From Clostridia bacterium (GTDB lineage Bacteria; Bacillota; Clostridia; Oscillospirales; Acutalibacteraceae): DNA of 60,712 nucleotides. The notes beneath the pieces are model-generated. The model was not told the origin of the DNA. It saw only the letters and a list, made by a program, of their open reading frames with translations, and searched no databases. The stretch is from the NCBI GenBank assembly GCA_017516315.1, contig JAFXDE010000042.1, forward strand, positions 1 through 60,712, in the 5' to 3' direction. Below are positions 1 to 60,712 of this stretch, piece after piece. Positions within the stretch are counted from its first letter, which is position 1. The number at the start of each line of letters is the position of its first letter. The position numbers and the translations under genes were made by a program.

Positions 1-2
1 GT

Positions 3-1502
3 AAGGAAAAGGTTCCCTTCGAATCACAGGATCCCGCTCCCGAAATGTTCGAGGCTATCAAGGAATTTGCTATCGACGATGTTAAGTTTGCTCTTGACAC
101 CGACGACAAGAGAATCCGTGACGAAAGACTCAATCCCGTATACGAAAAGGTACATGAGAGATTTGACGAGGAATATGCAGACATTATCGAAAAGATCGAT
201 GAATGTATGTACAAGCTTCAGAAGTATGTAGTAAGACGCTGGCTTCTCGATGAAGGTAAGCGTGTAGACGGCAGAGGCATCAACGATATGCGTCCTCTCA
301 ACGCTCAGGTAGACCTTCTTTCCAGAGTACACGGCTCAGGTATGTTCACCCGCGGTCAGACTCAGGTTCTCACCGTAACTACTCTCGGTCCTATGAGCGA
401 TGCACAGCTTCTCGACGGTCTTGACAATGAAACAGAGAAGAGATATATTCATCATTATAATTTCCCCTCATACTCAGTAGGTGAAACAAAGCCCTCCAGA
501 GGTCCCGGCAGACGCGAAATCGGTCACGGTGCACTCGCTGAAAGAGCTCTTGTTCCCGTTATCCCCTCAGTAGAGGAATTCCCCTACACCATCAGACTCG
601 TTTCCGAGGTTCTTTCCTCAAACGGCTCTACCTCACAGGCATCCATCTGCGGCTCCACACTTTCACTTATGGCAGCAGGTGTTCCCATCAAGGCTCCGGT
701 AGCAGGTATTTCCTGCGGTCTTATCAGTGAGGGTGACCGTTTTATGACTATGGTTGATATCCAGGGTCTCGAAGATTTCTTCGGCGATATGGACTTCAAG
801 GTAGCAGGTACAAAGAAGGGTATCACAGCTATCCAGATGGACCTTAAGGTACACGGTCTTACCCCCGAAATCATCAAGGAAGCTTTCGAAAAGACCTACG
901 ATGCAAGATGCAAGATTCTCGACGAGGTTATGCTTCCCTGTATCGCAGAGCCCAGAGAAGAGCTTTCAAAATATGCTCCCAAGATGCTTACAACCAAGAT
1001 CGATCCCGAAAAGATCGGTGATGTTATCGGTAAGCAGGGTAAGGTTATCCAGAAGATCTGCGCAGAATGTGACTGTAAGGTTGATGTTAACGAGGACGGC
1101 TCTGTTTTCGTTTCAGCTATTGATCTTGATAATGCGAGACGCGCTATTACCATCATCGAAACCATCGCTAACGATCCTGAGGTCGGCTCTATTTTCCGCG
1201 GTATCGTTACCCGTCTTATGAGCTTCGGTGCTTTCGTAGAAATCGCTCCCGGTAAGGAAGGTCTCGTACACATCAGCAAGCTTGATGTAAAGAGAACGGA
1301 AAAGGTAGAAGACTGTGTAACAGTCGGTGACGAGGTTATCGTTAAGGTGCTTGAAATCGACGATCAGGGTAGAATCAACCTTTCCAGAAGAGATGCTCTT
1401 ATCGAAATCGAGGGTCTTGTACCCGAGGATGACGGCGAGGAAGCTCCCAGAAGAAACGGTGATCGCAGAAGAAACGGCGATCGCAGAAGAAGAGACAGAT
1501 AA
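3..1502 (+). CDS. pnp: Polynucleotide phosphorylase, 5'-truncated by the window edge
   Basis: This is the 3' part of PNPase, the phosphorolytic 3'-to-5' exoribonuclease of RNA decay. The frame is open from base 3, so the start lies outside the window and about 500 residues are visible. They cover the end of the all-alpha linker, the second RNase PH core with the phosphate-binding stretch TSQASICGSTLSLM and the acidic FFGDMDFKVAGT segment, a KH domain (IGDVIGKQGKVIQKI) and an S1 domain (GSIFRGIVTRLMSFGAFVEI). The protein ends in a basic tail built from repeated RRNGDR units, probably an extra RNA contact. A strong intrinsic terminator follows at once. Family assignment is secure because core, KH and S1 occur in the expected order. 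Confidence 0.97.
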   Translation, partial: KEKVPFESQDPAPEMFEAIKEFAIDDVKFALDTDDKRIRDERLNPVYEKVHERFDEEYADIIEKIDECMYKLQKYVVRRWLLDEGKRVDGRGINDMRPLNAQVDLLSRVHGSGMFTRGQTQVLTVTTLGPMSDAQLLDGLDNETEKRYIHHYNFPSYSVGETKPSRGPGRREIGHGALAERALVPVIPSVEEFPYTIRLVSEVLSSNGSTSQASICGSTLSLMAAGVPIKAPVAGISCGLISEGDRFMTMVDIQGLEDFFGDMDFKVAGTKKGITAIQMDLKVHGLTPEIIKEAFEKTYDARCKILDEVMLPCIAEPREELSKYAPKMLTTKIDPEKIGDVIGKQGKVIQKICAECDCKVDVNEDGSVFVSAIDLDNARRAITIIETIANDPEVGSIFRGIVTRLMSFGAFVEIAPGKEGLVHISKLDVKRTEKVEDCVTVGDEVIVKVLEIDDQGRINLSRRDALIEIEGLVPEDDGEEAPRRNGDRRRNGDRRRRDR

Positions 1503-1508
1503 ATAATG

Positions 1509-1540
1509 AAAAGGCTATCGCATATCGCGATAGCCTTTTT
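1509..1540. terminator. Intrinsic terminator after pnp
   Basis: A perfect 13-bp stem (AAAAGGCTATCGC paired with GCGATAGCCTTTT, 5-nt loop) ends in a T run. It lies between convergent pnp and the lipase gene and may serve both. Confidence 0.9.
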
Positions 1541-1556
1541 GATGTCTGTGTCTGTT

Positions 1557-2708
1557 TTATTCTTCTGTTTTAGTGAGCATATTAAGCAGATTCAGAAAAA
1601 ATGCACGGGTTTTATTTTTATCAGCCATTAGGCCTACTGTCTGTCCGTGGTCGCCCTTTATGGCAGGCATTATGTTCCACACTCCCTTTTCGGCTTTGCC
1701 GTCAAAGCTTCTGGATGGCTCGTCGAAGGGATTCTTTGCTGACGGCACATTAACAAGACCGTCATTTTCGTGCCACTCTTCGCTGAATTCTATACCGTAT
1801 TCCTCATCTGAGGGGAAGCTGATGGTTGCGATAAGCTTTCCGAAAATTTTCAAAAGAGGGAATTTCATATATTTAGTGGAAAATTCCTCTCCCGGTGAAC
1901 CGCTGGCATAGTAGCAGAAGTAGTAAATGCCTTTACAGATTTCTATTTTTTCGTTAAGCTCGAGAGCACCGCTGAAGGAAAGGTCACGGAGAATATGGTC
2001 ATCGCTGTCGCGGACACGGTTTACGGCAGTTAAGATTTTATCAGGCTTTTTCTCTCCCTTCAGAGGTGTCAGTCCGAACTGCTCCATCTGGGCATCAACT
2101 AATTTTCCGTACATAGGAGTTCTTCCGAAAAGACTTACGGCTAAATTGGTTCCTCGGCCCATAGTGTGAATCAGATTCTTTTCTTCGGCTAATTTAAAAA
2201 GGAGAGTACCGTTATTCGGTGAGCAGAGAGTGGTGACGCTGACGATAAGCCTTTCTTTTCCGCCCGTAAAAAGGGGAGAAATATCATTTTCATCCGTAGC
2301 ATTGATCTCTTCCTTATCACCGTAGGTCAGCAGATGAGCTAAAAGTCTTACCACCTGACCGCCGTGGCTGTGACCGATAAGATGAATACTTCTTTCACCG
2401 AAGCCGTTAAAGAGAGGCTTTTCGTATTTTCTGCCGTAACGGTCGTGGTTCCTTTTTTCGGAATGGGCTTTGCCGTAATCTACTCTCGTTCCCGTAAGCT
2501 GGGCATAAAGCTCGCAGGCATTATCCCATGCGCTTGAGATGGGGCCTACCGATGCCGCATAGCATTCATAGCCGTATTCACGCAGAAAACCGAGAAGACT
2601 TCCCGTGGAAGCACCCCAATAGGGGATAGCTTTATTTATACCTGTAAGGTCGCCCCAACCGAACATACCGTGTACGAAAATAAACGGACTGTTATTTCTG
2701 TTAATCAT
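1557..2708 (-). CDS. Alpha/beta-hydrolase, zinc-type triacylglycerol lipase homologue
   Basis: A 383-residue alpha/beta hydrolase that resembles the staphylococcal/Geobacillus (family I.5/I.6) lipases, which cleave acylglycerol esters. The oxyanion segment is FVHGMFGWG (residues 11-19) and the nucleophile elbow is GHSHGG with Ser114. D316 (ENDGLV) and H354 (GDHGQ) are the best candidates for the rest of the triad. The segment SAWDNACELYAQL...DYGKAHSEKRNHDRYGR matches the zinc-binding region of that family, with D62, H82 and H88 as ligand candidates. There is no signal peptide, unlike the secreted relatives, so the protein is probably cytoplasmic. It is a single gene with its own promoter; AGGGGTG precedes ATG by 5 nt. 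The substrate is not deducible. Confidence 0.85.
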   Translation of the reverse strand: MINRNNSPFIFVHGMFGWGDLTGINKAIPYWGASTGSLLGFLREYGYECYAASVGPISSAWDNACELYAQLTGTRVDYGKAHSEKRNHDRYGRKYEKPLFNGFGERSIHLIGHSHGGQVVRLLAHLLTYGDKEEINATDENDISPLFTGGKERLIVSVTTLCSPNNGTLLFKLAEEKNLIHTMGRGTNLAVSLFGRTPMYGKLVDAQMEQFGLTPLKGEKKPDKILTAVNRVRDSDDHILRDLSFSGALELNEKIEICKGIYYFCYYASGSPGEEFSTKYMKFPLLKIFGKLIATISFPSDEEYGIEFSEEWHENDGLVNVPSAKNPFDEPSRSFDGKAEKGVWNIMPAIKGDHGQTVGLMADKNKTRAFFLNLLNMLTKTEE

Positions 2709-2738
2709 AACTGCACCCCTTTTCCTTATTCTTTATTA

Positions 2739-2767
2739 ATTGTATACCTGTTTAACATATAAATCAA
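2739..2767 (-). promoter_or_regulatory. Sigma-A promoter of the lipase gene
   Basis: On the minus strand a -35 TTGATT (2767-2762) is separated by 17 nt from a -10 TACAAT (2744-2739), about 30 nt before the start codon. Confidence 0.75.
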
Positions 2768-2824
2768 TATTTTGAATATTAAGATTTATTATTAGAGAAA
2801 ATAAAAAATGTGTGTCTGTAATGA

Positions 2825-2853
2825 TTGACAGAAAAAAGCATATTTTATATAAT
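2825..2853 (+). promoter_or_regulatory. Consensus sigma-A promoter of the ECF S-component gene
   Basis: TTGACA (2825-2830), 17-nt spacer, TATAAT (2848-2853): a perfect consensus promoter. It overlaps an in-frame TTG that therefore cannot be the translation start. Confidence 0.93.
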
Positions 2854-2884
2854 TAAAACAGGAATTATGAATGGAGATGATAAA

Positions 2885-3526
2885 ATGAAAAACTCAAATA
2901 AAAGTATGAATATGGCATCTGTTTTAAATCTGACGCTTACAGCTATTTTTCTTGCTGTTATAATCGTAATGAGCTTTACCCCTATCGGTTATCTCAAGGT
3001 AGGTACTATAGAAATTTCGCTTTTAGCTATTCCCGTAGCTATGGGTGCGGCTCTTTTAGGCGTAGGAGGAGGTGCTCTTTTAGGTCTCGCCTTCGGTGTT
3101 ACGAGTCTTATTCAGTGCTTCGGTATGAGCGCCTTCGGTACGGCTCTTATGGGTATAAGTCCTGTGCTGACTGCTGTTTTATGTGTAGTACCCCGTGTTC
3201 TTGTAGGTGTGGCATCTGCTTTGGTTTATAAGGCTCTTAAGGGTAAAAATGTTCAGCCGAATATTGCTTCTCTTGTTTCGTTTCTTACTGCAGCGGTAGT
3301 GAATACCGTGCTTTTCGTAGGCTTATTTATAGCGTTTTTCGGTAATACCGAGTTTTATGCAGGCCTTGAGACACAGTTTTCGACGACAGGTGTAATCGCT
3401 TTCTTTGCCGCCTTTGTCGGTGTGAACGGTATAGTTGAGGCTGCAGCAAGTGCTGTGGTCGGCGGAGCTTTGGGCACTGTAATAAAGAAAATAGAAAAGC
3501 AGAAGAACGGATTTTCGAAAAGATAA
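2885..3526 (+). CDS. ECF transporter S component (substrate-binding membrane subunit)
   Basis: A hydrophobic 213-residue protein with about six membrane segments, of the ECF (energy-coupling factor) S-component type, which captures a vitamin or similar micronutrient and docks on a shared EcfAAT module encoded elsewhere. Features are the short polar N-terminus, a glycine-rich run (ALLGVGGGALLGLAFGVTSLIQ) and a C-terminal lysine-rich cytosolic tail. The ATG at 2885 is chosen because GGAGATGA lies just before it and a perfect promoter covers the further upstream TTG. The leader is only about 25 nt, so no riboswitch fits and the substrate cannot be inferred from regulation. The gene stands alone. 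Confidence 0.8.
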   Translation: MKNSNKSMNMASVLNLTLTAIFLAVIIVMSFTPIGYLKVGTIEISLLAIPVAMGAALLGVGGGALLGLAFGVTSLIQCFGMSAFGTALMGISPVLTAVLCVVPRVLVGVASALVYKALKGKNVQPNIASLVSFLTAAVVNTVLFVGLFIAFFGNTEFYAGLETQFSTTGVIAFFAAFVGVNGIVEAAASAVVGGALGTVIKKIEKQKNGFSKR

Positions 3527-3534
3527 AAATGCAG

Positions 3535-3563
3535 AAAGACAGGTTTTGATGCCTGTCTTTTAA
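3535..3563 (+). terminator. Intrinsic terminator of the ECF S-component gene
   Basis: Nine-bp stem AAAGACAGG/CCTGTCTTT with an 8-nt loop, followed by TTTAAT. Confidence 0.8.
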
Positions 3564-3570
3564 TTTACAC

Positions 3571-3599
3571 TTGATTTAATTTTTAAATTAAAGTATCAT
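3571..3599 (+). promoter_or_regulatory. Sigma-A promoter of the nitroreductase gene
   Basis: TTGATT (3571-3576), 17-nt spacer, TATCAT (3594-3599), about 20 nt upstream of the ATG. It starts just after the preceding terminator. Confidence 0.7.
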
Positions 3600-3618
3600 T
3601 ATAACAAGAGGTGATAAT

Positions 3619-4377
3619 ATGCTCGGTAAAGATTTATACAGTATGATTTTCAAAAGAAAGTCGTTTCATATTTTCAGAAATGTGGGTGACGAAAAAATCT
3701 CTGACGAAGAAATCAAGGACATTTATGAGGCCTACGAAGGTTTTGCTTCGCTATATCCCGATATAAAAACTGAAATAAGAATCGTTGATAACAGAAAGGT
3801 TACAACAAAAAGAGGACAGGAGCTGTGTATTCTTCTTTTCAGCGAAAAGAAAGAGGGTTATCTGCAGAACATAGGCTATATCGGTCAGCAGTTAGATTTG
3901 TATCTCGTTTCGAAAAACATCGGTACTCTCTGGTTTGGTATAGGTAAAACCGAAGAGGTCTGTGACGGACTCGATTATGTTATTATGTTTGCCGTTAAAA
4001 AGGTCAGTGATGAAAAGAAATACCGTAAGGATATGTTCAAAAGTAAGAGAAAGTCTGTCGATGAGATTTGGTCGGGTGAACAGCTAAAGGGAGTTACTGA
4101 TATCGTTAGATTTGCGCCCAGTGCCTGCAACAGTCAGCCCTGGAAGGTGATAAACGGTGATGGAATACTCAGGGTTTACCGTTATAAAAAAGAGGGTAAA
4201 AGGGGAATAATGCCTGCCGATAAGGTCAGCTTTTATAACAGAATAGACATAGGTATTTTTCTTTGCTTTATGGAGCTGTGTATGGAAGAAAAGGGGATGA
4301 CTTTCGAGAGAACACTATTCACTGATAAAGGTGATGATGCGGAGCTTACACTTAACGCTGAGTATGAAATAAGGTGA
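3619..4377 (+). CDS. Nitroreductase-family protein (TM1586-like)
   Basis: A 252-residue protein of the nitroreductase superfamily, TM1586-type, flavin enzymes in which two half-domains lie in one chain. The N-terminal half starts with the usual RKSFHIF arginine segment (compare RRSxRxF in FMN-binding nitroreductases). The second half has FAPSACNSQPWKV, matching the family hallmark APSxxNxQPW, and then NRIDIGIFLCFMEL. Expected role is an FMN-dependent reductase, but the substrate is unknown. RBS AGAGGTGAT is well placed. The stop codon is followed directly by a GC-rich cloverleaf repeat and only then by the terminator, so the repeat is likely transcribed with the gene. Confidence 0.8.
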   Translation: MLGKDLYSMIFKRKSFHIFRNVGDEKISDEEIKDIYEAYEGFASLYPDIKTEIRIVDNRKVTTKRGQELCILLFSEKKEGYLQNIGYIGQQLDLYLVSKNIGTLWFGIGKTEEVCDGLDYVIMFAVKKVSDEKKYRKDMFKSKRKSVDEIWSGEQLKGVTDIVRFAPSACNSQPWKVINGDGILRVYRYKKEGKRGIMPADKVSFYNRIDIGIFLCFMELCMEEKGMTFERTLFTDKGDDAELTLNAEYEIR

Positions 4378-4378
4378 G

Positions 4379-4453
4379 GGGGCGAAGCCGCCGTAGACGG
4401 CGCCCTGGCGCCACCCGTGGCGTCGGGAAACGGCAAATGCCGTGCTTCGCCCC
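4379..4453. repeat. GC-rich four-way-junction (cloverleaf) element
   Basis: An outer 10-bp stem GGGGCGAAGC (4379-4388)/GCTTCGCCCC (4444-4453) encloses three separate hairpins: CGCCGT/ACGGCG at 4389-4402, CGCCAC/GTGGCG extended by CCC/GGG at 4403-4427, and ACGGC/GCCGT at 4430-4443. Almost every base is paired. Base composition is far more GC-rich than the flanks. It is probably a dispersed structured repeat, REP/MITE-like, or an RNA element in the 3' UTR. No second copy was seen in this window. Confidence 0.7.
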
Positions 4454-4488
4454 GTCCTCCCTTTACCGCCCGTCTGAAAGAAAAAATC

Positions 4489-4520
4489 AAGGCTGCCGCA
4501 ACATAGCGACAGCCTTTTTG
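4489..4520. terminator. Bidirectional terminator between nitroreductase and hydA
   Basis: AAGGCTG-C-CGC paired with GCG-A-CAGCCTT and followed by TTTTTG on the plus strand. On the minus strand the stem is followed by a TTGATTTTTT run, so it can end both convergent transcripts. Confidence 0.8.
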
Positions 4521-4537
4521 TTATTCACTCAGCTGAA

Positions 4538-6289
4538 TTATTTATTATACATAGGTCTTGCCTTGTATGAAGTGTGGAGAAGCTCATGAGCCTTGTGGCT
4601 GTTGGGCTCGCCGAGGAATTCAGCATAGATGGTCTTAACGTCTTCGTTTTCATGGCTCTTTCTTGAAGGACGGTTCTTATCATTCTCATAAAGAGCAGAA
4701 GCACGGAGAGCCTTAAGATCTGTGAAGTTGCGTGTTGTAGCATCCTGTACGGGCTGACCGCCGCCGTTGATACAACCGCCGGGACAACCCATGATTTCGA
4801 TGAAGGTATAGTCAGCTGTGCCGTCCTTAACCTTTTCCATGAGAGTCTTAGCGTTCTTTGTACCGCTGGCGATAGCAACCTTAACATCGATGTCGCCGAG
4901 CTTGTAGGAGGCTTCCTTTACGCCTTCCATACCGCGTACATCGTGGAATTCGGGATTCTCGAGGCTTTCGCCTGTGATAACCTCAGCAGCTGTACGAAGA
5001 GCAGCTTCCATAACACCGCCTGTAGCACCGAAGATAACAGCAGCACCTGTACCCTGACCGAGAGGAGCGTCACAGCTTTCGTCGGGAAGAAGAGCGAAGT
5101 TGATGCCTGCAGTATTGATCATTCTGCCGAGCTCTCTTGTGGTAAGAACATAGTCTACATCAGCGTAACCGCTTGCATCCATGGTGTCTCTGCCACATTC
5201 GAACTTTTTAGCAGTACAGGGCATAATGGCTACTGAAACGATATCCTTGGGATCGATGCCGTTCTTTTCAGCGTAGTAGGTTTTGATAACTGCGCCCTGC
5301 ATCTGCATGGGAGATTTGCAGGATGAAAGATGGTCGAGCTCTGTGGGATAGTAATGCTCACAATATTTGATCCAACCGGGTGAGCAGGAAGTGATCATGG
5401 GAAGAACGCCGCCGTTCTTAACTCTTGAGAGAAGCTCTGTAGCTTCCTCCATAATGGTAAGGTCAGCACCGAAGTTGGTGTCGAATACTTTGTCGAAGCC
5501 GAGACGGCGAAGAGCAGCGAACATTTTGCCTGTTACGTCTGTGCCTACGGGCATACCGAAGCATTCACCGAGAGTAGCACGGATAGCGGGAGCAGCCTGA
5601 ACGACAACATGCTTTGTTTCGTCGTTGATAGCTTCGAATACCTTAGCGGTATCGTCCTTTTCGTAGATAGCACCTACGGGACAGTTAACGATACACTGAC
5701 CGCAAGAGATACAGGATGTGGTGTCAAGACCGAGCTCAAAGGGTGAGCCGATATGAGTGTCGATACCACGAGCATTAGCACCGATAACGCCGATGCTCTG
5801 ATTGTTACATGCTGCTACACAGCGACGGCAGAGGATACACTTATTGTTATCTCTTACCATGTGTGCTGCGGAGAAATCGAGCTCGTAAACGGGCTTGAAG
5901 CCGTCATACTTGTCTTCCGTTTCTACGCCGTATTCCTTGCAAAGCTTCTGAAGCTCGCAGTTACCGCTTCTGATACAGGAGAGGCACTTTCTTTCGTGAG
6001 TGGAAAGAATGAGCTCGAGAGTAGTCTTTCTTGCCTTACGAACCTTTTCACTGTTAGTGAAGATTTCTGTGCCGTCTCTTTCGATGGGGAATACACAGGC
6101 GGCTACAAGGCTTCTTGCACCCTTTACTTCTACTACGCAGAAACGGCAGGCGCCGATTTCATTGATTTCCTTAAGGAAGCAGAGTGTGGGGATTTCTATT
6201 CCAACCTGTCTTGCTGCTTCAAGGATTGTTGTACCGTAAGGTACGCTGCAAGGCATACCGTTAATTTTGATATTAAGCATATTTTCCAT
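4538..6289 (-). CDS. hydA: [FeFe] hydrogenase catalytic subunit (HydA/HndD type)
   Basis: A 583-residue group A hydrogenase catalytic subunit. In order it has a [2Fe-2S] ferredoxin domain (C37, C48, C51, C65), the His-ligated cluster motif H98/C102/C105/C111, two [4Fe-4S] motifs (C151-154-157-161 and C193-196-199-203), then the H-cluster domain with TSCSPGW (C302), MPCTAK (C358) and GCPGGC (C502, C506). The C-terminal small-subunit domain is present. It catalyses proton reduction or H2 oxidation. With the nuoF- and nuoE-like subunits upstream it fits the trimeric bifurcating enzyme that couples NAD(P)H and ferredoxin oxidation to H2. AGGAGG overlapping the upstream stop codon supports the first of two nearby Met codons as start. 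It is the last gene of the operon. Confidence 0.96.
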   Translation of the reverse strand: MENMLNIKINGMPCSVPYGTTILEAARQVGIEIPTLCFLKEINEIGACRFCVVEVKGARSLVAACVFPIERDGTEIFTNSEKVRKARKTTLELILSTHERKCLSCIRSGNCELQKLCKEYGVETEDKYDGFKPVYELDFSAAHMVRDNNKCILCRRCVAACNNQSIGVIGANARGIDTHIGSPFELGLDTTSCISCGQCIVNCPVGAIYEKDDTAKVFEAINDETKHVVVQAAPAIRATLGECFGMPVGTDVTGKMFAALRRLGFDKVFDTNFGADLTIMEEATELLSRVKNGGVLPMITSCSPGWIKYCEHYYPTELDHLSSCKSPMQMQGAVIKTYYAEKNGIDPKDIVSVAIMPCTAKKFECGRDTMDASGYADVDYVLTTRELGRMINTAGINFALLPDESCDAPLGQGTGAAVIFGATGGVMEAALRTAAEVITGESLENPEFHDVRGMEGVKEASYKLGDIDVKVAIASGTKNAKTLMEKVKDGTADYTFIEIMGCPGGCINGGGQPVQDATTRNFTDLKALRASALYENDKNRPSRKSHENEDVKTIYAEFLGEPNSHKAHELLHTSYKARPMYNK

Positions 6290-6303
6290 TATTGCGTACC
6301 TCC

Positions 6304-8091
6304 TTATTTCTTAATGATAGCTTTAAATTTACAGGAATCCATACATACACCGCACTTGATGCACTTTGATGTATCGATGGTGTGAGCTTCTTTGACTGCA
6401 CCTGAGATAGCGCCTACGGGACACTTCTTAGCACAGAGAGTACAGCCCTTACACTTGTCAGCCTCGATGGAGAATGAAAGGAGATCCTTACATACGCCTG
6501 CGGGACATTTCTTATCTACTACGTGAGCGATGTATTCGTCACGGAAGAATTTAAGTGTGGAAAGAACAGGGTTGGGAGCTGTCTGACCGAGACCGCAGAG
6601 AGAGTTTTCCTTGATGTAGTAGCAAAGCTCTTCGAGCTTGTCGATGTCTTCGAGAGTACCCTTACCTGAAGTGATTTTGTCGAGAATTTCGAGAAGTCTT
6701 CTGGTACCTACACGGCAGGGAGTACATTTACCGCAGGATTCGTCAACCGTGAAGTCAAGGAAGAACTTAGCGATGTCAACCATACAGTTGTCCTCGTCCA
6801 TTACGATAAGACCGCCTGAACCCATCATACAGCCGATAGCTGTAAGGTTATCGTAGTCGATGGGAGTGTCCATAAGATGAGCAGGGATACATCCGCCTGA
6901 GGGACCGCCTGTCTGAGCAGCCTTGAAGGCCTTGCCGTTAGGGATGCCGCCACCGATTTCATAGATAACGTCACGGAGAGTAGTACCCATGGGAACCTCA
7001 ACGAGACCTGTGTTGGTGATTTTACCGCCGAGAGCGAATACCTTGGTACCCTTTGATTTTTCGGTACCCATTGAAGCAAACCAGTCAGCACCGTTACGGA
7101 TGATGGCAGGGATGTTTGCGAAGGTTTCTACGTTATTTTCGGTGGTGGGCTTAGCGAAGAGACCCTTTACTGCGGGATAGGGAGGACGGGGTCTGGGCTC
7201 GCCTCTGTTACCCTCGATGGAGGTCATAAGAGCAGTTTCTTCACCGCATACGAAAGCACCTGCACCGAGCTTTACGAACAGGTCAAAGTCAAAGCCTGAG
7301 CCGAAGATGTTTTTGCCGAGAAGACCCATTTCTCTTGCCTGATTGATAGCGATCTGTAAACGTGCTACAGCGATGGGATATTCAGCACGTACATAGATGT
7401 AGCCTTCGGTAGCACCTGTAGCGTAGCCGCAGATAGCCATAGCTTCGATGATACAATGGGGGTCACCTTCGAGAACGGAACGGTCCATGAATGCACCCGG
7501 GTCACCTTCGTCAGCGTTACATACTACATATTTCTGATCAGCCTTGTTAGCAGCTGTGAAGCTCCATTTGAGACCGGTGGGGAAGCCGCCGCCGCCTCTG
7601 CCGCGAAGACCGGAATCCTTAACTATCTGGATAACCTGCTCGGGAGTGAGCTGTGTAAGACACTTAGCGAGAGCCTGGTAGCCGTCGTAAGCGATGTATT
7701 CATTGATGTCTTCGGGGTTGATAACACCGCAGTTGCTGAGAGCAACTCTCTTCTGCTTTTTGTAGAAGTTGGTGTCATTGAGACCCTTGATTTTTTCGGG
7801 AGTTACTGTCTCCTTGTAGAGAAGGCGGGTAACCATACGGCCTTTGAGAAGATGCTCCTCTACGATTTCGGGAACGTCCTCTACCTTAACCTCTGAATAG
7901 AAGCAGCCTTCGGGATAAACGATCATAATGGGACCGAGAGCGCAGAGACCGAAGCAGCCTGTACGGATAACCTGTACTTCGTTTTCGAGACCCTTAGCCT
8001 TGAGCTCGGCATTCATTGTGTCGATAATTTTCTGTGAATTTGAAGAGGTACAACCGGTACCGCCGCAAACGAGCACATGTGAACGATACAT
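6304..8091 (-). CDS. hydB: Hydrogenase NuoF-like flavoprotein subunit (HydB/HndC)
   Basis: A 595-residue NADH- and FMN-binding subunit. The N-terminus is a thioredoxin-like [2Fe-2S] domain (CGGTGCTSS near residue 9 and RTGCFGLCALGP near 44). The NuoF core follows, with the glycine-rich GLRGRGGGGFPTGLKW loop and the CGKCTPCRVGTRR [4Fe-4S] motif. Two ferredoxin motifs end the protein (CKGCTLCAKKCP and CIKCGVCMDSC). This layout is that of HydB/HndC subunits of bifurcating hydrogenases rather than respiratory complex I, which is otherwise absent here. The downstream hydA RBS overlaps its stop codon, and 13 nt separate it from the ferredoxin-like gene upstream. Confidence 0.95.
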   Translation of the reverse strand: MYRSHVLVCGGTGCTSSNSQKIIDTMNAELKAKGLENEVQVIRTGCFGLCALGPIMIVYPEGCFYSEVKVEDVPEIVEEHLLKGRMVTRLLYKETVTPEKIKGLNDTNFYKKQKRVALSNCGVINPEDINEYIAYDGYQALAKCLTQLTPEQVIQIVKDSGLRGRGGGGFPTGLKWSFTAANKADQKYVVCNADEGDPGAFMDRSVLEGDPHCIIEAMAICGYATGATEGYIYVRAEYPIAVARLQIAINQAREMGLLGKNIFGSGFDFDLFVKLGAGAFVCGEETALMTSIEGNRGEPRPRPPYPAVKGLFAKPTTENNVETFANIPAIIRNGADWFASMGTEKSKGTKVFALGGKITNTGLVEVPMGTTLRDVIYEIGGGIPNGKAFKAAQTGGPSGGCIPAHLMDTPIDYDNLTAIGCMMGSGGLIVMDEDNCMVDIAKFFLDFTVDESCGKCTPCRVGTRRLLEILDKITSGKGTLEDIDKLEELCYYIKENSLCGLGQTAPNPVLSTLKFFRDEYIAHVVDKKCPAGVCKDLLSFSIEADKCKGCTLCAKKCPVGAISGAVKEAHTIDTSKCIKCGVCMDSCKFKAIIKK

Positions 8092-8104
8092 TTATACTTC
8101 CTCC

Positions 8105-8476
8105 TTATTTAGCGATAGCTCCAACGGTGTATTCCACTACGGGATTGCCGTTTACGAGATGGTCAACAACAATTCTTGCAACCTTTTCTTCTGTAAGCTG
8201 AACATAGGTTACCTTTTCCTTGCCGGGAACCATAACCTCAGCGATGGGCTCGTACTGGCACATACCGATACAGCCTGTCTGAGCTACTGTAACATTTGTA
8301 AGGTTACGCTTTGCTGTTTCTTCTACGAATTTATTCATTACAGGTCTTGCACCTGCTGCGATACCGCATGTAGCCATACCAACAACAACTCTGGTGAGTT
8401 CGGTAGAATCATCGCGTGCTGTAAGATTAGCCTTGGCAGCATCTCTTAATGCCATAAGTTCTTCAAGAGTTTTCAT
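8105..8476 (-). CDS. Thioredoxin-like ferredoxin-domain protein of the hydrogenase operon (HndB-like)
   Basis: A 123-residue small protein resembling HndB of the HndABCD NADP-reducing hydrogenase. The core has VVVGMATCGIAAGARPV and VAQTGCIGMCQYEP. Only three cysteines are visible in it (C37, C69, C73), one fewer than a normal [2Fe-2S] set, so cluster binding needs another ligand or may be lost. The start MKTLEEL at 8476 is preferred over an upstream frame extension because GGAGGTG lies about 9 nt before it. It sits between the ATPase gene and hydB, a position common for this family in clostridial operons. Confidence 0.85.
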   Translation of the reverse strand: MKTLEELMALRDAAKANLTARDDSTELTRVVVGMATCGIAAGARPVMNKFVEETAKRNLTNVTVAQTGCIGMCQYEPIAEVMVPGKEKVTYVQLTEEKVARIVVDHLVNGNPVVEYTVGAIAK

Positions 8477-8480
8477 AAAT

Positions 8481-9026
8481 TTACACCTCCGTAAGTTGTT
8501 TCGTGTTTTCAGTAATATAATCTTTGAGCCAAGCGGTGATGCTCGGTTCGTTAAGAGGAACATCTCCTAAAATTTCCTTAAGCTGTCTGGTGTCTAAGGT
8601 GAAGCTTTTCCCGTCGAGCCGTCTTATGTAAACGAAATCGATATGAAGATTCATAGTTATGAGCATAATTACCGTCGAGCACATATCGCCTATGGGCGTA
8701 AAGTCAAGATGGTCGGTACGGAAGAGAGCCGTGGTTTTCGTTCCTTTACCGGGTGTGCTTTCGATGTCGAAGGAGCCTCCCGTCATTTCCGCCGCCATTC
8801 TGAAAAGGGGGATACCCATTCCGACCTTTCTGGTTGTGCGGGTGGTGAAGAAGGGATCTCTTACATTTTCGAGCTGCTCGGGGGTCATACCCTTACCGTC
8901 GTCGCTTACTGAAATTTCCAGAGTGCTTGTCTTCGTATCCTCGGTCAGCTCCACGGTTATCAGTGAGGCCTCTGCTCTTACTGAGTTCTGGGCTATGTCG
9001 AGGACATTAAGAGAAAGCTCCCTCAT
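8481..9026 (-). CDS. GHKL (histidine-kinase-type) ATPase in the hydrogenase operon
   Basis: A 181-residue protein with a stand-alone HATPase fold: N-box DIAQNSVRA, G1 box DDGKGM, F-box-like DPFFTTR and G2 box GMGI. It has no H-box and no sensor domain, so it is not a classical kinase; it looks like an anti-sigma or phosphotransfer-type ATPase. A C-terminal extension of about 70 residues follows the ATPase core. Its ATG overlaps the nuoE-like stop codon (TGATG), which implies translational coupling. Such genes recur next to nuoE in clostridial hydrogenase operons, but I know no established function. Confidence 0.85.
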   Translation of the reverse strand: MRELSLNVLDIAQNSVRAEASLITVELTEDTKTSTLEISVSDDGKGMTPEQLENVRDPFFTTRTTRKVGMGIPLFRMAAEMTGGSFDIESTPGKGTKTTALFRTDHLDFTPIGDMCSTVIMLITMNLHIDFVYIRRLDGKSFTLDTRQLKEILGDVPLNEPSITAWLKDYITENTKQLTEV

Positions 9027-9523
9027 CAGTTCATGTATTTGTCAAGAATGCCCTTAACGTCCTTGGCAGTGATTTTGCCGTAAACGTCGTCGTTAACCGT
9101 AAGAACGGGAGCAAGACCGCAGGCACCGATGCAGCGACAGGCTGTAAGTGAGAATTTTCCGTCGGCTGTACACTCGTCTGCACCGATACCGAGCTGAGCT
9201 GAAAGCTCGTCGAAGATTTCCTGTGCAGCCTTAACATAGCATGCAGTACCGAGACAAACGGAGATAGCGTATTCACCCTTGGGAGAAAGAGCAAACTGAG
9301 CGTAGAATGTAGCAACGCCGTAAACCTTTTCGAGGGGTACGTTCATACCGTCTGCAATTTTCGCCTGAATTTCAAAGGGGAGATAGCCGTAGATTTCCTG
9401 AGCTACCTGCATAACATGCATAAGCTTACTGTTGTCTCCTGTGCATTCAGCGATAACTGCGTCGAGTTTTGCAGCCTGTTCAGGTGTGTCCTTGAACGGG
9501 ATTGTGCTGATTTTCTTAAGCAT
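9026..9523 (-). CDS. hydC: Hydrogenase NuoE-like [2Fe-2S] subunit (HydC/HndA)
   Basis: A 165-residue thioredoxin-like [2Fe-2S] protein of the complex I 24-kDa family, first gene of the operon. The four ligands appear as CLGTAC (C-x4-C) and CRCIGACG (C-x3-C). The N-terminal helical part LMHVMQVAQEIYGYLP is typical. It passes electrons between the NADH/FMN subunit and the catalytic subunit. The start at 9523 (MLKKISTIPF) follows AGGAGG at about 10 nt; an upstream in-frame extension lacks an RBS. Confidence 0.93.
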   Translation of the reverse strand: MLKKISTIPFKDTPEQAAKLDAVIAECTGDNSKLMHVMQVAQEIYGYLPFEIQAKIADGMNVPLEKVYGVATFYAQFALSPKGEYAISVCLGTACYVKAAQEIFDELSAQLGIGADECTADGKFSLTACRCIGACGLAPVLTVNDDVYGKITAKDVKGILDKYMN

Positions 9524-9542
9524 TGACTTTTGTCCTCCTTTA

Positions 9543-9596
9543 AACGGATTACCGTTAAATTTTGTAAGTTGCAGGTCTTTTATATCAAAAAAGACC
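9543..9596 (-). promoter_or_regulatory. Leader with two inverted repeats before the hydrogenase operon
   Basis: AACGG-ATTA-CCGTT (9543-9556) lies just upstream of the hydC ribosome binding site, and GGTCTTTT/AAAAGACC (9574-9596) lies 18 nt further out. Both could be protein operators or RNA hairpins. I could not place a convincing -35/-10 pair for the operon. Confidence 0.45.
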
Positions 9597-9601
9597 GACA
9601 A

Positions 9602-9878
9602 TAATCCATACTCATAAATAATAACATATAAGGCAAAAAAAATCTACTGTATTTTCAATTTTAAGGAGGTAAAATTCGGTTTTTCTATTTTCAACAAAAA
9701 TTGACTTTCGTTTTTTTATAAATTAAACAAAATAATAGGGGATATCCCTTGAAACCAGTAGGATTTAAAGAACTTTTTTTTCCACAATAAAAGGATAAAA
9801 ACGCTTCAATTATGCACAAATTAATACTTGTCTTTTTGTTTAAAAACACGAAGTTGAAAAAGGAAAAAACTGCCTCTA
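9602..9878. other. AT-rich intergenic stretch without a gene
   Basis: I see no supported gene. There is an orphan AAGGAGGT (9663-9670, plus strand) with no following frame and a short palindrome GGGATATCCC near 9739. The hydrogenase promoter presumably lies here on the minus strand. Confidence 0.5.
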
Positions 9879-9906
9879 TTGACTTTTAAAAATCATAAGC
9901 TATAAT
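9879..9906 (+). promoter_or_regulatory. Sigma-A promoter of the GH5 gene
   Basis: TTGACT (9879-9884), 16-nt spacer, TATAAT (9901-9906), about 55 nt before the ATG. Confidence 0.8.
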
Positions 9907-9961
9907 TAAAAATACAGGCGGCTTATCTGTGCCGTAAAATAATTTTGAAAGGAAAAATATT

Positions 9962-11350
9962 ATGAAGACTTTTAAAAGAACACTCAGTCTTTTTCTTGCT
10001 CTTTTAATGGCTTTTTCAGTGTGTACCGTAGCTTTTGCTGCCGGTGAATACGAAGGAAAAGCCGAAGAAGTAATGGGCTTTACCGAGGAGGATTTCCTCT
10101 CCGTAAAGGGCAGAAGAATTTTTAATCAGAAGGGCGAGGAAATTCAGCTCAAGGGTGTAAATATCGGTGCCTGGCTTGTCCGTGAGGATTGGCTTAATCC
10201 CGACGATGTAACCGTCAAAAAAATCGAAGAAATGACCGAAAAAGAGAAAGCGGAATATACCGGCGTTTACTATCACGAGCTTACGGAGGAGCAAAAAAAG
10301 GTCTACGATCCCTATCACGGTAAAAAGTATGACGGTGAAATGGTTTACGATGTTTTGGAGACACGCTTCGGCAGAGAAAAGTCTCAGGAGCTTCTCAATA
10401 TGTTTTATGACAACTGGTTCACCGAATGGGACCTCGATAACATCAAGGCACTCGGCTTTAACTGTGTCCGTGTTCCCTTCTGGTACAGAAACTTCTATTA
10501 TGATGACAAGGGAACAAAGATTTACGACGAAAACGGTGAATGGGATTTCTCACGCCTTGATTGGGTTGTAGAGGAATGCTCGAAGAGAGAGCTTTATGTC
10601 ATCCTTGATATGCACGGTGCAGTAGGCTCTCAGAGTGATGCTCCTCACAGCGGCCGAGGCTTCGCAGGCGCACAGCTTATGGAGGACAGCGAGCGCGGAG
10701 AAAGATACCGTGAGCTTACCGACGAGCTTTGGAGAGCTATCGCAGAGAGATTTAACGGTAATCCCGCTGTCGCTATGTATGACCTTCTCAATGAGCCTAT
10801 GTGTGATGTTCAGTGTACGGAAATCGAAAGAAGAATAAAGAACGAAAAGATTTATACCCGTCTTTACGATACAGTTCGCGCTGTCGATGAGGACCATATA
10901 ATCACTATGGAGGCCATCTGGACCGGCTTCGCCCTTCCCACCACTATTTTCAAGGGCTGGCACGATGTAGTATATCAGGTACATTTTTATAATAACTCTG
11001 ACTTTATCTTTACCTTCTTCCTGCTTCTCACTATGGCTATCCATCCTAATGTGCCTCTTATGATGGGTGAATTCTATCCCCATAAGGCTACTACATGGAA
11101 GAACTGCTTCGAGACAATGAACGGACTTAATTACAGTTGGATGCTCTGGACCTACAAGGCAACGGGTCACGGTATGTGGGAATCTGACTGGTGCCTGTAC
11201 GGTGCAAAGAACGGCTTCTGGAGAGCTCCTATATTTAACGGCTCCTATGAAGATATCGCTGCTGCCTGGAGTGCAGATATGCTTAATACTCAGACAGGCT
11301 TCCAGGATACAGGCCATTTTGTAAATAATGTACAGGCTCATCTCGGCTGA
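9962..11350 (+). CDS. Secreted glycoside hydrolase family 5 enzyme (cellulase/glucanase type)
   Basis: A 462-residue GH5 beta-glycosidase, a retaining (beta/alpha)8 enzyme. A signal peptide (KRTLSLFLALLMAFSVCTVAFA) ends near residue 26. The acid/base is E278 in LLNEP and the nucleophile E370 in LMMGEFYP; the strand-3 arginine is in NCVRVPFW, and HFYNN supplies a typical subsite histidine. There is no dockerin, carbohydrate-binding module or cell-wall anchor, so it is probably released or held loosely. The GH5 subfamily and exact glucan are not deducible; the N-terminal NQKGEEIQLKGVNIGAWLV is typical of exo-glucanase-like and cellulase members. It is monocistronic with its own promoter and terminator. 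Confidence 0.9.
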   Translation: MKTFKRTLSLFLALLMAFSVCTVAFAAGEYEGKAEEVMGFTEEDFLSVKGRRIFNQKGEEIQLKGVNIGAWLVREDWLNPDDVTVKKIEEMTEKEKAEYTGVYYHELTEEQKKVYDPYHGKKYDGEMVYDVLETRFGREKSQELLNMFYDNWFTEWDLDNIKALGFNCVRVPFWYRNFYYDDKGTKIYDENGEWDFSRLDWVVEECSKRELYVILDMHGAVGSQSDAPHSGRGFAGAQLMEDSERGERYRELTDELWRAIAERFNGNPAVAMYDLLNEPMCDVQCTEIERRIKNEKIYTRLYDTVRAVDEDHIITMEAIWTGFALPTTIFKGWHDVVYQVHFYNNSDFIFTFFLLLTMAIHPNVPLMMGEFYPHKATTWKNCFETMNGLNYSWMLWTYKATGHGMWESDWCLYGAKNGFWRAPIFNGSYEDIAAAWSADMLNTQTGFQDTGHFVNNVQAHLG

Positions 11351-11372
11351 TAAATTAAAAAGCATAAAATAT

Positions 11373-11403
11373 AAAGCAACCGTTTTCGTGACGGTTGCTT
11401 TTA
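11373..11403. terminator. Terminator between GH5 and mnmA
   Basis: Eleven-bp stem AAAGCAACCGT/ACGGTTGCTTT with a 7-nt loop. It serves convergent genes; both sides are T-rich on their own strand. Confidence 0.85.
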
Positions 11404-11406
11404 GCT

Positions 11407-12459
11407 TTATCTGACTATTATTCCTCCGCCGACTACATAATCTCCGTCATAAAGCACCAGAGACTGCCCTGCCGTAACTGCTCTGACAGGCTCCTCGAAT
11501 TCTGCGTGAAGAGTGTTTTCGTCTGTCTGCCATATTCTTGCCCATTGTTCCTTATGAGAATATCTTGTTCTGGCTTTTACGCGGATGGGGGAGTCGAGGC
11601 GGTCACAGGCGATAAGATTAATGTCAGTTGCTTCTACCTGCCTTGTGAAAAGCTCCTCATTACTGCAGAGAATAACTCTGTTTCTTTCCACATCCTTTTC
11701 TTTTACATACATCGGTGCCGGCAGAGCCAGACCGAGGCCTCTTCTCTGTCCCACGGTATAGCGGATGATGCCCTTGTGAGTGCCTAAAATTTTGCCCTCG
11801 GTGTTTACGAAATCACCTGTAGGGTAAGTCTTGCTCAGCCATCTCTCGATAAAGGAGCCGTAATCACCGTCGGGGATGAAGCAGATATCCTGGCTGTCTT
11901 TTTTTCTCGCGTTGATAAGGTTTTCCGAAAGGGCTATTTCTCTTGCTCTTTCCTTAGTCATAGAGCCGAGAGGAAAAAGAGTGTGTGAAAGCTGATGCTG
12001 GGAAAGACAGTAAAGCACATAGCTCTGATCCTTTGAGGCATCGGCACCCTTTTTAAGATAATATCTTCCGCTTGCTTCGTCATATCCGCATTGGGCGTAA
12101 TGACCTGTGGCGATGTAGCTGAAGCCCTGCTTTTCTGCTTGAGCTAAAAGTGAGCCGAACTTCAGATGCTTATTACATACGATACAGGGATTGGGTGTGG
12201 CGCCGCCCTCATAAACGGAGATAAAATTACCGATAACCGTATTTTTGAATTCCTCGGTGAAGTCAAGCACCTGAAAGGGTATTCCTACCTTTTCCGCTAC
12301 GGCACGGGCATCCTCTGTATCGGTGACGGCACTTTCCTCGCTGTGACAGAAAAAACGGCAGTTTACACCTGTCACATCATAGCCCTCCTTTTTCAGCAAA
12401 AGAGCAGAAATGGCGCTGTCCACACCGCCACTCATACCTACCATTACCTTTTTGGACAT
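11407..12459 (-). CDS. mnmA: tRNA-specific 2-thiouridylase MnmA
   Basis: A 350-residue enzyme that thiolates U34 of the wobble position in Lys, Glu and Gln tRNAs. The PP-loop SGGVDS is at 10-15, the first catalytic cysteine at C92 in TPNPC, and the persulfide cysteine at C193 in DSQDICFI. The central tRNA-binding segment and the C-terminal beta-barrel (AVTAGQSLVLYDGD) are present, and the length is normal. A strong promoter lies directly upstream; its spacer contains an inverted copy of the sequence around the ribosome binding site (see the separate entry). Confidence 0.97.
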   Translation of the reverse strand: MSKKVMVGMSGGVDSAISALLLKKEGYDVTGVNCRFFCHSEESAVTDTEDARAVAEKVGIPFQVLDFTEEFKNTVIGNFISVYEGGATPNPCIVCNKHLKFGSLLAQAEKQGFSYIATGHYAQCGYDEASGRYYLKKGADASKDQSYVLYCLSQHQLSHTLFPLGSMTKERAREIALSENLINARKKDSQDICFIPDGDYGSFIERWLSKTYPTGDFVNTEGKILGTHKGIIRYTVGQRRGLGLALPAPMYVKEKDVERNRVILCSNEELFTRQVEATDINLIACDRLDSPIRVKARTRYSHKEQWARIWQTDENTLHAEFEEPVRAVTAGQSLVLYDGDYVVGGGIIVR

Positions 12460-12465
12460 AACGAT

Positions 12466-12510
12466 ACCCCCACAAACATAATCTTACTTGATTATATTAG
12501 CTGTGGGGGT
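12466..12510. repeat. Nine-bp inverted repeat spanning promoter spacer and RBS of mnmA
   Basis: ACCCCCACA (12466-12474) and TGTGGGGGT (12502-12510) are perfect inverted copies 27 nt apart. On the minus strand one copy lies in the -35/-10 spacer and the other is the G-rich ribosome binding site. Because the spacer copy is upstream of the expected start of transcription, it fits a protein operator better than an RNA hairpin. Confidence 0.6.
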
Positions 12511-12519
12511 GAAAGTCAA
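12491..12519 (-). promoter_or_regulatory. Sigma-A promoter of mnmA
   Basis: Minus strand TTGACT (12519-12514), 17-nt spacer, TATAAT (12496-12491), about 30 nt before the start codon. Confidence 0.9.
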
Positions 12520-12524
12520 GTGGT

Positions 12525-13706
12525 TTAAAAATCCAGCTGCTCTTCTGTAAGGTATTCCGCGTTTACATAGGGCAGAACTACGGTGAAATCCGTATGCTCG
12601 GGAGAGCTTTTAGCTGTTATGGAGCCTCCGTGAAGCTCAGTTATTTGCTTGGAAATGGCGAGGCCGAGGCCCGAACCGCCTGAATAGGAATTTCGTGAGG
12701 AATCCATACGGTAGAATTTTTCGAAAAGTCTGTCGAGCTTTGCCCTGGGGATTTCGTCACAGTGGTTACGGAATTTGATTATTACACGGTTCCGTCTGAT
12801 TCTTGCACCGATTTTAATGCTCGTACCCTCATAGGAATAGTTTACTGCATTTTTCAGAAGATTGTCGAAGACTCTTGCTATCTTATCGGCGTCGGCAAAC
12901 ATTATGATATGCTCGGGGATATCAGTCTGAACGGTGAGATTCTTTTCCGAAAGCATGGGATAAAACTCGTCGGCTATCTGTTCGAGCATCATATTAAGGT
13001 CGATTCGGTTTCTTTCGAGGGTTACGGTGTTGATATTGAAGCGTGTGATTTCGAAAAACTCATTGATAAGCTGCTCGAGACGGTACGCCTTTTCCAGAGA
13101 AATACCTACAAATTTCGCTCTCTGCTCTGCCGTCAGCTCACGGCTTTCGTCCAAAAGAGTGAGATAGCCTATAACGCTGGTGAGGGGCGTTTTAAGGTCG
13201 TGGGCAAGATACATAACCAGGTCATCCTTTTTCTTTTCCGCTTCGATGGCCTTCCTGCGGTTTTCCACTACCTTAAGATGGATGTCGCTGAGCTTCAGCT
13301 CTACCTCAGAATAGCTTTTCGGGAAGGAAAGAATCTGTCCGTCTTCATCGACGAAGGCATTCATACTTTTATATACTCTGCCGAAATTTATGAGAGTAGA
13401 GAAGGAGTAAATTACGCTGTTAATCAGTATCGTACAGACGAAGGCAGGTACAAGCAGAATGTAGCTGTTTCGGAAGATATAGTCTGCCCACCGTGAATTA
13501 AGCAGTGCATCGAGAAAAGCATATAAGCTGTCGGTAAATTCGATGGATTGCTTGGCGTAAAGATAGCATATTATGTAAACGGCAGTGATTACGGCAAAGC
13601 AAATAAGATTCCATTTGAAGAACGAAAGGAGAATCAGTCTTATAACGCTGTCGGCACCTTTTTTCGGCTCTTTTCTTTTATTCACCTTTTTCAATTTTGT
13701 ATCCAA
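12525..13706 (-). CDS. VanS-like sensor histidine kinase
   Basis: A membrane histidine kinase of up to 393 residues with two membrane segments (about 26-50 and 82-106) and a short external loop. The H-box is MYLAHDLKTPLTSVIGYL (H169 from the first possible codon), followed by EKAYRLEQLINEFFEITRFN, N-box DNLLKNAVNYS, and G-box GGSGLGLAIS. The H-box and dimerisation region closely match enterococcal VanS kinases of glycopeptide sensing. The start is uncertain: TTG 13706, TTG 13694 and GTG 13685 are in frame; GGGGAG lies directly before the first and 12 nt before the second. It overlaps the response regulator gene by up to 29 nt. No vanHAX ligase genes are near, so the ligand is probably a cell-wall stress signal. 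Confidence 0.9.
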   Translation of the reverse strand: MDTKLKKVNKRKEPKKGADSVIRLILLSFFKWNLICFAVITAVYIICYLYAKQSIEFTDSLYAFLDALLNSRWADYIFRNSYILLVPAFVCTILINSVIYSFSTLINFGRVYKSMNAFVDEDGQILSFPKSYSEVELKLSDIHLKVVENRRKAIEAEKKKDDLVMYLAHDLKTPLTSVIGYLTLLDESRELTAEQRAKFVGISLEKAYRLEQLINEFFEITRFNINTVTLERNRIDLNMMLEQIADEFYPMLSEKNLTVQTDIPEHIIMFADADKIARVFDNLLKNAVNYSYEGTSIKIGARIRRNRVIIKFRNHCDEIPRAKLDRLFEKFYRMDSSRNSYSGGSGLGLAISKQITELHGGSITAKSSPEHTDFTVVLPYVNAEYLTEEQLDF

Positions 13707-14367
13707 CTCCCCATACGGTTTTAATGAATTTCGGATTTCTCGGCTTTTCCTTGAGCTTTTCTCTTATTCTTCTTATATGTACCATAACTGTATTGTTGCT
13801 GTCAAGATATTCCTCTCCCCAGACCTTTTCGAAAAGCTCCTTTGTGGAAACTACTCTGTCTGCATTCTCCATAAGAAGTCTGACTATACGGAATTCGGTG
13901 GGAGTAAGAATGATTTCCTCTCCGTAAAGATAGCAGCAGTGAGTGGAAATATTGATTTCCAGACCTGAAATTTCTAGAGTGTCCGTTTTTTCGCTGCGGT
14001 CGTTATACTGAGTGGAGCGTCTGAGCTGAGCTTTGATTCTCGCTGTAAGCTCCAGAGGGTTAAAGGGCTTGGTCACATAGTCATCGGCACCGAGGGAAAG
14101 GCCGGAGATTCTGTCGGTGTAGTCGGTTTTTGCCGTGAGCATAATAACGGGATAGGTGTGCATTTTGCGTATTTCGCGGCAAAGAGTAAAGCCGTCGGTA
14201 TCTCCCAGCATAACATCAAGGACGGCAAGGTCGAAAATCTCGTTTCTTATTAATTCGAGCGCTTCCTTTCCGTCGAAGACCTTTACGGTTTCGAAGCCCT
14301 CATTCTGTAAATATACGCCGACAAGCTCGGCAATTTCTTTTTCGTCATCTACTATAAGAATTTTCAT
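13678..14367 (-). CDS. VanR-like OmpR-family response regulator
   Basis: A 229-residue regulator with a receiver domain (D7/D8 acidic pair, phosphorylated D51 in LAVLDVML, lysine in YVTKPF) and an OmpR/PhoB winged helix (ILTPTEFRIVRLLMENADRVVSTKELFEKVWGEE...VGYKIEKGE). It is the cognate regulator of the overlapping VanS-like kinase. RBS AGAGGAT is 8 nt before the ATG. Upstream lies a direct-repeat array of CTTAAG-like half-sites with 10-11 bp period, the geometry bound by PhoB-type dimers. A second array of the same half-site precedes the VanY-like gene at 23.6 kb, so this regulator is the prime candidate to control both. Confidence 0.92.
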   Translation of the reverse strand: MKILIVDDEKEIAELVGVYLQNEGFETVKVFDGKEALELIRNEIFDLAVLDVMLGDTDGFTLCREIRKMHTYPVIMLTAKTDYTDRISGLSLGADDYVTKPFNPLELTARIKAQLRRSTQYNDRSEKTDTLEISGLEINISTHCCYLYGEEIILTPTEFRIVRLLMENADRVVSTKELFEKVWGEEYLDSNNTVMVHIRRIREKLKEKPRNPKFIKTVWGVGYKIEKGE

Positions 14368-14414
14368 TTATGTATCCTCTTTTTAATTTGATAGGAAAAT
14401 GTGCTATTGAGTAT

Positions 14415-14480
14415 ATTATATCATTAAAATCCGCATATTGGAATATGCCATTTCTTAAGATTATCTTAAGTTTTCGTAAG
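14415..14480 (-). promoter_or_regulatory. Promoter and phased CTTAAG operator array of the vanR-like gene
   Basis: Reading the minus strand: CTTACG (14480-14475), CTTAAG (14470-14465), CTTAAG (14459-14454), then a palindrome GCATATT-GG-AATATGC (14433-14448), and a -10 TATAAT (14420-14415) with a poor -35 TTCCAA 17 nt upstream of it. A weak -35 and upstream half-sites suggest activated, self-regulated transcription. The array also lies upstream of the divergent second two-component system. Confidence 0.7.
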
Positions 14481-14589
14481 GGCAAGGCGATTTAATAAAA
14501 AATAATCACTTAACATCTTTATTTTTTCAGAAAGATATATTATTATATAAAATGAGTAATTATAAAGAAAATACGAGGAAGGTGAAAAA

Positions 14590-15276
14590 ATGAAAAAGAT
14601 TCTTATAGTTGACGATGAAATCGCCATAGCAGAGCTTATTTCCGACTCACTTGAGGACGAGGGCTTTGAAACGGTGATAAAAACTGACGGGAGAAGCGCT
14701 TATGAGTACATAAATGATCATAAGGACGAGATTTCTCTTATCACTTTGGATATTATGATGCCCGAAATATCCGGCGTCGAGCTTTGTAAGTTTATCAGAA
14801 ATACAGTTGACTGTCCTATTGTATTTGTTTCGGCTAAGGGAAACACCTTTGATAAGGTGCTCGGTCTCGAAATCGGTGCAGATGACTACATAGCCAAGCC
14901 CTTTGTCGTAGAGGAATTTGTAGCCAGAGTAAAGGCACACCTCAGACGCGAGGAAAGATATATTTCAAACGAGACGGGAGAAATTATAAAGGTCGGTGAC
15001 ATCGCAATAGATACCTCTTCCCTTACTGTCAGTAAAAAAGGAAAACCCGTTTCTATTTCCACCCGTGAATTCCAGCTTCTCCAGTATCTTATGGAGAATG
15101 CAGGCAAGGTTCTTACCCGTGAGCAGATTTTTGCTCATGTCTGGGACACGGAATTCGGTGACATCGGTACCGTTGCCGTTAATATCAAAAGTATAAGAGA
15201 TAAAATCGACCCCGATAATGAGTACATAAAAACTGTTTGGGGTGTCGGCTATAAATTCGTTAAGGTAATAAGATAA
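14590..15276 (+). CDS. OmpR-family response regulator of a second two-component system
   Basis: A 228-residue regulator. The receiver carries D8/D9, phospho-acceptor D54 (ITLDIMMPE) and lysine in YIAKPF; the DNA-binding winged helix is STREFQLLQYLMENAGKVLTREQIFAHVWD...VGYKFVKVIR. It is about as long as usual. Transcribed divergently from the VanR-like gene with a 220-bp shared region, it is followed at once by its kinase gene. No clear sigma-A promoter was found; the region just upstream is very AT-rich. Confidence 0.93.
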   Translation: MKKILIVDDEIAIAELISDSLEDEGFETVIKTDGRSAYEYINDHKDEISLITLDIMMPEISGVELCKFIRNTVDCPIVFVSAKGNTFDKVLGLEIGADDYIAKPFVVEEFVARVKAHLRREERYISNETGEIIKVGDIAIDTSSLTVSKKGKPVSISTREFQLLQYLMENAGKVLTREQIFAHVWDTEFGDIGTVAVNIKSIRDKIDPDNEYIKTVWGVGYKFVKVIR

Positions 15277-15288
15277 AAGGTGAAGAAA

Positions 15289-16569
15289 ATGCACGGCAAA
15301 AAAGGTAATCTGATTACGGTTTTTGTTCTTATAGGTGTTATCGCAGCTTGCGGTTATTTTTATAACGCTTCAGTAAGAGCGACACTCAGTGACGCTGCCG
15401 TAAATGCAAAGGAAATTTTGGTTGAATACAATGCAGAAATAATAGGGGCTCTTATAAAAGAGCCTTCTGTAGACACCTGGGATGAAATACTGAACGAATA
15501 CGATGAGATTATCGTTACCGTAGAGGATAGCAGGAACAATGAAATCGCTCAAAGCAACGAAAATACCTGGACTGCTCTTGATGTGAAGGTGCAGACTCCC
15601 TTTGAGTATAAGGGTGACGCATATCTTATAATCTCCTCGGTTTATCTTCTCGAGGACTATGTAGCCGATGTAAAAGCGAGAACGAGATTTTATCTTATAG
15701 AGATGCTGATTCTTTTCTCTTCTCTCTCGTTGATGATTTTTACTACCTATACTCTTGTGCTGCGCCCCTTCAGAAAGCTCTACAAGGCTATCGAGGAGTA
15801 CGATAAAACAGGAGAGTTTGAAAAAAAGAAAATCAAAGGCTATGCAGGAAAGGTTTACCGACGGTTTGTATCTATGACGGAAAATCTCGAAGCCAATCAG
15901 AGAAATCAGAGAAGAATTATCGCATCCATATCTCACGACATAAAGACACCGCTGACCTCTATTATGGGCTATGCGGAGCGACTGCAGAAGGATAATATTT
16001 CCGAGGAAAGAAGTGGCCGTTATCTCGCCACTATCTACGGAAAGAGCCTCGAAATAAAGGAGCTCGTAAATGAATTCGACGAATATCTGAGCTTCGATCA
16101 GAAAAAGCAGATTTGCAGAAAAGCCTGTTCTGCCGACAGAATAGCCGAAGCCATAGTAAATGATTATGAGGCGGATCTGGAGGAGGCAGGAGTAACTCTT
16201 TCGGTAAACAACTATGCTGACGATGCACAGGTAGAGATAGATGAGCTTAAATTTAAAAGAGTATTCGGTAATATCTTCGCTAACTCCGTAAAGCATTTCA
16301 AAGACAATATAAAAATTATCCGTGTAGACATTTATTCGGACAAAAGCAATGTTTATTTTCATATAAATGACAGCGGTGAGGGGGTACCCGAGGAGAATCT
16401 CGAGCTTATCTTTGAACCCCTTTACACCTCCGATGAGGGCAGAAAGGTAGCGGGTCTCGGTCTTTCCATCTGCCGTGAAATCATCGATGCCCATTCGGGT
16501 ATGATTTATGCACAGAAAAGCGATCTTGGCGGTCTCGAGGTAATTATCGAGCTGGACAGGAAAAAATAA
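15289..16569 (+). CDS. Sensor histidine kinase of the second two-component system
   Basis: A 426-residue kinase: TM1 at about 8-25, an extracytoplasmic sensor of about 105 residues, TM2 at about 135-158, then a short linker (LRPFRKLYKAIEEYD). The H-box is SISHDIKTPLTSIMGY (H216), the N-box NIFANSVKHF, and the G-box GLGLSICREI. The ATG at 15289 is chosen since AAAGGTGA is 5 nt before it; the GTG at 15280 lies inside that site. The gene begins 12 nt after the regulator and ends 12 nt before rlmCD, so the three likely share a transcript. The stimulus is unknown. Confidence 0.93.
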   Translation: MHGKKGNLITVFVLIGVIAACGYFYNASVRATLSDAAVNAKEILVEYNAEIIGALIKEPSVDTWDEILNEYDEIIVTVEDSRNNEIAQSNENTWTALDVKVQTPFEYKGDAYLIISSVYLLEDYVADVKARTRFYLIEMLILFSSLSLMIFTTYTLVLRPFRKLYKAIEEYDKTGEFEKKKIKGYAGKVYRRFVSMTENLEANQRNQRRIIASISHDIKTPLTSIMGYAERLQKDNISEERSGRYLATIYGKSLEIKELVNEFDEYLSFDQKKQICRKACSADRIAEAIVNDYEADLEEAGVTLSVNNYADDAQVEIDELKFKRVFGNIFANSVKHFKDNIKIIRVDIYSDKSNVYFHINDSGEGVPEENLELIFEPLYTSDEGRKVAGLGLSICREIIDAHSGMIYAQKSDLGGLEVIIELDRKK

Positions 16570-16581
16570 AGAGGGAAAGCT

Positions 16582-17943
16582 ATGGCAATCAAAAAAAACG
16601 ATGAAATACGTCTTAAGATAACTACTCTGACCTCACAGGGAAGCGGTCTGGGGCGGTTTAACGATATGGCTGTTTTCGTAGAGGGAAGCGCCGTCGGAGA
16701 TGACCTTTTGGTTCACATAATCAAGGTTAAGAAAAACTATGCCGTGGGTATAATCAAAAAGATTTACAAGGCCTCACCTGACAGAACGGAAGCTGACTGT
16801 GAGGCTTTCGGAAGATGCGGCGGCTGCAGCTACCGTCACATTTCCTACGAAGCGGAAAAAAGAGAGAAGCTGCAGTCTGTGACTGACGCTATGAACCGTA
16901 TCGGCGGTATTGACATAAAGGCAGAAAGCATTTACACCGTAAAAAATCCCTGCCGTTACCGTAATAAGGCTCAGATACCCGTAGGTCTTGACAGGGAAGG
17001 CAATCTCATAACAGGCTTTTATTCTAAAAGAAGCCACCGTATAATTCCCTGCGAGGACTGTCTTTTACAGATGCCTGATTTTAAAAATATCGTTTCTGCG
17101 GTGAGAGGTTACATTCTCGGGAATCCCGTATCTGTCTACAATGAGGAGACGGGCGAGGGTCTCATAAGGCATATTTATTTAAGGCAGGGCAGAAAAACAG
17201 GTCAGATTATGGTATGTCTCGTAATTAACGGGGACACTCTGCCGAAAAAGGACAGGTTTATCGAGGCTGTTCTTGAGTCAAATGAAAACATAAGGTCAAT
17301 CGTTCTTAATATCAACAAAGAGGATACGAATGTAGTTCTCGGCGATAAATGTATAACTGTCTGGGGTGAAGATTTTATAGAGGATGAGCTTTGCGGTCTT
17401 ACCTTCAGAATTTCTCCTCTGTCTTTTTATCAGGTAAACCCTGAGGGTACGGAAATCCTCTACGGCAAGGCAAAAGAGTACGCTTCGCTGAAAGGAGGAG
17501 AGACTCTTCTCGACCTTTACTGCGGAACGGGTACTATCGGTCTTACTATGGCTAAAGACTGCAAGGAGCTTATCGGCGTGGAGATTATTCCTCAGGCTAT
17601 CGAAAATGCGAAGAAAAATGCAGCTCTTAACAGTATAGAAAATGCCCGTTTTATCTGTGACGATGCTTCGGGTGCGGCGAAGACTCTCTTCGATGAGGGC
17701 ATAAGACCTGATGTGATTATTCTTGACCCGCCGAGAAAGGGCTGCAGTGCCGATGTAATCGACACGGTAGTGAATATGAAGCCTGAAAGAGTGGTTTATG
17801 TTTCCTGCGATCCTGCTACTCTGGCCAGAGACTGCAGAATCTTTGAGGATAAGGGCTACAAGGTGAAAGAGCTCTGTGCAGTAGATATGTTCCCCAGAAC
17901 GGTGCATGTCGAAAGTGTCGCTCTTTTGTCAAGAATTATTTAA
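16582..17943 (+). CDS. rlmCD: 23S rRNA (uracil-5-)-methyltransferase, RlmCD/RlmD family
   Basis: A 453-residue SAM-dependent RNA methyltransferase that makes m5U. It has an N-terminal TRAM domain, a four-cysteine iron-sulfur motif (C-x5-CGGC followed by a later Cys), the SAM loop LDLYCGTGTIG near 310, ILDPPRKG, and the catalytic cysteine in VSCDPATLARD. Firmicute members modify both U747 and U1939 of 23S rRNA; whether this one does both is not visible. It is coupled to the second two-component system by 12 nt, an unusual partner for a housekeeping enzyme. Confidence 0.93.
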   Translation: MAIKKNDEIRLKITTLTSQGSGLGRFNDMAVFVEGSAVGDDLLVHIIKVKKNYAVGIIKKIYKASPDRTEADCEAFGRCGGCSYRHISYEAEKREKLQSVTDAMNRIGGIDIKAESIYTVKNPCRYRNKAQIPVGLDREGNLITGFYSKRSHRIIPCEDCLLQMPDFKNIVSAVRGYILGNPVSVYNEETGEGLIRHIYLRQGRKTGQIMVCLVINGDTLPKKDRFIEAVLESNENIRSIVLNINKEDTNVVLGDKCITVWGEDFIEDELCGLTFRISPLSFYQVNPEGTEILYGKAKEYASLKGGETLLDLYCGTGTIGLTMAKDCKELIGVEIIPQAIENAKKNAALNSIENARFICDDASGAAKTLFDEGIRPDVIILDPPRKGCSADVIDTVVNMKPERVVYVSCDPATLARDCRIFEDKGYKVKELCAVDMFPRTVHVESVALLSRII

Positions 17944-17962
17944 CGAAGAGAGGATTAATATA

Positions 17963-18358
17963 ATGGAAAAATATGACAGGATATTTAACAGCCAACGGGA
18001 AAAAGACTCGAAAATTGAACTTGCAAACGGATATATTTCTGCTACGGAAATTCTTTTTGAAGAGGAAAAAACAGTTGTAAGGATTGATGCTAAGGGAGCT
18101 GTTGACTTTCTGGATTCAGAAGATAAGCTTATTGCCGCAATTAATATTCCGGAACAGACGGGCGGAAAAGAGGCTTACACCGAGGTGCTGTGCAGTGTTG
18201 AAGATGACTGTATTTTGCTGAAGCTTCCCGTTGTGGAATGGATTGATAATTATCCTCATTGCGACGGAGAGCATGACCGTTGGGACAGTAAAATTATCGG
18301 ATATCATAATTTGGCATTTGATCTGAAAACAAAGAAGATAGTTTTAAAGGCGTTTTAA
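17963..18358 (+). CDS. Conserved-looking hypothetical protein, 131 residues
   Basis: I do not recognise this protein. It starts at MEKYDRIF after an AGAGAGGA ribosome binding site, 19 nt behind rlmCD, so it is probably cotranscribed. It is acidic, soluble and without membrane segments or signal peptide. Visible landmarks are an N-terminal beta-rich half (KIELANGYISATEILFEEEKTVVRID), a hydrophobic ILLKLPVVEWI and a histidine- and aspartate-rich stretch NYPHCDGEHDRWDSKIIGYHN that could bind a metal. A longer in-frame start at 17906 would overlap rlmCD and has no ribosome binding site. Confidence 0.7.
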   Translation: MEKYDRIFNSQREKDSKIELANGYISATEILFEEEKTVVRIDAKGAVDFLDSEDKLIAAINIPEQTGGKEAYTEVLCSVEDDCILLKLPVVEWIDNYPHCDGEHDRWDSKIIGYHNLAFDLKTKKIVLKAF

Positions 18359-18370
18359 CTGTTATTTATA

Positions 18371-18408
18371 TGCAACCGATAACGGTAGGGTTTAGTTAAC
18401 CGATTACA
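18371..18408 (+). promoter_or_regulatory. Two LacI/CcpA-type operators before the alpha-glucosidase operon
   Basis: TGCAACCGATAACG (18371-18384) and GTTAACCGATTACA (18395-18408) each match 12 of 14 positions of the cre consensus TGWAANCGNTNWCA; their centres are 24 bp apart. They suggest repression by CcpA or a MalR-like regulator in response to sugar. Confidence 0.65.
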
Positions 18409-18466
18409 TTAAACCTGTGTCTAAGCTGTCAAAAACTAAGCTCAAAATATCAAAGGAGAAAATATT

Positions 18467-20128
18467 ATGAACGGTAATCAGTGGTATAAGGATATGGTTT
18501 TCTATCAGATATGGCCCCGTTCCTTCAAGGACGGAAACGGCGACGGTATGGGCGACCTTATCGGTGTTTATGAAAAGCTCGACTATATTAAATCTCTGGG
18601 CTGTGACGGTATATGGTTTTCACCTCTTTATCCCTCTCCCGGTGTGGATTGCGGATATGACATTTCTGATTATTTCGGTATAGCTGAGGAATTCGGCGGA
18701 ATGGAAGCCTTTAAAAGAGTGCTCGACGGCGCTCACGAAAGAGGAATGAAGGTTATTATGGATCTGGTGGTAAATCATACGAGCGATCAGCACGAATGGT
18801 TTCAGAAAAGCCGTCAGAGAATAGAGCCTTACACGGATTATTACATCTGGCGCCCTGCCAAGGCTGACGGAAAGCTCCCCAATAACTGGGACTCTCTTTT
18901 CGAGGGTAAGGCCTGGGCCTGGGATGAGGTAAGAAAGGAGTATTATCTTCATCTTTTCGCTGTTCAGCAGGCAGATCTTAATATGGATAATCCACTGGTT
19001 CGCGAAGAGGTTAAAAAGGTTCTTAAGTTCTGGCTTGACCTGGGAGTGGACGGCTTCCGTGAGGATGTAATCACTTTTATTTCGAAAAAGGAAGGTCTAC
19101 CGGACGATTATATTATGCCTGCATCAAAAGGCTTCAATTATTTTAATCACGGTCCGCATCTGCACGAATATCTCAAAGAATTCAGGGATGATGTCTTCTC
19201 TCATTATGACTGTATGACCTTGGCGGAGGCACCGATGATAAAGCCAAAGAAGGCACTCAGATATATCGATGAAACAAATGAGCCTGTCCTCGATATGATG
19301 ATTCAGTTCTCCACGCAGGAGGCTGACTGTATGTTTACGGATTTCGTACACATGCCCTTTTCTCTTCGTAAATTAAAGAGAGCCTTTTCCTCGTGGCAGA
19401 CAGGCCTTGAGGGCAGAGGGTGGAATATGCTCTATATGGAAAACCATGACCATCCGAGAATAGTTTCACGCTACGGAAGTGAAAAATTCCTCAGCGAAAG
19501 CGCAAAGATGCTCGCTGTTTCTTATCTGTTCCTTAAAGGTACGCCCTTTGTTTATCAGGGACAGGAAATCGGTATGAGTAATTGGTATCCCGAGGATCCG
19601 TCAATGTATGAGGATGTGCAGACACGCTGGCAGTATGAAAATGTAGGAGTAAAGAAATCTCCCGAAAAGAGACTTCAGCGCTTATGGCACGGCTCCCGTG
19701 ATTCTGCCCGTACACCCGTACAGTGGGACGGCAGTGAGAATGCAGGCTTTACGACGGGTATACCCTGGTTTTATGTAAACGAAAATTATAAGGATATTAA
19801 TGTAGCCTCTCAGGAAAAGGATGAAAAATCCGTGCTGAATTTTTACCGCAAGGCAATCGCTCTTCGTAAAAGACTTTCCTGTGTACGCTACGGAGATTAT
19901 AAAGAGTACGCAAGGAGTTCATCGAAGCTTTACATTTATTCCCGCGAGGATGAAAAGCAGAAGCTTTTAGTCGTCTGCTCATTCTCCGATAAGAATGAAA
20001 AATGGAAAGCACCGAAGGATTTTGATATGAAAAATGCAGAGCCTTGTCTTTGTAATTACGGCGGTGCAGAGAGCCTTGACCTGCGTCCCTATGAGGCAAG
20101 AGTATACCTGTGGAATAAACAGGTATAA
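18467..20128 (+). CDS. GH13 alpha-glucosidase (oligo-1,6-glucosidase/maltase type)
   Basis: A 553-residue cytoplasmic alpha-glucosidase. The N-terminus WYKDMVFYQIWPRSFKDGNGDGMGDL and the DLVVNHTSDQHEWF motif are those of GH13 subfamily 31 enzymes. The nucleophile is D200 in DGFRED, the acid/base E254 in LAEAP, and the third acid D328 in ENHDHPR. It hydrolyses alpha-1,4 or alpha-1,6 linkages in short oligosaccharides; which one is not decided by sequence reading. It lies 23 nt before a GPH symporter gene and behind two cre-like sites, giving an uptake-plus-hydrolysis operon for a small alpha-glucoside. Confidence 0.93.
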   Translation: MNGNQWYKDMVFYQIWPRSFKDGNGDGMGDLIGVYEKLDYIKSLGCDGIWFSPLYPSPGVDCGYDISDYFGIAEEFGGMEAFKRVLDGAHERGMKVIMDLVVNHTSDQHEWFQKSRQRIEPYTDYYIWRPAKADGKLPNNWDSLFEGKAWAWDEVRKEYYLHLFAVQQADLNMDNPLVREEVKKVLKFWLDLGVDGFREDVITFISKKEGLPDDYIMPASKGFNYFNHGPHLHEYLKEFRDDVFSHYDCMTLAEAPMIKPKKALRYIDETNEPVLDMMIQFSTQEADCMFTDFVHMPFSLRKLKRAFSSWQTGLEGRGWNMLYMENHDHPRIVSRYGSEKFLSESAKMLAVSYLFLKGTPFVYQGQEIGMSNWYPEDPSMYEDVQTRWQYENVGVKKSPEKRLQRLWHGSRDSARTPVQWDGSENAGFTTGIPWFYVNENYKDINVASQEKDEKSVLNFYRKAIALRKRLSCVRYGDYKEYARSSSKLYIYSREDEKQKLLVVCSFSDKNEKWKAPKDFDMKNAEPCLCNYGGAESLDLRPYEARVYLWNKQV

Positions 20129-20151
20129 CCGAGAGAAAAAGGAGAAAGATA

Positions 20152-21609
20152 ATGGAACTCATTTCTAAAGTAAAAAGTGTTCTGGGCGGCAGACCCGAAT
20201 GGTCCACGGAGCCCGGTGAAAGATTGAGCTACTATTCTTATTTTGCAGGACAGAATATGATTTACACACTTTTTAATGTGTGTCTTACTACATACCTTCT
20301 GTTTTTAGGCATAGACCCTATCAAGTCAGCGACGGTTATGCTTATAGTCAAGGTATGGGATGCTGTTAACGATACTCTTTTCGGCGTTATCTTTGACTCA
20401 GTAAAATTCAAAAGCGGAAAGAAATATCTTCCCTGGATACGCGTTTCTACTATGCTTATCCCTATCGCGACTATACTTACCTTCGTTATTCCCTCAGGCT
20501 CCTCACAGACGGTTAAGCTTGTCTGGTTTGCTGTTGCTTATATGCTCTGGGATACGGCGTATACCCTGTGCGATGTGCCTATTTTCGGTATTCTTACCTC
20601 TATGAGTCAGAGTATCGACGAAAGAAACTCTATCCAGTCCTATAAGAGCATCGCTACCTATGCAGGTGTAGGTATAACCTCTACTCTTTCCACCGTGCTT
20701 ATCAGCGAAAAGGTCGGCATGAATTACGGCACCATTACGGTGGTCATCTGTATTCTCGCCTTTGCCTTTATGCTTCCTGCCTCCTTCAAGCTCAAGGAAC
20801 GCTTCCGTACCGAGGCGGAGGAGACCTTCACTATCAGAAGAATGTTCTCTTATCTTTTTAAAAACAAGTATCTTCTTATATACTATCTCGGACTTTTCTT
20901 CTATTCGTCACTGAGCATCGGTAACGCATTTACTCTTTATGTTTCCTATTATCTTTTCCACAGCGCTCTGTTCTCTCTCGTAGTAGGCGCTGTAGGTACC
21001 GTGCCTCAGTTTATTATCGCACTTCTTCTGCCGAAGCTTATCCGTAAATACGATAAGATGAAGGTGAACCGTGTATGTCTGCTTCTTTATGTAATACTCA
21101 GCTTTATTACCTGGGCGGTGGGCTACGGCAATGTGGTGGTTTACATCATTATGTTTACTATCCGTTCCATACCTCTTGCAGTGGTAGCTCTCGAAATGTT
21201 TATCTTTACGCCTGACTGCGCTGAGTACGGCTATTTTAAAAGCGGTACCGAGGCCAAGGGTATCACTTTCGCCGTACAGACCTTTATGGCGAAGCTTACA
21301 GGCTCTATTTCAGGCTCGCTTGGTATGTTCCTTCTCGGTCTTCAGTCCGTAGGCTGGAAGATGGTAGAGGTAAGCTCTTTTCAGGAGCTGGAGCAAAGCG
21401 GTGTAACACAGACTCCTCACGCTCTGAATATGCTTTGGCTGATCTTTATGCTTATTCCGGCTGTCGGCGGACTTCTGGCATATATAGTATGGCTTTTCTA
21501 TGACCTTAAGGATAAGGATGTTCAGATTATGATTGAGTGTAATACGGGCAAAATAAGCAGAGAGGAGGCTCTCTCTAAGATGTCCAAAAAATACGATATA
21601 AAGGAGTAA
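20152..21609 (+). CDS. GPH-family sugar:cation symporter (MelB-like)
   Basis: A 485-residue, 12-segment transporter of the glycoside-pentoside-hexuronide family. The loop motif WDAVNDTLFGVIFD corresponds to the conserved DAxxDPxxG of MelB, and YMLWDTAYTLCDVP to the second family signature. The N-terminal ERLSYYSYFAGQNMIY is also typical. It probably imports the glucoside cleaved by the GH13 enzyme encoded immediately upstream. No phosphotransferase or ABC components are present in the operon. Confidence 0.9.
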   Translation: MELISKVKSVLGGRPEWSTEPGERLSYYSYFAGQNMIYTLFNVCLTTYLLFLGIDPIKSATVMLIVKVWDAVNDTLFGVIFDSVKFKSGKKYLPWIRVSTMLIPIATILTFVIPSGSSQTVKLVWFAVAYMLWDTAYTLCDVPIFGILTSMSQSIDERNSIQSYKSIATYAGVGITSTLSTVLISEKVGMNYGTITVVICILAFAFMLPASFKLKERFRTEAEETFTIRRMFSYLFKNKYLLIYYLGLFFYSSLSIGNAFTLYVSYYLFHSALFSLVVGAVGTVPQFIIALLLPKLIRKYDKMKVNRVCLLLYVILSFITWAVGYGNVVVYIIMFTIRSIPLAVVALEMFIFTPDCAEYGYFKSGTEAKGITFAVQTFMAKLTGSISGSLGMFLLGLQSVGWKMVEVSSFQELEQSGVTQTPHALNMLWLIFMLIPAVGGLLAYIVWLFYDLKDKDVQIMIECNTGKISREEALSKMSKKYDIKE

Positions 21610-21622
21610 ACGAGACGCACAA

Positions 21623-23014
21623 ATGAAAAAACTAATCAGCATATTATTGGTATTATCTCTTCTGCTTCTTACGGGCTGCAATAAAAATCCCGAGTCGGAA
21701 GCACAGGATGCGGTGCTTACCGATTATCTCGACCGCGTGAAAAGCTTCGAGGGCGTAACACATCAGTACGGCCAGGAGGAAAGCCGGGTGCTTTTCGGTG
21801 AAAAATTAGTGGCGACGGTGCTTTATCCCGTAACGGGTATCGAAGAGCTTGACGGGGCAATTGATGAATATATCGACGGTGTTATAGTTTCTTCTCAGCT
21901 GGATTTCGTGGAAGATGAATTGGAGGAGGCGGCAGAGCTGCTTGTTTCCTATAACAGCTATCTTAATAAAAACGGTATGGTAAGTGTGGAATTTGCGGAG
22001 CATTATTTGAATTCTGCTCTCGCTCATCCTATTGATCTTGTCAGAACATTTACTGCGGATGCTGAAAGCGGGAAGCTTCTCTCTTTAGATGACATACTGA
22101 AAAAAGGTAAAAGAGAGCTTATAGAAAAGCGTCTTATCGAGGAATTCAATATAGACATAGAGTATAGTGACGGAGATATTCTGGCAAATTGGATTTTAGC
22201 TGATAACTGCCTTAAGATTATTCTTGCCCGCGGTGAATTTTTGCCTATGTCTGACGGAACGAAGTCCTTTACCTTTACTAAAAAGGAGACAAAGGAGCTG
22301 CTTAAGGACGGTAAAGAAGAGGCAAGTTTGCAGGTAAATCAGGATGAAAAGCAGGATACTGTTTCCGAACAGCTGTCGGAGGTGCATATTGATACGGATA
22401 AGCCGATGATCGCTCTTACCTTTGACGACGGACCGAGCGCCCATACTCAAAGGCTTCTGGATATATTTAAAAAGTACGGAGGAAAGAGTACCTTCTTCGT
22501 TCTCGGAAATACCCTGGATAACAGAAAGGACACGCTGAAAAGAATGGTTGCCGAGGGTCACGAAATCGGTAATCACAGCTGGAGCCACAGACAGTTTACG
22601 AACATCGGTATAGATGAGGTCAAGGATGAGATAATGATGACCCGAGCCAAAATCTATGATATTACTGGAGTGGACTGTACTATTGTCAGACCGCCCTACG
22701 GCGCCTGCAGCGATGAAATAAGAGCGCTCGGCAAGGAAATCGGTGTTTCCTACATTAACTGGTCGGTGGATACCCTTGACTGGAAAACGAAGAATTCTGA
22801 GGCAGTGTTTAAAGAGATAATGAAGGATGTAAGTGACGGCCATATTATTCTCTGTCATGATCTTCATAAAACCACCGTGGATGCTATGGAAAAGGCTATT
22901 CCTGCTCTTATAGATGAGGGATATCAGCTCGTGACTGTTTCCGAGCTTCTTACCTGCAGAGGCGGAGCTGTCGAGGTGGGTAAGATGTACTACAAACAGG
23001 TGAAAGGACAGTAA
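21623..23014 (+). CDS. Polysaccharide deacetylase lipoprotein (peptidoglycan deacetylase type)
   Basis: A 463-residue lipoprotein. The signal sequence ends in the lipobox LLTGC (C19). A PdaC-like N-terminal region (about 45-230) precedes the NodB catalytic domain: motif 1 LTFDDGPS (D268/D269), motif 2 H318-x3-H322 in GNHSWSH, motif 3 RPPYG, and SVDTLDWK and LCHDLHKTT near the end. Such enzymes deacetylate GlcNAc or MurNAc in peptidoglycan and raise lysozyme resistance. It starts 13 nt after the symporter gene and is followed by a NimA-like gene after 2 nt, so it is part of a longer transcript. Confidence 0.92.
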   Translation: MKKLISILLVLSLLLLTGCNKNPESEAQDAVLTDYLDRVKSFEGVTHQYGQEESRVLFGEKLVATVLYPVTGIEELDGAIDEYIDGVIVSSQLDFVEDELEEAAELLVSYNSYLNKNGMVSVEFAEHYLNSALAHPIDLVRTFTADAESGKLLSLDDILKKGKRELIEKRLIEEFNIDIEYSDGDILANWILADNCLKIILARGEFLPMSDGTKSFTFTKKETKELLKDGKEEASLQVNQDEKQDTVSEQLSEVHIDTDKPMIALTFDDGPSAHTQRLLDIFKKYGGKSTFFVLGNTLDNRKDTLKRMVAEGHEIGNHSWSHRQFTNIGIDEVKDEIMMTRAKIYDITGVDCTIVRPPYGACSDEIRALGKEIGVSYINWSVDTLDWKTKNSEAVFKEIMKDVSDGHIILCHDLHKTTVDAMEKAIPALIDEGYQLVTVSELLTCRGGAVEVGKMYYKQVKGQ

Positions 23015-23016
23015 AA

Positions 23017-23502
23017 ATGAATAAAGGTATAACAAAAAGAGAAAGAGAAATTACGGATATGGAGGAAATTCTTTCCATTCTCGATAAAGCCAAAGTTTTA
23101 CATTTAGGCTTGGTTGACGGAGATGAGCCCTATGTAGTTCCGATGAATTACGGTTACCTTATGGAAGACGGAAAAATGACCGTCTATCTTCACGGCGCCC
23201 TCAAGGGCAGAAAGCTCGAGCTTATGAGAGTGAATCCTAAGGTTTTCTTTGAAATGGACTGTGATATCGTACCCTTTGAGGGTAAAACAGCCTGTAATTA
23301 CGGCATCACCTACGCTTCCGTTATGGGCAGAGGTAAGGCTGTCATAGTCGAGGACACCGAAGAGAAGATAAAGGGCCTCAGGGTGCTTATGAAAACCCAG
23401 ACGGGAAGAGATTTCGACATAACCGAAAAGATGGCAGGCATAGTCTCTGTTATCAGAATAGATGTCTCTGACTTTACGGCAAAGAAAAGACCTATGGGTT
23501 AA
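23017..23502 (+). CDS. Pyridoxamine 5'-phosphate oxidase-family flavoprotein (NimA-like)
   Basis: A 161-residue split-barrel FMN-binding protein. It starts KREREITDMEEILSILDKAKVLHLGLVDGDEPYVVPMNYGY, the pattern of the nitroimidazole-reductase (Nim)-related PNPOx family. Typical members bind FMN or haem, with unknown physiological substrates; drug resistance is not implied here. It starts 2 nt after the deacetylase stop with its RBS inside that gene, and a good terminator follows. Confidence 0.88.
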   Translation: MNKGITKREREITDMEEILSILDKAKVLHLGLVDGDEPYVVPMNYGYLMEDGKMTVYLHGALKGRKLELMRVNPKVFFEMDCDIVPFEGKTACNYGITYASVMGRGKAVIVEDTEEKIKGLRVLMKTQTGRDFDITEKMAGIVSVIRIDVSDFTAKKRPMG

Positions 23503-23507
23503 ATATT

Positions 23508-23539
23508 AAAGGCTATTGCAGAGCTGCAGTAGCCTTTTT
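23508..23539 (+). terminator. Terminator after the NimA-like gene
   Basis: AAAGGCTA-T-TGCAG paired with CTGCA-G-TAGCCTTT, then a T run. The next operator array begins at the following base. Confidence 0.88.
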
Positions 23540-23611
23540 CTTACGGAATTCTTAAGATTTGCTGAAGAGTATCTTAAGTGTATTGTTTTATGCCTTTCTT
23601 TGCTTTATAGT
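23540..23611 (+). promoter_or_regulatory. Four phased CTTAAG-type half-sites and promoter of the VanY-like gene
   Basis: CTTACG (23540), CTTAAG (23551), CTGAAG (23562) and CTTAAG (23573) are repeated with an exact 11-bp period. A promoter follows, with -35 TTGTTT (23583-23588), a 17-nt spacer and -10 TATAGT (23606-23611). The array ends 4 bp before the weak -35, the geometry of PhoB-class activation. The same half-site occurs before the VanR-like gene. Confidence 0.8.
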
Positions 23612-23630
23612 GGTTACAGAGGTGATAGCT

Positions 23631-24320
23631 ATGAGTAAAAAAACGGGGAAAAAGAGGGAGAAAAGCCGCTTTCGGATACTCTTGGCAGTTTTTTTAGCCG
23701 TGTTCGTTATGACTGTGGCAGGCGATATGCTTCATAAAAATGAAAGCCTTTTCATAAAGGAAGCTTCTATGGAAAACGGTAGACTGCTTATGCTCATTAA
23801 TTCCGAAAACAAGGTTCCCGAGGATTATGAAACGGAGCTGATTACTCTTTCTAACGGCGAAAGGGTAGACAGCGAAATTTATCCGGACTTACAGAAAATG
23901 TTTGACGATATGAGGGCAGAGGGTTATTATCCCGAGGTCAGATCAGGCTATCGCAGCGAGGAAAATCAGGAGGAGATATTCGAAAGTAAATACGCATCCT
24001 TCCGTGAGCAGGGCTACAGCAAAAAAGAGGCGAGAAAGCTTACGGAGAAATGGGTGGCGGAGCCGGGAACAAGCGAGCATGAGACAGGTCTTGCCGTGGA
24101 CATAAATCCCGACAGAGATAAAAGCGGTGATGAGGTCTACAGATGGCTTTCGGAAAACGCACACAAGTACGGTTTTATAAAGCGCTACCCCGAGGACAAG
24201 ACAGACATTACAGGTATCGGTAATGAACCCTGGCACTACCGATATGTAGGTGAAAGGGCTGCAAGAGAAATTAAGGAGAAGGGTATGTGCCTTGAGGAAT
24301 ACATAGATTTTATTTCATAA
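23631..24320 (+). CDS. VanY-like zinc D-Ala-D-Ala carboxypeptidase
   Basis: A 229-residue membrane-anchored carboxypeptidase with one N-terminal membrane segment (about 15-32). The zinc site is SEHETGLAVD (H150, D157) and EPWHYRYVG (catalytic E199, H202), the M15/VanY signature. It removes the terminal D-Ala from peptidoglycan pentapeptides. ATG 23631 follows AGAGGTGAT; a frame extension upstream runs through the promoter and is rejected. The preceding CTTAAG array ties it to the VanRS-like system about 9 kb away. No ligase or racemase is adjacent, so a cell-wall remodelling response is more likely than full glycopeptide resistance. Confidence 0.93.
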   Translation: MSKKTGKKREKSRFRILLAVFLAVFVMTVAGDMLHKNESLFIKEASMENGRLLMLINSENKVPEDYETELITLSNGERVDSEIYPDLQKMFDDMRAEGYYPEVRSGYRSEENQEEIFESKYASFREQGYSKKEARKLTEKWVAEPGTSEHETGLAVDINPDRDKSGDEVYRWLSENAHKYGFIKRYPEDKTDITGIGNEPWHYRYVGERAAREIKEKGMCLEEYIDFIS

Positions 24321-24323
24321 AGT

Positions 24324-24353
24324 AAAATGCACTCTTGAAGAGGGTGCATTTTT
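24324..24353 (+). terminator. Terminator of the VanY-like gene
   Basis: A stem of about 12 bp beginning AAAATGCACTCT and ending AGGGTGCATTTT, then TT. The promoter of trmO is embedded in it. Confidence 0.82.
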
Positions 24354-24363
24354 ATAGTATAAT
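24335..24363 (+). promoter_or_regulatory. trmO promoter nested in the upstream terminator
   Basis: TTGAAG (24335-24340) in the terminator loop region, 17-nt spacer running through the 3' stem and T run, TATAAT (24358-24363). Confidence 0.75.
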
Positions 24364-24392
24364 GGAGAAAATCCCGAAAGAAGAACAGATAA

Positions 24393-25064
24393 ATGAAAGT
24401 TATAGCACATATTTATACGGACTTTCCCGAAAAGTTCGGTATACCCCGTCAAAGCGGACTTATCGATGAGCTTGAAGGAAAAATCGTTTTCACTCCCGAA
24501 TACCGTAATCCCGAAGCCTTAAGAGGCCTCGAGGATTTTTCCCATATATGGCTTTTATGGGAGTTTTCCGAGGCGGTCAGAGAGGAATGGCGGCCGACGG
24601 TCAGACCGCCCCTTTTAGGCGGTAATAAAAGAATGGGCGTCTTTGCTACCCGTTCACCCTTCCGTCCGAACTCCATCGGTCTTTCCTCGGTTAAGCTCGA
24701 CAGAATCGAGCAGACGGAAAAAGAGGGGACGGTTCTTTATGTAAAGGGAGCCGATCTGATGAACGGCACTCCCATTTATGATATTAAGCCATATCTTCCT
24801 TATGCGGACAGCCATCCCGAAGCCACAGGAGGTTTTACTGATAATCTCGACGAAAGACAGCTTGAGGTGAACTTTCCCGAAGAACTACTCATAAAAGTAC
24901 CCAAAGAGAGGAGGACGGCACTTATCAAGGTGTTAGCCTGTGACCCGAGACCTTCCTATCAGAATGATGAGGAGAGAGTTTACGGTCTGCCCTTCGGAGG
25001 GGTGGAGGTAAGCTTCAAGGTAAAGGGCAAGGTGCTTACGGTGGTGTCGGTCGAAAAAGCATAA
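24393..25064 (+). CDS. trmO: tRNA (t6A37) N6-methyltransferase TrmO
   Basis: A 223-residue TsaA/TrmO-fold protein that methylates N6 of t6A37 in threonine tRNA using SAM. Family landmarks are FGIPRQSGLID, LEDFSHIWLLWEF, GVFATRSPFRPNSIGLSSVKL and the C-terminal DPRPSYQND. Length is normal. The RBS is weak (GAAAGAAG), and the promoter is nested in the upstream terminator. A strong terminator follows. Confidence 0.93.
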   Translation: MKVIAHIYTDFPEKFGIPRQSGLIDELEGKIVFTPEYRNPEALRGLEDFSHIWLLWEFSEAVREEWRPTVRPPLLGGNKRMGVFATRSPFRPNSIGLSSVKLDRIEQTEKEGTVLYVKGADLMNGTPIYDIKPYLPYADSHPEATGGFTDNLDERQLEVNFPEELLIKVPKERRTALIKVLACDPRPSYQNDEERVYGLPFGGVEVSFKVKGKVLTVVSVEKA

Positions 25065-25073
25065 AAAATAAAA

Positions 25074-25112
25074 CGGTCGCAGAATTTATCTGCGACCGCA
25101 ATTTGTTTTTTT
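25074..25112. terminator. Bidirectional terminator between trmO and groL
   Basis: Ten-bp stem CGGTCGCAGA/TCTGCGACCG with a 5-nt loop. T-rich DNA follows on both strands (TTTGTTTTTTTT plus; TTTTATTTTTTAT minus). Confidence 0.88.
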
Positions 25113-25118
25113 TACGGA

Positions 25119-26756
<1,638 letters not shown>

Positions 26757-26775
26757 TTATAATTTCCTCCTTGGA

Positions 26776-27060
26776 TTATTCGATAACAGCAAGAATTTCG
26801 CTCTGACGTACTATGGTGTATTCCTCACCGTCGAGCTTGACTTCTGTGCCTGAATATTTGCCGGTGATAACCTTGTCGCCGACCTTGACATACATTTCGG
26901 TTTCCTTACCGTCTACGATTCCGCCGGGGCCTACAGCCACTACCTCGGAGAACTGAGGCTTTTCCTGAGAGGCAGAGGTAAGTATGAAGCCACTCTGGGT
27001 TGTTTCTTCGACTTCTGCGCTTTTGAGAACTACTCTGTCGAGAAGGGGTTTAATATTCAT
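26776..27060 (-). CDS. groS: 10-kDa co-chaperonin GroES
   Basis: A 94-residue co-chaperonin of normal length: MNIKPLLDRVVLKSAEVEETTQSGFILT (mobile loop) and VGDKVITGKYSGTEVKLDGEEYTIV are typical. First gene of the groESL operon; CAGGAGG precedes the ATG. Confidence 0.99.
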   Translation of the reverse strand: MNIKPLLDRVVLKSAEVEETTQSGFILTSASQEKPQFSEVVAVGPGGIVDGKETEMYVKVGDKVITGKYSGTEVKLDGEEYTIVRQSEILAVIE

Positions 27061-27092
27061 AATTCATTCCTCCTGAATTCTTGTTTTTGATT

Positions 27093-27119
27093 TTAGCACT
27101 CTTATCGGTCGAGTGCTAA
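27093..27119 (-). promoter_or_regulatory. CIRCE operator (HrcA binding site)
   Basis: TTAGCACTC (27093-27101), 9-nt spacer, GAGTGCTAA (27111-27119): a perfect consensus CIRCE in the 5' leader of groES, implying HrcA repression relieved by heat stress. Confidence 0.98.
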
Positions 27120-27124
27120 TTTCT

Positions 27125-27153
27125 ATTTTAGGGTAGATTTTTCATAAAGTCAA
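27125..27153 (-). promoter_or_regulatory. Sigma-A promoter of groESL
   Basis: Minus strand TTGACT (27153-27148), 17-nt spacer, TAAAAT (27130-27125), directly upstream of CIRCE. Confidence 0.9.
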
Positions 27154-27170
27154 GTCTTTTTAGGAAAATA

Positions 27171-28820
27171 ATGGAAAAAAGCAGGAAAATTTTTCACGGT
27201 ATAGATATATTTTCTTTTTTAATACTATTATCGGTGATAAAATTGTATAAAAGAGCCCTTTCCTTATATATGCTTATATGCCTTTGCTTTATGGCACTTT
27301 TATTTAAAATTGTGGATATAAACAGAGAAAATTATTCATCGGTTACCCGTAATCAGTCCACTAAAACCCTGACCGTGGGTGAAAAGAGGGGTACGATATA
27401 CGACAGAAGCTACATCCCTCTTACCGATTCGAGGAAAAATCTCGTGGCAGCCGTCACACCGACGGTACAGTCGGCAGAATATCTGAGAGATTATTTTACT
27501 CAGAAAGAGCTTGAGGAGAGGATGAGCGACGGCTATCCCTTTTTATGCAGGGTGAAGGAAGAAATAAATAACGAGCATATCCGCACCTTTTCCGTGCCAG
27601 AAAGATACGGAGAGGATATTCTTGCCCCGCACATTATCGGCTATCTTGATTCGGAGAAAAAGGGCGTTTCGGGGATAGAAAAGGCCTACGACAGCTATCT
27701 TACGGAAAACGGCGGTAAGCTGACCGTATCCTTCCAGGTGGATGCTGTAGGCAGAGTGCTGGCAGGGATGGACAAGACAGTTACGGACAGCAATTTCTCT
27801 TCAAAGGCGGGAGTAGTGCTGACTCTCGACAGCCGTATACAGAATATAGCTGAAAGCGCTCTCCGTGACAGCAGAATCGAAAGCGGTGCGGTAATAGTGA
27901 TGAAGGCAGGCACAGGCGAGCTTTTAGCCGTGGCAAGTGCGCCCGATTTTAATCCGGACAGGGTAGGAGATAGCCTTAAGGCGGAGAATTCTCCTCTGGT
28001 GAACAAAGCCTTATGCTCTTATTCCGTCGGCTCGGTCTTTAAAAGTGTAGTGGCGGCATTCGCTTTGGAAAAGGGGATTTCTGCCGATGAAGTTTATGAA
28101 TGTAAGGGTGAAATAACCGTGGGAGATACTACCTTCCGCTGCTTTAACGGAACAGCCCACGGAGAAACGGATATGGCTTCTGCTCTGGAAAATTCCTGTA
28201 ATACCTATTTCATCAATCTTTCACGAAGGCTTGACGCTGACGGTCTGCTTGAGCTTTGCAGAAGGCTCGGCTTTGGTGAAGGGGATGCTCTGGCTCCGTC
28301 TATGGAGACTTCATCAGGTACTCTTCCTTCAGAAGACAGTCTCAGAATAAAGGGTAACCTCGCTAATTTTTCCTTCGGTCAGGGAGATTTATCTGCCACA
28401 CCTTTACAGCTGGCGAAGGCTTACCACGCTTTGGCTACGGGCTTTACGGTAACTCCTGTTCTCGTAAGAGGACTGACGAATTCCGAGGGCCTTATGACGC
28501 TTACGGAAAAAACAAAAAAAGAAAGGATTTTTTCCGACAGCACAGTAATGAAGATAAGAGAAATGCTTTCCGGTGTAGTAAGCGACGGTTTGGCTGACAA
28601 AGCAAAGAGTGAACTTCTTTCCTTGGCAGGTAAAACGGGTACGGCACAAAGCGGTATTTATGAAGGCGGAAAGGAAATCTGCCGCACCTGGTTTACAGGC
28701 TTTTTTCCATCGGGAAATCCGAATTACATCATAGTGGTTCTCGACGAAAACGGTGAGGGCGGAAATGTGGACTGCGCACCCGTTTTCAAAAGGATATGCG
28801 AGGGAATAGCCGTAGGTTAA
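27171..28820 (+). CDS. Class B penicillin-binding protein (transpeptidase)
   Basis: A 549-residue PBP with an N-terminal membrane segment (about 31-48), a dimerisation/pedestal domain (GEKRGTIYDRSYIPLTDS) and a transpeptidase domain. Catalytic motifs are S288-V-F-K291, S342-C-N344 and K488-TGT. It cross-links peptidoglycan stems; the shape is like SpoVD/PBP2-type proteins but shorter, with no PASTA repeats. The ATG is only 18 nt from the divergent groES -35 box, so its own promoter must overlap the CIRCE region or the start lies further in. It overlaps the convergent DUF6512 gene by 4 bp. Confidence 0.92.
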   Translation: MEKSRKIFHGIDIFSFLILLSVIKLYKRALSLYMLICLCFMALLFKIVDINRENYSSVTRNQSTKTLTVGEKRGTIYDRSYIPLTDSRKNLVAAVTPTVQSAEYLRDYFTQKELEERMSDGYPFLCRVKEEINNEHIRTFSVPERYGEDILAPHIIGYLDSEKKGVSGIEKAYDSYLTENGGKLTVSFQVDAVGRVLAGMDKTVTDSNFSSKAGVVLTLDSRIQNIAESALRDSRIESGAVIVMKAGTGELLAVASAPDFNPDRVGDSLKAENSPLVNKALCSYSVGSVFKSVVAAFALEKGISADEVYECKGEITVGDTTFRCFNGTAHGETDMASALENSCNTYFINLSRRLDADGLLELCRRLGFGEGDALAPSMETSSGTLPSEDSLRIKGNLANFSFGQGDLSATPLQLAKAYHALATGFTVTPVLVRGLTNSEGLMTLTEKTKKERIFSDSTVMKIREMLSGVVSDGLADKAKSELLSLAGKTGTAQSGIYEGGKEICRTWFTGFFPSGNPNYIIVVLDENGEGGNVDCAPVFKRICEGIAVG

Positions 28821-29344
28821 ATTCCGTAGGTGCCTTTCAAAGGATCCTCAAACAGCGGTATTTCAGGCGGCTTAAAGGTAAATATAAGGTAAAGCAGAGC
28901 GATAAGAAATAAACCGCCTATGGCAACGGCAGTCGGTAAAGGACAGGATACTTTTCTTTTCAGCATAGCTCTTTCGGTCAGGAAGGTCACGGCGGCAGCT
29001 ATAAAGAATATAGATATATTAAACCAATCAGCCGATACACCAAGGGCACCCTTATAGGTATAGAACAGAACGGGTACGGTTAAAAGTCCTGCCGTAGTGC
29101 CGATAAGCTTCACACACCAAAAGCTTTCGCAGTCTTTCCCTATAAATCTGTATTCTATGAAAGCAAAAATCAGCAGAGGAACAAAGAGAAGCTTCGTATG
29201 CTCCCAGGTCGATTCGTTGACTGCCGAAAAGGGAGCAACAATAATACTTTCATCCGTCAGCTCATAAATAAAATGAAGCAATACACCCATAATTCCCGTA
29301 AAGATGAAGCCGATTATTCCAAAGCGTTTAAGTGTCTTTTCCAT
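28817..29344 (-). CDS. DUF6512-like integral membrane protein
   Basis: A 175-residue membrane protein with five or six hydrophobic segments. The sequence LLHFIYELTDESIIVAPFSAVNESTWEHTKLLFVPLLIFAFIEY resembles the uncharacterised DUF6512 family. ACCTCC on the plus strand just before the start codon complement gives a strong RBS. Its 3' end overlaps the PBP gene by 4 bp tail-to-tail. Function unknown. Confidence 0.75.
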   Translation of the reverse strand: MEKTLKRFGIIGFIFTGIMGVLLHFIYELTDESIIVAPFSAVNESTWEHTKLLFVPLLIFAFIEYRFIGKDCESFWCVKLIGTTAGLLTVPVLFYTYKGALGVSADWFNISIFFIAAAVTFLTERAMLKRKVSCPLPTAVAIGGLFLIALLYLIFTFKPPEIPLFEDPLKGTYGI

Positions 29345-29412
29345 AGCAGACCTCCTAAATACTCATATTTAAAAAGTATATTACCTATTAAGACTGAAAA
29401 TTCATTTTTCTA

Positions 29413-29442
29413 TTGACAAGTATGCTTTTTTAGTGCTAAACT
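29413..29442 (+). promoter_or_regulatory. Promoter of the COG2509 flavoprotein gene
   Basis: TTGACA (29413-29418), 18-nt spacer, TAAACT (29437-29442). Confidence 0.75.
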
Positions 29443-29459
29443 AAAGAGGAATATTTTAA

Positions 29460-29499
29460 AGAAATAGCCTTTATCTGTTCCGCGGATAAGGGCATTTCT
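29460..29499 (+). other. Hairpin in the 5' leader of the flavoprotein gene
   Basis: AGAAAT-A-GCC-T-TTATC pairs with GATAA-G-GGC-ATTTCT around a loop of about 9 nt. It has no T run, so it looks like a leader RNA structure rather than a terminator; it ends 7 nt before the ribosome binding site. Confidence 0.5.
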
Positions 29500-29518
29500 T
29501 ATGTTAGGAGAAGATAAG

Positions 29519-30910
29519 ATGAAAAAAGATGTAGCTATCATCGGTGCAGGCCCGGCAGGTATTTTTACTGCCCTGGAAATGATTAAAAAAGGCTCGGGAA
29601 AAAGCATAGTAATCGTGGAAAAGGGTCAGCCTGTAGAAAAAAGACATTGCCCCAAAGACAAAACAAAAAAGTGTGTAAACTGTAAACCTTATTGTCATAT
29701 TACCACGGGTTTTTCCGGTGCAGGTGCTTTTTCTGACGGTAAGCTGTCACTTTGCTATGAGGTAGGCGGTGATCTTCCTACTCTTATCGGTGAGGATGTA
29801 GCACAGGAAACCATAGACTATACCGACGGTATTTATCTTGAATTCGGTGCAGATACTCACATTGAAGGTATCAGTAATTCACAGGAGGTCAAAGAAATCC
29901 GTATGAGAGCTATCCAGGCAGGCCTTAAGCTCGTGGACTGTCCCATAAGACACATGGGAACTGAAAAGGCTCAGAGCATTTATTATGCTATCGAGCAGTA
30001 TCTTCTGGAAAACGGTGTGGAGATTATCTTCGGCTATGAGTGTAACGATATTATTCTCGAGGACGGCGCCTGTAAGGGTGTACATATAAGAAACAGCAAG
30101 GGCGACACTATGACCATCGAGGCAGACAGCACAGTTATCGCTACGGGCAGAAGAGGTGCGGAATGGCTCGAGAAAATCTGTGCCGAATACGACATCGCCC
30201 ATCAGCCGGGTACCGTAGACATCGGTGTCAGAGTCGAGGTCAGAAACGAGATTATCGAAAAGGTCAATGAGGTGCTCTACGAGTCGAAGCTTATCGGTTA
30301 TCCCGGCCCCTTTAAAAATAAGGTAAGAACCTTCTGTCAGAATCCGGGCGGCTTCGTAAGTCAGGAAAACTATGATAATGATCTTGCCGTGGTAAACGGA
30401 CACAGCTATAAGGATTTAAAGAGCAATAATACCAATCTTGCCATCCTTGTTTCCCATAATTTCAGCTATCCCTTTAATCAGCCTATCGAGTATGCAAGAA
30501 AGGTGGGCGAGCTTACTAATATGCTCGGTGCGGGACATATTATGGTACAGCGCTTCGGCGACATTCTCGACGGCAAGAGAACATGGGAAAAGGAGCTTTC
30601 ACAGTCGAATGTAAAGCCGACTCTTCCCGATGCGGTGGCAGGCGACATTACCGCCGCTATGCCCTACAGAGCGATGATGAATATCATTAACTTCATCAAG
30701 GCTATGGATTACGTGGTGCCCGGCTTCGCTTCCACGGAAACACTGCTCTACTCACCCGAGCTTAAGTTCTACTCTAACCGTGTAAAGATGGACGAGAATT
30801 TCAATACAAATGTAAAGGGTCTGCACTGTCTCGGCGACTCCTCAGGCTGGACCAGAGGTCTTATGATGGCTTCGGTTATGGGTGTACTGATGGGAAGGAA
30901 GTTAGTGTAA
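29519..30910 (+). CDS. FAD-dependent dehydrogenase, COG2509 type
   Basis: A 463-residue flavoprotein with an N-terminal dinucleotide-binding fold (VAIIGAGPAGIFTALEM, IVIVEKG), a cysteine-bearing loop CPKDKTKKCVNCKPYCHITTGFSGAGAFSDGKLSL specific to this uncharacterised family, ATGRRGAEWLE, and a C-terminal FAD segment LHCLGDSSGWTRGLMMAS. Substrate unknown. AGGAGA is placed before ATG 29519. The gene is preceded by a structured leader and followed by a degenerate repeat island. Confidence 0.88.
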   Translation: MKKDVAIIGAGPAGIFTALEMIKKGSGKSIVIVEKGQPVEKRHCPKDKTKKCVNCKPYCHITTGFSGAGAFSDGKLSLCYEVGGDLPTLIGEDVAQETIDYTDGIYLEFGADTHIEGISNSQEVKEIRMRAIQAGLKLVDCPIRHMGTEKAQSIYYAIEQYLLENGVEIIFGYECNDIILEDGACKGVHIRNSKGDTMTIEADSTVIATGRRGAEWLEKICAEYDIAHQPGTVDIGVRVEVRNEIIEKVNEVLYESKLIGYPGPFKNKVRTFCQNPGGFVSQENYDNDLAVVNGHSYKDLKSNNTNLAILVSHNFSYPFNQPIEYARKVGELTNMLGAGHIMVQRFGDILDGKRTWEKELSQSNVKPTLPDAVAGDITAAMPYRAMMNIINFIKAMDYVVPGFASTETLLYSPELKFYSNRVKMDENFNTNVKGLHCLGDSSGWTRGLMMASVMGVLMGRKLV

Positions 30911-30917
30911 CACAGAG

Positions 30918-30945
30918 TTTACAAAATCGAACTTTGCGGTATAAT
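30918..30945 (+). promoter_or_regulatory. Promoter before the transposase relic
   Basis: TTTACA (30918-30923), 16-nt spacer, TATAAT (30940-30945), followed by AGGTG 15 nt further on. Confidence 0.55.
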
Positions 30946-30964
30946 TAACCTGAGGTGTTAATAG

Positions 30965-31084
30965 ATGCCAAGAAAAGTGAGAAAAAATATTGAAGAATTT
31001 AAAGATAAAGGTTTGTCTATAAGACAAGTCAGCAGGTTGACGGGAATTAGTTTTGGTTTATCAGAAAACACTACTAACACATAG
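30965..31084 (+). pseudogene. Internally deleted relic of a REP-associated (RAYT/Y1-type) transposase
   Basis: A 39-codon frame encodes MPRKVRKN joined to EFKDKGLSIRQVSRLTGISFGL. The first part is the usual N-terminus of REP-associated tyrosine transposases (Y1_Tnp) and the second their C-terminal helix-turn-helix tail. The HUH and tyrosine catalytic core between them is absent. The frame ends inside a REP-like repeat. Assignment rests on these two short motifs plus the surrounding repeats, so it is an inference. Confidence 0.55.
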
Positions 31085-31119
31085 AACCGTCCTCTGTGTT
31101 TTGTCCCCTGTGTTTTGCA
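31074..31119 (-). repeat. REP-like repeat copy 1 (inverted)
   Basis: Contains AACACATAGAACCGTCCTCTG and TGTCCCCTGTGTT, the reverse complement of the ACACAGGGGACGGTTCT unit found in three further places downstream. Confidence 0.75.
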
Positions 31120-31149
31120 CTTTTTACCTTAATATACGGAGAGATATTT

Positions 31150-31635
31150 ATGATATATTTTTCGGAACAGTTTTTAGAAGCCAGAAGCAATAAGATTGAA
31201 TATAATGGAAGTATAATTCATCGTTTTTTTAGATTTGATAAACCTGGAGAGTATATATTTCGTTTTAAGTTTATAAGTTCCAACTCAAACCTCAATCAAG
31301 CTATTGTGATCTTTTACGGTAATCTCATCGGCAAAATTGTTTTAGAAGATAAAGATGTATCGAAAGATAAAAATGTGTTTTCGCGAATTGTTTTTTATGA
31401 AGACACTGCTCCAAAACAGATTGATTTAAAGATTAAAGTTGACGGAGGATATTTAACGATCTGTAATGGTTCCGATTCGGATGGGACAAAATGTTTTTGT
31501 CACACATTATCGTTTGGTTGCGCAATGAAAGTCGAAGAAATTGGTGAAAATCATTTTAAGTTTTATTGCAATGATTATGAAAATGATGATGATTTTGATG
31601 ATTTGATTTTTGAACTTGAAATTATAAAGACATAA
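31150..31635 (+). CDS. Hypothetical protein in the REP-flanked island
   Basis: A 161-residue protein (MIYFSEQFLEARS...) that I do not recognise. It is soluble and beta-rich, with a very acidic C-terminal stretch (NDYENDDDFDDLIFELE). GGAGAGATATTT precedes the ATG. Codon use is AT-rich compared with the flanking metabolic genes. REP-like repeats lie on both sides, the right one beginning at the stop codon, which suggests acquired or shuffled DNA. Confidence 0.6.
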   Translation: MIYFSEQFLEARSNKIEYNGSIIHRFFRFDKPGEYIFRFKFISSNSNLNQAIVIFYGNLIGKIVLEDKDVSKDKNVFSRIVFYEDTAPKQIDLKIKVDGGYLTICNGSDSDGTKCFCHTLSFGCAMKVEEIGENHFKFYCNDYENDDDFDDLIFELEIIKT

Positions 31636-31660
31636 ACACAGGGGACGGTTCTCTGTCTTG
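31634..31660 (+). repeat. REP-like repeat copy 2
   Basis: AACACAGGGGACGGTTCT continued by CTGTCTTG; it starts at the stop codon of the upstream gene. Confidence 0.8.
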
Positions 31661-31691
31661 ATGAAAAGTGATTAACTGGGCAGAATCAATC

Positions 31692-31738
31692 GGGGGACGG
31701 TTAGCGTGAAAACCTCACCGTTAACCCCTGTGTTTTCC
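31692..31738. repeat. REP-like repeat copy 3, hairpin-forming variant
   Basis: GGGGACGGTTAGCGTGA is followed after AAACC by TCACCGTTAACCCCTGTGTT, so the two halves can pair (GGTTA/TAACC, GTGA/TCAC). Confidence 0.75.
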
Positions 31739-31801
31739 GATTTCTACAAATTCGTTTAATCCGTTTAGGATTTATTGGAGCCTTTATGGATGGTGTTAAT
31801 T

Positions 31802-32531
31802 ATGAAAAAAATAAATAATGTAATAGGTTATAAAATTAGTGTCTTTTTACTTTTTGCAATATCAATGTTATTATCCAATTTAATAAGTGTATCAGCTTTA
31901 GAGTTTGGCGGCATATCAGTATTAAAAGAAATTGATGTTCCGAAGAATTTAAATTTTACTGTAAGAGATACTTGTGCAAAGTATGACCACTTTATGCAAG
32001 CGACAGCTCGTGAGGATGGTTGTTTTGCTGTTTATGCTAGGCAGGTTGATACTGGTGACCGCTATATTGTTGATTTTGAAAAGGTGTATATTGATATCTA
32101 CAATTCAGAAGGTGATTTTTACCAAGAACTTTGTTTTACAACATCACAAGATTTAGCAGTTGAACTTACACAGGAAACAGTAAATATTTATTTTTATAAC
32201 TCGATTTTAGTTTATAATTTAGAAACACAAAAAATACATAATTATGCTATTCCTGATGGCGAAGCTGTTGATGGAGAAGTTTACAAGAACTTTAAGAAAA
32301 GAAGAATTCATTAGTGGTGATTGGAATTATAGCTGTAAAAAGTCTTTTGGTGAATATACACAACTAATTCGCCAAAATGAAGATAATATTCAAATACCAG
32401 TACAGTTGGAGGGTACAGAGAATAATTTTGCTAAGGCGTTTTTCCCGAGTCTTGGAATTGCTTTTTTAGGATTTTTGTTTAGGAAATGGTTAAAGAGAGT
32501 GAACCAGAGGACAGGGGGACGGTTAGCGTAA
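31802..32531 (+). pseudogene. Frameshifted secreted/membrane protein of unknown function
   Basis: Frame one starts MKKINNVIGYKISVFLLFAISMLLSNLISVSA, a signal peptide, and runs to a stop at 32314. The product continues in another frame as EEFISGDWNYSCKKSFGEYTQ, ending with a membrane segment (KAFFPSLGIAFLGFLF) and lysines. The shift falls in AACTTTAAGAAAAG near 32290 and needs one base to be skipped. The C-terminal residues RTGGRLA are encoded by an inserted REP-like repeat. The start is uncertain because no good RBS is seen. It may be a decaying gene or a sequencing error; I do not recognise the family. Confidence 0.6.
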
Positions 32532-32556
32532 CACAGGGGACGGTTCTATGTGTTCG
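32511..32556 (+). repeat. REP-like repeat copy 4 (two units in tandem)
   Basis: GGGGACGGTTAGCGTAACACA is followed at once by GGGGACGGTTCTATGTGTT, one unit of each variant side by side. Confidence 0.8.
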
Positions 32557-32681
32557 GACAAAAGGTGAAAAGCTGGGGCGGTGGTTAATCTCCGCCTCTT
32601 ACTTTTTTAGTTATACTTTTGATTCTTTTGGACAGATAACATGAGAAAACCTTTATTTTATATATAATGTAATATTTACCC

Positions 32682-32710
32682 TTGACACATTTACAAAAAT
32701 TTTATATAAT
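32682..32710 (+). promoter_or_regulatory. Consensus sigma-A promoter of greA-lysS
   Basis: TTGACA (32682-32687), 17-nt spacer, TATAAT (32705-32710): perfect consensus. Confidence 0.95.
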
Positions 32711-32777
32711 ATTAAACTGACAGTTTATGTAACATAATACATTTAGTAAATTTTACTTAACGAAAGGAAGATATACA

Positions 32778-33260
32778 ATGGCACAGGAAATTTTGCTTAC
32801 CTCCCAGGGCCTCAAGGAATTAGAGGCTGAACTCGAAGACCTCAAAGTACGAGGCAGACAGGAAATCAAAGAAAAAATTCAGGTTGCTCTTTCCTTCGGT
32901 GACTTATCGGAAAACGCCGAATACGATGAAGCACGAAATGACCAAGGTAAACTCGAAGCCCGTATTCTCGAAATCGAAGATATTCTTTCCAGAGCTAAGC
33001 TTATCGACGAGGATTCGCTCAGCACCGATATTATTCAGATGGGCTCTAAGGTAGAAATCAAGGATATCGAATACGGCGATGTATATAAGTATCAGATTAT
33101 CTCCTCTACCTCCACCTCAAAGGATAAGGCTGCTGACTACATCACCAGCGATGAATCACCCGTTGCCAAGGCTCTTTTAGGCCATAAGGCAGGCGACATC
33201 GTAGAGGTTGAATCTCCCGTAGGTATCATTAAGTACGAAGTTATCGAGATTTTAAGATAA
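32778..33260 (+). CDS. greA: Transcription elongation factor GreA
   Basis: A 160-residue GreA with an N-terminal antiparallel coiled coil carrying the acidic tip (GDLSENAEYDEARNDQGKLE) and a C-terminal FKBP-like domain (SPVAKALLGHKAGDIVEVESP). It rescues backtracked RNA polymerase by stimulating transcript cleavage. It lies 24 nt before lysS, a common firmicute pairing. Confidence 0.98.
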   Translation: MAQEILLTSQGLKELEAELEDLKVRGRQEIKEKIQVALSFGDLSENAEYDEARNDQGKLEARILEIEDILSRAKLIDEDSLSTDIIQMGSKVEIKDIEYGDVYKYQIISSTSTSKDKAADYITSDESPVAKALLGHKAGDIVEVESPVGIIKYEVIEILR

Positions 33261-33284
33261 ATTCTTTCTGAAAGGAAAAAGTAT

Positions 33285-34793
33285 ATGTCAGAAGAAAAGA
33301 ATGTAAATGTACCTCAGCAGGAGGTACAGCAGGACGTTAACGAATTAAGAAAGGTAAGGGTAGACAAGCTCGAAGCTCTTCAGGCAGACGGCAGAGATCC
33401 CTTCGTAATCACTAAGTACGACCAGACTCATCACAGCTTAGAAATCAAGGAAAACTTCGAGGAGCTTGAGGGCAAGACTGTCCGTGTAGCAGGCCGTATG
33501 ATGTCAAAGCGCATTATGGGTAAGGCCTCCTTCTGTAACATTCAGGACCTTAAGGGTAATATCCAGTCCTATGTAGCCCGTGACAGCCTCGGTGAAGACG
33601 AATACAAGGATTTCAAAAAGCTCGACATCGGCGACATTATCGGTATCGAAGGCTCTGTTTTTAAAACCAAAACAGGTGAAATCTCCATCCACGCAGAGAA
33701 GATTACTCTTCTTACCAAATCTCTTCTTCCCCTTCCCGAAAAGTTCCACGGTCTTACAAATACAGACACAAGATACCGTCAGCGTTATGTTGACCTTATT
33801 ATGAACGCAGAGTCAAAGCAGACTCTTATCAACCGTTCAAAGATTATCAGAGAGGTAAGAAATTATCTTGACTCACAGGGCTTCTTAGAGGTAGAAACAC
33901 CTATGCTCGTTTCTAATGCGGGCGGTGCTGCCGCAAGACCCTTCGAAACTCACTTTAACGCTCTCAGTGAGGATTTCAAGCTTCGTATTTCTCTCGAGCT
34001 TTATCTTAAGAGACTTATCGTAGGCGGTCTCGAAAGAGTTTACGAAATCGGTAGAGTTTTCCGTAACGAAGGTCTTGACACCAGACACAACCCCGAGTTC
34101 ACTCTTATGGAGCTTTATCAGGCATACACCGATTACCACGGTATGATGGACCTTACGGAAAATCTTTACCGTCATGTAGCACAGGCTGTTCTCGGTACCA
34201 CTAAGATTGTTTATAACGGTGTAGAAATGGATCTCGGTAAGCCTTTCGAAAGAATCACTATGGTTGACGCTGTTAAAAAGTACACAGGCATCGACTTCTC
34301 CGAAATTAAAACAGACGAGGAAGCTAAGGCTCTGGCTAAGGAAAAGGGTGTAGAGTTCGAGGCAAGACATAAGAGAGGCGACATACTTAATCTCTTCTTT
34401 GAGGAATTTGTCGAGCATCATCTCATTCAGCCTACTTTCCTTATGGACCACCCCGTAGAGATTTCTCCTCTTACAAAGAGAAAGCCCGAAAATCCCGACT
34501 ATGTCGAGCGTTTCGAGTTCTTTATGAACGGCTGGGAAATGGCTAACGCTTATTCCGAGCTTAACGACCCCATCGACCAGAGAGAACGCTTTAAGGCTCA
34601 GGAGGAGCAGCTCGCTCAGGGCGACGAGGAAGCAAATACCACCGACGAAGACTTCCTTTGTGCACTCGAGTACGGTATGGCTCCCACGGGCGGTATCGGC
34701 TTCGGTATCGACAGAATGGTAATGCTTCTCACTGACAGCGCAGCTATCAGAGATGTACTTCTTTTCCCCACAATGAAGTCATTGGATAAATAA
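33285..34793 (+). CDS. lysS: Lysyl-tRNA synthetase, class II
   Basis: A 502-residue enzyme with an N-terminal OB-fold anticodon-binding domain ([26 protein letters not shown]), motif 1 near FLEVETPML, motif 2 [23 protein letters not shown] and motif 3 [14 protein letters not shown]. It ends FPTMKSLDK. The last codons contain a 17-bp sequence repeated at 49262, which marks this 3' end as the attachment site of a mobile element. The coding sequence remains complete because the element brings its own copy of the end. Confidence 0.98.
34765..34781 (+). other. Left attachment core (within lysS)
   Basis: TCCCCACAATGAAGTCA, encoding the PTMKS residues of the LysS C-terminus. Identical copy at 49262-49278. 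Confidence 0.88.
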
Positions 34794-34855
34794 ATCTCCC
34801 AAAATCCCAGTAAAATCAAGGGTTCCGAGAGATGGTAAAATTGTAAACAGTCGGT

Positions 34856-34877
34856 TTTACGACAAATTTACGACAAA
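34856..34877 (+). repeat. Tandem integrase arm-site repeats, left end
   Basis: Two perfect, contiguous copies of TTTACGACAAA (34856-34866, 34867-34877). The same 11-mer occurs just behind the integrase gene at 49135. This is the layout of Tn916 DR2-type arm sites. Confidence 0.78.
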
Positions 34878-34895
34878 TGAATATGTGATATAGCA

Positions 34896-34924
34896 AAGCA
34901 GGACGGCATTTTGCCGTCCTGCTT
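34896..34924. terminator. Strong hairpin between lysS and the anti-sigma gene
   Basis: Perfect 13-bp stem AAGCAGGACGGCA/TGCCGTCCTGCTT with a 3-nt loop. T runs are short on both strands, so termination efficiency is uncertain. Confidence 0.65.
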
Positions 34925-34932
34925 GTTAATAT

Positions 34933-35631
34933 TTATTCTTCTTTAAGTGATTCGCCAACCTTAATTATCTCTTCTCTGTTAAGCTGACCGTAAATTGTAA
35001 CGGTTATCTTGTTACCTGTGATAATCAGAGTTGAATAGGGCTTCCCATCATTTTCACCTGCAACAAGATACGAATCTCTTCCTGAAATAAGAATTTCTTC
35101 AACATTGTTTTTTTCTTTATCGGTATGCACTGCAAGACCGTCATTAAGAGAAACATAAATATCGTAGGAAAGGTTATCCTTTTCGTTTTCGTATCTGTAT
35201 CCGATAGCTTCGTATTCATCGTATTTCTCTTTTAATGTGAAACCTTGAGGAATATATCCGGCAGAAACATTTTCATAATTGCTGAAATCGGCTGATGTTT
35301 CATCGGCTGTGACAAAATAGAACTTGATGTGTGTTTCATAAAATTCCATCACTGCATTTTTAAAATCTGCTCTTGCCTGGGGGCTTATCATTATAAGCGA
35401 AAAAGAACCGATACAAAGCGAGAGAATTATAACAGCCGCTTTGGAAAGGGCGTTCTTGAAAAATGAAACGCTCTTTTCTTTTTTGTCGAAGGATGATACA
35501 AGCTTATCCATCCTCTTTTCAAAGTTTTTGCTAAAGGTATAGTCTATTTCACTGTCAGATGGGATTGAGGAAACATCGTAGTTTTTTACTTTAATCAAGG
35601 CTGAAGCTAACATAGCGTCACTTATTTCCAT
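34933..35631 (-). CDS. Anti-sigma-like membrane protein with DUF4367-type domain
   Basis: A 232-residue protein: about 65 cytosolic residues, one membrane segment (AAVIILSLCIGSFSLIMIS), then an extracytoplasmic domain with YIPQGFTLKEKYDEYEAIGYRYENEKDNLSYDIYVS and a conserved ending like the DUF4367 proteins paired with ECF sigma factors. It overlaps the sigma gene by 14 nt, with AAAGGAG before its start. The expected role is to hold the sigma factor at the membrane until an external signal releases it. The N-terminus has no zinc-finger (ZAS) motif, so sigma binding is inferred from context. Confidence 0.8.
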   Translation of the reverse strand: MEISDAMLASALIKVKNYDVSSIPSDSEIDYTFSKNFEKRMDKLVSSFDKKEKSVSFFKNALSKAAVIILSLCIGSFSLIMISPQARADFKNAVMEFYETHIKFYFVTADETSADFSNYENVSAGYIPQGFTLKEKYDEYEAIGYRYENEKDNLSYDIYVSLNDGLAVHTDKEKNNVEEILISGRDSYLVAGENDGKPYSTLIITGNKITVTIYGQLNREEIIKVGESLKEE

Positions 35632-36172
35632 TGACTTTTGCTCCTTTCATAAGTTCTTCCTTCAGAATCATTCTGCCACGCCGTACCTGTTGGTGTACTG
35701 TACCCGGCTTTCTTCCCAAAAGCTCGGCGATTTCCTTTTCGGTCATCTGCTCTACTATGAGAAGATAGAGCACATCTCTGTAAACGGCGGGCATTGCGGC
35801 AAGAGTTTTAGTTATGAAATCCTCCGCCTCGAATGCTTTGTAAAAAGAACTGCTTTCTTTGTCGCTGACATCGTAAAGCTCGTCAATATCTGTTTCCTGT
35901 ATGCCTTTGCTTTTCCTTAATATATCAATAGCGGCGTTTTTTGCAGCCGTAATGACATAAGAAAGAGTTTTCTGCGAATCTGCATCTTCAATCCTTTTCA
36001 TATTCTTTGCTATGCCGATAAAGGCATTATGTACTGCATCCTCAGCAAGGTGTGAATCGTTCAGAACCGAATTTGCCGAATACCACATTTTCTTTCTGTA
36101 TAAGGTATAGATTTTTTCGAACTTTGCTTTGTCGCTTTCTTCTTCAATAAGAAGAGTATAAAAAACTAACAT
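35618..36172 (-). CDS. ECF-family RNA polymerase sigma factor
   Basis: A 184-residue sigma-70 family protein reduced to sigma2 (FEKIYTLYRKKMWYSANSVLNDSHLAEDAVHNAFIGIAKN...LSYVITAAKNAAIDILRK) and sigma4 (MPAVYRDVLYLLIVEQMTEKEIAELLGRKPGTVHQQVRRGRMILKEEL). GGAG precedes the ATG by 7 nt. It is the first gene of a two-gene operon with its presumed anti-sigma factor, inside a mobile element. A TGTAAC-N17-CGTC promoter upstream is typical of ECF autoregulation, and two other element genes have closely similar promoters. Confidence 0.93.
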   Translation of the reverse strand: MLVFYTLLIEEESDKAKFEKIYTLYRKKMWYSANSVLNDSHLAEDAVHNAFIGIAKNMKRIEDADSQKTLSYVITAAKNAAIDILRKSKGIQETDIDELYDVSDKESSSFYKAFEAEDFITKTLAAMPAVYRDVLYLLIVEQMTEKEIAELLGRKPGTVHQQVRRGRMILKEELMKGAKVNGNK

Positions 36173-36213
36173 ATATTTGCTCCAACCTGTGTTTTTTGAC
36201 GTTCATAATATTA

Positions 36214-36240
36214 GACGGAGGATTTTTATAAAAAGTTACA
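36214..36240 (-). promoter_or_regulatory. ECF-type promoter of the sigma/anti-sigma operon
   Basis: Minus strand TGTAAC (36240-36235), 17-nt spacer, CGTC (36217-36214) followed by TAATATTATGAA. Presumed autoregulated promoter. Confidence 0.78.
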
Positions 36241-36246
36241 CTTTTT

Positions 36247-36273
36247 TGTAAGTTTTATAATTTTTTATCCGTT
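36247..36273 (+). promoter_or_regulatory. ECF-type promoter facing the giant LRR gene
   Basis: TGTAAG (36247-36252), 17-nt spacer, CGTT (36270-36273). It is back-to-back with the sigma operon promoter; the two -35 boxes are 6 bp apart. A direct repeat TTTGACGTTCA (36195-36205, 36290-36300) lies downstream of each promoter. Confidence 0.7.
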
Positions 36274-36423
36274 GATAGTAGTGAAAGCCTTTGACGTTCA
36301 ACCATTGTAACATATATTTGTTTCAAAATTAAGAGGCTCAAGTGAATTCCTTTGAAAGGATGGACTTTATTTATTATGGATGATATAATTATAAAAGAAG
36401 AAAAGAAAAAGGAGGAGAATATT

Positions 36424-39400
36424 ATGGAAAAGACAAAAAGAATAGTCAGCATATTCCTTGTTGTTCTTATGCTCTTTACTTCTCTTCCGATGAATGCTTT
36501 CGCTGAGGAGATTGCCACACAGGAGGAAACTACTGCGGTAAGCGAGGAGATTATAACAGAGGAAGTAACTGCTACCGAAGAAGAAACAAACCCTGAAGAT
36601 ATTACATCCGAAGACGATACTACCGATGCAATCGCTCCTGAGGAGCCGGTTTATGAAATAGGCGAAACCTATATAATAGACGGTGTAAGATACGGTGTAA
36701 GAGAAGACGGGACTGTCGTTGTCTGGGGTGAAGGGGCAGGAATGCCTGAAAAAGTTGAGCTTCTGTCTTACCTTGGTGAATATCCGGTTACGAGTATGGC
36801 AACCTCGGCTTTTGATTATGCAACAAATCTCAAAGAGCTCATTATTCCCGAAACCGTTAAAATCATAAACGGATTAAACAAAACGGGTATAGAAAAAATT
36901 GAAATACGCGGTGATTATGTTTCAATCGGTATTGCAGTTCTCGGTTCTTCACCCTTTTTCAAAAATCAGGACAACTGGAAGGACGGCTTACTTACTGTCG
37001 GAAGCTGTCTTATTGCCGTGAATAAAGAGGGCGAGGTAGTTCTCGGTGAAGAAATAACGTCCGTTGCGCAGCATGCATTCAGATATTATGATAACGTAAT
37101 AGATACTGTTAAGGTTTACAATGAAAACTGCGTTATACCGAAGGTCTCCTCCGTTTTTCCTATGGGTACAAAGCTTTGCGGTAAGGAAGATTCAACCCTG
37201 AAGGAATATTATGAAGCTTTTACCGGTTACAAGTATAAGTTTGAAAAGCTGTGCTTCTGTGAGGATACTGTGACTGTTGAAGAAACATCAACCCTTTGTG
37301 ACGGTACTCTCGGTTACACAAGAGGCGAGTGGTGTGAACAGTGTCAGGTATGGAAGACAGGACACAGAAAAAATGAGACTGTAAGTCATTTCGATGAAAA
37401 CAGTGACAGGATGTGCGATTTCTGCTCATACTCACTTGATAATAATATAATCGACAGCGGTATAGTGGGCGATAATGCCTATTGGAGCTTTGATGAAGAA
37501 GGTACTCTTTTGATTTGCGGACTGGGAGACCTCTATGATTTTACAATGCAGAAGGATGTGGGCTGGTATGATTATAAGGCTCAGATAAAGAAGATTGTTG
37601 TTACTGAGGGAATAGAGCGACTTAGCACCGTCTCTTTCGAAGGCTGTAAGAGCATTGAAAGCATCAGCCTTGCCGATACGGTTGTTTCTCTTCCTTCATC
37701 CTTCCGCAACTGCAGTGAACTTAAATCTGTCAGCCTTTCTGCCTCTCTCAGGTCAATACCCTCCCATTGCTTTTCCGGATGTACGGCTCTGGAAAGCATT
37801 ACTGTTCCCGAAAGTGTAGTGTCAATAGGAAGTTTCGCCTTCGACGGCAGCACATCACTGAAGGAAATAATTTTTGAAAACGGATATATCACTCTTGGCA
37901 GTGATGTTTTTTACGGAACAGCTGCATACAATGATCCGTCCAATATCAGAGACGGCTTCCTTTTTATAAACAACTGTCTTATCAAGGAAATCTCGGCAGA
38001 AAATTCCTCTCTCGTGCTCGGCAGTGAAATAACCTCTATTGCACCTGATTGGTCTGAAGGCGGTCTTAATACCGTGGTTACTGAGCTTACCGTGTATAAT
38101 CCCGAATGCGTTTTTCCCGATTCTTCTGCAGCAGTTCCTTCAGGTGCGGTTTTATACGGACTTCTCGGATCTACAGCGGAGAAGTACAGTAAAACCTTCG
38201 GGAAAAAATTCGTTCCTTTCTGTATCTGCGAGGATACACAGCTTATACCTGAGAATAACGGTCACTGTGACGGAACGGTAGGATATACCGAGGGTGTATG
38301 GTGTGAAAGATGTCAGCTCTGGGTATCAGGCCATGAGGAAAAGCCCGGGTTCATTCATATAGATGAGGATGAAGACCTCATCTGTGATTTTTGTAAGACA
38401 TCCGTTGAAACAGGTATTATGGCTGCAGGTAAATGCGGAGATAATATGTCCTGGCGTATTATGGATGATTATACATTATTCATTGACGGTACCGGTGAAA
38501 TGTATTCCTTTGCCAAAGAATCGGCACCCTGGTATTCATATGCAGAAAACTTAACGGATGCTTTCGTTTCTGACGGTATAACATCTATAGGCGATTATGC
38601 TTTTTATAACTGTAAAAATATCAGATCCGTTGAGCTTTCAAGTGTCCTTCTTAAAATAGGTGCTTATGCTTTTTACGGCTGTGAAAGTCTTATGGAAACT
38701 GATATCCCTGAGGCCGTATACATAATATCGGAAAAGGCATTTTACGGTTGCAGGGAATTGAGGAGCATCGTTATCCCCGAAGCAGTAACAACTCTCGGCA
38801 ACGGAATTTTTACAGGCTGTTCAGGTCTTGAAATTGTTGAAGTCAAAGGAAGCATCACTGCAATTCCCGATTCAATGTTTGCCGATTGCGAAAATCTTGT
38901 TACTTTTGAATCTGCAAAGAATATAAAAAACATTGGCGAAAAATCTTTTTATAACTGTAAAAGCCTCGCTTCTTTTGAAGGCTTTTATGTCCGTACAATG
39001 GGAAAGAATGCATTTGCTTCATGTGAAAGTCTGGTTGAGATCAGAATAAAAAGTATTGATGAATTGCCTGCCAGTGCTTTCAGGGGCTGTAAAAATCTTT
39101 CTGACGTTGCTTTGAGCAGCTCTTTGGAAATAATAGGCACAGCTGCATTTTTAGGCTGCACATCTCTGAAAAGCATTGTTTTGCCCAAAAGCGTGGCTAC
39201 AGTTAACGCAGGTGCTTTCGGCGGTTGTGATAATCTTGAGGAAATAACCTTTATGAATGACAGCGTAAGCATTTCTACAGCTGATGTTGTGACGGGCGGA
39301 GGTACTTACAAAGCTCTGCCGCAGACTGTTACAATCAAAGCAAATGCCGCATCAAAGGCGGATGCTTATGCCGATGTCAATGAGCTTAATTTTGTTCCTC

Positions 39401-42400
39401 TTACGGAAAAAGAAATTTCATCCGTGGTGCTTGCAAAGGAGCCTTCTCAGCTTATCTATGTTATCGGCAAGGACACAGCCTTCAGCAGAAGCGGTGCAAA
39501 AGTCAGGGTTACATATACTGACTCAACATCAATAACTCTTACAAAAAGATTCACCGTTGATTGGAAGGACGCTGATATAAGTAAAAGCGGCACATATACA
39601 TGCTGTGCGGTTTACGGCAGCTATGAATTGCCTTTTGAAATAACTGTTGTTACAGGATATTCTTTCTGCGGCATACCTGAAAACGGAGATTTCGGTGAAA
39701 TCTTCTGCACGAAGAATGAAATTACGGCAGTATGCTTTATTCCTACGGAAACAGGCGAATATACCTTTGCTTTTGACGGAGGTACAGGTCTTGAAATCAC
39801 TGCTGATTCAGGTGTTTCAAAACGTGGAGGTATTAATTTTACGGAAAAATATACCTATGAAGAGGGCAAAGAATATTATTTTTACATAAAATCAACCACA
39901 GCTGACAGAACTGTAAGCTTTAGAAAGACGGAGGATTTTTACTTTGTTACACGTAGTGACGGGACTCTTGAAGTGAAGCTGTGCCTTGCAAGCGGTGATG
40001 TTGTAATTCCGTCAGAATACGGCGGAATACCCGTTACGAAGGTCTCTGACAGCTTCCGCAGTAATTCTTTGCTTAACAATGTGAATTATATGGGCAAGAT
40101 CACTGTTTCAGAGGGTATAAAAGAGATCGGTGAAAGTGCTTTTTATAACCATAAGTATGATATTGTTCTTCCCGAAAGTATCACAAAAATCGGTAAAAAG
40201 GCTTTTGAAGGCTTAAAAGGAAATGTGAACATTCCTTCATCTCTTGAAAATATAGGCGATTATGCTTTTTATAATTCTGCTGTCAGTAATGTCGTTCTTA
40301 CTGAAGGACTTAAAAAGATAGGCAGCTATGCCTTCAGCGGCTGCAATAATATTGAAGCTCTTGAGCTTGAACTGAGCTCTGTAAGCTTCGGAAGCTACAT
40401 TTTTGCTGACTGTACAGGAATAGAAAGTGTCAACATCGGTGAAAATGTAACAAGCCTCGGCAAGTATATGTTCCGTGGCTGTGAGAGTCTTCGGGAGGTC
40501 ACTGGCTGTGACGGTCTCAGAAAAATTTCTGACGGAGTCTTCAGCGGTTGTAAATCCCTTGAAAAAGCAGATTTTATTTCACAGCTTACGGAAATAGGAA
40601 GCTACGCTTTTTATAATTGCACAAAGCTCAGTGAAATAAAACTGAGTGACAGCATTGATAAGATTAAGGACTACAGCTTTTACGGCTGTGATGAAGTGAA
40701 GGAAATTCAAATTCCTCAAGGAGTTACAGAAGTAGGAGAATATGCTTTTTATAATTGCAGCAGTCTTGAAAAAATCACTTTCTCAGGCAATCTGAAAGAA
40801 ATCAGAAGAAATGCATTTTCATACACTGCCATAAGGCAGATAGACTTACCGGACAGCGTGGAAACTATGGAAAGATCATGCTTCAGTTACTGTCGACAGC
40901 TCAGTGAGTTTACTCTTCCTGAAAAAATAACCACTGTGTCTGATTTTACATTCAGTGGTTGCAGTGCTCTTGAGAGGGTTGATGCAAGAGGTTACATAAC
41001 AGAAATTGCCGATTATGCCTTTTCCTATTGTGATTCACTTAAGGAGCTTGGCTTCTGGGACAGCGTTGAAAGGGTTGATATGAATGCCTTTGAGCAGTGC
41101 ACGGCTCTTGAAAATGCGCCCTTTGAAAGTGTGAACTACATTGAGCAGAATGCTTTCAAAAACTGCACGGAGCTTGAAAGTGTCAGTCTGCCTGAGGAGA
41201 ATACCGTTATTGAAGGAAAAGCATTTTACCGCTGTCTGAGTCTTAAGTCTGTCGATATCAAAGCCAACAGCTCAGTCGGAACACAGGCCTTTTACAGCTG
41301 TTCTTCTCTTGAAACGGTTATTGTGGGTGAAAATACATCTCTGAGCAAGGAGGCCTTTGCATATTGCAGTTCACTTAAGGAGCTTTATCTTTTCAATGAA
41401 TTTTCCGCTGAGGACATTGTCGGTTCCTTTGCCGATGGTGCTGTAATTTACGGATATGAGGGAAGCAGTGCACAGCAATATGCCCAGAAGAAGGGCATAG
41501 AATTTATTGCCGTTGAGGGTCACGTACACTCTTACACCGTTACACGGGTAGAGCCTGACAAATGCTTTGAGTATACAAAGCTGATTTATACCTGTGCCTG
41601 CGGTTACAGCTACACCGAAAATGAGCATCTTCCCACAGGTACTCATTACTATGGAGACTTTGTGACAGATAAAGAGCCCACCTGTACCGAGTACGGACTT
41701 AAATCCAGACACTGCCACTGCGGTAAGAACAGAAAAGATATCACGCTTATTGATCCTCTCGGTCACACCGAGGTTATCGACAACCCTGCTGTTGCACCCA
41801 CTGAAACTGAGCCCGGTTACACTCATCAGAGCCATTGCTCCGTCTGTGGTGAAACAGTGGTGAAGCGTGAGCTTATAGGTCACGATGAATATGATATTCT
41901 TGTTGATGACAGTGAAGTTACTGCATATAAATTTAACGCCGCAACTGCTGAAAATGACGGTATGGATCTTGTTATTACTTTTACTACAAGAAACAATGTT
42001 TGTATGAGTAGTATTGATAAAACCGTTATTTATAAGGTCGGTGAAGTAAAGCTTTCAAAAACTGAATTAACTTATAACGGTAAGGTTCAGAAGCCTGTTG
42101 TTACTGTAAAAGACAGTACGGGAGAGCTGTTGACTTTGAACAGAGATTACAGGGTTACATATTCTGCTGATTCAAAATATTGCGGTGAATATAGTGTTAA
42201 GGTTGATTACATCGGTAATTATGCAGGTAACAAGTCTCTTTATTATGATATTGTTCATAATTGGGGTGTAGGTAAAATTACCAAATCTTCCACATGCACA
42301 AAAACAGGTATAAAAACATTCACCTGTGGATGCGGTGCTTCTTATACTGAAACCATTGCAAAACTTAGTCACTTATATTCAAACGCTTGCGATACAACCT

Positions 42401-43323
42401 GTAACAGAAGTGGTTGCGGTGCAAAGAGAAGCATTACTCATAGTTACAAGAATGTAACCACCAAAGCTACGCTCACAAAGAACGGTAATATCCAAAACAA
42501 GTGTTCAGTTTGCGGTAAAGCTTCAAAGACAACAACTATTTACTACCCGAAGACCTTTACTCTTTCAACAACAGCTTATACTTACAATGGTAAGGCGAAA
42601 ACTCCTTCAGTAACCGTTAAGGACTCAAAGGGCAACATCCTTAAGAAGAATACCGACTACACAGTAAGCTATGAAAGTGGAAGAAAAGCACCCGGAAAGT
42701 ATACTGTTAAGATTACTTTTAAGGATAAGTATGAAGGCACAAAGAGACTTTACTTCACTATCGCACCCAAGGCAACAAGCAAGATTACCGCCACTCAGAC
42801 CACTACGGCAATTACTCTTAAGTGGAGCAAGGTGACAGGTGCAGACGGCTACAGAATTTACAGGTACAACACAAAGACAAAGAAGTGGGATACAGTAAAG
42901 AACGTTTCCGCATCAACACTCAGCTACAAAATCAAGGACCTTAAGGCAGGAACAGCCTACAAGTACAGAGTAAGAGCTTACACTAAGGATGACGGTACAA
43001 TCTGGGGTGCATATTCAAGCACATTTGAAACCGCAACAAAGTGCAAGACTCCTTCAATCATCAAACTCACAACAACCAAGGGCACGGCTTCCTATACCTG
43101 GTCAAATGTATCAGGTGAAAGCGGCTATCAGGTTTACTACTCAACCAAGAAAGACAGCGGCTACAAGAAGGTTGCTTCCTATAAGGCAAACACCACAAAG
43201 GGCTCAAAGAGTAAGCTCACAAGTGGCAAGACTTACTACTTCAAGGTTCGTGCTTATAAGAAGGTTGACGGTAAAACAGTTTATGGCTCATTCTCATCTG
43301 TTAAGAGTATAAAAATCAAATAA
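36424..43323 (+). CDS. Giant secreted leucine-rich-repeat (BspA/LRR_5) surface protein
   Basis: A 2299-residue secreted protein. ATG 36424 follows AAAAAGGAGG; an extension from 36352 lacks an RBS. After the signal peptide (RIVSIFLVVLMLFTSLPMNAFA) comes a Glu/Thr-rich linker, then long arrays of LRR_5 units of about 23 residues (pattern IGxYAFYxCxxLxxIxIPxxV). These are interrupted by cysteine-rich zinc-ribbon-like segments (CEDTVTVEETSTLCDGT...CEQCQ) and an Ig-like insert. The C-terminus has more C-x2-C/CG repeats, a repeated YNGKxxxPxVTVKDS module and two fibronectin III domains. No LPXTG motif, S-layer homology or transmembrane anchor is visible. BspA-type proteins usually mediate adhesion; no substrate is suggested. 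It has its own terminator and an ECF-type promoter. Confidence 0.93.
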   Translation: MEKTKRIVSIFLVVLMLFTSLPMNAFAEEIATQEETTAVSEEIITEEVTATEEETNPEDITSEDDTTDAIAPEEPVYEIGETYIIDGVRYGVREDGTVVVWGEGAGMPEKVELLSYLGEYPVTSMATSAFDYATNLKELIIPETVKIINGLNKTGIEKIEIRGDYVSIGIAVLGSSPFFKNQDNWKDGLLTVGSCLIAVNKEGEVVLGEEITSVAQHAFRYYDNVIDTVKVYNENCVIPKVSSVFPMGTKLCGKEDSTLKEYYEAFTGYKYKFEKLCFCEDTVTVEETSTLCDGTLGYTRGEWCEQCQVWKTGHRKNETVSHFDENSDRMCDFCSYSLDNNIIDSGIVGDNAYWSFDEEGTLLICGLGDLYDFTMQKDVGWYDYKAQIKKIVVTEGIERLSTVSFEGCKSIESISLADTVVSLPSSFRNCSELKSVSLSASLRSIPSHCFSGCTALESITVPESVVSIGSFAFDGSTSLKEIIFENGYITLGSDVFYGTAAYNDPSNIRDGFLFINNCLIKEISAENSSLVLGSEITSIAPDWSEGGLNTVVTELTVYNPECVFPDSSAAVPSGAVLYGLLGSTAEKYSKTFGKKFVPFCICEDTQLIPENNGHCDGTVGYTEGVWCERCQLWVSGHEEKPGFIHIDEDEDLICDFCKTSVETGIMAAGKCGDNMSWRIMDDYTLFIDGTGEMYSFAKESAPWYSYAENLTDAFVSDGITSIGDYAFYNCKNIRSVELSSVLLKIGAYAFYGCESLMETDIPEAVYIISEKAFYGCRELRSIVIPEAVTTLGNGIFTGCSGLEIVEVKGSITAIPDSMFADCENLVTFESAKNIKNIGEKSFYNCKSLASFEGFYVRTMGKNAFASCESLVEIRIKSIDELPASAFRGCKNLSDVALSSSLEIIGTAAFLGCTSLKSIVLPKSVATVNAGAFGGCDNLEEITFMNDSVSISTADVVTGGGTYKALPQTVTIKANAASKADAYADVNELNFVPLTEKEISSVVLAKEPSQLIYVIGKDTAFSRSGAKVRVTYTDSTSITLTKRFTVDWKDADISKSGTYTCCAVYGSYELPFEITVVTGYSFCGIPENGDFGEIFCTKNEITAVCFIPTETGEYTFAFDGGTGLEITADSGVSKRGGINFTEKYTYEEGKEYYFYIKSTTADRTVSFRKTEDFYFVTRSDGTLEVKLCLASGDVVIPSEYGGIPVTKVSDSFRSNSLLNNVNYMGKITVSEGIKEIGESAFYNHKYDIVLPESITKIGKKAFEGLKGNVNIPSSLENIGDYAFYNSAVSNVVLTEGLKKIGSYAFSGCNNIEALELELSSVSFGSYIFADCTGIESVNIGENVTSLGKYMFRGCESLREVTGCDGLRKISDGVFSGCKSLEKADFISQLTEIGSYAFYNCTKLSEIKLSDSIDKIKDYSFYGCDEVKEIQIPQGVTEVGEYAFYNCSSLEKITFSGNLKEIRRNAFSYTAIRQIDLPDSVETMERSCFSYCRQLSEFTLPEKITTVSDFTFSGCSALERVDARGYITEIADYAFSYCDSLKELGFWDSVERVDMNAFEQCTALENAPFESVNYIEQNAFKNCTELESVSLPEENTVIEGKAFYRCLSLKSVDIKANSSVGTQAFYSCSSLETVIVGENTSLSKEAFAYCSSLKELYLFNEFSAEDIVGSFADGAVIYGYEGSSAQQYAQKKGIEFIAVEGHVHSYTVTRVEPDKCFEYTKLIYTCACGYSYTENEHLPTGTHYYGDFVTDKEPTCTEYGLKSRHCHCGKNRKDITLIDPLGHTEVIDNPAVAPTETEPGYTHQSHCSVCGETVVKRELIGHDEYDILVDDSEVTAYKFNAATAENDGMDLVITFTTRNNVCMSSIDKTVIYKVGEVKLSKTELTYNGKVQKPVVTVKDSTGELLTLNRDYRVTYSADSKYCGEYSVKVDYIGNYAGNKSLYYDIVHNWGVGKITKSSTCTKTGIKTFTCGCGASYTETIAKLSHLYSNACDTTCNRSGCGAKRSITHSYKNVTTKATLTKNGNIQNKCSVCGKASKTTTIYYPKTFTLSTTAYTYNGKAKTPSVTVKDSKGNILKKNTDYTVSYESGRKAPGKYTVKITFKDKYEGTKRLYFTIAPKATSKITATQTTTAITLKWSKVTGADGYRIYRYNTKTKKWDTVKNVSASTLSYKIKDLKAGTAYKYRVRAYTKDDGTIWGAYSSTFETATKCKTPSIIKLTTTKGTASYTWSNVSGESGYQVYYSTKKDSGYKKVASYKANTTKGSKSKLTSGKTYYFKVRAYKKVDGKTVYGSFSSVKSIKIK

Positions 43324-43330
43324 CACCCGT

Positions 43331-43365
43331 CAGGCTCTCTGAAGCAAACAGAGAGCCTGATTTTT
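43331..43365 (+). terminator. Terminator of the giant LRR gene
   Basis: Perfect 11-bp stem CAGGCTCTCTG/CAGAGAGCCTG, 7-nt loop, then ATTTTT. Confidence 0.92.
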
Positions 43366-43409
43366 ACTTGTGAAAGTACAAAAAGCATCCGTGAAAAAAA
43401 TTATTTTCT

Positions 43410-43436
43410 TGTAAGTTTTTGCCCTTTTCTTTCGTT
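43410..43436 (+). promoter_or_regulatory. ECF-type promoter of the zinc-ribbon membrane protein
   Basis: TGTAAG (43410-43415), 17-nt spacer, CGTT (43433-43436) followed by TAATATTATGAAGG, nearly identical to the sequence downstream of the sigma operon -10 element. Confidence 0.78.
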
Positions 43437-43481
43437 TAATATTATGAAGGACTAATATTATAATAAAAAGGAGAATAAAAA

Positions 43482-44390
43482 ATGGAAGCATTTGAAAATT
43501 TAATGATTTTAATTCCTATTATAAGTATTCTTGAACTTTTATCGATAGTTTTTTCGATACTCTTTATGCACTATTCGGCAAAGCACAGAAATCATCAGCT
43601 TTCCGTAGGCTGGTATATCTGCGGGTTTCTTTTCGGAATATGGACTCTTATAGTATTTCTTATCAAAAGAAAAGATTTCCCCGGCCCCAAAACAAAGGTA
43701 TGTTATCAGTGTGGACGAAAATTCCCTGACAGCTTTCAGATGTGCTCAAACTGTCTTATTGATCTTCCTGTGATTAATGAGGAACAAAAGAAAAAGGATG
43801 GAAAACTCACAAAAATATTCGGAACGGCTGTTATAGTTACAATAGTGGCAGCTCTGATAACAGGTATTCTTTCGGGCTTTCTTTTTGCTAAGGAAATTAT
43901 GGAAGATCCGGATTTCGGCTTTTTAGATGAGGATAACAGAATTGCCGTTGGCGGAGTTTTTTATGACAAAAAGGGAAACAGCTATGACGAGTGGGATAAG
44001 GTTATTCTTTACGATAAGGACAACAGGACCTATACTTATACCATAGAAGAGCCCGAAAATGCGGAGGATGACCTTTTTGCTATTCCTGATTATTACTATA
44101 TCCGTGATGACGGCGAAAAGTATTTCACCTATGATTGCTATGTTTCGGAGGACGGCTGGTTCTATTGCGATAAGGGCGGACTACTGGAGCTTGTGTCGGA
44201 GGATACCTCTGCTATGAGCGAGGAAGAGCTGAACGAATATTACAACAGCTTGTTAGAAGCGGACAGCGAATACAAATATTACGACTATGCTTATAAGGAT
44301 AAGAACGCAAAGATATACTACAGTGCCGATGAAGCCTCCTGGAACGAAAAGGGTGAGCTGATTACGGCTGAAAACGATGTTGTGAAATAA
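43482..44390 (+). CDS. Zinc-ribbon membrane protein with acidic extracytoplasmic domain
   Basis: A 302-residue protein. Two membrane segments (about 8-30 and 42-62) precede a cytosolic zinc ribbon (CYQCGRKFPDSFQMCSNC), a third segment (about 112-135) and a C-terminal domain rich in Asp, Glu and Tyr (DEDNRIAVGGVFYDKKGNSYDEWDKVILYDKDN...). I do not recognise the C-terminal domain. GGAG precedes the ATG. It has its own terminator and an ECF-type promoter like those of the sigma factor and LRR genes, so it is probably part of the same response and may be an assembly or sensing partner of the surface protein. Confidence 0.8.
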   Translation: MEAFENLMILIPIISILELLSIVFSILFMHYSAKHRNHQLSVGWYICGFLFGIWTLIVFLIKRKDFPGPKTKVCYQCGRKFPDSFQMCSNCLIDLPVINEEQKKKDGKLTKIFGTAVIVTIVAALITGILSGFLFAKEIMEDPDFGFLDEDNRIAVGGVFYDKKGNSYDEWDKVILYDKDNRTYTYTIEEPENAEDDLFAIPDYYYIRDDGEKYFTYDCYVSEDGWFYCDKGGLLELVSEDTSAMSEEELNEYYNSLLEADSEYKYYDYAYKDKNAKIYYSADEASWNEKGELITAENDVVK

Positions 44391-44399
44391 CGAAATATT

Positions 44400-44444
44400 A
44401 CCCGTTAAGATTGCAGTCATTCTGCTTTCTTAACGGGTGTTTTT
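44400..44444 (+). terminator. Terminator of the zinc-ribbon protein gene
   Basis: Eleven-bp stem ACCCGTTAAGA/TCTTAACGGGT, with a small GCAG/CTGC hairpin in the loop, then GTTTTT. Confidence 0.88.
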
Positions 44445-44716
44445 GTATGTAAGGAAGGATGTAATAATTCAATAATACTTAATGAAAAAAAGCTTTCATC
44501 GATTTTGTTGCAAACAGCATTAGGGAAAATATAACAATGTGAATAATTCCGTATAAACAAAGGATTTATGCTTTGTTGCGGATATTAATTTTTAGTTGTT
44601 GCGGTATTTTGGGTGATTTTGCAAAAGTGCCCTATTATATAATATAGAGAGATATTTCGATTATATAATAACTGCCCCCACCAATAAAATTTTTGAGAGA
44701 ATAAAATCAGTATTCT

Positions 44717-44894
44717 GGTATATGGATACTGCGTTAGATTTTTATATAATTAAAAATTTTTTCAAAATCAGGAACAATTTTATATATCTAATTCCCATTA
44801 CTATTTAGAGAGATAAATTACATAGCACTCGTCAGTTTTTGACGGGTGTTTTTTTATGCCTAAAAACCTGAATTTCGGTATATGAATACTGCGT
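44717..44894 (+). repeat. Pair of 18-bp direct repeats 160 bp apart
   Basis: GGTATATGGATACTGCGT (44717-44734) and GGTATATGAATACTGCGT (44877-44894) differ at one base and both are followed by a TTTTT tract. They flank a terminator hairpin and lie in the non-coding region before the relaxase gene; an iteron or regulatory role is possible. Confidence 0.65.
44826..44857 (+). terminator. Intrinsic terminator in the non-coding region
   Basis: CACTCGTCA paired with TGACGGGTG (one G-T pair), then nine T. No protein gene is upstream within 380 bp, so it may end a small RNA or read-through transcripts. Confidence 0.75.
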
Positions 44895-44952
44895 CACATT
44901 TTTCGCAGTTAAATATAAACACTGAAAAATAGTTTTAGAAAGGAGTTTTTCA

Positions 44953-45033
44953 ATGACTTAGCACAAATCACAATCTGAGCCAAAAACTCAATATTTGGCT
45001 CAACACAAAATCCAACTGAGCCACAATGGCTCA
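44953..45033 (+). other. ATG-ACT-TAG mini-frame followed by two TGAGCC hairpins
   Basis: AAAGGAG and a good spacer precede ATG ACT TAG (44953-44961), a start codon with a stop two codons later. Next come TGAGCCAAA/TTTGGCTCA (44976-45002) and TGAGCCA/TGGCTCA (45017-45033). They may be operator sites, a leader control device, or a scar of a deleted gene. Confidence 0.5.
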
Positions 45034-45050
45034 AAATGTAGTAAGAGAAG

Positions 45051-45087
45051 ACGACCTTTGAAGTTAATTCTTCAAGGGTCGTTTTTT
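45051..45087 (+). terminator. Strong intrinsic terminator upstream of oriT
   Basis: Thirteen-bp stem ACGACCTTTGAAG/CTTCAAGGGTCGT, 6-nt loop, then a T run. Confidence 0.88.
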
Positions 45088-45210
45088 ATGCCCGAAAATA
45101 TTTTGGGGCTTTTTTGAAAAGTCAGGAACATTTTGTATGCGATTATGTCGTAGATAAGTGAAGGCAATTTTGTCTGACACATAGCGAAGCTCGTCTGCGG
45201 ATTTATCCGA

Positions 45211-45257
45211 ATCAGAAAGATTAACTGCTCCCCTTTGAAGCGGTAAATCTTTCTGAT
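45211..45257. repeat. Twelve-bp inverted repeat beside oriT
   Basis: ATCAGAAAGATT (45211-45222) and AATCTTTCTGAT (45246-45257) are perfect inverted copies; the loop holds a further weak ACTGCT/AGCGGT pairing. A small CGGAT-TT-ATCCG hairpin lies just upstream. It may aid oriT processing. Confidence 0.55.
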
Positions 45258-45302
45258 AAAAGCCTCGCAGAGCCCACTGACATCTTTGCACAGGAATACT
45301 GT

Positions 45303-45331
45303 GAAAGTGTCATAGTGGGTTACGCACTTTC
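45303..45331 (+). other. Predicted oriT of the MobV relaxase
   Basis: The inverted repeat GAAAGTG (45303-45309)/CACTTTC (45325-45331) encloses ATAGTGGGTTA, close to the pMV158-type nick region TAGTG/TGTTA. The expected nick is between 45317 and 45318. It lies 54 nt before the relaxase start, as is usual for MobV systems. Confidence 0.75.
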
Positions 45332-45384
45332 GAAGAAAGTCAGCGGAACAAATAAAGCAGTAATGCGGAAAGGAGGTAAAACCT

Positions 45385-46602
45385 ATGTCAAAGAAAAATT
45401 ACAGTGTAGCAAGAGTTGTCACTCATACACAAAGCACAATCGGTAAATGTGAAAGGCACAACGAAAGGAAAAATGAGTCTTACGCAAATATGAATGTTGA
45501 TATGGCTTGCTCTGATATGAATGTTCATTTCAAAAATTGCGGTGAACTGACCTACAACGAACAACTGAATAAACTCATAGCCGAAAAGAAGGTCTGTATG
45601 CGAGGTCTGAAAGCTGATGCAAAGGTCTTTGATGAAATGATATTCGATGTAAACACAGACTACTTTGAAACGCACGGTGGTTATGAATATGCAAAGGATT
45701 TCTATGAGGAAGCATACAGATTTGCGGTTGCCTTGTATGGTGAACAGAATATCATCTCTGCAGTTATGCATGCTGATGAACTGAATGTGGCTCTCACAGA
45801 ACAGTACGGAAAACCGGTGTATCACTATCATATGCATCTTGTAGCTCTGCCTGTTGTCGAAAAGCAAATACTATGGACAAAGCGGTGTAAAGATAAATCT
45901 CTTATAGGTACTGTGAAAGAAACAGTTAATCAGATAAGCCATTCAAAGAAATGGAAATCACCGCAGGCTGTGGATGAAAACGGTAATGTCATATTCAACG
46001 AAAAAGGTAAGCCTGTGTTGATTCCCTCTTACAGTATCTTGCAGGATGATTTCTTCAACCATATGCAAAGAGCCGGTTTCAATGATTTCATCCGTGGCGA
46101 AAAAGGCAGTACGGCTGAACACTTATCTTGTCTGCAATATGAAATACAACAAGACAAAAAGAGGCTTGAGGCAATTAAGAGTCAGGTTGAAAAGGAAGAA
46201 ATTCATTATGACAATATTCATACTATACACAAAACATTTATGGAGATAGACAGTATGGGTAAAAAGTCTATAACGGGTAAGGTTACGGTTTCTGCAAAGG
46301 ATTTTGAAGATTTAAGCACAATGGCAAAGCAATCCGTTGCGGAGAGAAGAAAAATATTTGACCTTGAGTGTGAAAACGAAAGGCTCCGAAAAAGGAATTG
46401 GGAGCTGCAAAGCAGTATAAACAGACTGAGTGCAAGACTTCATGAGCTCGAACAAGTCTGTGCACCGTATCTTGAGGCATTAAGGCTGATGCCTGAAAAA
46501 GTAAAAGCATTTATATCGGATGTGCTGAAAACTGTCCGAAAAGAGAAAGAACAAACAAAATCACAAAATATCAAAACTAAAAAATCTAGTAAAGAAAGGT
46601 AA
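45385..46602 (+). CDS. MobV-family relaxase (plasmid recombination/mobilization protein)
   Basis: A 405-residue DNA relaxase. Motif I is H25-NERKNESYAN, and the metal-binding motif is H129-ADE...VYHYHMH (H147, H149, H151) with the longer insertion known from chromosomal mobilizable elements. The C-terminal third is a coiled coil (about 230-365) and a lysine-rich tail. It nicks oriT and leads the strand into a recipient using another element's secretion channel. AAAGGAGG lies before the ATG, oriT just upstream, and the ParB-like gene follows after 8 nt. Confidence 0.93.
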   Translation: MSKKNYSVARVVTHTQSTIGKCERHNERKNESYANMNVDMACSDMNVHFKNCGELTYNEQLNKLIAEKKVCMRGLKADAKVFDEMIFDVNTDYFETHGGYEYAKDFYEEAYRFAVALYGEQNIISAVMHADELNVALTEQYGKPVYHYHMHLVALPVVEKQILWTKRCKDKSLIGTVKETVNQISHSKKWKSPQAVDENGNVIFNEKGKPVLIPSYSILQDDFFNHMQRAGFNDFIRGEKGSTAEHLSCLQYEIQQDKKRLEAIKSQVEKEEIHYDNIHTIHKTFMEIDSMGKKSITGKVTVSAKDFEDLSTMAKQSVAERRKIFDLECENERLRKRNWELQSSINRLSARLHELEQVCAPYLEALRLMPEKVKAFISDVLKTVRKEKEQTKSQNIKTKKSSKER

Positions 46603-46610
46603 TTTGAATT

Positions 46611-47507
46611 ATGAAAAATTTTGAAAAATTAGTAACAACCATGAGCATATTCACCGATACACTCACACCTCTCACCGAGTCACCCTTTAAAGTCGTTGAT
46701 GACAAGGCTATGAGAGATTTAACCGAAAGCATTAAAAAGTTCGGTATTCTTGAACCTATTACTGTTCGCAAGCCCGATGATACCAAAAGCGGAAAGTTTG
46801 AAATCATCTCCGGCTATCGCAGATGGGAAGCGTGTAAAAATTTAGGTATCACCTCTGTTTCCGTAAGAGTCCTTGATCTTTCAAAGGATGATGCAATCAT
46901 AGCAATGATTGATGCCAACCTTTGTCACCGTGAGCAAATCTTACCGAGTGAAAAAGCTGCCGCATATAAAATGAAACTTGATGCAATGAAAAGGCAGGGT
47001 TACAGAAGTGATTTGGAGACAGAGGGAACTTCTACAACATTGTTGCAGAAGTCAGAAACTTCCATTCAGAAACTTGCTAACGAAAGCGAAGATAACAGAG
47101 AAACTATAAGACAGTATATCCGCCTGACTAACCTCGAAAAGCCGCTTCTTGATCTTGTTGACAGCGGCAGAATGGCATTCCGTCCTGCAGTTGAGCTTTC
47201 GTATTTACTGCCCGCAGAACAGCAGATGGTGCTTGAAACTTATGAAACAGATGAGATAACTCCGTCACTCTCACAGGCACAACGAATCAGAAAACTTTCA
47301 GAGCAAGGCTCACTTGATACTGACAATCTGTTTGAGATTATGACTGAGCCGAAAGCTAATCAGAAACCGACAATAAAGTTCTCTGTTGAACGCTTACAGA
47401 CAGTTGCTCCAAAGGTAAAAGAAAGTGACCTTGAAAATTTTGTTATGAAAGCCTGTGAGCACTATTACAGATACCTTCAACGACAGCGAGATAGAGATGC
47501 GAGGTGA
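46611..47507 (+). CDS. ParB/Spo0J-like DNA-binding protein
   Basis: A 298-residue protein with the ParB N-terminal domain (LTESIKKFGILEPITVRKPD, ISGYRRWEACKNLGI, NLCHREQILPSEKAAAYKMKL) and a helix-turn-helix centre (NRETIRQYIRLTNLEKPLLDLVDSG). No ParA is adjacent. Such solitary ParB proteins are common in Tn916-related and mobilizable elements, where they may regulate element genes or help maintenance after excision. It is coupled to the relaxase gene by 8 nt and to xis by 4 nt. Confidence 0.88.
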   Translation: MKNFEKLVTTMSIFTDTLTPLTESPFKVVDDKAMRDLTESIKKFGILEPITVRKPDDTKSGKFEIISGYRRWEACKNLGITSVSVRVLDLSKDDAIIAMIDANLCHREQILPSEKAAAYKMKLDAMKRQGYRSDLETEGTSTTLLQKSETSIQKLANESEDNRETIRQYIRLTNLEKPLLDLVDSGRMAFRPAVELSYLLPAEQQMVLETYETDEITPSLSQAQRIRKLSEQGSLDTDNLFEIMTEPKANQKPTIKFSVERLQTVAPKVKESDLENFVMKACEHYYRYLQRQRDRDAR

Positions 47508-47511
47508 TTAG

Positions 47512-47781
47512 ATGTATAAATTATATTTACTGTACAGATTTATAAAAGAATCTTTTACAATTGTGCTTAACAGCACTTGCGGTGAGTGTGAGATTCCCGT
47601 ATGGGAAAAATACACCTTATCTATTGAAGAAGCTGCTGAGTATTTTCGCATAGGTGAAAATAAACTCCGCAATATTATCAATAAAGATAAGTTTGCAGAG
47701 TTCATTCTGTGGAATGGTAACAGAGCACAGATTAAGCGAAAGATTTTCGAAAAGTATATTGATAAATTAAGCTTTATCTAA
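47512..47781 (+). CDS. xis: Excisionase (Tn916 Xis-like)
   Basis: An 89-residue small DNA-binding protein. From residue 29 on it matches Tn916 Xis: [51 protein letters not shown]. The first 28 residues are an extension not found in that family, so the true start may be further in, though AGGTGAT lies before ATG 47512. It bends attachment DNA and steers Int toward excision. Confidence 0.88.
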
Positions 47782-47802
47782 AATTCACACATTTGTATTA
47801 AC

Positions 47803-47841
47803 AGCCGTGATGTAGTAAATTATAGTGGCTATATCACGGCT
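47803..47841 (+). other. Hairpin between xis and int
   Basis: AGCCGTGAT (47803-47811) and ATCACGGCT (47833-47841) form a perfect 9-bp stem with a 21-nt loop, 23 nt before the int start codon. No T run follows, so it may modulate int translation or bind a regulator. Confidence 0.5.
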
Positions 47842-47864
47842 AATATAAGCAAGGAGGTTATAAA

Positions 47865-49133
47865 ATGTCAGAAAAAAGACGTGATAAAAAAGGCAGGCTG
47901 TTATGGAACGGTGAAAGCCAAAGGAAAGACGGCAAGTACGAATATAAATATGTGGATGCCAAAGGTGTCAGACACTCTGCTTACAGTTGGAAACTAGTAG
48001 ATACAGATAAAGTTCCTGCGGGTAAGAGATGTGATATAAGTCTTCGTGAAATGGAAAAGCAGATACAGCGAGATATTGAAGACGGTATTAAATCTTATGA
48101 ATCGAAGCGTATCACATTGAACGACTTTTGGCAGATGTATATTGATATGAAATACGAGCTTAAGCAGTCCACCCGTACCAATTACAAGTATATGTACACA
48201 AAGTATGTGGCGGATGATTTGGGACTAAAGAATATATCTTCAATAAAATACAGTGATATCAAGAAGTTTTATATTTCTCTTATAAGAGAGCGAGGATTTC
48301 AACCCAACAGTATCGAGAATATAAATACCATTCTGCACCCCGTTTTCTCCATGGCGGTGAGAGACGGTTATATCCGTGTCAATCCGTCTTCAGGAGTGAT
48401 GGCTGAAATTAAAAAGAGCCATAACTGGGAGAAAAATAAGAGACACGCACTCACGGTTGCAGAGCAAGAGGCATTCGTTAATTTTCTCTCTAGCTCATAT
48501 ATGTACAGAAGATGGTTGCCTTTGTTTACTGTTTTCTTAGGTACGGGTTGCCGTGTGGGTGAGATTATCGGTCTACGGTGGGAAGATTGCGATTTTGAAG
48601 ATGGCATCATCAGCATTAATCATAATCTTATATACCGACAGCAGGACAGCGGCAGATGTGAGTACCATATCACTACACCTAAAACCAAATCAGGTGAAAG
48701 AATCGTACCAATGCTGACCGAAGTTAGAGAAGCACTCCTGAAAGAACGAGAATATCAGGAGATCGAAGGCTTTAATGAAACTGTTATTGACGGATATACA
48801 GGCTTTATCTTTAAAAACAGATTCGGTAATGTTCATTCACCAATGGGTATAAACAGAGTTATTGATCGCATTGTGAAAGAGCATAATAAGCAAGAGAAGC
48901 AGCTTGTTGAAAAAGAGGGGAGAGAGCCACTCATTATACCTCACTTTTCGGTTCATAATCTTCGTCATACCTTCTGCACAAGATTTTGTGAGAACGAAAC
49001 CAATATCAAAATCATTCAGGAGATTATGGGGCATGCTGATATTACGACAACTATGGATATTTACAACGAAGCAACCAAAGAGAAGAAAAAAGAATCATTT
49101 GCAGGACTCGAGGGTAAAATTAAAGTCTGCTGA
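47865..49133 (+). CDS. int: Tyrosine recombinase/integrase of the Tn916 family
   Basis: A 422-residue integrase. The N-terminal arm-binding domain (MSEKRRDKKGRLLWNGESQRKDGKYEYKYVD...SWKLVDTDKVPAGKR) is strikingly like Tn916 Int. The core-binding SAM-like domain follows, then the catalytic domain with R230 (TGCRVGE), a lysine in TPKTKSGE, H364-NLR367-HT, H390 (GHADI) and nucleophile Y400. AAGGAGG precedes the ATG. Arm-type TTTACGACAAA repeats begin 2 nt after its stop codon, and the attachment core lies 129 nt further on, as expected of the integrase for this element. Confidence 0.97.
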   Translation: MSEKRRDKKGRLLWNGESQRKDGKYEYKYVDAKGVRHSAYSWKLVDTDKVPAGKRCDISLREMEKQIQRDIEDGIKSYESKRITLNDFWQMYIDMKYELKQSTRTNYKYMYTKYVADDLGLKNISSIKYSDIKKFYISLIRERGFQPNSIENINTILHPVFSMAVRDGYIRVNPSSGVMAEIKKSHNWEKNKRHALTVAEQEAFVNFLSSSYMYRRWLPLFTVFLGTGCRVGEIIGLRWEDCDFEDGIISINHNLIYRQQDSGRCEYHITTPKTKSGERIVPMLTEVREALLKEREYQEIEGFNETVIDGYTGFIFKNRFGNVHSPMGINRVIDRIVKEHNKQEKQLVEKEGREPLIIPHFSVHNLRHTFCTRFCENETNIKIIQEIMGHADITTTMDIYNEATKEKKKESFAGLEGKIKVC

Positions 49134-49134
49134 A

Positions 49135-49155
49135 TTTACGACAAAAGTTACGACA
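49135..49155 (+). repeat. Integrase arm-site repeats, right end
   Basis: TTTACGACAAA (49135-49145) and GTTACGACA (49147-49155), matching the tandem repeats at 34856-34877. Confidence 0.78.
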
Positions 49156-49261
49156 TTTCACCATAAAGTTATAAGAAGATATAAAAAGATATGTTCTAAT
49201 GGCTTCAACAAGTGTGGGGCTTTAAGAAGATATGAGAATATTTATAAAGTATCGGAAAAAA

Positions 49262-49278
49262 TCCCCACAATGAAGTCA
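49262..49278 (+). other. Right attachment core (displaced lysS end)
   Basis: TCCCCACAATGAAGTCA identical to 34765-34781. It continues as a frame that would encode PTMKSLDK and stop (TAA 49288-49290), the same residues as the end of LysS with synonymous differences. Confidence 0.88.
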
Positions 49279-49346
49279 CTTGACAAATAAAACTCTCAAT
49301 AACCCCTGTTTTACAAGGATTTTGAGGGGTGTAAACAGCTGAAAAC

Positions 49347-49376
49347 TTACATCATACATCAAATTTACATCAATTG
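49347..49376 (+). repeat. Second set of arm-like repeats to the right of the attachment core
   Basis: TTACATCA (49347-49354), TACATCA (49355-49361) and TTTACATCAAT (49364-49374). Their position after the core, preceded by GTAAACAG as on the left end, parallels the TTTACGACAAA arms at 34856. This points to the end of a related second element. Confidence 0.6.
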
Positions 49377-49442
49377 ATGCAGAAAATGTACAAAGAAAGC
49401 TTTTTTCTGAATTTTTGATGTAAGCTTACAATTAAAAATATG

Positions 49443-49487
49443 AGAGACTGTTAACAGATTTAATTCTGAAAACAGTCTCTTTTTTTT
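49443..49487 (+). terminator. Intrinsic terminator right of the attachment core
   Basis: Ten-bp stem AGAGACTGTT/AACAGTCTCT, 18-nt loop, then a T run. The whole stretch 49291-49607 otherwise contains only the arm-like repeats and no supported gene. Confidence 0.82.
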
Positions 49488-49607
49488 GCCATAAATCGGC
49501 ACATTGGATTAACCTTTTGTTATGTGGTAAAATGAGATAGTTCTCTACGAAATGATATACAGATAATCCTTCATAGGGGTAGCGGTAACAGCTGCCTGTT
49601 TTTTCTC

Positions 49608-49636
49608 TTGATAAAATGGCGGTTTTAATATATAAT
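49608..49636 (+). promoter_or_regulatory. Sigma-A promoter of the sensor/regulator operon
   Basis: TTGATA (49608-49613), 17-nt spacer, TATAAT (49631-49636). An ATG at 49616 lies inside the spacer and is not a usable start. Confidence 0.85.
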
Positions 49637-49669
49637 GGCATTATTACAACAAAGAAAGAAGGGATACCT

Positions 49670-51325
49670 GTGCCGCAGAACAATAAAATCAAACGCTTTC
49701 CTGCTGTTATTTCAGGCCTACTTTTTCTGTCTGCCGCTGTTTTAAAGGTACTTATCCCTTATGAAAGCGCACTTCAGTCTGTTTTTGTTTACAGTAATAT
49801 AGTTTTCTTCGGAATAATTTTTTCTTGGGGAATATATGTGCAAAGAAGTATTCTTTCGGCTAAAATACGCCGCCTGATGCTCAGTGTTGTTTTCTTTATG
49901 CTTATGTATATACTCGTAGGCTCTGCCAAGCACGGTGTGTTTCTTGACGGAGATTTTGCAGGCAGGTTTTTATGGTATCTTTATTATGTGCCTCAGATTT
50001 TCGCCACTTTCCTTGCTTTTATAATCGCCTTCAGAGTAGGTAAAAAAGAGGAGTACAGACTGCCAAAGGTGTTTAATTATCTTTTTGCAGTCGGTGTTAT
50101 TATCGTAATCGGCTATCTTACAAACGATATACATCAGCTGGCCTTCAGCTTCAACATTGATTTTGTAGCATGGGATCAGCAGTACAGTTGGGGACCTCTT
50201 TTCTATATTTCTACGCTATGGATATACTTTTTCCTTATTGCGGGTGTTATTATGCTTTCTGTAAAATGCAGAGCCGTAAACAAGAAAAAAGCCTGGCTCC
50301 CGATTTTCTGGCTTGCTTTAGGCTCATTATACATAATTAGTGACTATATACTCGGCTTGTGGAGTGTAGCTCCCTTTAATCTGCCGGAAACCCATTGCTT
50401 TATTGTTATAGCCATGCTCGAAAGCAGTATCCGTATAGGCATTATGCCTTCAAACAGTGCCTACGGTCAGATCGTTTCCAAGTCAAGTGCGGCCTTTCAG
50501 ATTGCAGACTCTGACAATAATGTAATTTACCGTTCAGATAATGCCGTAAGCCTTTCAGACGGTCAGATGGAGGAAGCAAAGGAAGGTAATGTCATGATTG
50601 ACAAAAACACCCTTCTTCTTTCTGACAGAATAAAGGGCGGTTATGTATTCTGGACAGAGGATATGACAGCCGTAAACGAAATGAATGAAAAGCTTTCTCA
50701 GATAGGTGAAAGTCTTTCGGAGGAGGGCGACCTTATCCGTGCCGAAAATGAGCTTCGTGAGCAGAGAGCCAAAATAGCCGAGCAGACCAGACTTTACGAT
50801 TCTATTTCACTGCTGGTTAAGCCTCAGCTTGAAAAGATTTCCCGTCTTATTGCTTCTGACGGCGATTTCAGAAAAAATATGGCTCATATCTGCATACTAA
50901 ACTGCTATGTAAAAAGAAGGTCAAACCTTGCACTCTTAAAGGACAGAAGGCCTGCATTCAGCTCCGAGGAGCTTTATCTGAGCCTTAAGGAATCCTCGGA
51001 ATATATAAAGCTTTACGGCGGTGTTTCCGATGTTTACGCCGACGAAAGTGCGGTTATGCCTTCGGATATACTTCTTCTCTGCTTTGATTTGTGGCAGAGT
51101 GTGCTTGAGGATATCCTTCCTGAGCTTTACGCTGTTACGGCGGAAATCAGCTTCCCGAAAGATAATTTCACCTTCAGAATAACGGCAGATACGGAAAAAG
51201 AGCTGCCGTCCCTGTCAAGGTTTTACAGTGAGGCTGAAAGACTTGGCGGAAGACTCAGCCTTATCCGTGAGGATGAAACTGTTTTTATCACTCTCAGCTT
51301 CGGAAAGGGTGGTGGAAATATATGA
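49670..51325 (+). CDS. Membrane sensor with 7TM-type N-terminus, no recognisable kinase catalytic motifs
   Basis: A 551-residue protein starting at GTG 49670 (AGAAGGGA upstream). Seven or eight membrane segments fill residues 10-265, like the histidine-kinase N-terminal 7TM sensors. A PAS-like segment (SSAAFQIADSDNNVIYRSDNAVSL) and a coiled coil (AENELREQRAKIAEQTRLYDSISLLVKPQLEKI) follow. I cannot find a phosphorylatable H-box, N-box or G-boxes in the C-terminal part, which still has the shape of a dimerisation/ATPase region. It is thus a degenerate kinase or co-receptor. Its stop overlaps the next kinase start (ATGA), suggesting they act together. Confidence 0.75.
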   Translation: MPQNNKIKRFPAVISGLLFLSAAVLKVLIPYESALQSVFVYSNIVFFGIIFSWGIYVQRSILSAKIRRLMLSVVFFMLMYILVGSAKHGVFLDGDFAGRFLWYLYYVPQIFATFLAFIIAFRVGKKEEYRLPKVFNYLFAVGVIIVIGYLTNDIHQLAFSFNIDFVAWDQQYSWGPLFYISTLWIYFFLIAGVIMLSVKCRAVNKKKAWLPIFWLALGSLYIISDYILGLWSVAPFNLPETHCFIVIAMLESSIRIGIMPSNSAYGQIVSKSSAAFQIADSDNNVIYRSDNAVSLSDGQMEEAKEGNVMIDKNTLLLSDRIKGGYVFWTEDMTAVNEMNEKLSQIGESLSEEGDLIRAENELREQRAKIAEQTRLYDSISLLVKPQLEKISRLIASDGDFRKNMAHICILNCYVKRRSNLALLKDRRPAFSSEELYLSLKESSEYIKLYGGVSDVYADESAVMPSDILLLCFDLWQSVLEDILPELYAVTAEISFPKDNFTFRITADTEKELPSLSRFYSEAERLGGRLSLIREDETVFITLSFGKGGGNI

Positions 51326-52626
51326 TGAGCTTTTTCAGCTTACCCGAATATCTGCAGTATACTGTAGTTTTCTTCTGCCTTGTCACTCTGGTTATCAATA
51401 TATACTGTGTTGTGTCCTGTGTTATTTTTGAGGCACAGAAACGAAAGCTCAATCTGAATCTTTTACTTACGGCGTTTACTTCTGTGCTGTTTTATCTGTT
51501 TACCTCGGCTAATTTTGTTTACCGTAAAAGTATAAAGGGACATAGCCTTTTGCTTGATATTTTCTCGGAATACGGATGGGCATTTATGGCCTTACTTGCC
51601 TTGCTTTCTGTCTTGTCTGTGCTTTCGTTATATCTCGTGGAAAAATGGAAAAAGGAGCATATAACTCCCGCTTCCATCAAGGAGGGTATAGACAGACTGC
51701 CTGCAGGTCTTTGCTATCATAACGAAAAGGGTGTACCAAAGCTTATCAATCACCGTATGGACGGTCTTTGCAGAAGGATTACGGGTGAGCCTCTTTTTGA
51801 CGGTAATGAGCTTTGGAGAAGGCTCACAAAGGGTGAGGTGCTTCCGGAAAACAGAGTGGAAAAATGGGGAGACAATCCGATTATCTCTCTTTCCGATGGC
51901 AGTACCGTAAGCTTTACTAAAATAGAAAGAGAAATCGGCGGCAGAAAGATGTACGAAATCCGTGCCACGGATATAACTAAGCAGTACGGACTGAATCTTG
52001 AGCTTCAGGAGTATAACAATGAGCTTCGTTCTCTCAACACCCGACTTCAGGAGTATGGCGAAAATGTCTATGACATTACCCGTGAAAGGGAAATTCTTAC
52101 TGCCAAGGTGAACATTCACGATATGCTCGGTAAGGCACTGCTTGTTACAAAGCGATTTTTCGAAAGCGGTGACGAGAGCATTACGAAAACAGAGCTTACG
52201 GATATGTGGAAGGCCACCCTCTATCTTTTCGAGGGCGGTTTTAAAGAAAACAGTGAGGACGGAAGTCTTGACGAGCTTTACGATGCGGCTAAGCTTATGG
52301 GAATCAATCTTACTGTTAAGGGAGTGATTCCTGCTGATAACAGACTGCTTCGCTTTATTATGAGCGGTGCAAGAGAAAGTCTTACCAATGCGGTGCATCA
52401 CGCAAAGGCGTCGGAGCTAGTCATTACTCTTTACCGTGAATACAGCTTCTTCGTTGTTGAATACACCAATGACGGTGAAAAGCCTGCGCATCCCATTTCG
52501 GAGGGCGGTGGTCTTTCTTCCCTCAGACAGAGCGTGGAAAGCGAAGGCGGTATTATGGAAACAGAAATATTCCCGCGGTTTGTTCTGCGGCTGAAAATAC
52601 CCTCAAAGGAGGTCTCTTATGTATAA
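51322..52626 (+). CDS. NarX/DesK-type sensor histidine kinase
   Basis: A 434-residue kinase with three membrane segments (about 12-36, 45-65 and 84-106), a PAS-like region, a coiled coil (LELQEYNNELRSLNTRLQEYGENVYDITRERE), the H-box KVNIHDMLGKALLVTKRF (H266) and an HATPase domain with N-box RESLTNAVHHAKA (N356) and a short G-box SEGGGLSSLRQSV. It overlaps the upstream sensor by 4 nt and the response regulator by 8 nt, so the three are translated together. It presumably phosphorylates the NarL-type regulator; the signal is unknown. Confidence 0.88.
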   Translation: MMSFFSLPEYLQYTVVFFCLVTLVINIYCVVSCVIFEAQKRKLNLNLLLTAFTSVLFYLFTSANFVYRKSIKGHSLLLDIFSEYGWAFMALLALLSVLSVLSLYLVEKWKKEHITPASIKEGIDRLPAGLCYHNEKGVPKLINHRMDGLCRRITGEPLFDGNELWRRLTKGEVLPENRVEKWGDNPIISLSDGSTVSFTKIEREIGGRKMYEIRATDITKQYGLNLELQEYNNELRSLNTRLQEYGENVYDITREREILTAKVNIHDMLGKALLVTKRFFESGDESITKTELTDMWKATLYLFEGGFKENSEDGSLDELYDAAKLMGINLTVKGVIPADNRLLRFIMSGARESLTNAVHHAKASELVITLYREYSFFVVEYTNDGEKPAHPISEGGGLSSLRQSVESEGGIMETEIFPRFVLRLKIPSKEVSYV

Positions 52627-53248
52627 TGTAATGGTTGTTGAGGATCAGGCGATGCCCCGACAGCTTTTTGAAGCGTTTATAGCTTTGAGCGACAGATATA
52701 CTCTCGTTCACTCGATTAAAAATGCAGATATGGCCGACATTTACTGCGAAAAATCAGATATTGACCTTATTCTTATGGATGTCTGCACGGAGCTTAATTC
52801 AAGCGGACTTGATGCGGCAGAAAGAATCAAGGCAAAGCACCCCCAAATAAAGATTATCATAGTTACCTCTATGCCTGAGGTATCCTATCTTGAAAGGGCA
52901 AGAAAAATCGGTGTGGACTCCTTCTGGTACAAGGAAGTGAGCGAGGAGCCGATTTTAGAGCTGATGGACAGAACCATGGCAGGGGAGAGAATCTATCCCG
53001 ACAAAACACCGTCAGTCTCCTTCGGTTATATCAGGAGCACCGACCTTTCAGAGCGTGAAATCGCCATACTGCGTGAGGTTATCGGCGGAGACACTAACGC
53101 GCAGATAGCCGAAAAGCTTAATATGTCGCCCTACACCGTAAGAGACTATGTAAAGTCCATTATGGAAAAGACAGGCTTTCGTACAAGGACTGAGCTTGCC
53201 GTTAAGGCAAGAGAAACGGGGATCATCATTCCCGAAAGAAAAAACTGA
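52619..53248 (+). CDS. NarL/LuxR-family response regulator
   Basis: A 209-residue regulator. The receiver has the E8/D9 acidic pair, phospho-acceptor D54 (LILMDVCTE), the threonine in IIIVTSM and lysine in SFWYKEV. The C-terminus is a LuxR helix-turn-helix (LSEREIAILREVIGGDTNAQIAEKLNMSPYTVRDYVKSIMEKTGFRTRTELAVKARE). GGAGG lies before the ATG. A terminator follows, and then the first of three copies of a conserved promoter block with an 18-bp palindrome, the likely target of this regulator. Confidence 0.93.
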   Translation: MYNVMVVEDQAMPRQLFEAFIALSDRYTLVHSIKNADMADIYCEKSDIDLILMDVCTELNSSGLDAAERIKAKHPQIKIIIVTSMPEVSYLERARKIGVDSFWYKEVSEEPILELMDRTMAGERIYPDKTPSVSFGYIRSTDLSEREIAILREVIGGDTNAQIAEKLNMSPYTVRDYVKSIMEKTGFRTRTELAVKARETGIIIPERKN

Positions 53249-53263
53249 ACAGATAAAGATGTT

Positions 53264-53300
53264 AAAGCATCCTCGAAAGAATATCTTCGGGGGTGCTTTT
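53264..53300 (+). terminator. Terminator of the sensor/regulator operon
   Basis: AAAGCATCC and GGGGTGCTTT pair, enclosing a CGAAAGA/TCTTCG inner stem, then TT. The conserved promoter block begins in its 3' arm. Confidence 0.8.
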
Positions 53301-53389
53301 GTGCAATGTATCTAAAAACTGAGACTTCATTTTTTACGAAAAAACCCTACATTTGTAGGGTGACTTTATATGTTGCGTTTTTATATAAT
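53297..53389 (+). promoter_or_regulatory. Conserved operator/promoter block, copy 1 (LRR protein)
   Basis: A block from TTTTGTGCAATGTAT to GGGTGACTTT holds TTTTTTACGAAAAAACCC and the palindrome ACCCTACA-TT-TGTAGGGT (53344-53361). The -10 TATAAT (53384-53389) begins after exactly 22 nt, with a TGACTT in place of a good -35. Two further copies exist at 56420 and 58012. Confidence 0.85.
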
Positions 53390-53433
53390 TTATATGTAAA
53401 ATTATATTTATTTTTAAAAGGAGGAAAATAAAA

Positions 53434-56391
53434 ATGAACACAAGTAAGAAAATTATCAGCATTATGATTGCTGTGCTGATGCTGACTGTATGCATCGCTT
53501 TTACTGCGAGTGCGGCAGATGAGGTTATCACCGAAGCATCGGCAACAATCACGGAACCTGCACCGGGTGAATATCTTGATATGAATCCCGTTTCGGGCGA
53601 TGAAAGCAAATATACCGTAGAGGTAAAGAGTTGCTATGCACCTTATGACAGTACCTATGACGAAAGCAAGCCCTTTAACTACAACACAGAATACAGAGTA
53701 CGGATTCTGTTTACTCCGAAAACGGGCTACACCTTTGACAGCAGTACGGTTTATAAGGTTAACGACCAGACAAACACAGGTAACACCGGTTATGACGGAA
53801 GATTGAGGGAGGCAAAGTTCAGGACACCCTATCCGTCAACTCCCGAAGGCTTTGAGTACCGGATAGAAAATAACGGCATTGTCTTAATTATGGGTTACCA
53901 CGGTACAGAGAAGAATGTTGTAATTCCTGCTGAAATCGAAGGAAAAAGAGTAATTGAGATATATTATGAAGCTTTTTACGGTGTTGATGTTAAAAGCATT
54001 CATATTCCCGCCAGCGTAATGTGGGTTGAAGACGCTTTTATGGGTTGTACTACTCTGGAAAGCATTACTGTTGATGAAAACAGCACAGCCTTCACTTCAG
54101 AGAACGGAGTTCTTTTCTCAAAGGATAAAGCTATACTTGTTGCTTATCCTGCAGCTAAAAAGGATTTAACATATACGGTACCCGATACCGTTAAAAGCTT
54201 ATGGACTACAGCCTTTGCATTTAACACCAACATCAAAGAGGTGATTATTCCTGAGGGCGTAGAGGAAATATCTTACGATGTGTTTTGGGGCTGCAGCTCT
54301 CTTGAAAAGCTTGAAATTCCCGATTCTGTAACCAGTATACGTAGCGATGCTTTAGACGGAACTGCTTATTATAATAATGCCGACAACTGGGAAAACGGTA
54401 TCTTATACTGTGGTAATCATCTTATCAAAGCAAAGGAAACCGTATCAGGCAATTATTCCATAAGACCGGGCACAAAGACTGTTGCATGGCGCGCCTTCAA
54501 AGGCTGTGACAACCTTACGGGTATTGTAATTCCCGACGGAGTAGTATATATCGGCTTCCGCGCTTTCGATGGTTGCAAATCTCTTAAAAGCGTTACTGTT
54601 CCCGGAAGTGTGAAAATTATTGACGAATCTGCTTTTCAGAATTGTACTGAACTTGAAGCTGTTACTATAGGCAGCGGTGTGGAGTCTATTGAATACTGTG
54701 CCTTTTATAAATGTGAATCTCTTAAAACAGTAAATCTCGGCAAGGGTTTAAAGAAGCTTGGATATGAATCCTTCGGCTATTGCGAAAATCTTGAAAGTAT
54801 TGTCATTCCCGACGGTGTGGAAACCATCGGTCATTTTGCTTTCAGTGGCTGTACGAAGCTCGCTTCAGTTACCCTTCCTGATTCTGTAGAAATCATAAGA
54901 AGCGATGTATTTGAAAATACAGCATATTATAATGATGCAAGCAACTGGGTTGACGGTGCATTATACATCAATAATCATCTTATTAAAGCTGATGTTGCGG
55001 GTGATTACACCGTAAAGGAAGGCACGAAAACAATTGCCAGTGAGGCTTTTTACGGTAACAGTGATCTTAATTCCGTCACCCTTCCTGACAGTCTGATAGG
55101 TATAGGTGGCGGTGCTTTCGCCGGAACAAATATTTCTGATATTTCTATCCCTTCAGGTGTAGAGTACCTCGGCTGGAATATAGTTTCCGGTACTCCCTAT
55201 GCAAATAATCCTTCAAACTGGGAAAACGGACTTATGTATATTGATAACTGCCTTATTGAAATAGACAGTGCTTATACGGGAGCATGCAGAATCAAGGACG
55301 GAACCCGTCTTATAGCAGAAGCTATGTTCTATGAGAATGAGGGTGTTACAAGTGTTGTGATTCCCGAGGATATAACTGAAATATCCGATGAATTGTTTAT
55401 GTATTCCGCAGTAAAGAGCATTACTATTCCCGCCAGCGTGAAGTCTATAGGGAATGATGCTTTTTACGGTAGTTTACTTGAAACCGTTAACTATATCGGT
55501 GCTGAAAACAGCTGGAAAAAAATTGATTTTGGCAGATATATTGCTGAATTGCACTTTGCAAAGGTTAATTTCCTTTGTCCTCATAAGAACACATCAACTC
55601 TTAAGGCAGTAGCCTCCACCTGCACAAAGACAGGTCTTACTGAGGGTAAGAAGTGTGTTGACTGCGGTGTTACTACCGTTGCACAAAAGACGGTTGCTAA
55701 GAAGGATCACACCCTCACCACCCTTAAAGCTGTAGCCGCCACCTACAAGGCAGACGGCAAAACCGAGGGTAAGAAATGTACAGTCTGCGGTACAGTAACC
55801 GTAGCACAGAAAAAGGTAGCAAGAAAGACTCTCAAGAAGGTATCAGGCCTCAAGACAAAGGCTGTCAAATTAGCCTCAGGCACAAAGACCACTCTCACTC
55901 TTTCATGGTCAAAGGTAACAGGTGCAGAAAAGTATGAAATTCAGCAGTATGTAAATAAAAAGTGGAAGACAATCAAAACTACCTCAAAGACCTCTTACAC
56001 CGTAACCAAGCTTAAGGCAAACAAGTCCTATAAGTTCAGAGTAAGAGCCGTCGCAGGTAAGTATTACGGCAAATATTCCTCCACCTACACTGCAAAGACA
56101 GTACCTCTCAAGACAACTCTTACACTTAAGGCAGGTAAAAAGGCTCTTACAGCCTCCTGGAAGACCGTAGCCAATATCACAGGCTATGAGGTAACATACT
56201 CCACCTCTAAGAAATTCACTAAGAAGACAACCAAGACTGTAACGATCAAAAAGGCAAAGACCAAAAAGACTACAATCAAAAAGCTCTCAAAGGGCAAAAA
56301 GTACTATGTAAAGGTCAGAGCCTATAAGACAGTAGGTAGCAAGAAAATCTACTCTGCATGGAGCAGTGTAAAGAATGTAAAGGTTAAATAA
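53434..56391 (+). CDS. Secreted leucine-rich-repeat (LRR_5) surface protein
   Basis: A 985-residue secreted protein. The signal peptide (KIISIMIAVLMLTVCIAFTASA) is followed by about 20 LRR_5 units (VIPxxVxxIGxxAFxGCxxLxxV), some interrupted by TAYYNDASNWVDGALYINNHLIKA-type inserts. Two tandem zinc-ribbon-like modules (TLKAVASTCTKTGLTEGKKCVDCGVTTVAQKTV and its repeat) and two fibronectin III-like domains end it. No sorting motif. It is a smaller relative of the giant LRR protein at 36.4 kb; its tail is almost the same as that of the surface protein at 58.7 kb. AAAAGGAGG precedes the ATG, and a promoter block of the NarL-type is upstream. Confidence 0.92.
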   Translation: MNTSKKIISIMIAVLMLTVCIAFTASAADEVITEASATITEPAPGEYLDMNPVSGDESKYTVEVKSCYAPYDSTYDESKPFNYNTEYRVRILFTPKTGYTFDSSTVYKVNDQTNTGNTGYDGRLREAKFRTPYPSTPEGFEYRIENNGIVLIMGYHGTEKNVVIPAEIEGKRVIEIYYEAFYGVDVKSIHIPASVMWVEDAFMGCTTLESITVDENSTAFTSENGVLFSKDKAILVAYPAAKKDLTYTVPDTVKSLWTTAFAFNTNIKEVIIPEGVEEISYDVFWGCSSLEKLEIPDSVTSIRSDALDGTAYYNNADNWENGILYCGNHLIKAKETVSGNYSIRPGTKTVAWRAFKGCDNLTGIVIPDGVVYIGFRAFDGCKSLKSVTVPGSVKIIDESAFQNCTELEAVTIGSGVESIEYCAFYKCESLKTVNLGKGLKKLGYESFGYCENLESIVIPDGVETIGHFAFSGCTKLASVTLPDSVEIIRSDVFENTAYYNDASNWVDGALYINNHLIKADVAGDYTVKEGTKTIASEAFYGNSDLNSVTLPDSLIGIGGGAFAGTNISDISIPSGVEYLGWNIVSGTPYANNPSNWENGLMYIDNCLIEIDSAYTGACRIKDGTRLIAEAMFYENEGVTSVVIPEDITEISDELFMYSAVKSITIPASVKSIGNDAFYGSLLETVNYIGAENSWKKIDFGRYIAELHFAKVNFLCPHKNTSTLKAVASTCTKTGLTEGKKCVDCGVTTVAQKTVAKKDHTLTTLKAVAATYKADGKTEGKKCTVCGTVTVAQKKVARKTLKKVSGLKTKAVKLASGTKTTLTLSWSKVTGAEKYEIQQYVNKKWKTIKTTSKTSYTVTKLKANKSYKFRVRAVAGKYYGKYSSTYTAKTVPLKTTLTLKAGKKALTASWKTVANITGYEVTYSTSKKFTKKTTKTVTIKKAKTKKTTIKKLSKGKKYYVKVRAYKTVGSKKIYSAWSSVKNVKVK

Positions 56392-56397
56392 TTTCCT

Positions 56398-56424
56398 AAA
56401 GCACCTCTTTATGGGGTGCTTTTG
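56398..56424 (+). terminator. Terminator of the LRR gene
   Basis: Eight-bp stem AAAGCACC/GGTGCTTT, 9-nt loop. The next promoter block starts in its 3' arm. Confidence 0.8.
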
Positions 56425-56512
56425 TGCAATGTATATAAAAAGCAAGGCTTCATTTTTTACGAAAAAACCCTACATTTGTAGGGTGACTTTATATATATCA
56501 AAGCTTTAAAAT
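56420..56512 (+). promoter_or_regulatory. Conserved operator/promoter block, copy 2 (5'-nucleotidase-like gene)
   Basis: The same block as at 53297, with palindrome ACCCTACA-TT-TGTAGGGT at 56467-56484 and -10 TAAAAT at 56507-56512, again exactly 22 nt after the palindrome. Confidence 0.85.
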
Positions 56513-56543
56513 AATCGTGTATAGAAAAATAAGGAGAAGAACA

Positions 56544-58010
56544 ATGGATAAAAACTTAAAAAAGCTGACGATACTTCACTCAAATGATATGCACGGTGAT
56601 TTTCTTGCAGAGGAAATAGATGAAAACCTTGTCGGCGGCGTGTCCATGCTTTCGGGGTATGTCGGCAAGGTCCGTGCAGAGGAGAAAAACACAATTTACT
56701 GTATAGCCGGAGATATGTTCAGAGGCTCGGTAATTGATTCGGAGTTTCAGGGTATTTCGACTATCGAAATTATGAATATGCTTGCTCCCGATGTTGTAAC
56801 TCTCGGCAACCATGAAACAGATTACGGAATTGCGCATCTGCTTTTTATTGAAAAGTGTGCTAAGTTTCCCATTATCAATGCCAACCTGCACATTAAAACA
56901 AACGGTGCAAGGCTTTTTAAGCCTCATCACATTATTGAAATTGACGGGATGAAGATTCTTTTTATCGGTATTCTTACGCAGGAGGTTCTTTCACAGACGA
57001 AAAATGACGGAATTATCGGTACCTTTGTAGATATAGATGAGGCAACATCGGAAATAGGTAAAATCTGCAATGCGTACAACAAGATTGATATAGACTTTAC
57101 GGTGCTTCTGACTCATATCGGCTTTGAAGAGGATAAGAAGCTTGCCGCACAGCTTGACCCTGCGTGGGGTGTTGATGTGATTGTGGGCGGTCATTCCCAC
57201 ACCTTTATTGAAGAGCCTGCCGTTGTCAATGATGTTGTTATTGTTCAGGCCGGTACGGGCACCGACCAGATAGGCAGATTTGATATTGTTGTTGATACGG
57301 ATGACAACTGCATTGACAGCTATACATGGAGAACCGTTCCCATAAATAACGAGTATTGCCCCAGAGACGAGGCGCTTGAAAAAATCCTCAGGCACTATAA
57401 AGGACAGACAGATAAAAAATACGGCAGACTTATAACGAGAATGAAAAAGCAGCTTACTCATCCGAGCCGTAATCAGGAAACTGCATTGGGCGGCTTGCTT
57501 TCGGATATTATGTGCGAGAGTCTCGGTCTTGATGTTATGCTTCTAGGTTCAGGCAGTGTGCGAAGCACCGAGCTCGGTCCCATTGTGCTTTACTCGGATC
57601 TTTGCGAATGCTTCCCTTATGATGATGCTTCGTATATGCTGCAGGTTACGGGTGCCCAGTTCAAACGCATGATAAAATATATGGTGCGTGACGAGGTATG
57701 GGAGGGTGTACACAATGAGTTTTATCAGCTTTCATCCGGAATGAGAGTTGTTTATGACAGAGCTACTCACGAATTTCTGAAGTTTGATTTAAAGGGTAAG
57801 CCTGTTGAAGATGATAAGATTTACAAAATAGGACTTCAGCAGTTCCACTTCAATAATCTTGAGGACTTTTTCAATATTTCTTTTGATGAGATTTCCGAGA
57901 ATGCAAAGCCTGTGGTTGTTGCAACCTCTTGTCTCGGAATTTTTGATGAATATATGTCAAATCATCAGAATCTGGATAGGGAAATTACCGGAAGGCTTGT
58001 AATCTTATAA
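56544..58010 (+). CDS. Metallophosphatase/5'-nucleotidase-like protein without signal peptide
   Basis: A 488-residue two-domain protein of the UshA/5'-nucleotidase family. Metal ligands are in HSNDMHGD, AGDMFRGS, LGNHETDYG, LLTHIGFEED and VGGHSHT; the C-terminal substrate domain has LGGLLSDIMCESLGLDVMLLGSGSVR and FPYDDASYMLQVTGAQFKRM. Relatives release phosphate from nucleotides or similar esters. Unlike UshA it has no signal peptide, so it should act in the cytoplasm. AAGGAGA precedes ATG 56544; an upstream extension has no RBS. Its promoter block is shared with two surface or lipoprotein genes, which ties it to the same response. Confidence 0.88.
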   Translation: MDKNLKKLTILHSNDMHGDFLAEEIDENLVGGVSMLSGYVGKVRAEEKNTIYCIAGDMFRGSVIDSEFQGISTIEIMNMLAPDVVTLGNHETDYGIAHLLFIEKCAKFPIINANLHIKTNGARLFKPHHIIEIDGMKILFIGILTQEVLSQTKNDGIIGTFVDIDEATSEIGKICNAYNKIDIDFTVLLTHIGFEEDKKLAAQLDPAWGVDVIVGGHSHTFIEEPAVVNDVVIVQAGTGTDQIGRFDIVVDTDDNCIDSYTWRTVPINNEYCPRDEALEKILRHYKGQTDKKYGRLITRMKKQLTHPSRNQETALGGLLSDIMCESLGLDVMLLGSGSVRSTELGPIVLYSDLCECFPYDDASYMLQVTGAQFKRMIKYMVRDEVWEGVHNEFYQLSSGMRVVYDRATHEFLKFDLKGKPVEDDKIYKIGLQQFHFNNLEDFFNISFDEISENAKPVVVATSCLGIFDEYMSNHQNLDREITGRLVIL

Positions 58011-58011
58011 T

Positions 58012-58104
58012 TTTTGTGCAACCTATCCAAAAACAGCTGTCTCATTTTTTACGAAAAAACCCTACATTTGTAGGGTGACTTTGCTGTTTCAAAAATTATA
58101 TAAT
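58012..58104 (+). promoter_or_regulatory. Conserved operator/promoter block, copy 3 (lipoprotein and surface protein)
   Basis: TTTTGTGCAACCTATCC... with palindrome ACCCTACA-TT-TGTAGGGT at 58059-58076 and -10 TATAAT at 58099-58104, again exactly 22 nt apart. It begins 1 nt after the upstream stop codon. Confidence 0.85.
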
Positions 58105-58156
58105 TTTATCGTAGGGTAATACTATCAATTTTTTTCAGAAAAGGAGACGATTAAAA

Positions 58157-58660
58157 ATGAAAAAATTTCTCGCGGTTTTTCTTGCCGCATTGATGCTCTT
58201 TACTCTTGCAGCCTGTGGTGCAAAAGAGGAAGAAACCACGGCACCCCCCGAAACAACGGCAGAGGAAACCACAACTGCCGCACCTGCCGAGGGTGAGCCC
58301 ATAGCCACACAAAATGGCTATGCCACAATCGAAGAGGCAGGCAACTGGGAGTACAAGGGTGAATATGCACCCGGAATGCTTGAATTTGCCGACAAGACTG
58401 TTCCCGGCTCTAAGATTTACATCAGCGAAAAGCAGGGCCTTGAAGCACAGAAAAAGTCGGTTGAGTACGCCTACACCGATAAGGCCTTCGAGGAAGTGAA
58501 AATCGGTGAAAACACCTATTCCTTTATGCAGGCAAAGGACGGTCTTGCATATCTTATTGCTCCCGTTTCAGCTGAAGGCGACTTCTGCCTTTACATTCAG
58601 ATAAACGGCGGCACCCTTGAGGATGCAAAGCCCCTTATCGAAACTATCGTAATTAAATAA
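58157..58660 (+). CDS. Small lipoprotein
   Basis: A 167-residue lipoprotein. The signal peptide ends in the lipobox LAAC (C20), followed by a Thr/Glu/Pro-rich spacer (KEEETTAPPETTAEETTTAAPAE) and a domain of about 115 residues (ATIEEAGNWEYKGEYAPGMLEFADKTVPGSKIYISEKQG...) that I do not recognise. AAAGGAGACGATTAAAA precedes the ATG. The next gene follows after 18 nt with a near-identical ribosome binding site, so the two are cotranscribed. It probably sits on the outer face of the membrane. Confidence 0.85.
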   Translation: MKKFLAVFLAALMLFTLAACGAKEEETTAPPETTAEETTTAAPAEGEPIATQNGYATIEEAGNWEYKGEYAPGMLEFADKTVPGSKIYISEKQGLEAQKKSVEYAYTDKAFEEVKIGENTYSFMQAKDGLAYLIAPVSAEGDFCLYIQINGGTLEDAKPLIETIVIK

Positions 58661-58678
58661 AAAAGGAGACGATAAAAA

Positions 58679-60712
58679 ATGAAAAAGAAATTATTAACCC
58701 TTACCTTTACTCTTATTTTGCTCATCGGCCTTGTAGCCGCTGTGGGTATGAATGCGAGTGCAGCCGGAGTGCCTACGGCATTGAACCGTTCCCCTGTAGT
58801 TTATACTGCAGATAATCTTTGGAATTATATAGCTCAGTCCTATGACGGTGATGTCATTGTTTTGGGTCAGAACATTACATACGATGACAAAAATGACAGC
58901 GAACCATACGTGCTTCCCTTTGGCTCACAAAGTGATATGGTATTAGACCTTAACGGTTATACCCTTGATATCACTACCAGAGCAGACGCTCTCATCGAGC
59001 TTGATTACGGAGCAACAAGACTTCATATTATCAACAGTAAGCCTGAAACTCCGTCTAAGATTATTATGCGCACAACCAGAGGCGATTCAGCTATTGTTGA
59101 CCTCAGTAACAAAAACTGTTCTCTTTTTGTCTATGAAGGCGTTGAGCTTGCTATGGGCAAAAAGGGCGATGAGGCAGAGGCTTACAGACAGACACATGTT
59201 ATCAAAGCAACTGCTTTTTCCGATATAGCTCTTTACGGTGCAACTGTTACCAATAATATAGCTAACGGTAACGGCATTAAATTAACATCAACAACTTCTG
59301 TTGCTTTTGATTCTTCAACAGTAACGCTTCACGGCGGTGCAGTAATTAACGCTCAAACTTGTTTCCATCTTGGCGATGCTTATGACTATCCGACGTTCAA
59401 AATAGGTTCGGCACATCTTAACTGTGACGAAGAATATTACACAGCTATTTATAACTATATTCCTGCATCATCAGCAACGGCACAGGTAAAGGCACTGACC
59501 TTCGGTGATATATTATTCAGTTCGAAATACGCTGCATATAATGCAACTGCAGGCGGAAGGCTCGACAATAACGGAATATCTAATTCTCAGAAGCTCATTG
59601 AGTTTAAAACCAAGTGTGATATCACTTTTAAACTTCCGGGCGTATTAACCGAATGTTACCATGCATCAACAAAATCTTTACTCAATACTTTCTGCGGACA
59701 CTATACTGTATGCTCTGATTGCTATCATTTTATGGAAATAGAAGAGCATACACGTGTAGCAGCAACCGTCAACTGTACATCCGATGGATATACAGGAGGC
59801 TATAATTGTGCTTGCGGTTACAAAACAATAAAGCCGGCTACCGCTTACGGTCACAGATATATTGAATACACAAAGAAGGATGCAACCTGTACAGAGTACG
59901 GCTACAAAAACACAATGTACAAGTGTGAAAGCTGTGCGACATATTTTGACTCAAACAAGAACGAAATATCCTTCAAGGTGTTTTCACAAAACAGAATTGA
60001 TCCTCTCGGCCATGATTTCTATACTGTAAAGGCAAAAGAGCCCACCTGTACTGAAAGCGGTACAACATCGGATTATCAAAAATGTACTCGTTGTGCAAGT
60101 GTTTTCACAATGGGTGGTAATGCATTTGGCGGTGCAAAGTGGGCTGCAATTTACAGAAAAGCCCTCGGTCACGATATGAAAGCAGTAGCTGCAGTAGCTG
60201 CAACCTGCACCAAGGACGGCATCATCGCACACTACGACTGCTCAAGATGTGACCATATCACCTCTGATGCAGAAGGAAAAAATGCTATTACAAATATCGT
60301 AGCTCCCAAAACAGGACATAAAGAAGTTAAAATACCGGCTGTCGCCGCTACATACAAGGCAGACGGTAAAACCGAAGGTAAGAAATGTTCAGTATGCGGT
60401 ACAGTAACCGTAGCACAGAAGACCGTAGCCAAAAAGGTTCTCGCAAAGGTAAAGGGCCTCAAGACCAAGGCAGTAAAGCTCGCTTCAGGTACAAAGACAA
60501 CCCTTACTCTCGCCTGGACAAAGGTAGCCGATGCAGAGAAGTATGAGGTATATCAGAAATCAGGCAGCAGCTGGAAGAAGGTAGGCACAACAGCAAAGAC
60601 CACTCTTACAGTAAAGAAGCTCAAGGCAAACAAGTCCTATAAGTTCAAGGTAAGAGCTATCCGCACTGATGCCAAGGGTGCATACTCTTCTGTATTCACA
60701 GGTAAAACAGTA
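58679..60712 (+). CDS. Secreted surface protein with zinc-ribbon repeats and fibronectin III tail, 3' end outside the window
   Basis: The frame is open from ATG 58679 (AAAAGGAGACGAT upstream) through the last base, at least 678 residues. A signal peptide (KLLTLTFTLILLIGLVAAVGMNASA) precedes a right-handed beta-helix-like region with repeated asparagine and glycine turns (VLGQNITYDD, DLNGYTLDI, ALYGATVTNN). From about residue 335 come at least four cysteine-rich modules (CGHYTVCSDC; CTSDGYTGGYNCACG; CTEYGYKNTMYKCESC; CTESGTTSDYQKCTRC; CTKDGIIAHYDCSRC), then VAATYKADGKTEGKKCSVCG and a fibronectin III-like domain almost identical to the tail of the LRR protein at 53.4 kb. Likely an extracellular binding protein. 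Confidence 0.85.
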   Translation, partial: MKKKLLTLTFTLILLIGLVAAVGMNASAAGVPTALNRSPVVYTADNLWNYIAQSYDGDVIVLGQNITYDDKNDSEPYVLPFGSQSDMVLDLNGYTLDITTRADALIELDYGATRLHIINSKPETPSKIIMRTTRGDSAIVDLSNKNCSLFVYEGVELAMGKKGDEAEAYRQTHVIKATAFSDIALYGATVTNNIANGNGIKLTSTTSVAFDSSTVTLHGGAVINAQTCFHLGDAYDYPTFKIGSAHLNCDEEYYTAIYNYIPASSATAQVKALTFGDILFSSKYAAYNATAGGRLDNNGISNSQKLIEFKTKCDITFKLPGVLTECYHASTKSLLNTFCGHYTVCSDCYHFMEIEEHTRVAATVNCTSDGYTGGYNCACGYKTIKPATAYGHRYIEYTKKDATCTEYGYKNTMYKCESCATYFDSNKNEISFKVFSQNRIDPLGHDFYTVKAKEPTCTESGTTSDYQKCTRCASVFTMGGNAFGGAKWAAIYRKALGHDMKAVAAVAATCTKDGIIAHYDCSRCDHITSDAEGKNAITNIVAPKTGHKEVKIPAVAATYKADGKTEGKKCSVCGTVTVAQKTVAKKVLAKVKGLKTKAVKLASGTKTTLTLAWTKVADAEKYEVYQKSGSSWKKVGTTAKTTLTVKKLKANKSYKFKVRAIRTDAKGAYSSVFTGKTV

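Follow-up and report, generated by a model that had tools for sequence, protein, structure and literature searches.

A predicted mobilizable element in lysS of a Clostridia bacterium and the ECF sigma regulon it appears to carry

The best explanation for a 14.5-kb segment of the window (the whole 60,712-nucleotide stretch of a Clostridia bacterium contig that was analysed) is very probably an integrative mobilizable element in lysS that carries a self-contained ECF sigma regulon as cargo. In the mechanism we propose, the sigma factor encoded by the element would be held by a membrane-anchored DUF4367 anti-sigma factor until an outside signal frees it. The freed sigma factor would then transcribe its own operon, creating positive feedback, and would also transcribe two further genes, the divergently oriented giant leucine-rich repeat (LRR) gene and, downstream, the gene of the zinc-ribbon membrane protein, with all three predicted promoters having the form TGTAAS-TTTT-N13-CGTY. 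A conserved housekeeping-type promoter directed toward the sigma operon may supply a basal level of sigma factor.

A repeat search and the gene content place the element at 34765-49278, integrated at the 3' end of lysS. Its borders and predicted mobility genes are as follows.

34765-34781, plus strand: left direct repeat attL, TCCCCACAATGAAGTCA, in the lysS 3' end; exact 17-bp match to 49262-49278
45385-46602, plus strand: MobV-type relaxase (PF01076, 4.4e-38, over the Pfam cut-off; NCBIfam MobV, 8.7e-19, below cut-off)
46611-47507, plus strand: ParB-family protein (PF02195, 2.2e-14)
47512-47781, plus strand: Tn916-type excisionase (PF09035, 3.5e-22)
47865-49133, plus strand: Tn916-type tyrosine integrase (PF02920, 4.6e-28; PF00589, 1.4e-26)
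49262-49278, plus strand: right direct repeat attR, 17-bp copy of attL, followed by the chromosomal lysS flank

Comparison with relatives, represented here by metagenome-assembled genomes only, found their lysS flanks uninterrupted, and the relative G015 has a similar left end after lysS. The borders and gene families established in this way predict that the window holds an integrative mobilizable element in lysS: it has an integrase, an excisionase, a 17-bp repeat and an uninterrupted counterpart in relatives, together with the relaxase without a conjugation machine that typifies this class. Beyond the eight genes listed here and below, the open reading frames (ORFs) of at least 80 amino acids between the borders overlap those genes or their promoters, so that we see no space in which a type IV secretion system could be encoded. 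With a MobV-type relaxase only and no conjugation genes seen, the element is classed as mobilizable rather than conjugative. The direct repeats, the unbroken flanks and the gene content thus bear out the mobile element that a preliminary description of this DNA had proposed. Streptococcal integrative and conjugative elements (ICEs) with a tyrosine integrase also insert in the 3' end of lysS, and one of their direct repeats is the last 17 bp of the gene (PMC4701971). In the features given in that account, the element resembles them in its tyrosine integrase, its lysS 3'-end insertion and its 17-bp repeat, but differs in having the MobV-type relaxase without recognised conjugation genes, in its cargo, and in a repeat that stops 12 bp short of the end of the lysS stop codon.

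The cargo comprises four genes and the promoters predicted for them.

34933-35631, minus strand: putative anti-sigma factor, DUF4367 (PF14285, 2.1e-12), with one transmembrane segment predicted by hydropathy (about residues 61-86)
35618-36172, minus strand: ECF-type sigma factor with sigma2 and sigma4 domains only (PF04542, PF08281 and TIGR02937 sigma70-ECF, all over cut-off)
36214-36240, minus strand: predicted ECF promoter of the sigma/anti-sigma operon, TGTAAC-N17-CGTC
36247-36273, plus strand: predicted ECF promoter of the giant LRR gene, TGTAAG-N17-CGTT
36304-36314, minus strand: predicted housekeeping extended -10, TATGTTACAAT, toward the sigma operon
36361-36389, plus strand: possible housekeeping promoter of the LRR gene, TGGACT-N17-TATAAT
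36424-43323, plus strand: giant secreted BspA-type LRR protein, 2299 amino acids, with fn3 near the C-terminus (PF13306, 3.1e-187; PF00041, 1.3e-10)
43410-43436, plus strand: predicted ECF promoter of the zinc-ribbon membrane protein gene, TGTAAG-N17-CGTT
43482-44390, plus strand: membrane protein with a CxxC...CxxC zinc-ribbon-like motif (no Pfam match at 0.001)

The hallmark of ECF (group IV) sigma factors, as the source describes it, is the presence of sigma2 and sigma4 domains alone, joined by a short linker (PMC8103513). The 184-residue sigma protein of the element has this composition, with region 2 at 22-89, region 4 at 121-168 and no match to region 3; it scores 82.9 bits against TIGR02937 (cut-off 42.9), and a profile of its orthologs matches SigW in the PDB (1e-9). 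The last codons of the sigma gene overlap the putative anti-sigma ORF, and all 11 orthologous loci retain this pair of a sigma gene and a one-transmembrane DUF4367 gene. The predicted structure of the putative anti-sigma factor (pLDDT 38.6) is too poor for use, and no account of the DUF4367 domain was found in the literature searched. We infer sigma dependence and anti-sigma function, and it is from the adjacent one-transmembrane DUF4367 protein and general knowledge of ECF systems that release by an extracytoplasmic signal is proposed.

The LRR gene most likely starts at the ATG at 36424, which follows GGAGGAG and precedes a signal-peptide-like stretch, rather than at a TTG at 36352; this start was picked by its ribosome-binding site (RBS), whereas the Pfam scores refer to a longer reading from 36376. 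The protein is presumably located at the cell surface. In the family of the zinc-ribbon membrane protein, four cysteines are invariant among the 10 members scanned (window protein included), all of which have weak double-zinc-ribbon matches (best 0.0037); the window protein had no match in a phage collection.

Within the window, TGTAAS-N17-CGTY occurs at the three predicted ECF promoters and nowhere else, compared to a mean of 0.37 in shuffled sequences, where three occurrences were reached in 2 of 100. This pattern search reproduced the coordinates, strands and 17-nucleotide spacers reported earlier for the three sites, and TAATATTATGAA is indeed present after the first and third of them, as had been claimed. 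A TTTT after the -35 box is common to all three. Transcription from them would be expected to begin near 36204-36206 (minus strand), 36281-36283 (plus strand) and 43444-43446 (plus strand). All 11 orthologous loci, the window among them, have the two divergent sites, each with a 17-nucleotide spacer and facing its gene. Among these 22 sites the boxes are TGTAAG in 21 and CGTT in 21, the exception being the window's own sigma site (TGTAAC, CGTC), and the AAC/CGTC pattern suggested by the preliminary description therefore gives way to TGTAAG and CGTT as the usual boxes. Autoregulated ECF promoters feature AAC and CGT; the predicted promoter upstream of sigma has CGT at -10 in all 11 loci, but 10 of them carry TGTAAG where AAC would be expected at -35. 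The inner spacer is 76-78% identical on average, compared to 98-100% for the boxes, figures which say that each locus has such a site and do not measure free conservation, since the search pattern fixes the 17-nucleotide spacer and most box letters. The predicted housekeeping -10 toward the sigma operon reads TATGYTANAAT in all 10 loci that extend there (L073 ends too early to be counted), and a match similar to the possible housekeeping promoter of the LRR gene is found in 7 of the 10 loci reaching that far.

The distribution of the motif follows that of the sigma factor. In the organism's own genome (2.06 Mb, 57 contigs, 82% complete), TGTAAS-N17-CGTY has 23 matches including the three element sites, compared to 13 in the reversed control, and was rejected as evidence by itself because it is too common. 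The tighter TGTAAS-TTTT-N13-CGTY matches the three element sites alone (control 0); allowing one mismatch adds six further matches (control 5). Confinement to the element, the question for which the preliminary description proposed a genome-wide search, thus holds for the tight pattern but not for the loose one. Of 34 genus genomes, six contain the tight motif, and these six and no others have a sigma ortholog (82% identity or higher). Family-wide, 50 of 398 genomes match: four carriers have three to four sites each (13 in total), and 46 of the 394 genomes without an ortholog hold 48 matches altogether, so that single matches represent background and the tight motif alone is not specific at the family level.

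Two scoring models, which match their own training sites by construction, were also applied. A weight matrix built from 14 sites in 6 loci recovered 10 of 10 sites in five further loci (L135, L136, L176, L177 and L178). With the promoter model R1, for which up to 150 first-look candidates were scored per genome, the own genome gave no site at E <= 0.1 other than the three of the element. Among the candidates scored, all nine carriers have at least two sites at 31 bits or more, and 19 non-carriers peak at 18.1 bits, 11 of them with weak matches (E 0.007-0.09). For R1 the out-of-sample genomes are G108, G370 and G427; L176 and L177 supplied training sites to R1 and not to the matrix, and L178 and G427:C130, which agree in length and in scores, are apparently one record. 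Other R1 matches of 18-22 bits lie outside the module in G370, G427 and G012. A candidate inside a long LRR ORF (G018:C67, at L101 4701) scores 27.9 in the matrix and 20 bits in R1; a site in G002:C66 (L100) was taken as chance, with no downstream box and a score of 12.1 compared to 28.2-42.1 for the training sites. The third site is not general: it precedes the zinc-ribbon gene in G000 and G002 and another gene in G009, and has a weaker form in G012.

These comparisons establish that sigma factor and promoter sequences are inherited together and that the predicted promoters are conserved. The proposal of a shared ECF-type regulon has accordingly gained strength, because the sites track the sigma ortholog between genomes, occur in all 11 loci and were recovered in loci outside motif building. 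That the three sites are promoters of the element's own ECF sigma factor is strongly supported at the level of sequence comparison. It is hardly credible that they are chance AT-rich matches: the loose pattern is common enough to invite this reading, but it is contradicted by the distribution of the tight motif, by matrix recovery outside the training loci, by the R1 scan, and by the persistence of the sites in 11 of 11 loci with drifting spacers.

Another host ECF sigma factor, such as a 39% paralog on contig C8, might read the sites instead. Sigma70_r4_2 is matched 17 times in the own genome at E <= 0.001 (15 of these over cut-off), and TGTAAC-N17-TGTC precedes the C8 paralog, making the -35 box almost identical. 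However, 38-42% paralogs are also found in the non-carriers G001, G003, G006, G010, G015 and G021, none of which has tight-motif sites. Upstream of 23 distant sigma homologs, no CGTY-type site was found; nine have a similar layout with a -10 box of TGTY rather than CGTT, a form defined after those homolog sequences had been viewed, and 14 do not. The shared layout in these nine speaks for the proposed regulon, and the lack of CGTY-type sites and of any such layout in the 14 speaks against it. We consider a host sigma factor unlikely, and slightly more so a reading in which the back-to-back TTACA-N6-TGTAA is one palindromic operator whose ECF promoter look is accidental. In 8 of the 11 loci the -35 boxes do form an inverted repeat with 6 bp between them, but L070, L071 and L074 have gaps of 14-15 bp, which a fixed dimer site could not accommodate. 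In addition, all 22 divergent sites have a CGTY box at 17 nucleotides and a downstream box, and the third site is solitary, in a single orientation.

The module of sigma, DUF4367 and LRR genes looks like captured cargo and not a core part of the element, since no element genes were recognised near it in nine other loci. In G002, element genes lie on contig C38 and the sigma gene on C44, which lacks the element's left end. Seven relatives have an ORF, orf500 (471-503 amino acids), with a weak Peptidase_M28 match (0.15) in one and no Pfam match at 0.001 in the six scanned.

Comparable arrangements are known elsewhere. The cnr system sits on plasmid pMOL28, with CnrYX as its anti-sigma complex. 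In Cupriavidus metallidurans, cnrYXHCBAT encodes the ECF sigma factor CnrH and has the sigma-dependent promoters cnrYp and cnrCp and a housekeeping promoter for basal expression (PMC9045368). Judged by the features that source reports, both are horizontally acquired units with their own ECF sigma factor, matching promoters and a housekeeping promoter (predicted here). A mobile CnrH-like regulon would have its sigma factor, anti-sigma factor and sigma-dependent promoters all on the mobile DNA; here the sigma gene, the DUF4367 gene and the three probable target sites lie inside 34765-49278. Unlike this proteobacterial nickel efflux system, the regulon described here would reside on a mobilizable element of a Clostridia gut bacterium, with another promoter motif, a DUF4367 anti-sigma factor and a giant LRR protein. 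A sigma gene directly followed by a DUF4367 gene also occurs on plasmids of Clostridioides difficile (CP103805.1; sigma 39% identity) and Vescimonas fastidiosa (NZ_AP023417.1; 32%), but no LRR gene is named within 6 kb, and no promoter site of this kind was found upstream of either sigma homolog, which counts against the proposed regulon.

Here, we also describe complementary, co-varying segments in the predicted 5' leaders of the two divergent mRNAs.

36167-36183, minus strand: segment B, RBS and first two codons of the sigma mRNA; B' is its complement
36196-36205, minus strand: segment A, TGAACGTCAA, predicted 5' end of the sigma mRNA, complementary to A'
36291-36300, plus strand: segment A', TTGACGTTCA, LRR leader, co-varying partner of A
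36308-36324, plus strand: segment B', TAACATATATTTGTTTC, LRR leader, complementary to the sigma RBS and start

Across 11 loci, two-sided changes affect five of the ten A/A' pairs (four within the firm nine-pair core), a result reached in 0 of 500 shuffles; four of five measures gave 0 of 500, and the fifth, further pair types, 32 of 500. The permutation and shuffle tests ignore kinship among the loci. B/B' is 94.7% paired, with weak covariation. Among nine loci (L071 and L073 left out), no conserved fold of note was found in the LRR leader, and an Rfam search over the element gave one match, to a microRNA family, far below threshold (E 0.17). The covariation suggests either pairing between the leaders or a duplicated operator. 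In the former case, LRR transcripts made through the sigma factor might pair by A' and B' with the sigma mRNA and damp its translation, an RNA brake on a self-activating sigma factor that would travel with the module. We regard this as a tentative proposal, made slightly less probable by the A.C mismatches at the tenth A pair and in L177. Alternatively, A and A' could be two DNA copies of an operator for an unknown regulator, a possibility of much the same modest standing. At the DNA level the two form direct repeats, separated by 95 bp in the window, at near-fixed distances (by eye) to the two promoters; the order A-B/A'-B' is awkward for a single simple RNA duplex, and pairing stops at nine because 7 of 11 loci have A.C at the tenth position. 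Against an operator, the first nine pairs comprise 94 Watson-Crick, 3 G.U, 0 A.C and 2 other cells, two-sided changes map to five or more branches of a tree that is nearly star-like and poorly resolved (two of eight inner branches well supported), and an unsystematic look at the annotated stretches noticed no common regulator gene beyond sigma/anti-sigma. We rejected a simpler view, which several loci fit by eye, in which two sigma transcripts begin with the same sequence, one at A and the other at A': an insertion in L071 displaces the housekeeping promoter, yet A' is kept.

The comparison defines a promoter code for the DUF4367-paired sigma subfamily and, if the leader complementarity reflects RNA pairing, would point to an ECF feedback loop with an inbuilt RNA brake. 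The cargo of the element appears to take its regulation along when it moves, and cargo with its own sigma factor and promoters would need no wiring into the regulation of a new host. Such self-regulated cargo may help a mobile element to spread surface-protein genes among gut bacteria.

The preliminary description placed three promoter-like sites of the pattern TGTAAS-N17-CGTY in this DNA, and all three were confirmed as the sole matches to that loose pattern in the window (shuffled mean 0.37):

36240-36214, minus strand, site of the sigma operon
36247-36273, plus strand, site of the LRR gene
43410-43436, plus strand, site of the zinc-ribbon gene

The preliminary description proposed a genome-wide search to see whether matches are limited to the element. 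The loose form is not so limited: it had 23 matches in the genome compared to 13 in a reversed control and therefore cannot define a regulon. The case is different for a tighter form, TGTAAS-TTTT-N13-CGTY, which includes the TTTT that follows the -35 box at all three sites and is limited to them in this genome (2.06 Mb in 57 contigs, an estimated 82% complete). Likewise, a promoter sequence model found exactly three sites there at E <= 0.1.

Within the genus, the tight motif is found together with the sigma gene. Of the 34 genus genomes, five besides this one have a sigma ortholog (82-87% identity; next matches 42-43%), and all 17 tight-motif matches fall in the six carriers, with none in the other 28. 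Twelve of these matches are the paired, divergent sites of sigma and LRR, three lie in front of the gene that follows the LRR gene (a zinc-ribbon gene in this genome and G002, one of roughly 500 aa in G009), and two lie elsewhere; a weaker third site lies 5' of the 500-aa gene of G012. In 398 family genomes, the tight motif also occurs in 46 of the 394 without the ortholog, so by itself the motif also turns up by chance. Another five orthologs (G108, G370, L176, L177 and L178; 74-84% identity), none of them in the weight-matrix training set, each have both divergent sites (10/10). Both sites, with 17-nt spacers, are thus present in 11/11 orthologous loci, where mean identity is 76-78% in the inner spacer and 98-100% in the boxes, the latter in part a product of the pattern used in the search. 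Between the two -35 boxes lie 6 bp in eight loci and 14-15 bp in three. When the promoter model was run over 28 genomes, every carrier (9/9) had at least two sites of at least 31 bits, and no site exceeded 18.1 bits in the 19 non-carriers, 11 of which had weak matches. Matches of 18-22 bits lie outside the module in the carriers G370, G427, G018 and G012.

The sigma protein matches the ECF superfamily model, with region 2 and region 4 as its only sigma regions. No CGTY-type site precedes any of the 23 distant homologs examined (34-45% identity). Nine of them are preceded by TGTAAC or TGTAAT and, after 17 nt (18 in one), by TGTY with a similar RTGAR box downstream of it; the other 14 lack this layout. 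TGTY at -10 was tried only after these sequences had been inspected. Based on these nine, a wider sigma group may share the -35 and downstream boxes but have a different -10 box. One paralog with a TGTY-type site is encoded in the same genome, on contig C8, and the three sites could be read by it or another host ECF sigma factor. We consider this very improbable, as sigma paralogs are also present in genomes without tight-motif sites. TGTAAC-N17-TGTY sites occur at the sister sigma genes L133 (G000:C8:3550-4038), L068, L069, L134, L048 and L049. Near the predicted mRNA start, L068, L069 and L133 have a palindrome-like GAAAGG-A-CCTTTC stretch, possibly a 5' hairpin, of which the other three have shorter or imperfect forms.

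In the mechanism we consider likely, the DUF4367 protein, which has one TM segment, would hold the module's own sigma factor at the membrane until a signal frees it. The freed sigma factor would then direct transcription from its own promoter and from those of the LRR and zinc-ribbon genes. In 10/10 loci that reach this far, a housekeeping promoter, TATGYTANAAT, is predicted to face the sigma operon; it would supply basal expression, the role that a housekeeping promoter has in the cnr system of C. metallidurans (PMC9045368). Given its signal-like N-terminus and the absence, by eye, of an LPXTG-type end, the LRR protein is probably secreted or loosely surface-bound.

The leaders of the two divergent mRNAs (window 36167-36324) contain complementary segments, A and B in the sigma mRNA and A' and B' in the LRR leader. 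At its predicted 5' end the sigma mRNA reads TGAACGTCA, the complement of TGACGTTCA in the LRR leader. Across 11 loci, 91.8% of 110 A/A' cells pair and 5 of 10 pairs show two-sided changes; 0/500 shuffles reached either value. Because the tenth pair is A.C in 7/11 loci, the firm helix has nine pairs, four of them two-sided (94 cells Watson-Crick, 3 G.U, 0 A.C, 2 other). Within-locus matches were 76/88 compared to a cross-locus mean of 64.3 (0/50,000 permutations), and at least five tree branches carry two-sided changes (the window, L074, L176, L177, and L136 with L178). A second LRR-leader stretch is complementary, in 10 loci, to the ribosome-binding site and start codon of the sigma mRNA (B/B'), with 94.7% of 170 cells pairing (134 Watson-Crick, 27 G.U); the two A.C cells belong to L177, whose pairing ends early. 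Covariation in B/B' is weak, with one two-sided pair and a score reached by 174/500 shuffles. The predicted duplexes are modestly more stable than shuffles (1-9/100 shuffles as low in energy at each of 10 loci), and those within a locus surpass those across loci (-26.0 versus -23.7 kcal/mol; permutation p 0.005).

These segments can also be read as DNA, where TTGACGTTCA occurs at 36196-36205 and again at 36291-36300. That A and A' are copies of an operator is, in our judgment, possible rather than probable. It gains from the order of A and B, which is the same in both RNAs; this counts against a simple RNA duplex and means that no single continuous duplex can contain both helices. The two-sided A/A' changes suggest pairing between the leaders, likewise possible rather than probable, or such a duplicated operator.

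The module lies between direct repeats:

34765-34781, left copy of TCCCCACAATGAAGTCA, inside the end of lysS
49262-49278, right copy of TCCCCACAATGAAGTCA

Between them are genes for DUF4367, ECF-type sigma, giant BspA-type LRR and zinc-ribbon-like membrane proteins, a MobV-type relaxase, a ParB-family gene, and Tn916-type Xis and integrase. By eye, the DNA right of the second repeat resembles the 3' flank of lysS, which is unbroken in relatives (for example, G002, G003, G010, G013 and G014). Of 25 other lysS loci found, 15 were inspected; the repeat motif is present in 10 and absent in 5. A left end of like kind follows lysS in G015, and related integrases adjoin lysS-like ends in G002 and G015. 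From these repeats, gene content, flanks and ends, 34765-49278 is an integrated mobilizable element, with putative excision and transfer, in line with the mobile element of the preliminary description. About 1 kb of noncoding DNA 5' of the relaxase (44400-45385), with inverted repeats seen by eye, is a candidate oriT region. Just beyond the element (49616-56391) lie genes for a protein with an N-terminal 7TM histidine-kinase-type region, an unknown 434-aa protein and a LuxR-type response regulator, and after them comes another, smaller LRR gene. Relatives of the three genes before it (82-95% identity) lie past the integrase in G015:C17. Another element, L199 (G015:C22), shares a contig with lysS and has a 95% identical integrase beside a lysS-like end. 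Its ParB is different (46%) and so is its cargo, a hint that lysS elements form a family in which cargo can be exchanged.

The sigma module itself appears, from its genomic settings, to be cargo rather than core. At nine other orthologous loci, not counting G002, the fetched stretches (5.6-20.6 kb, some ended by contig ends) showed nothing related to the integrase, relaxase, ParB or Xis of the window, and ten neighbours scanned with Pfam include housekeeping genes (for example, V-type ATPase, anaerobic ribonucleotide reductase and Lon). The sister pairing of G018 and G108, from two genera (tree support 100/100), fits transfer of the module. Ten of the orthologous loci come from Clostridia or Oscillospiraceae MAGs; host gut is given for eight, in each case goat, deer, sheep or water buffalo. 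A 471-503 aa family (46-98% identity), absent from the window's element, is encoded near the LRR gene in seven relatives (for example, L070:12840-14342 and L071:5483-6991); it has no confident Pfam match and one weak match to Peptidase_M28.

The cnr system is a precedent for an ECF regulon on mobile DNA. The 3' ends of lysS are known integration targets (PMC4701971), and two reviews contain the terms BspA, leucine-rich repeat and ECF sigma together. Sigma-DUF4367 pairs are also present on the two plasmids examined. The literature searched yielded no paper mentioning DUF4367 and none that contains both "ECF sigma factor" and "integrative and mobilizable element". Given the precedents of cnr, lysS targeting and plasmid sigma-DUF4367 pairs, this is a system of known kind in a new form, and testing would be most worthwhile for its co-varying leaders.
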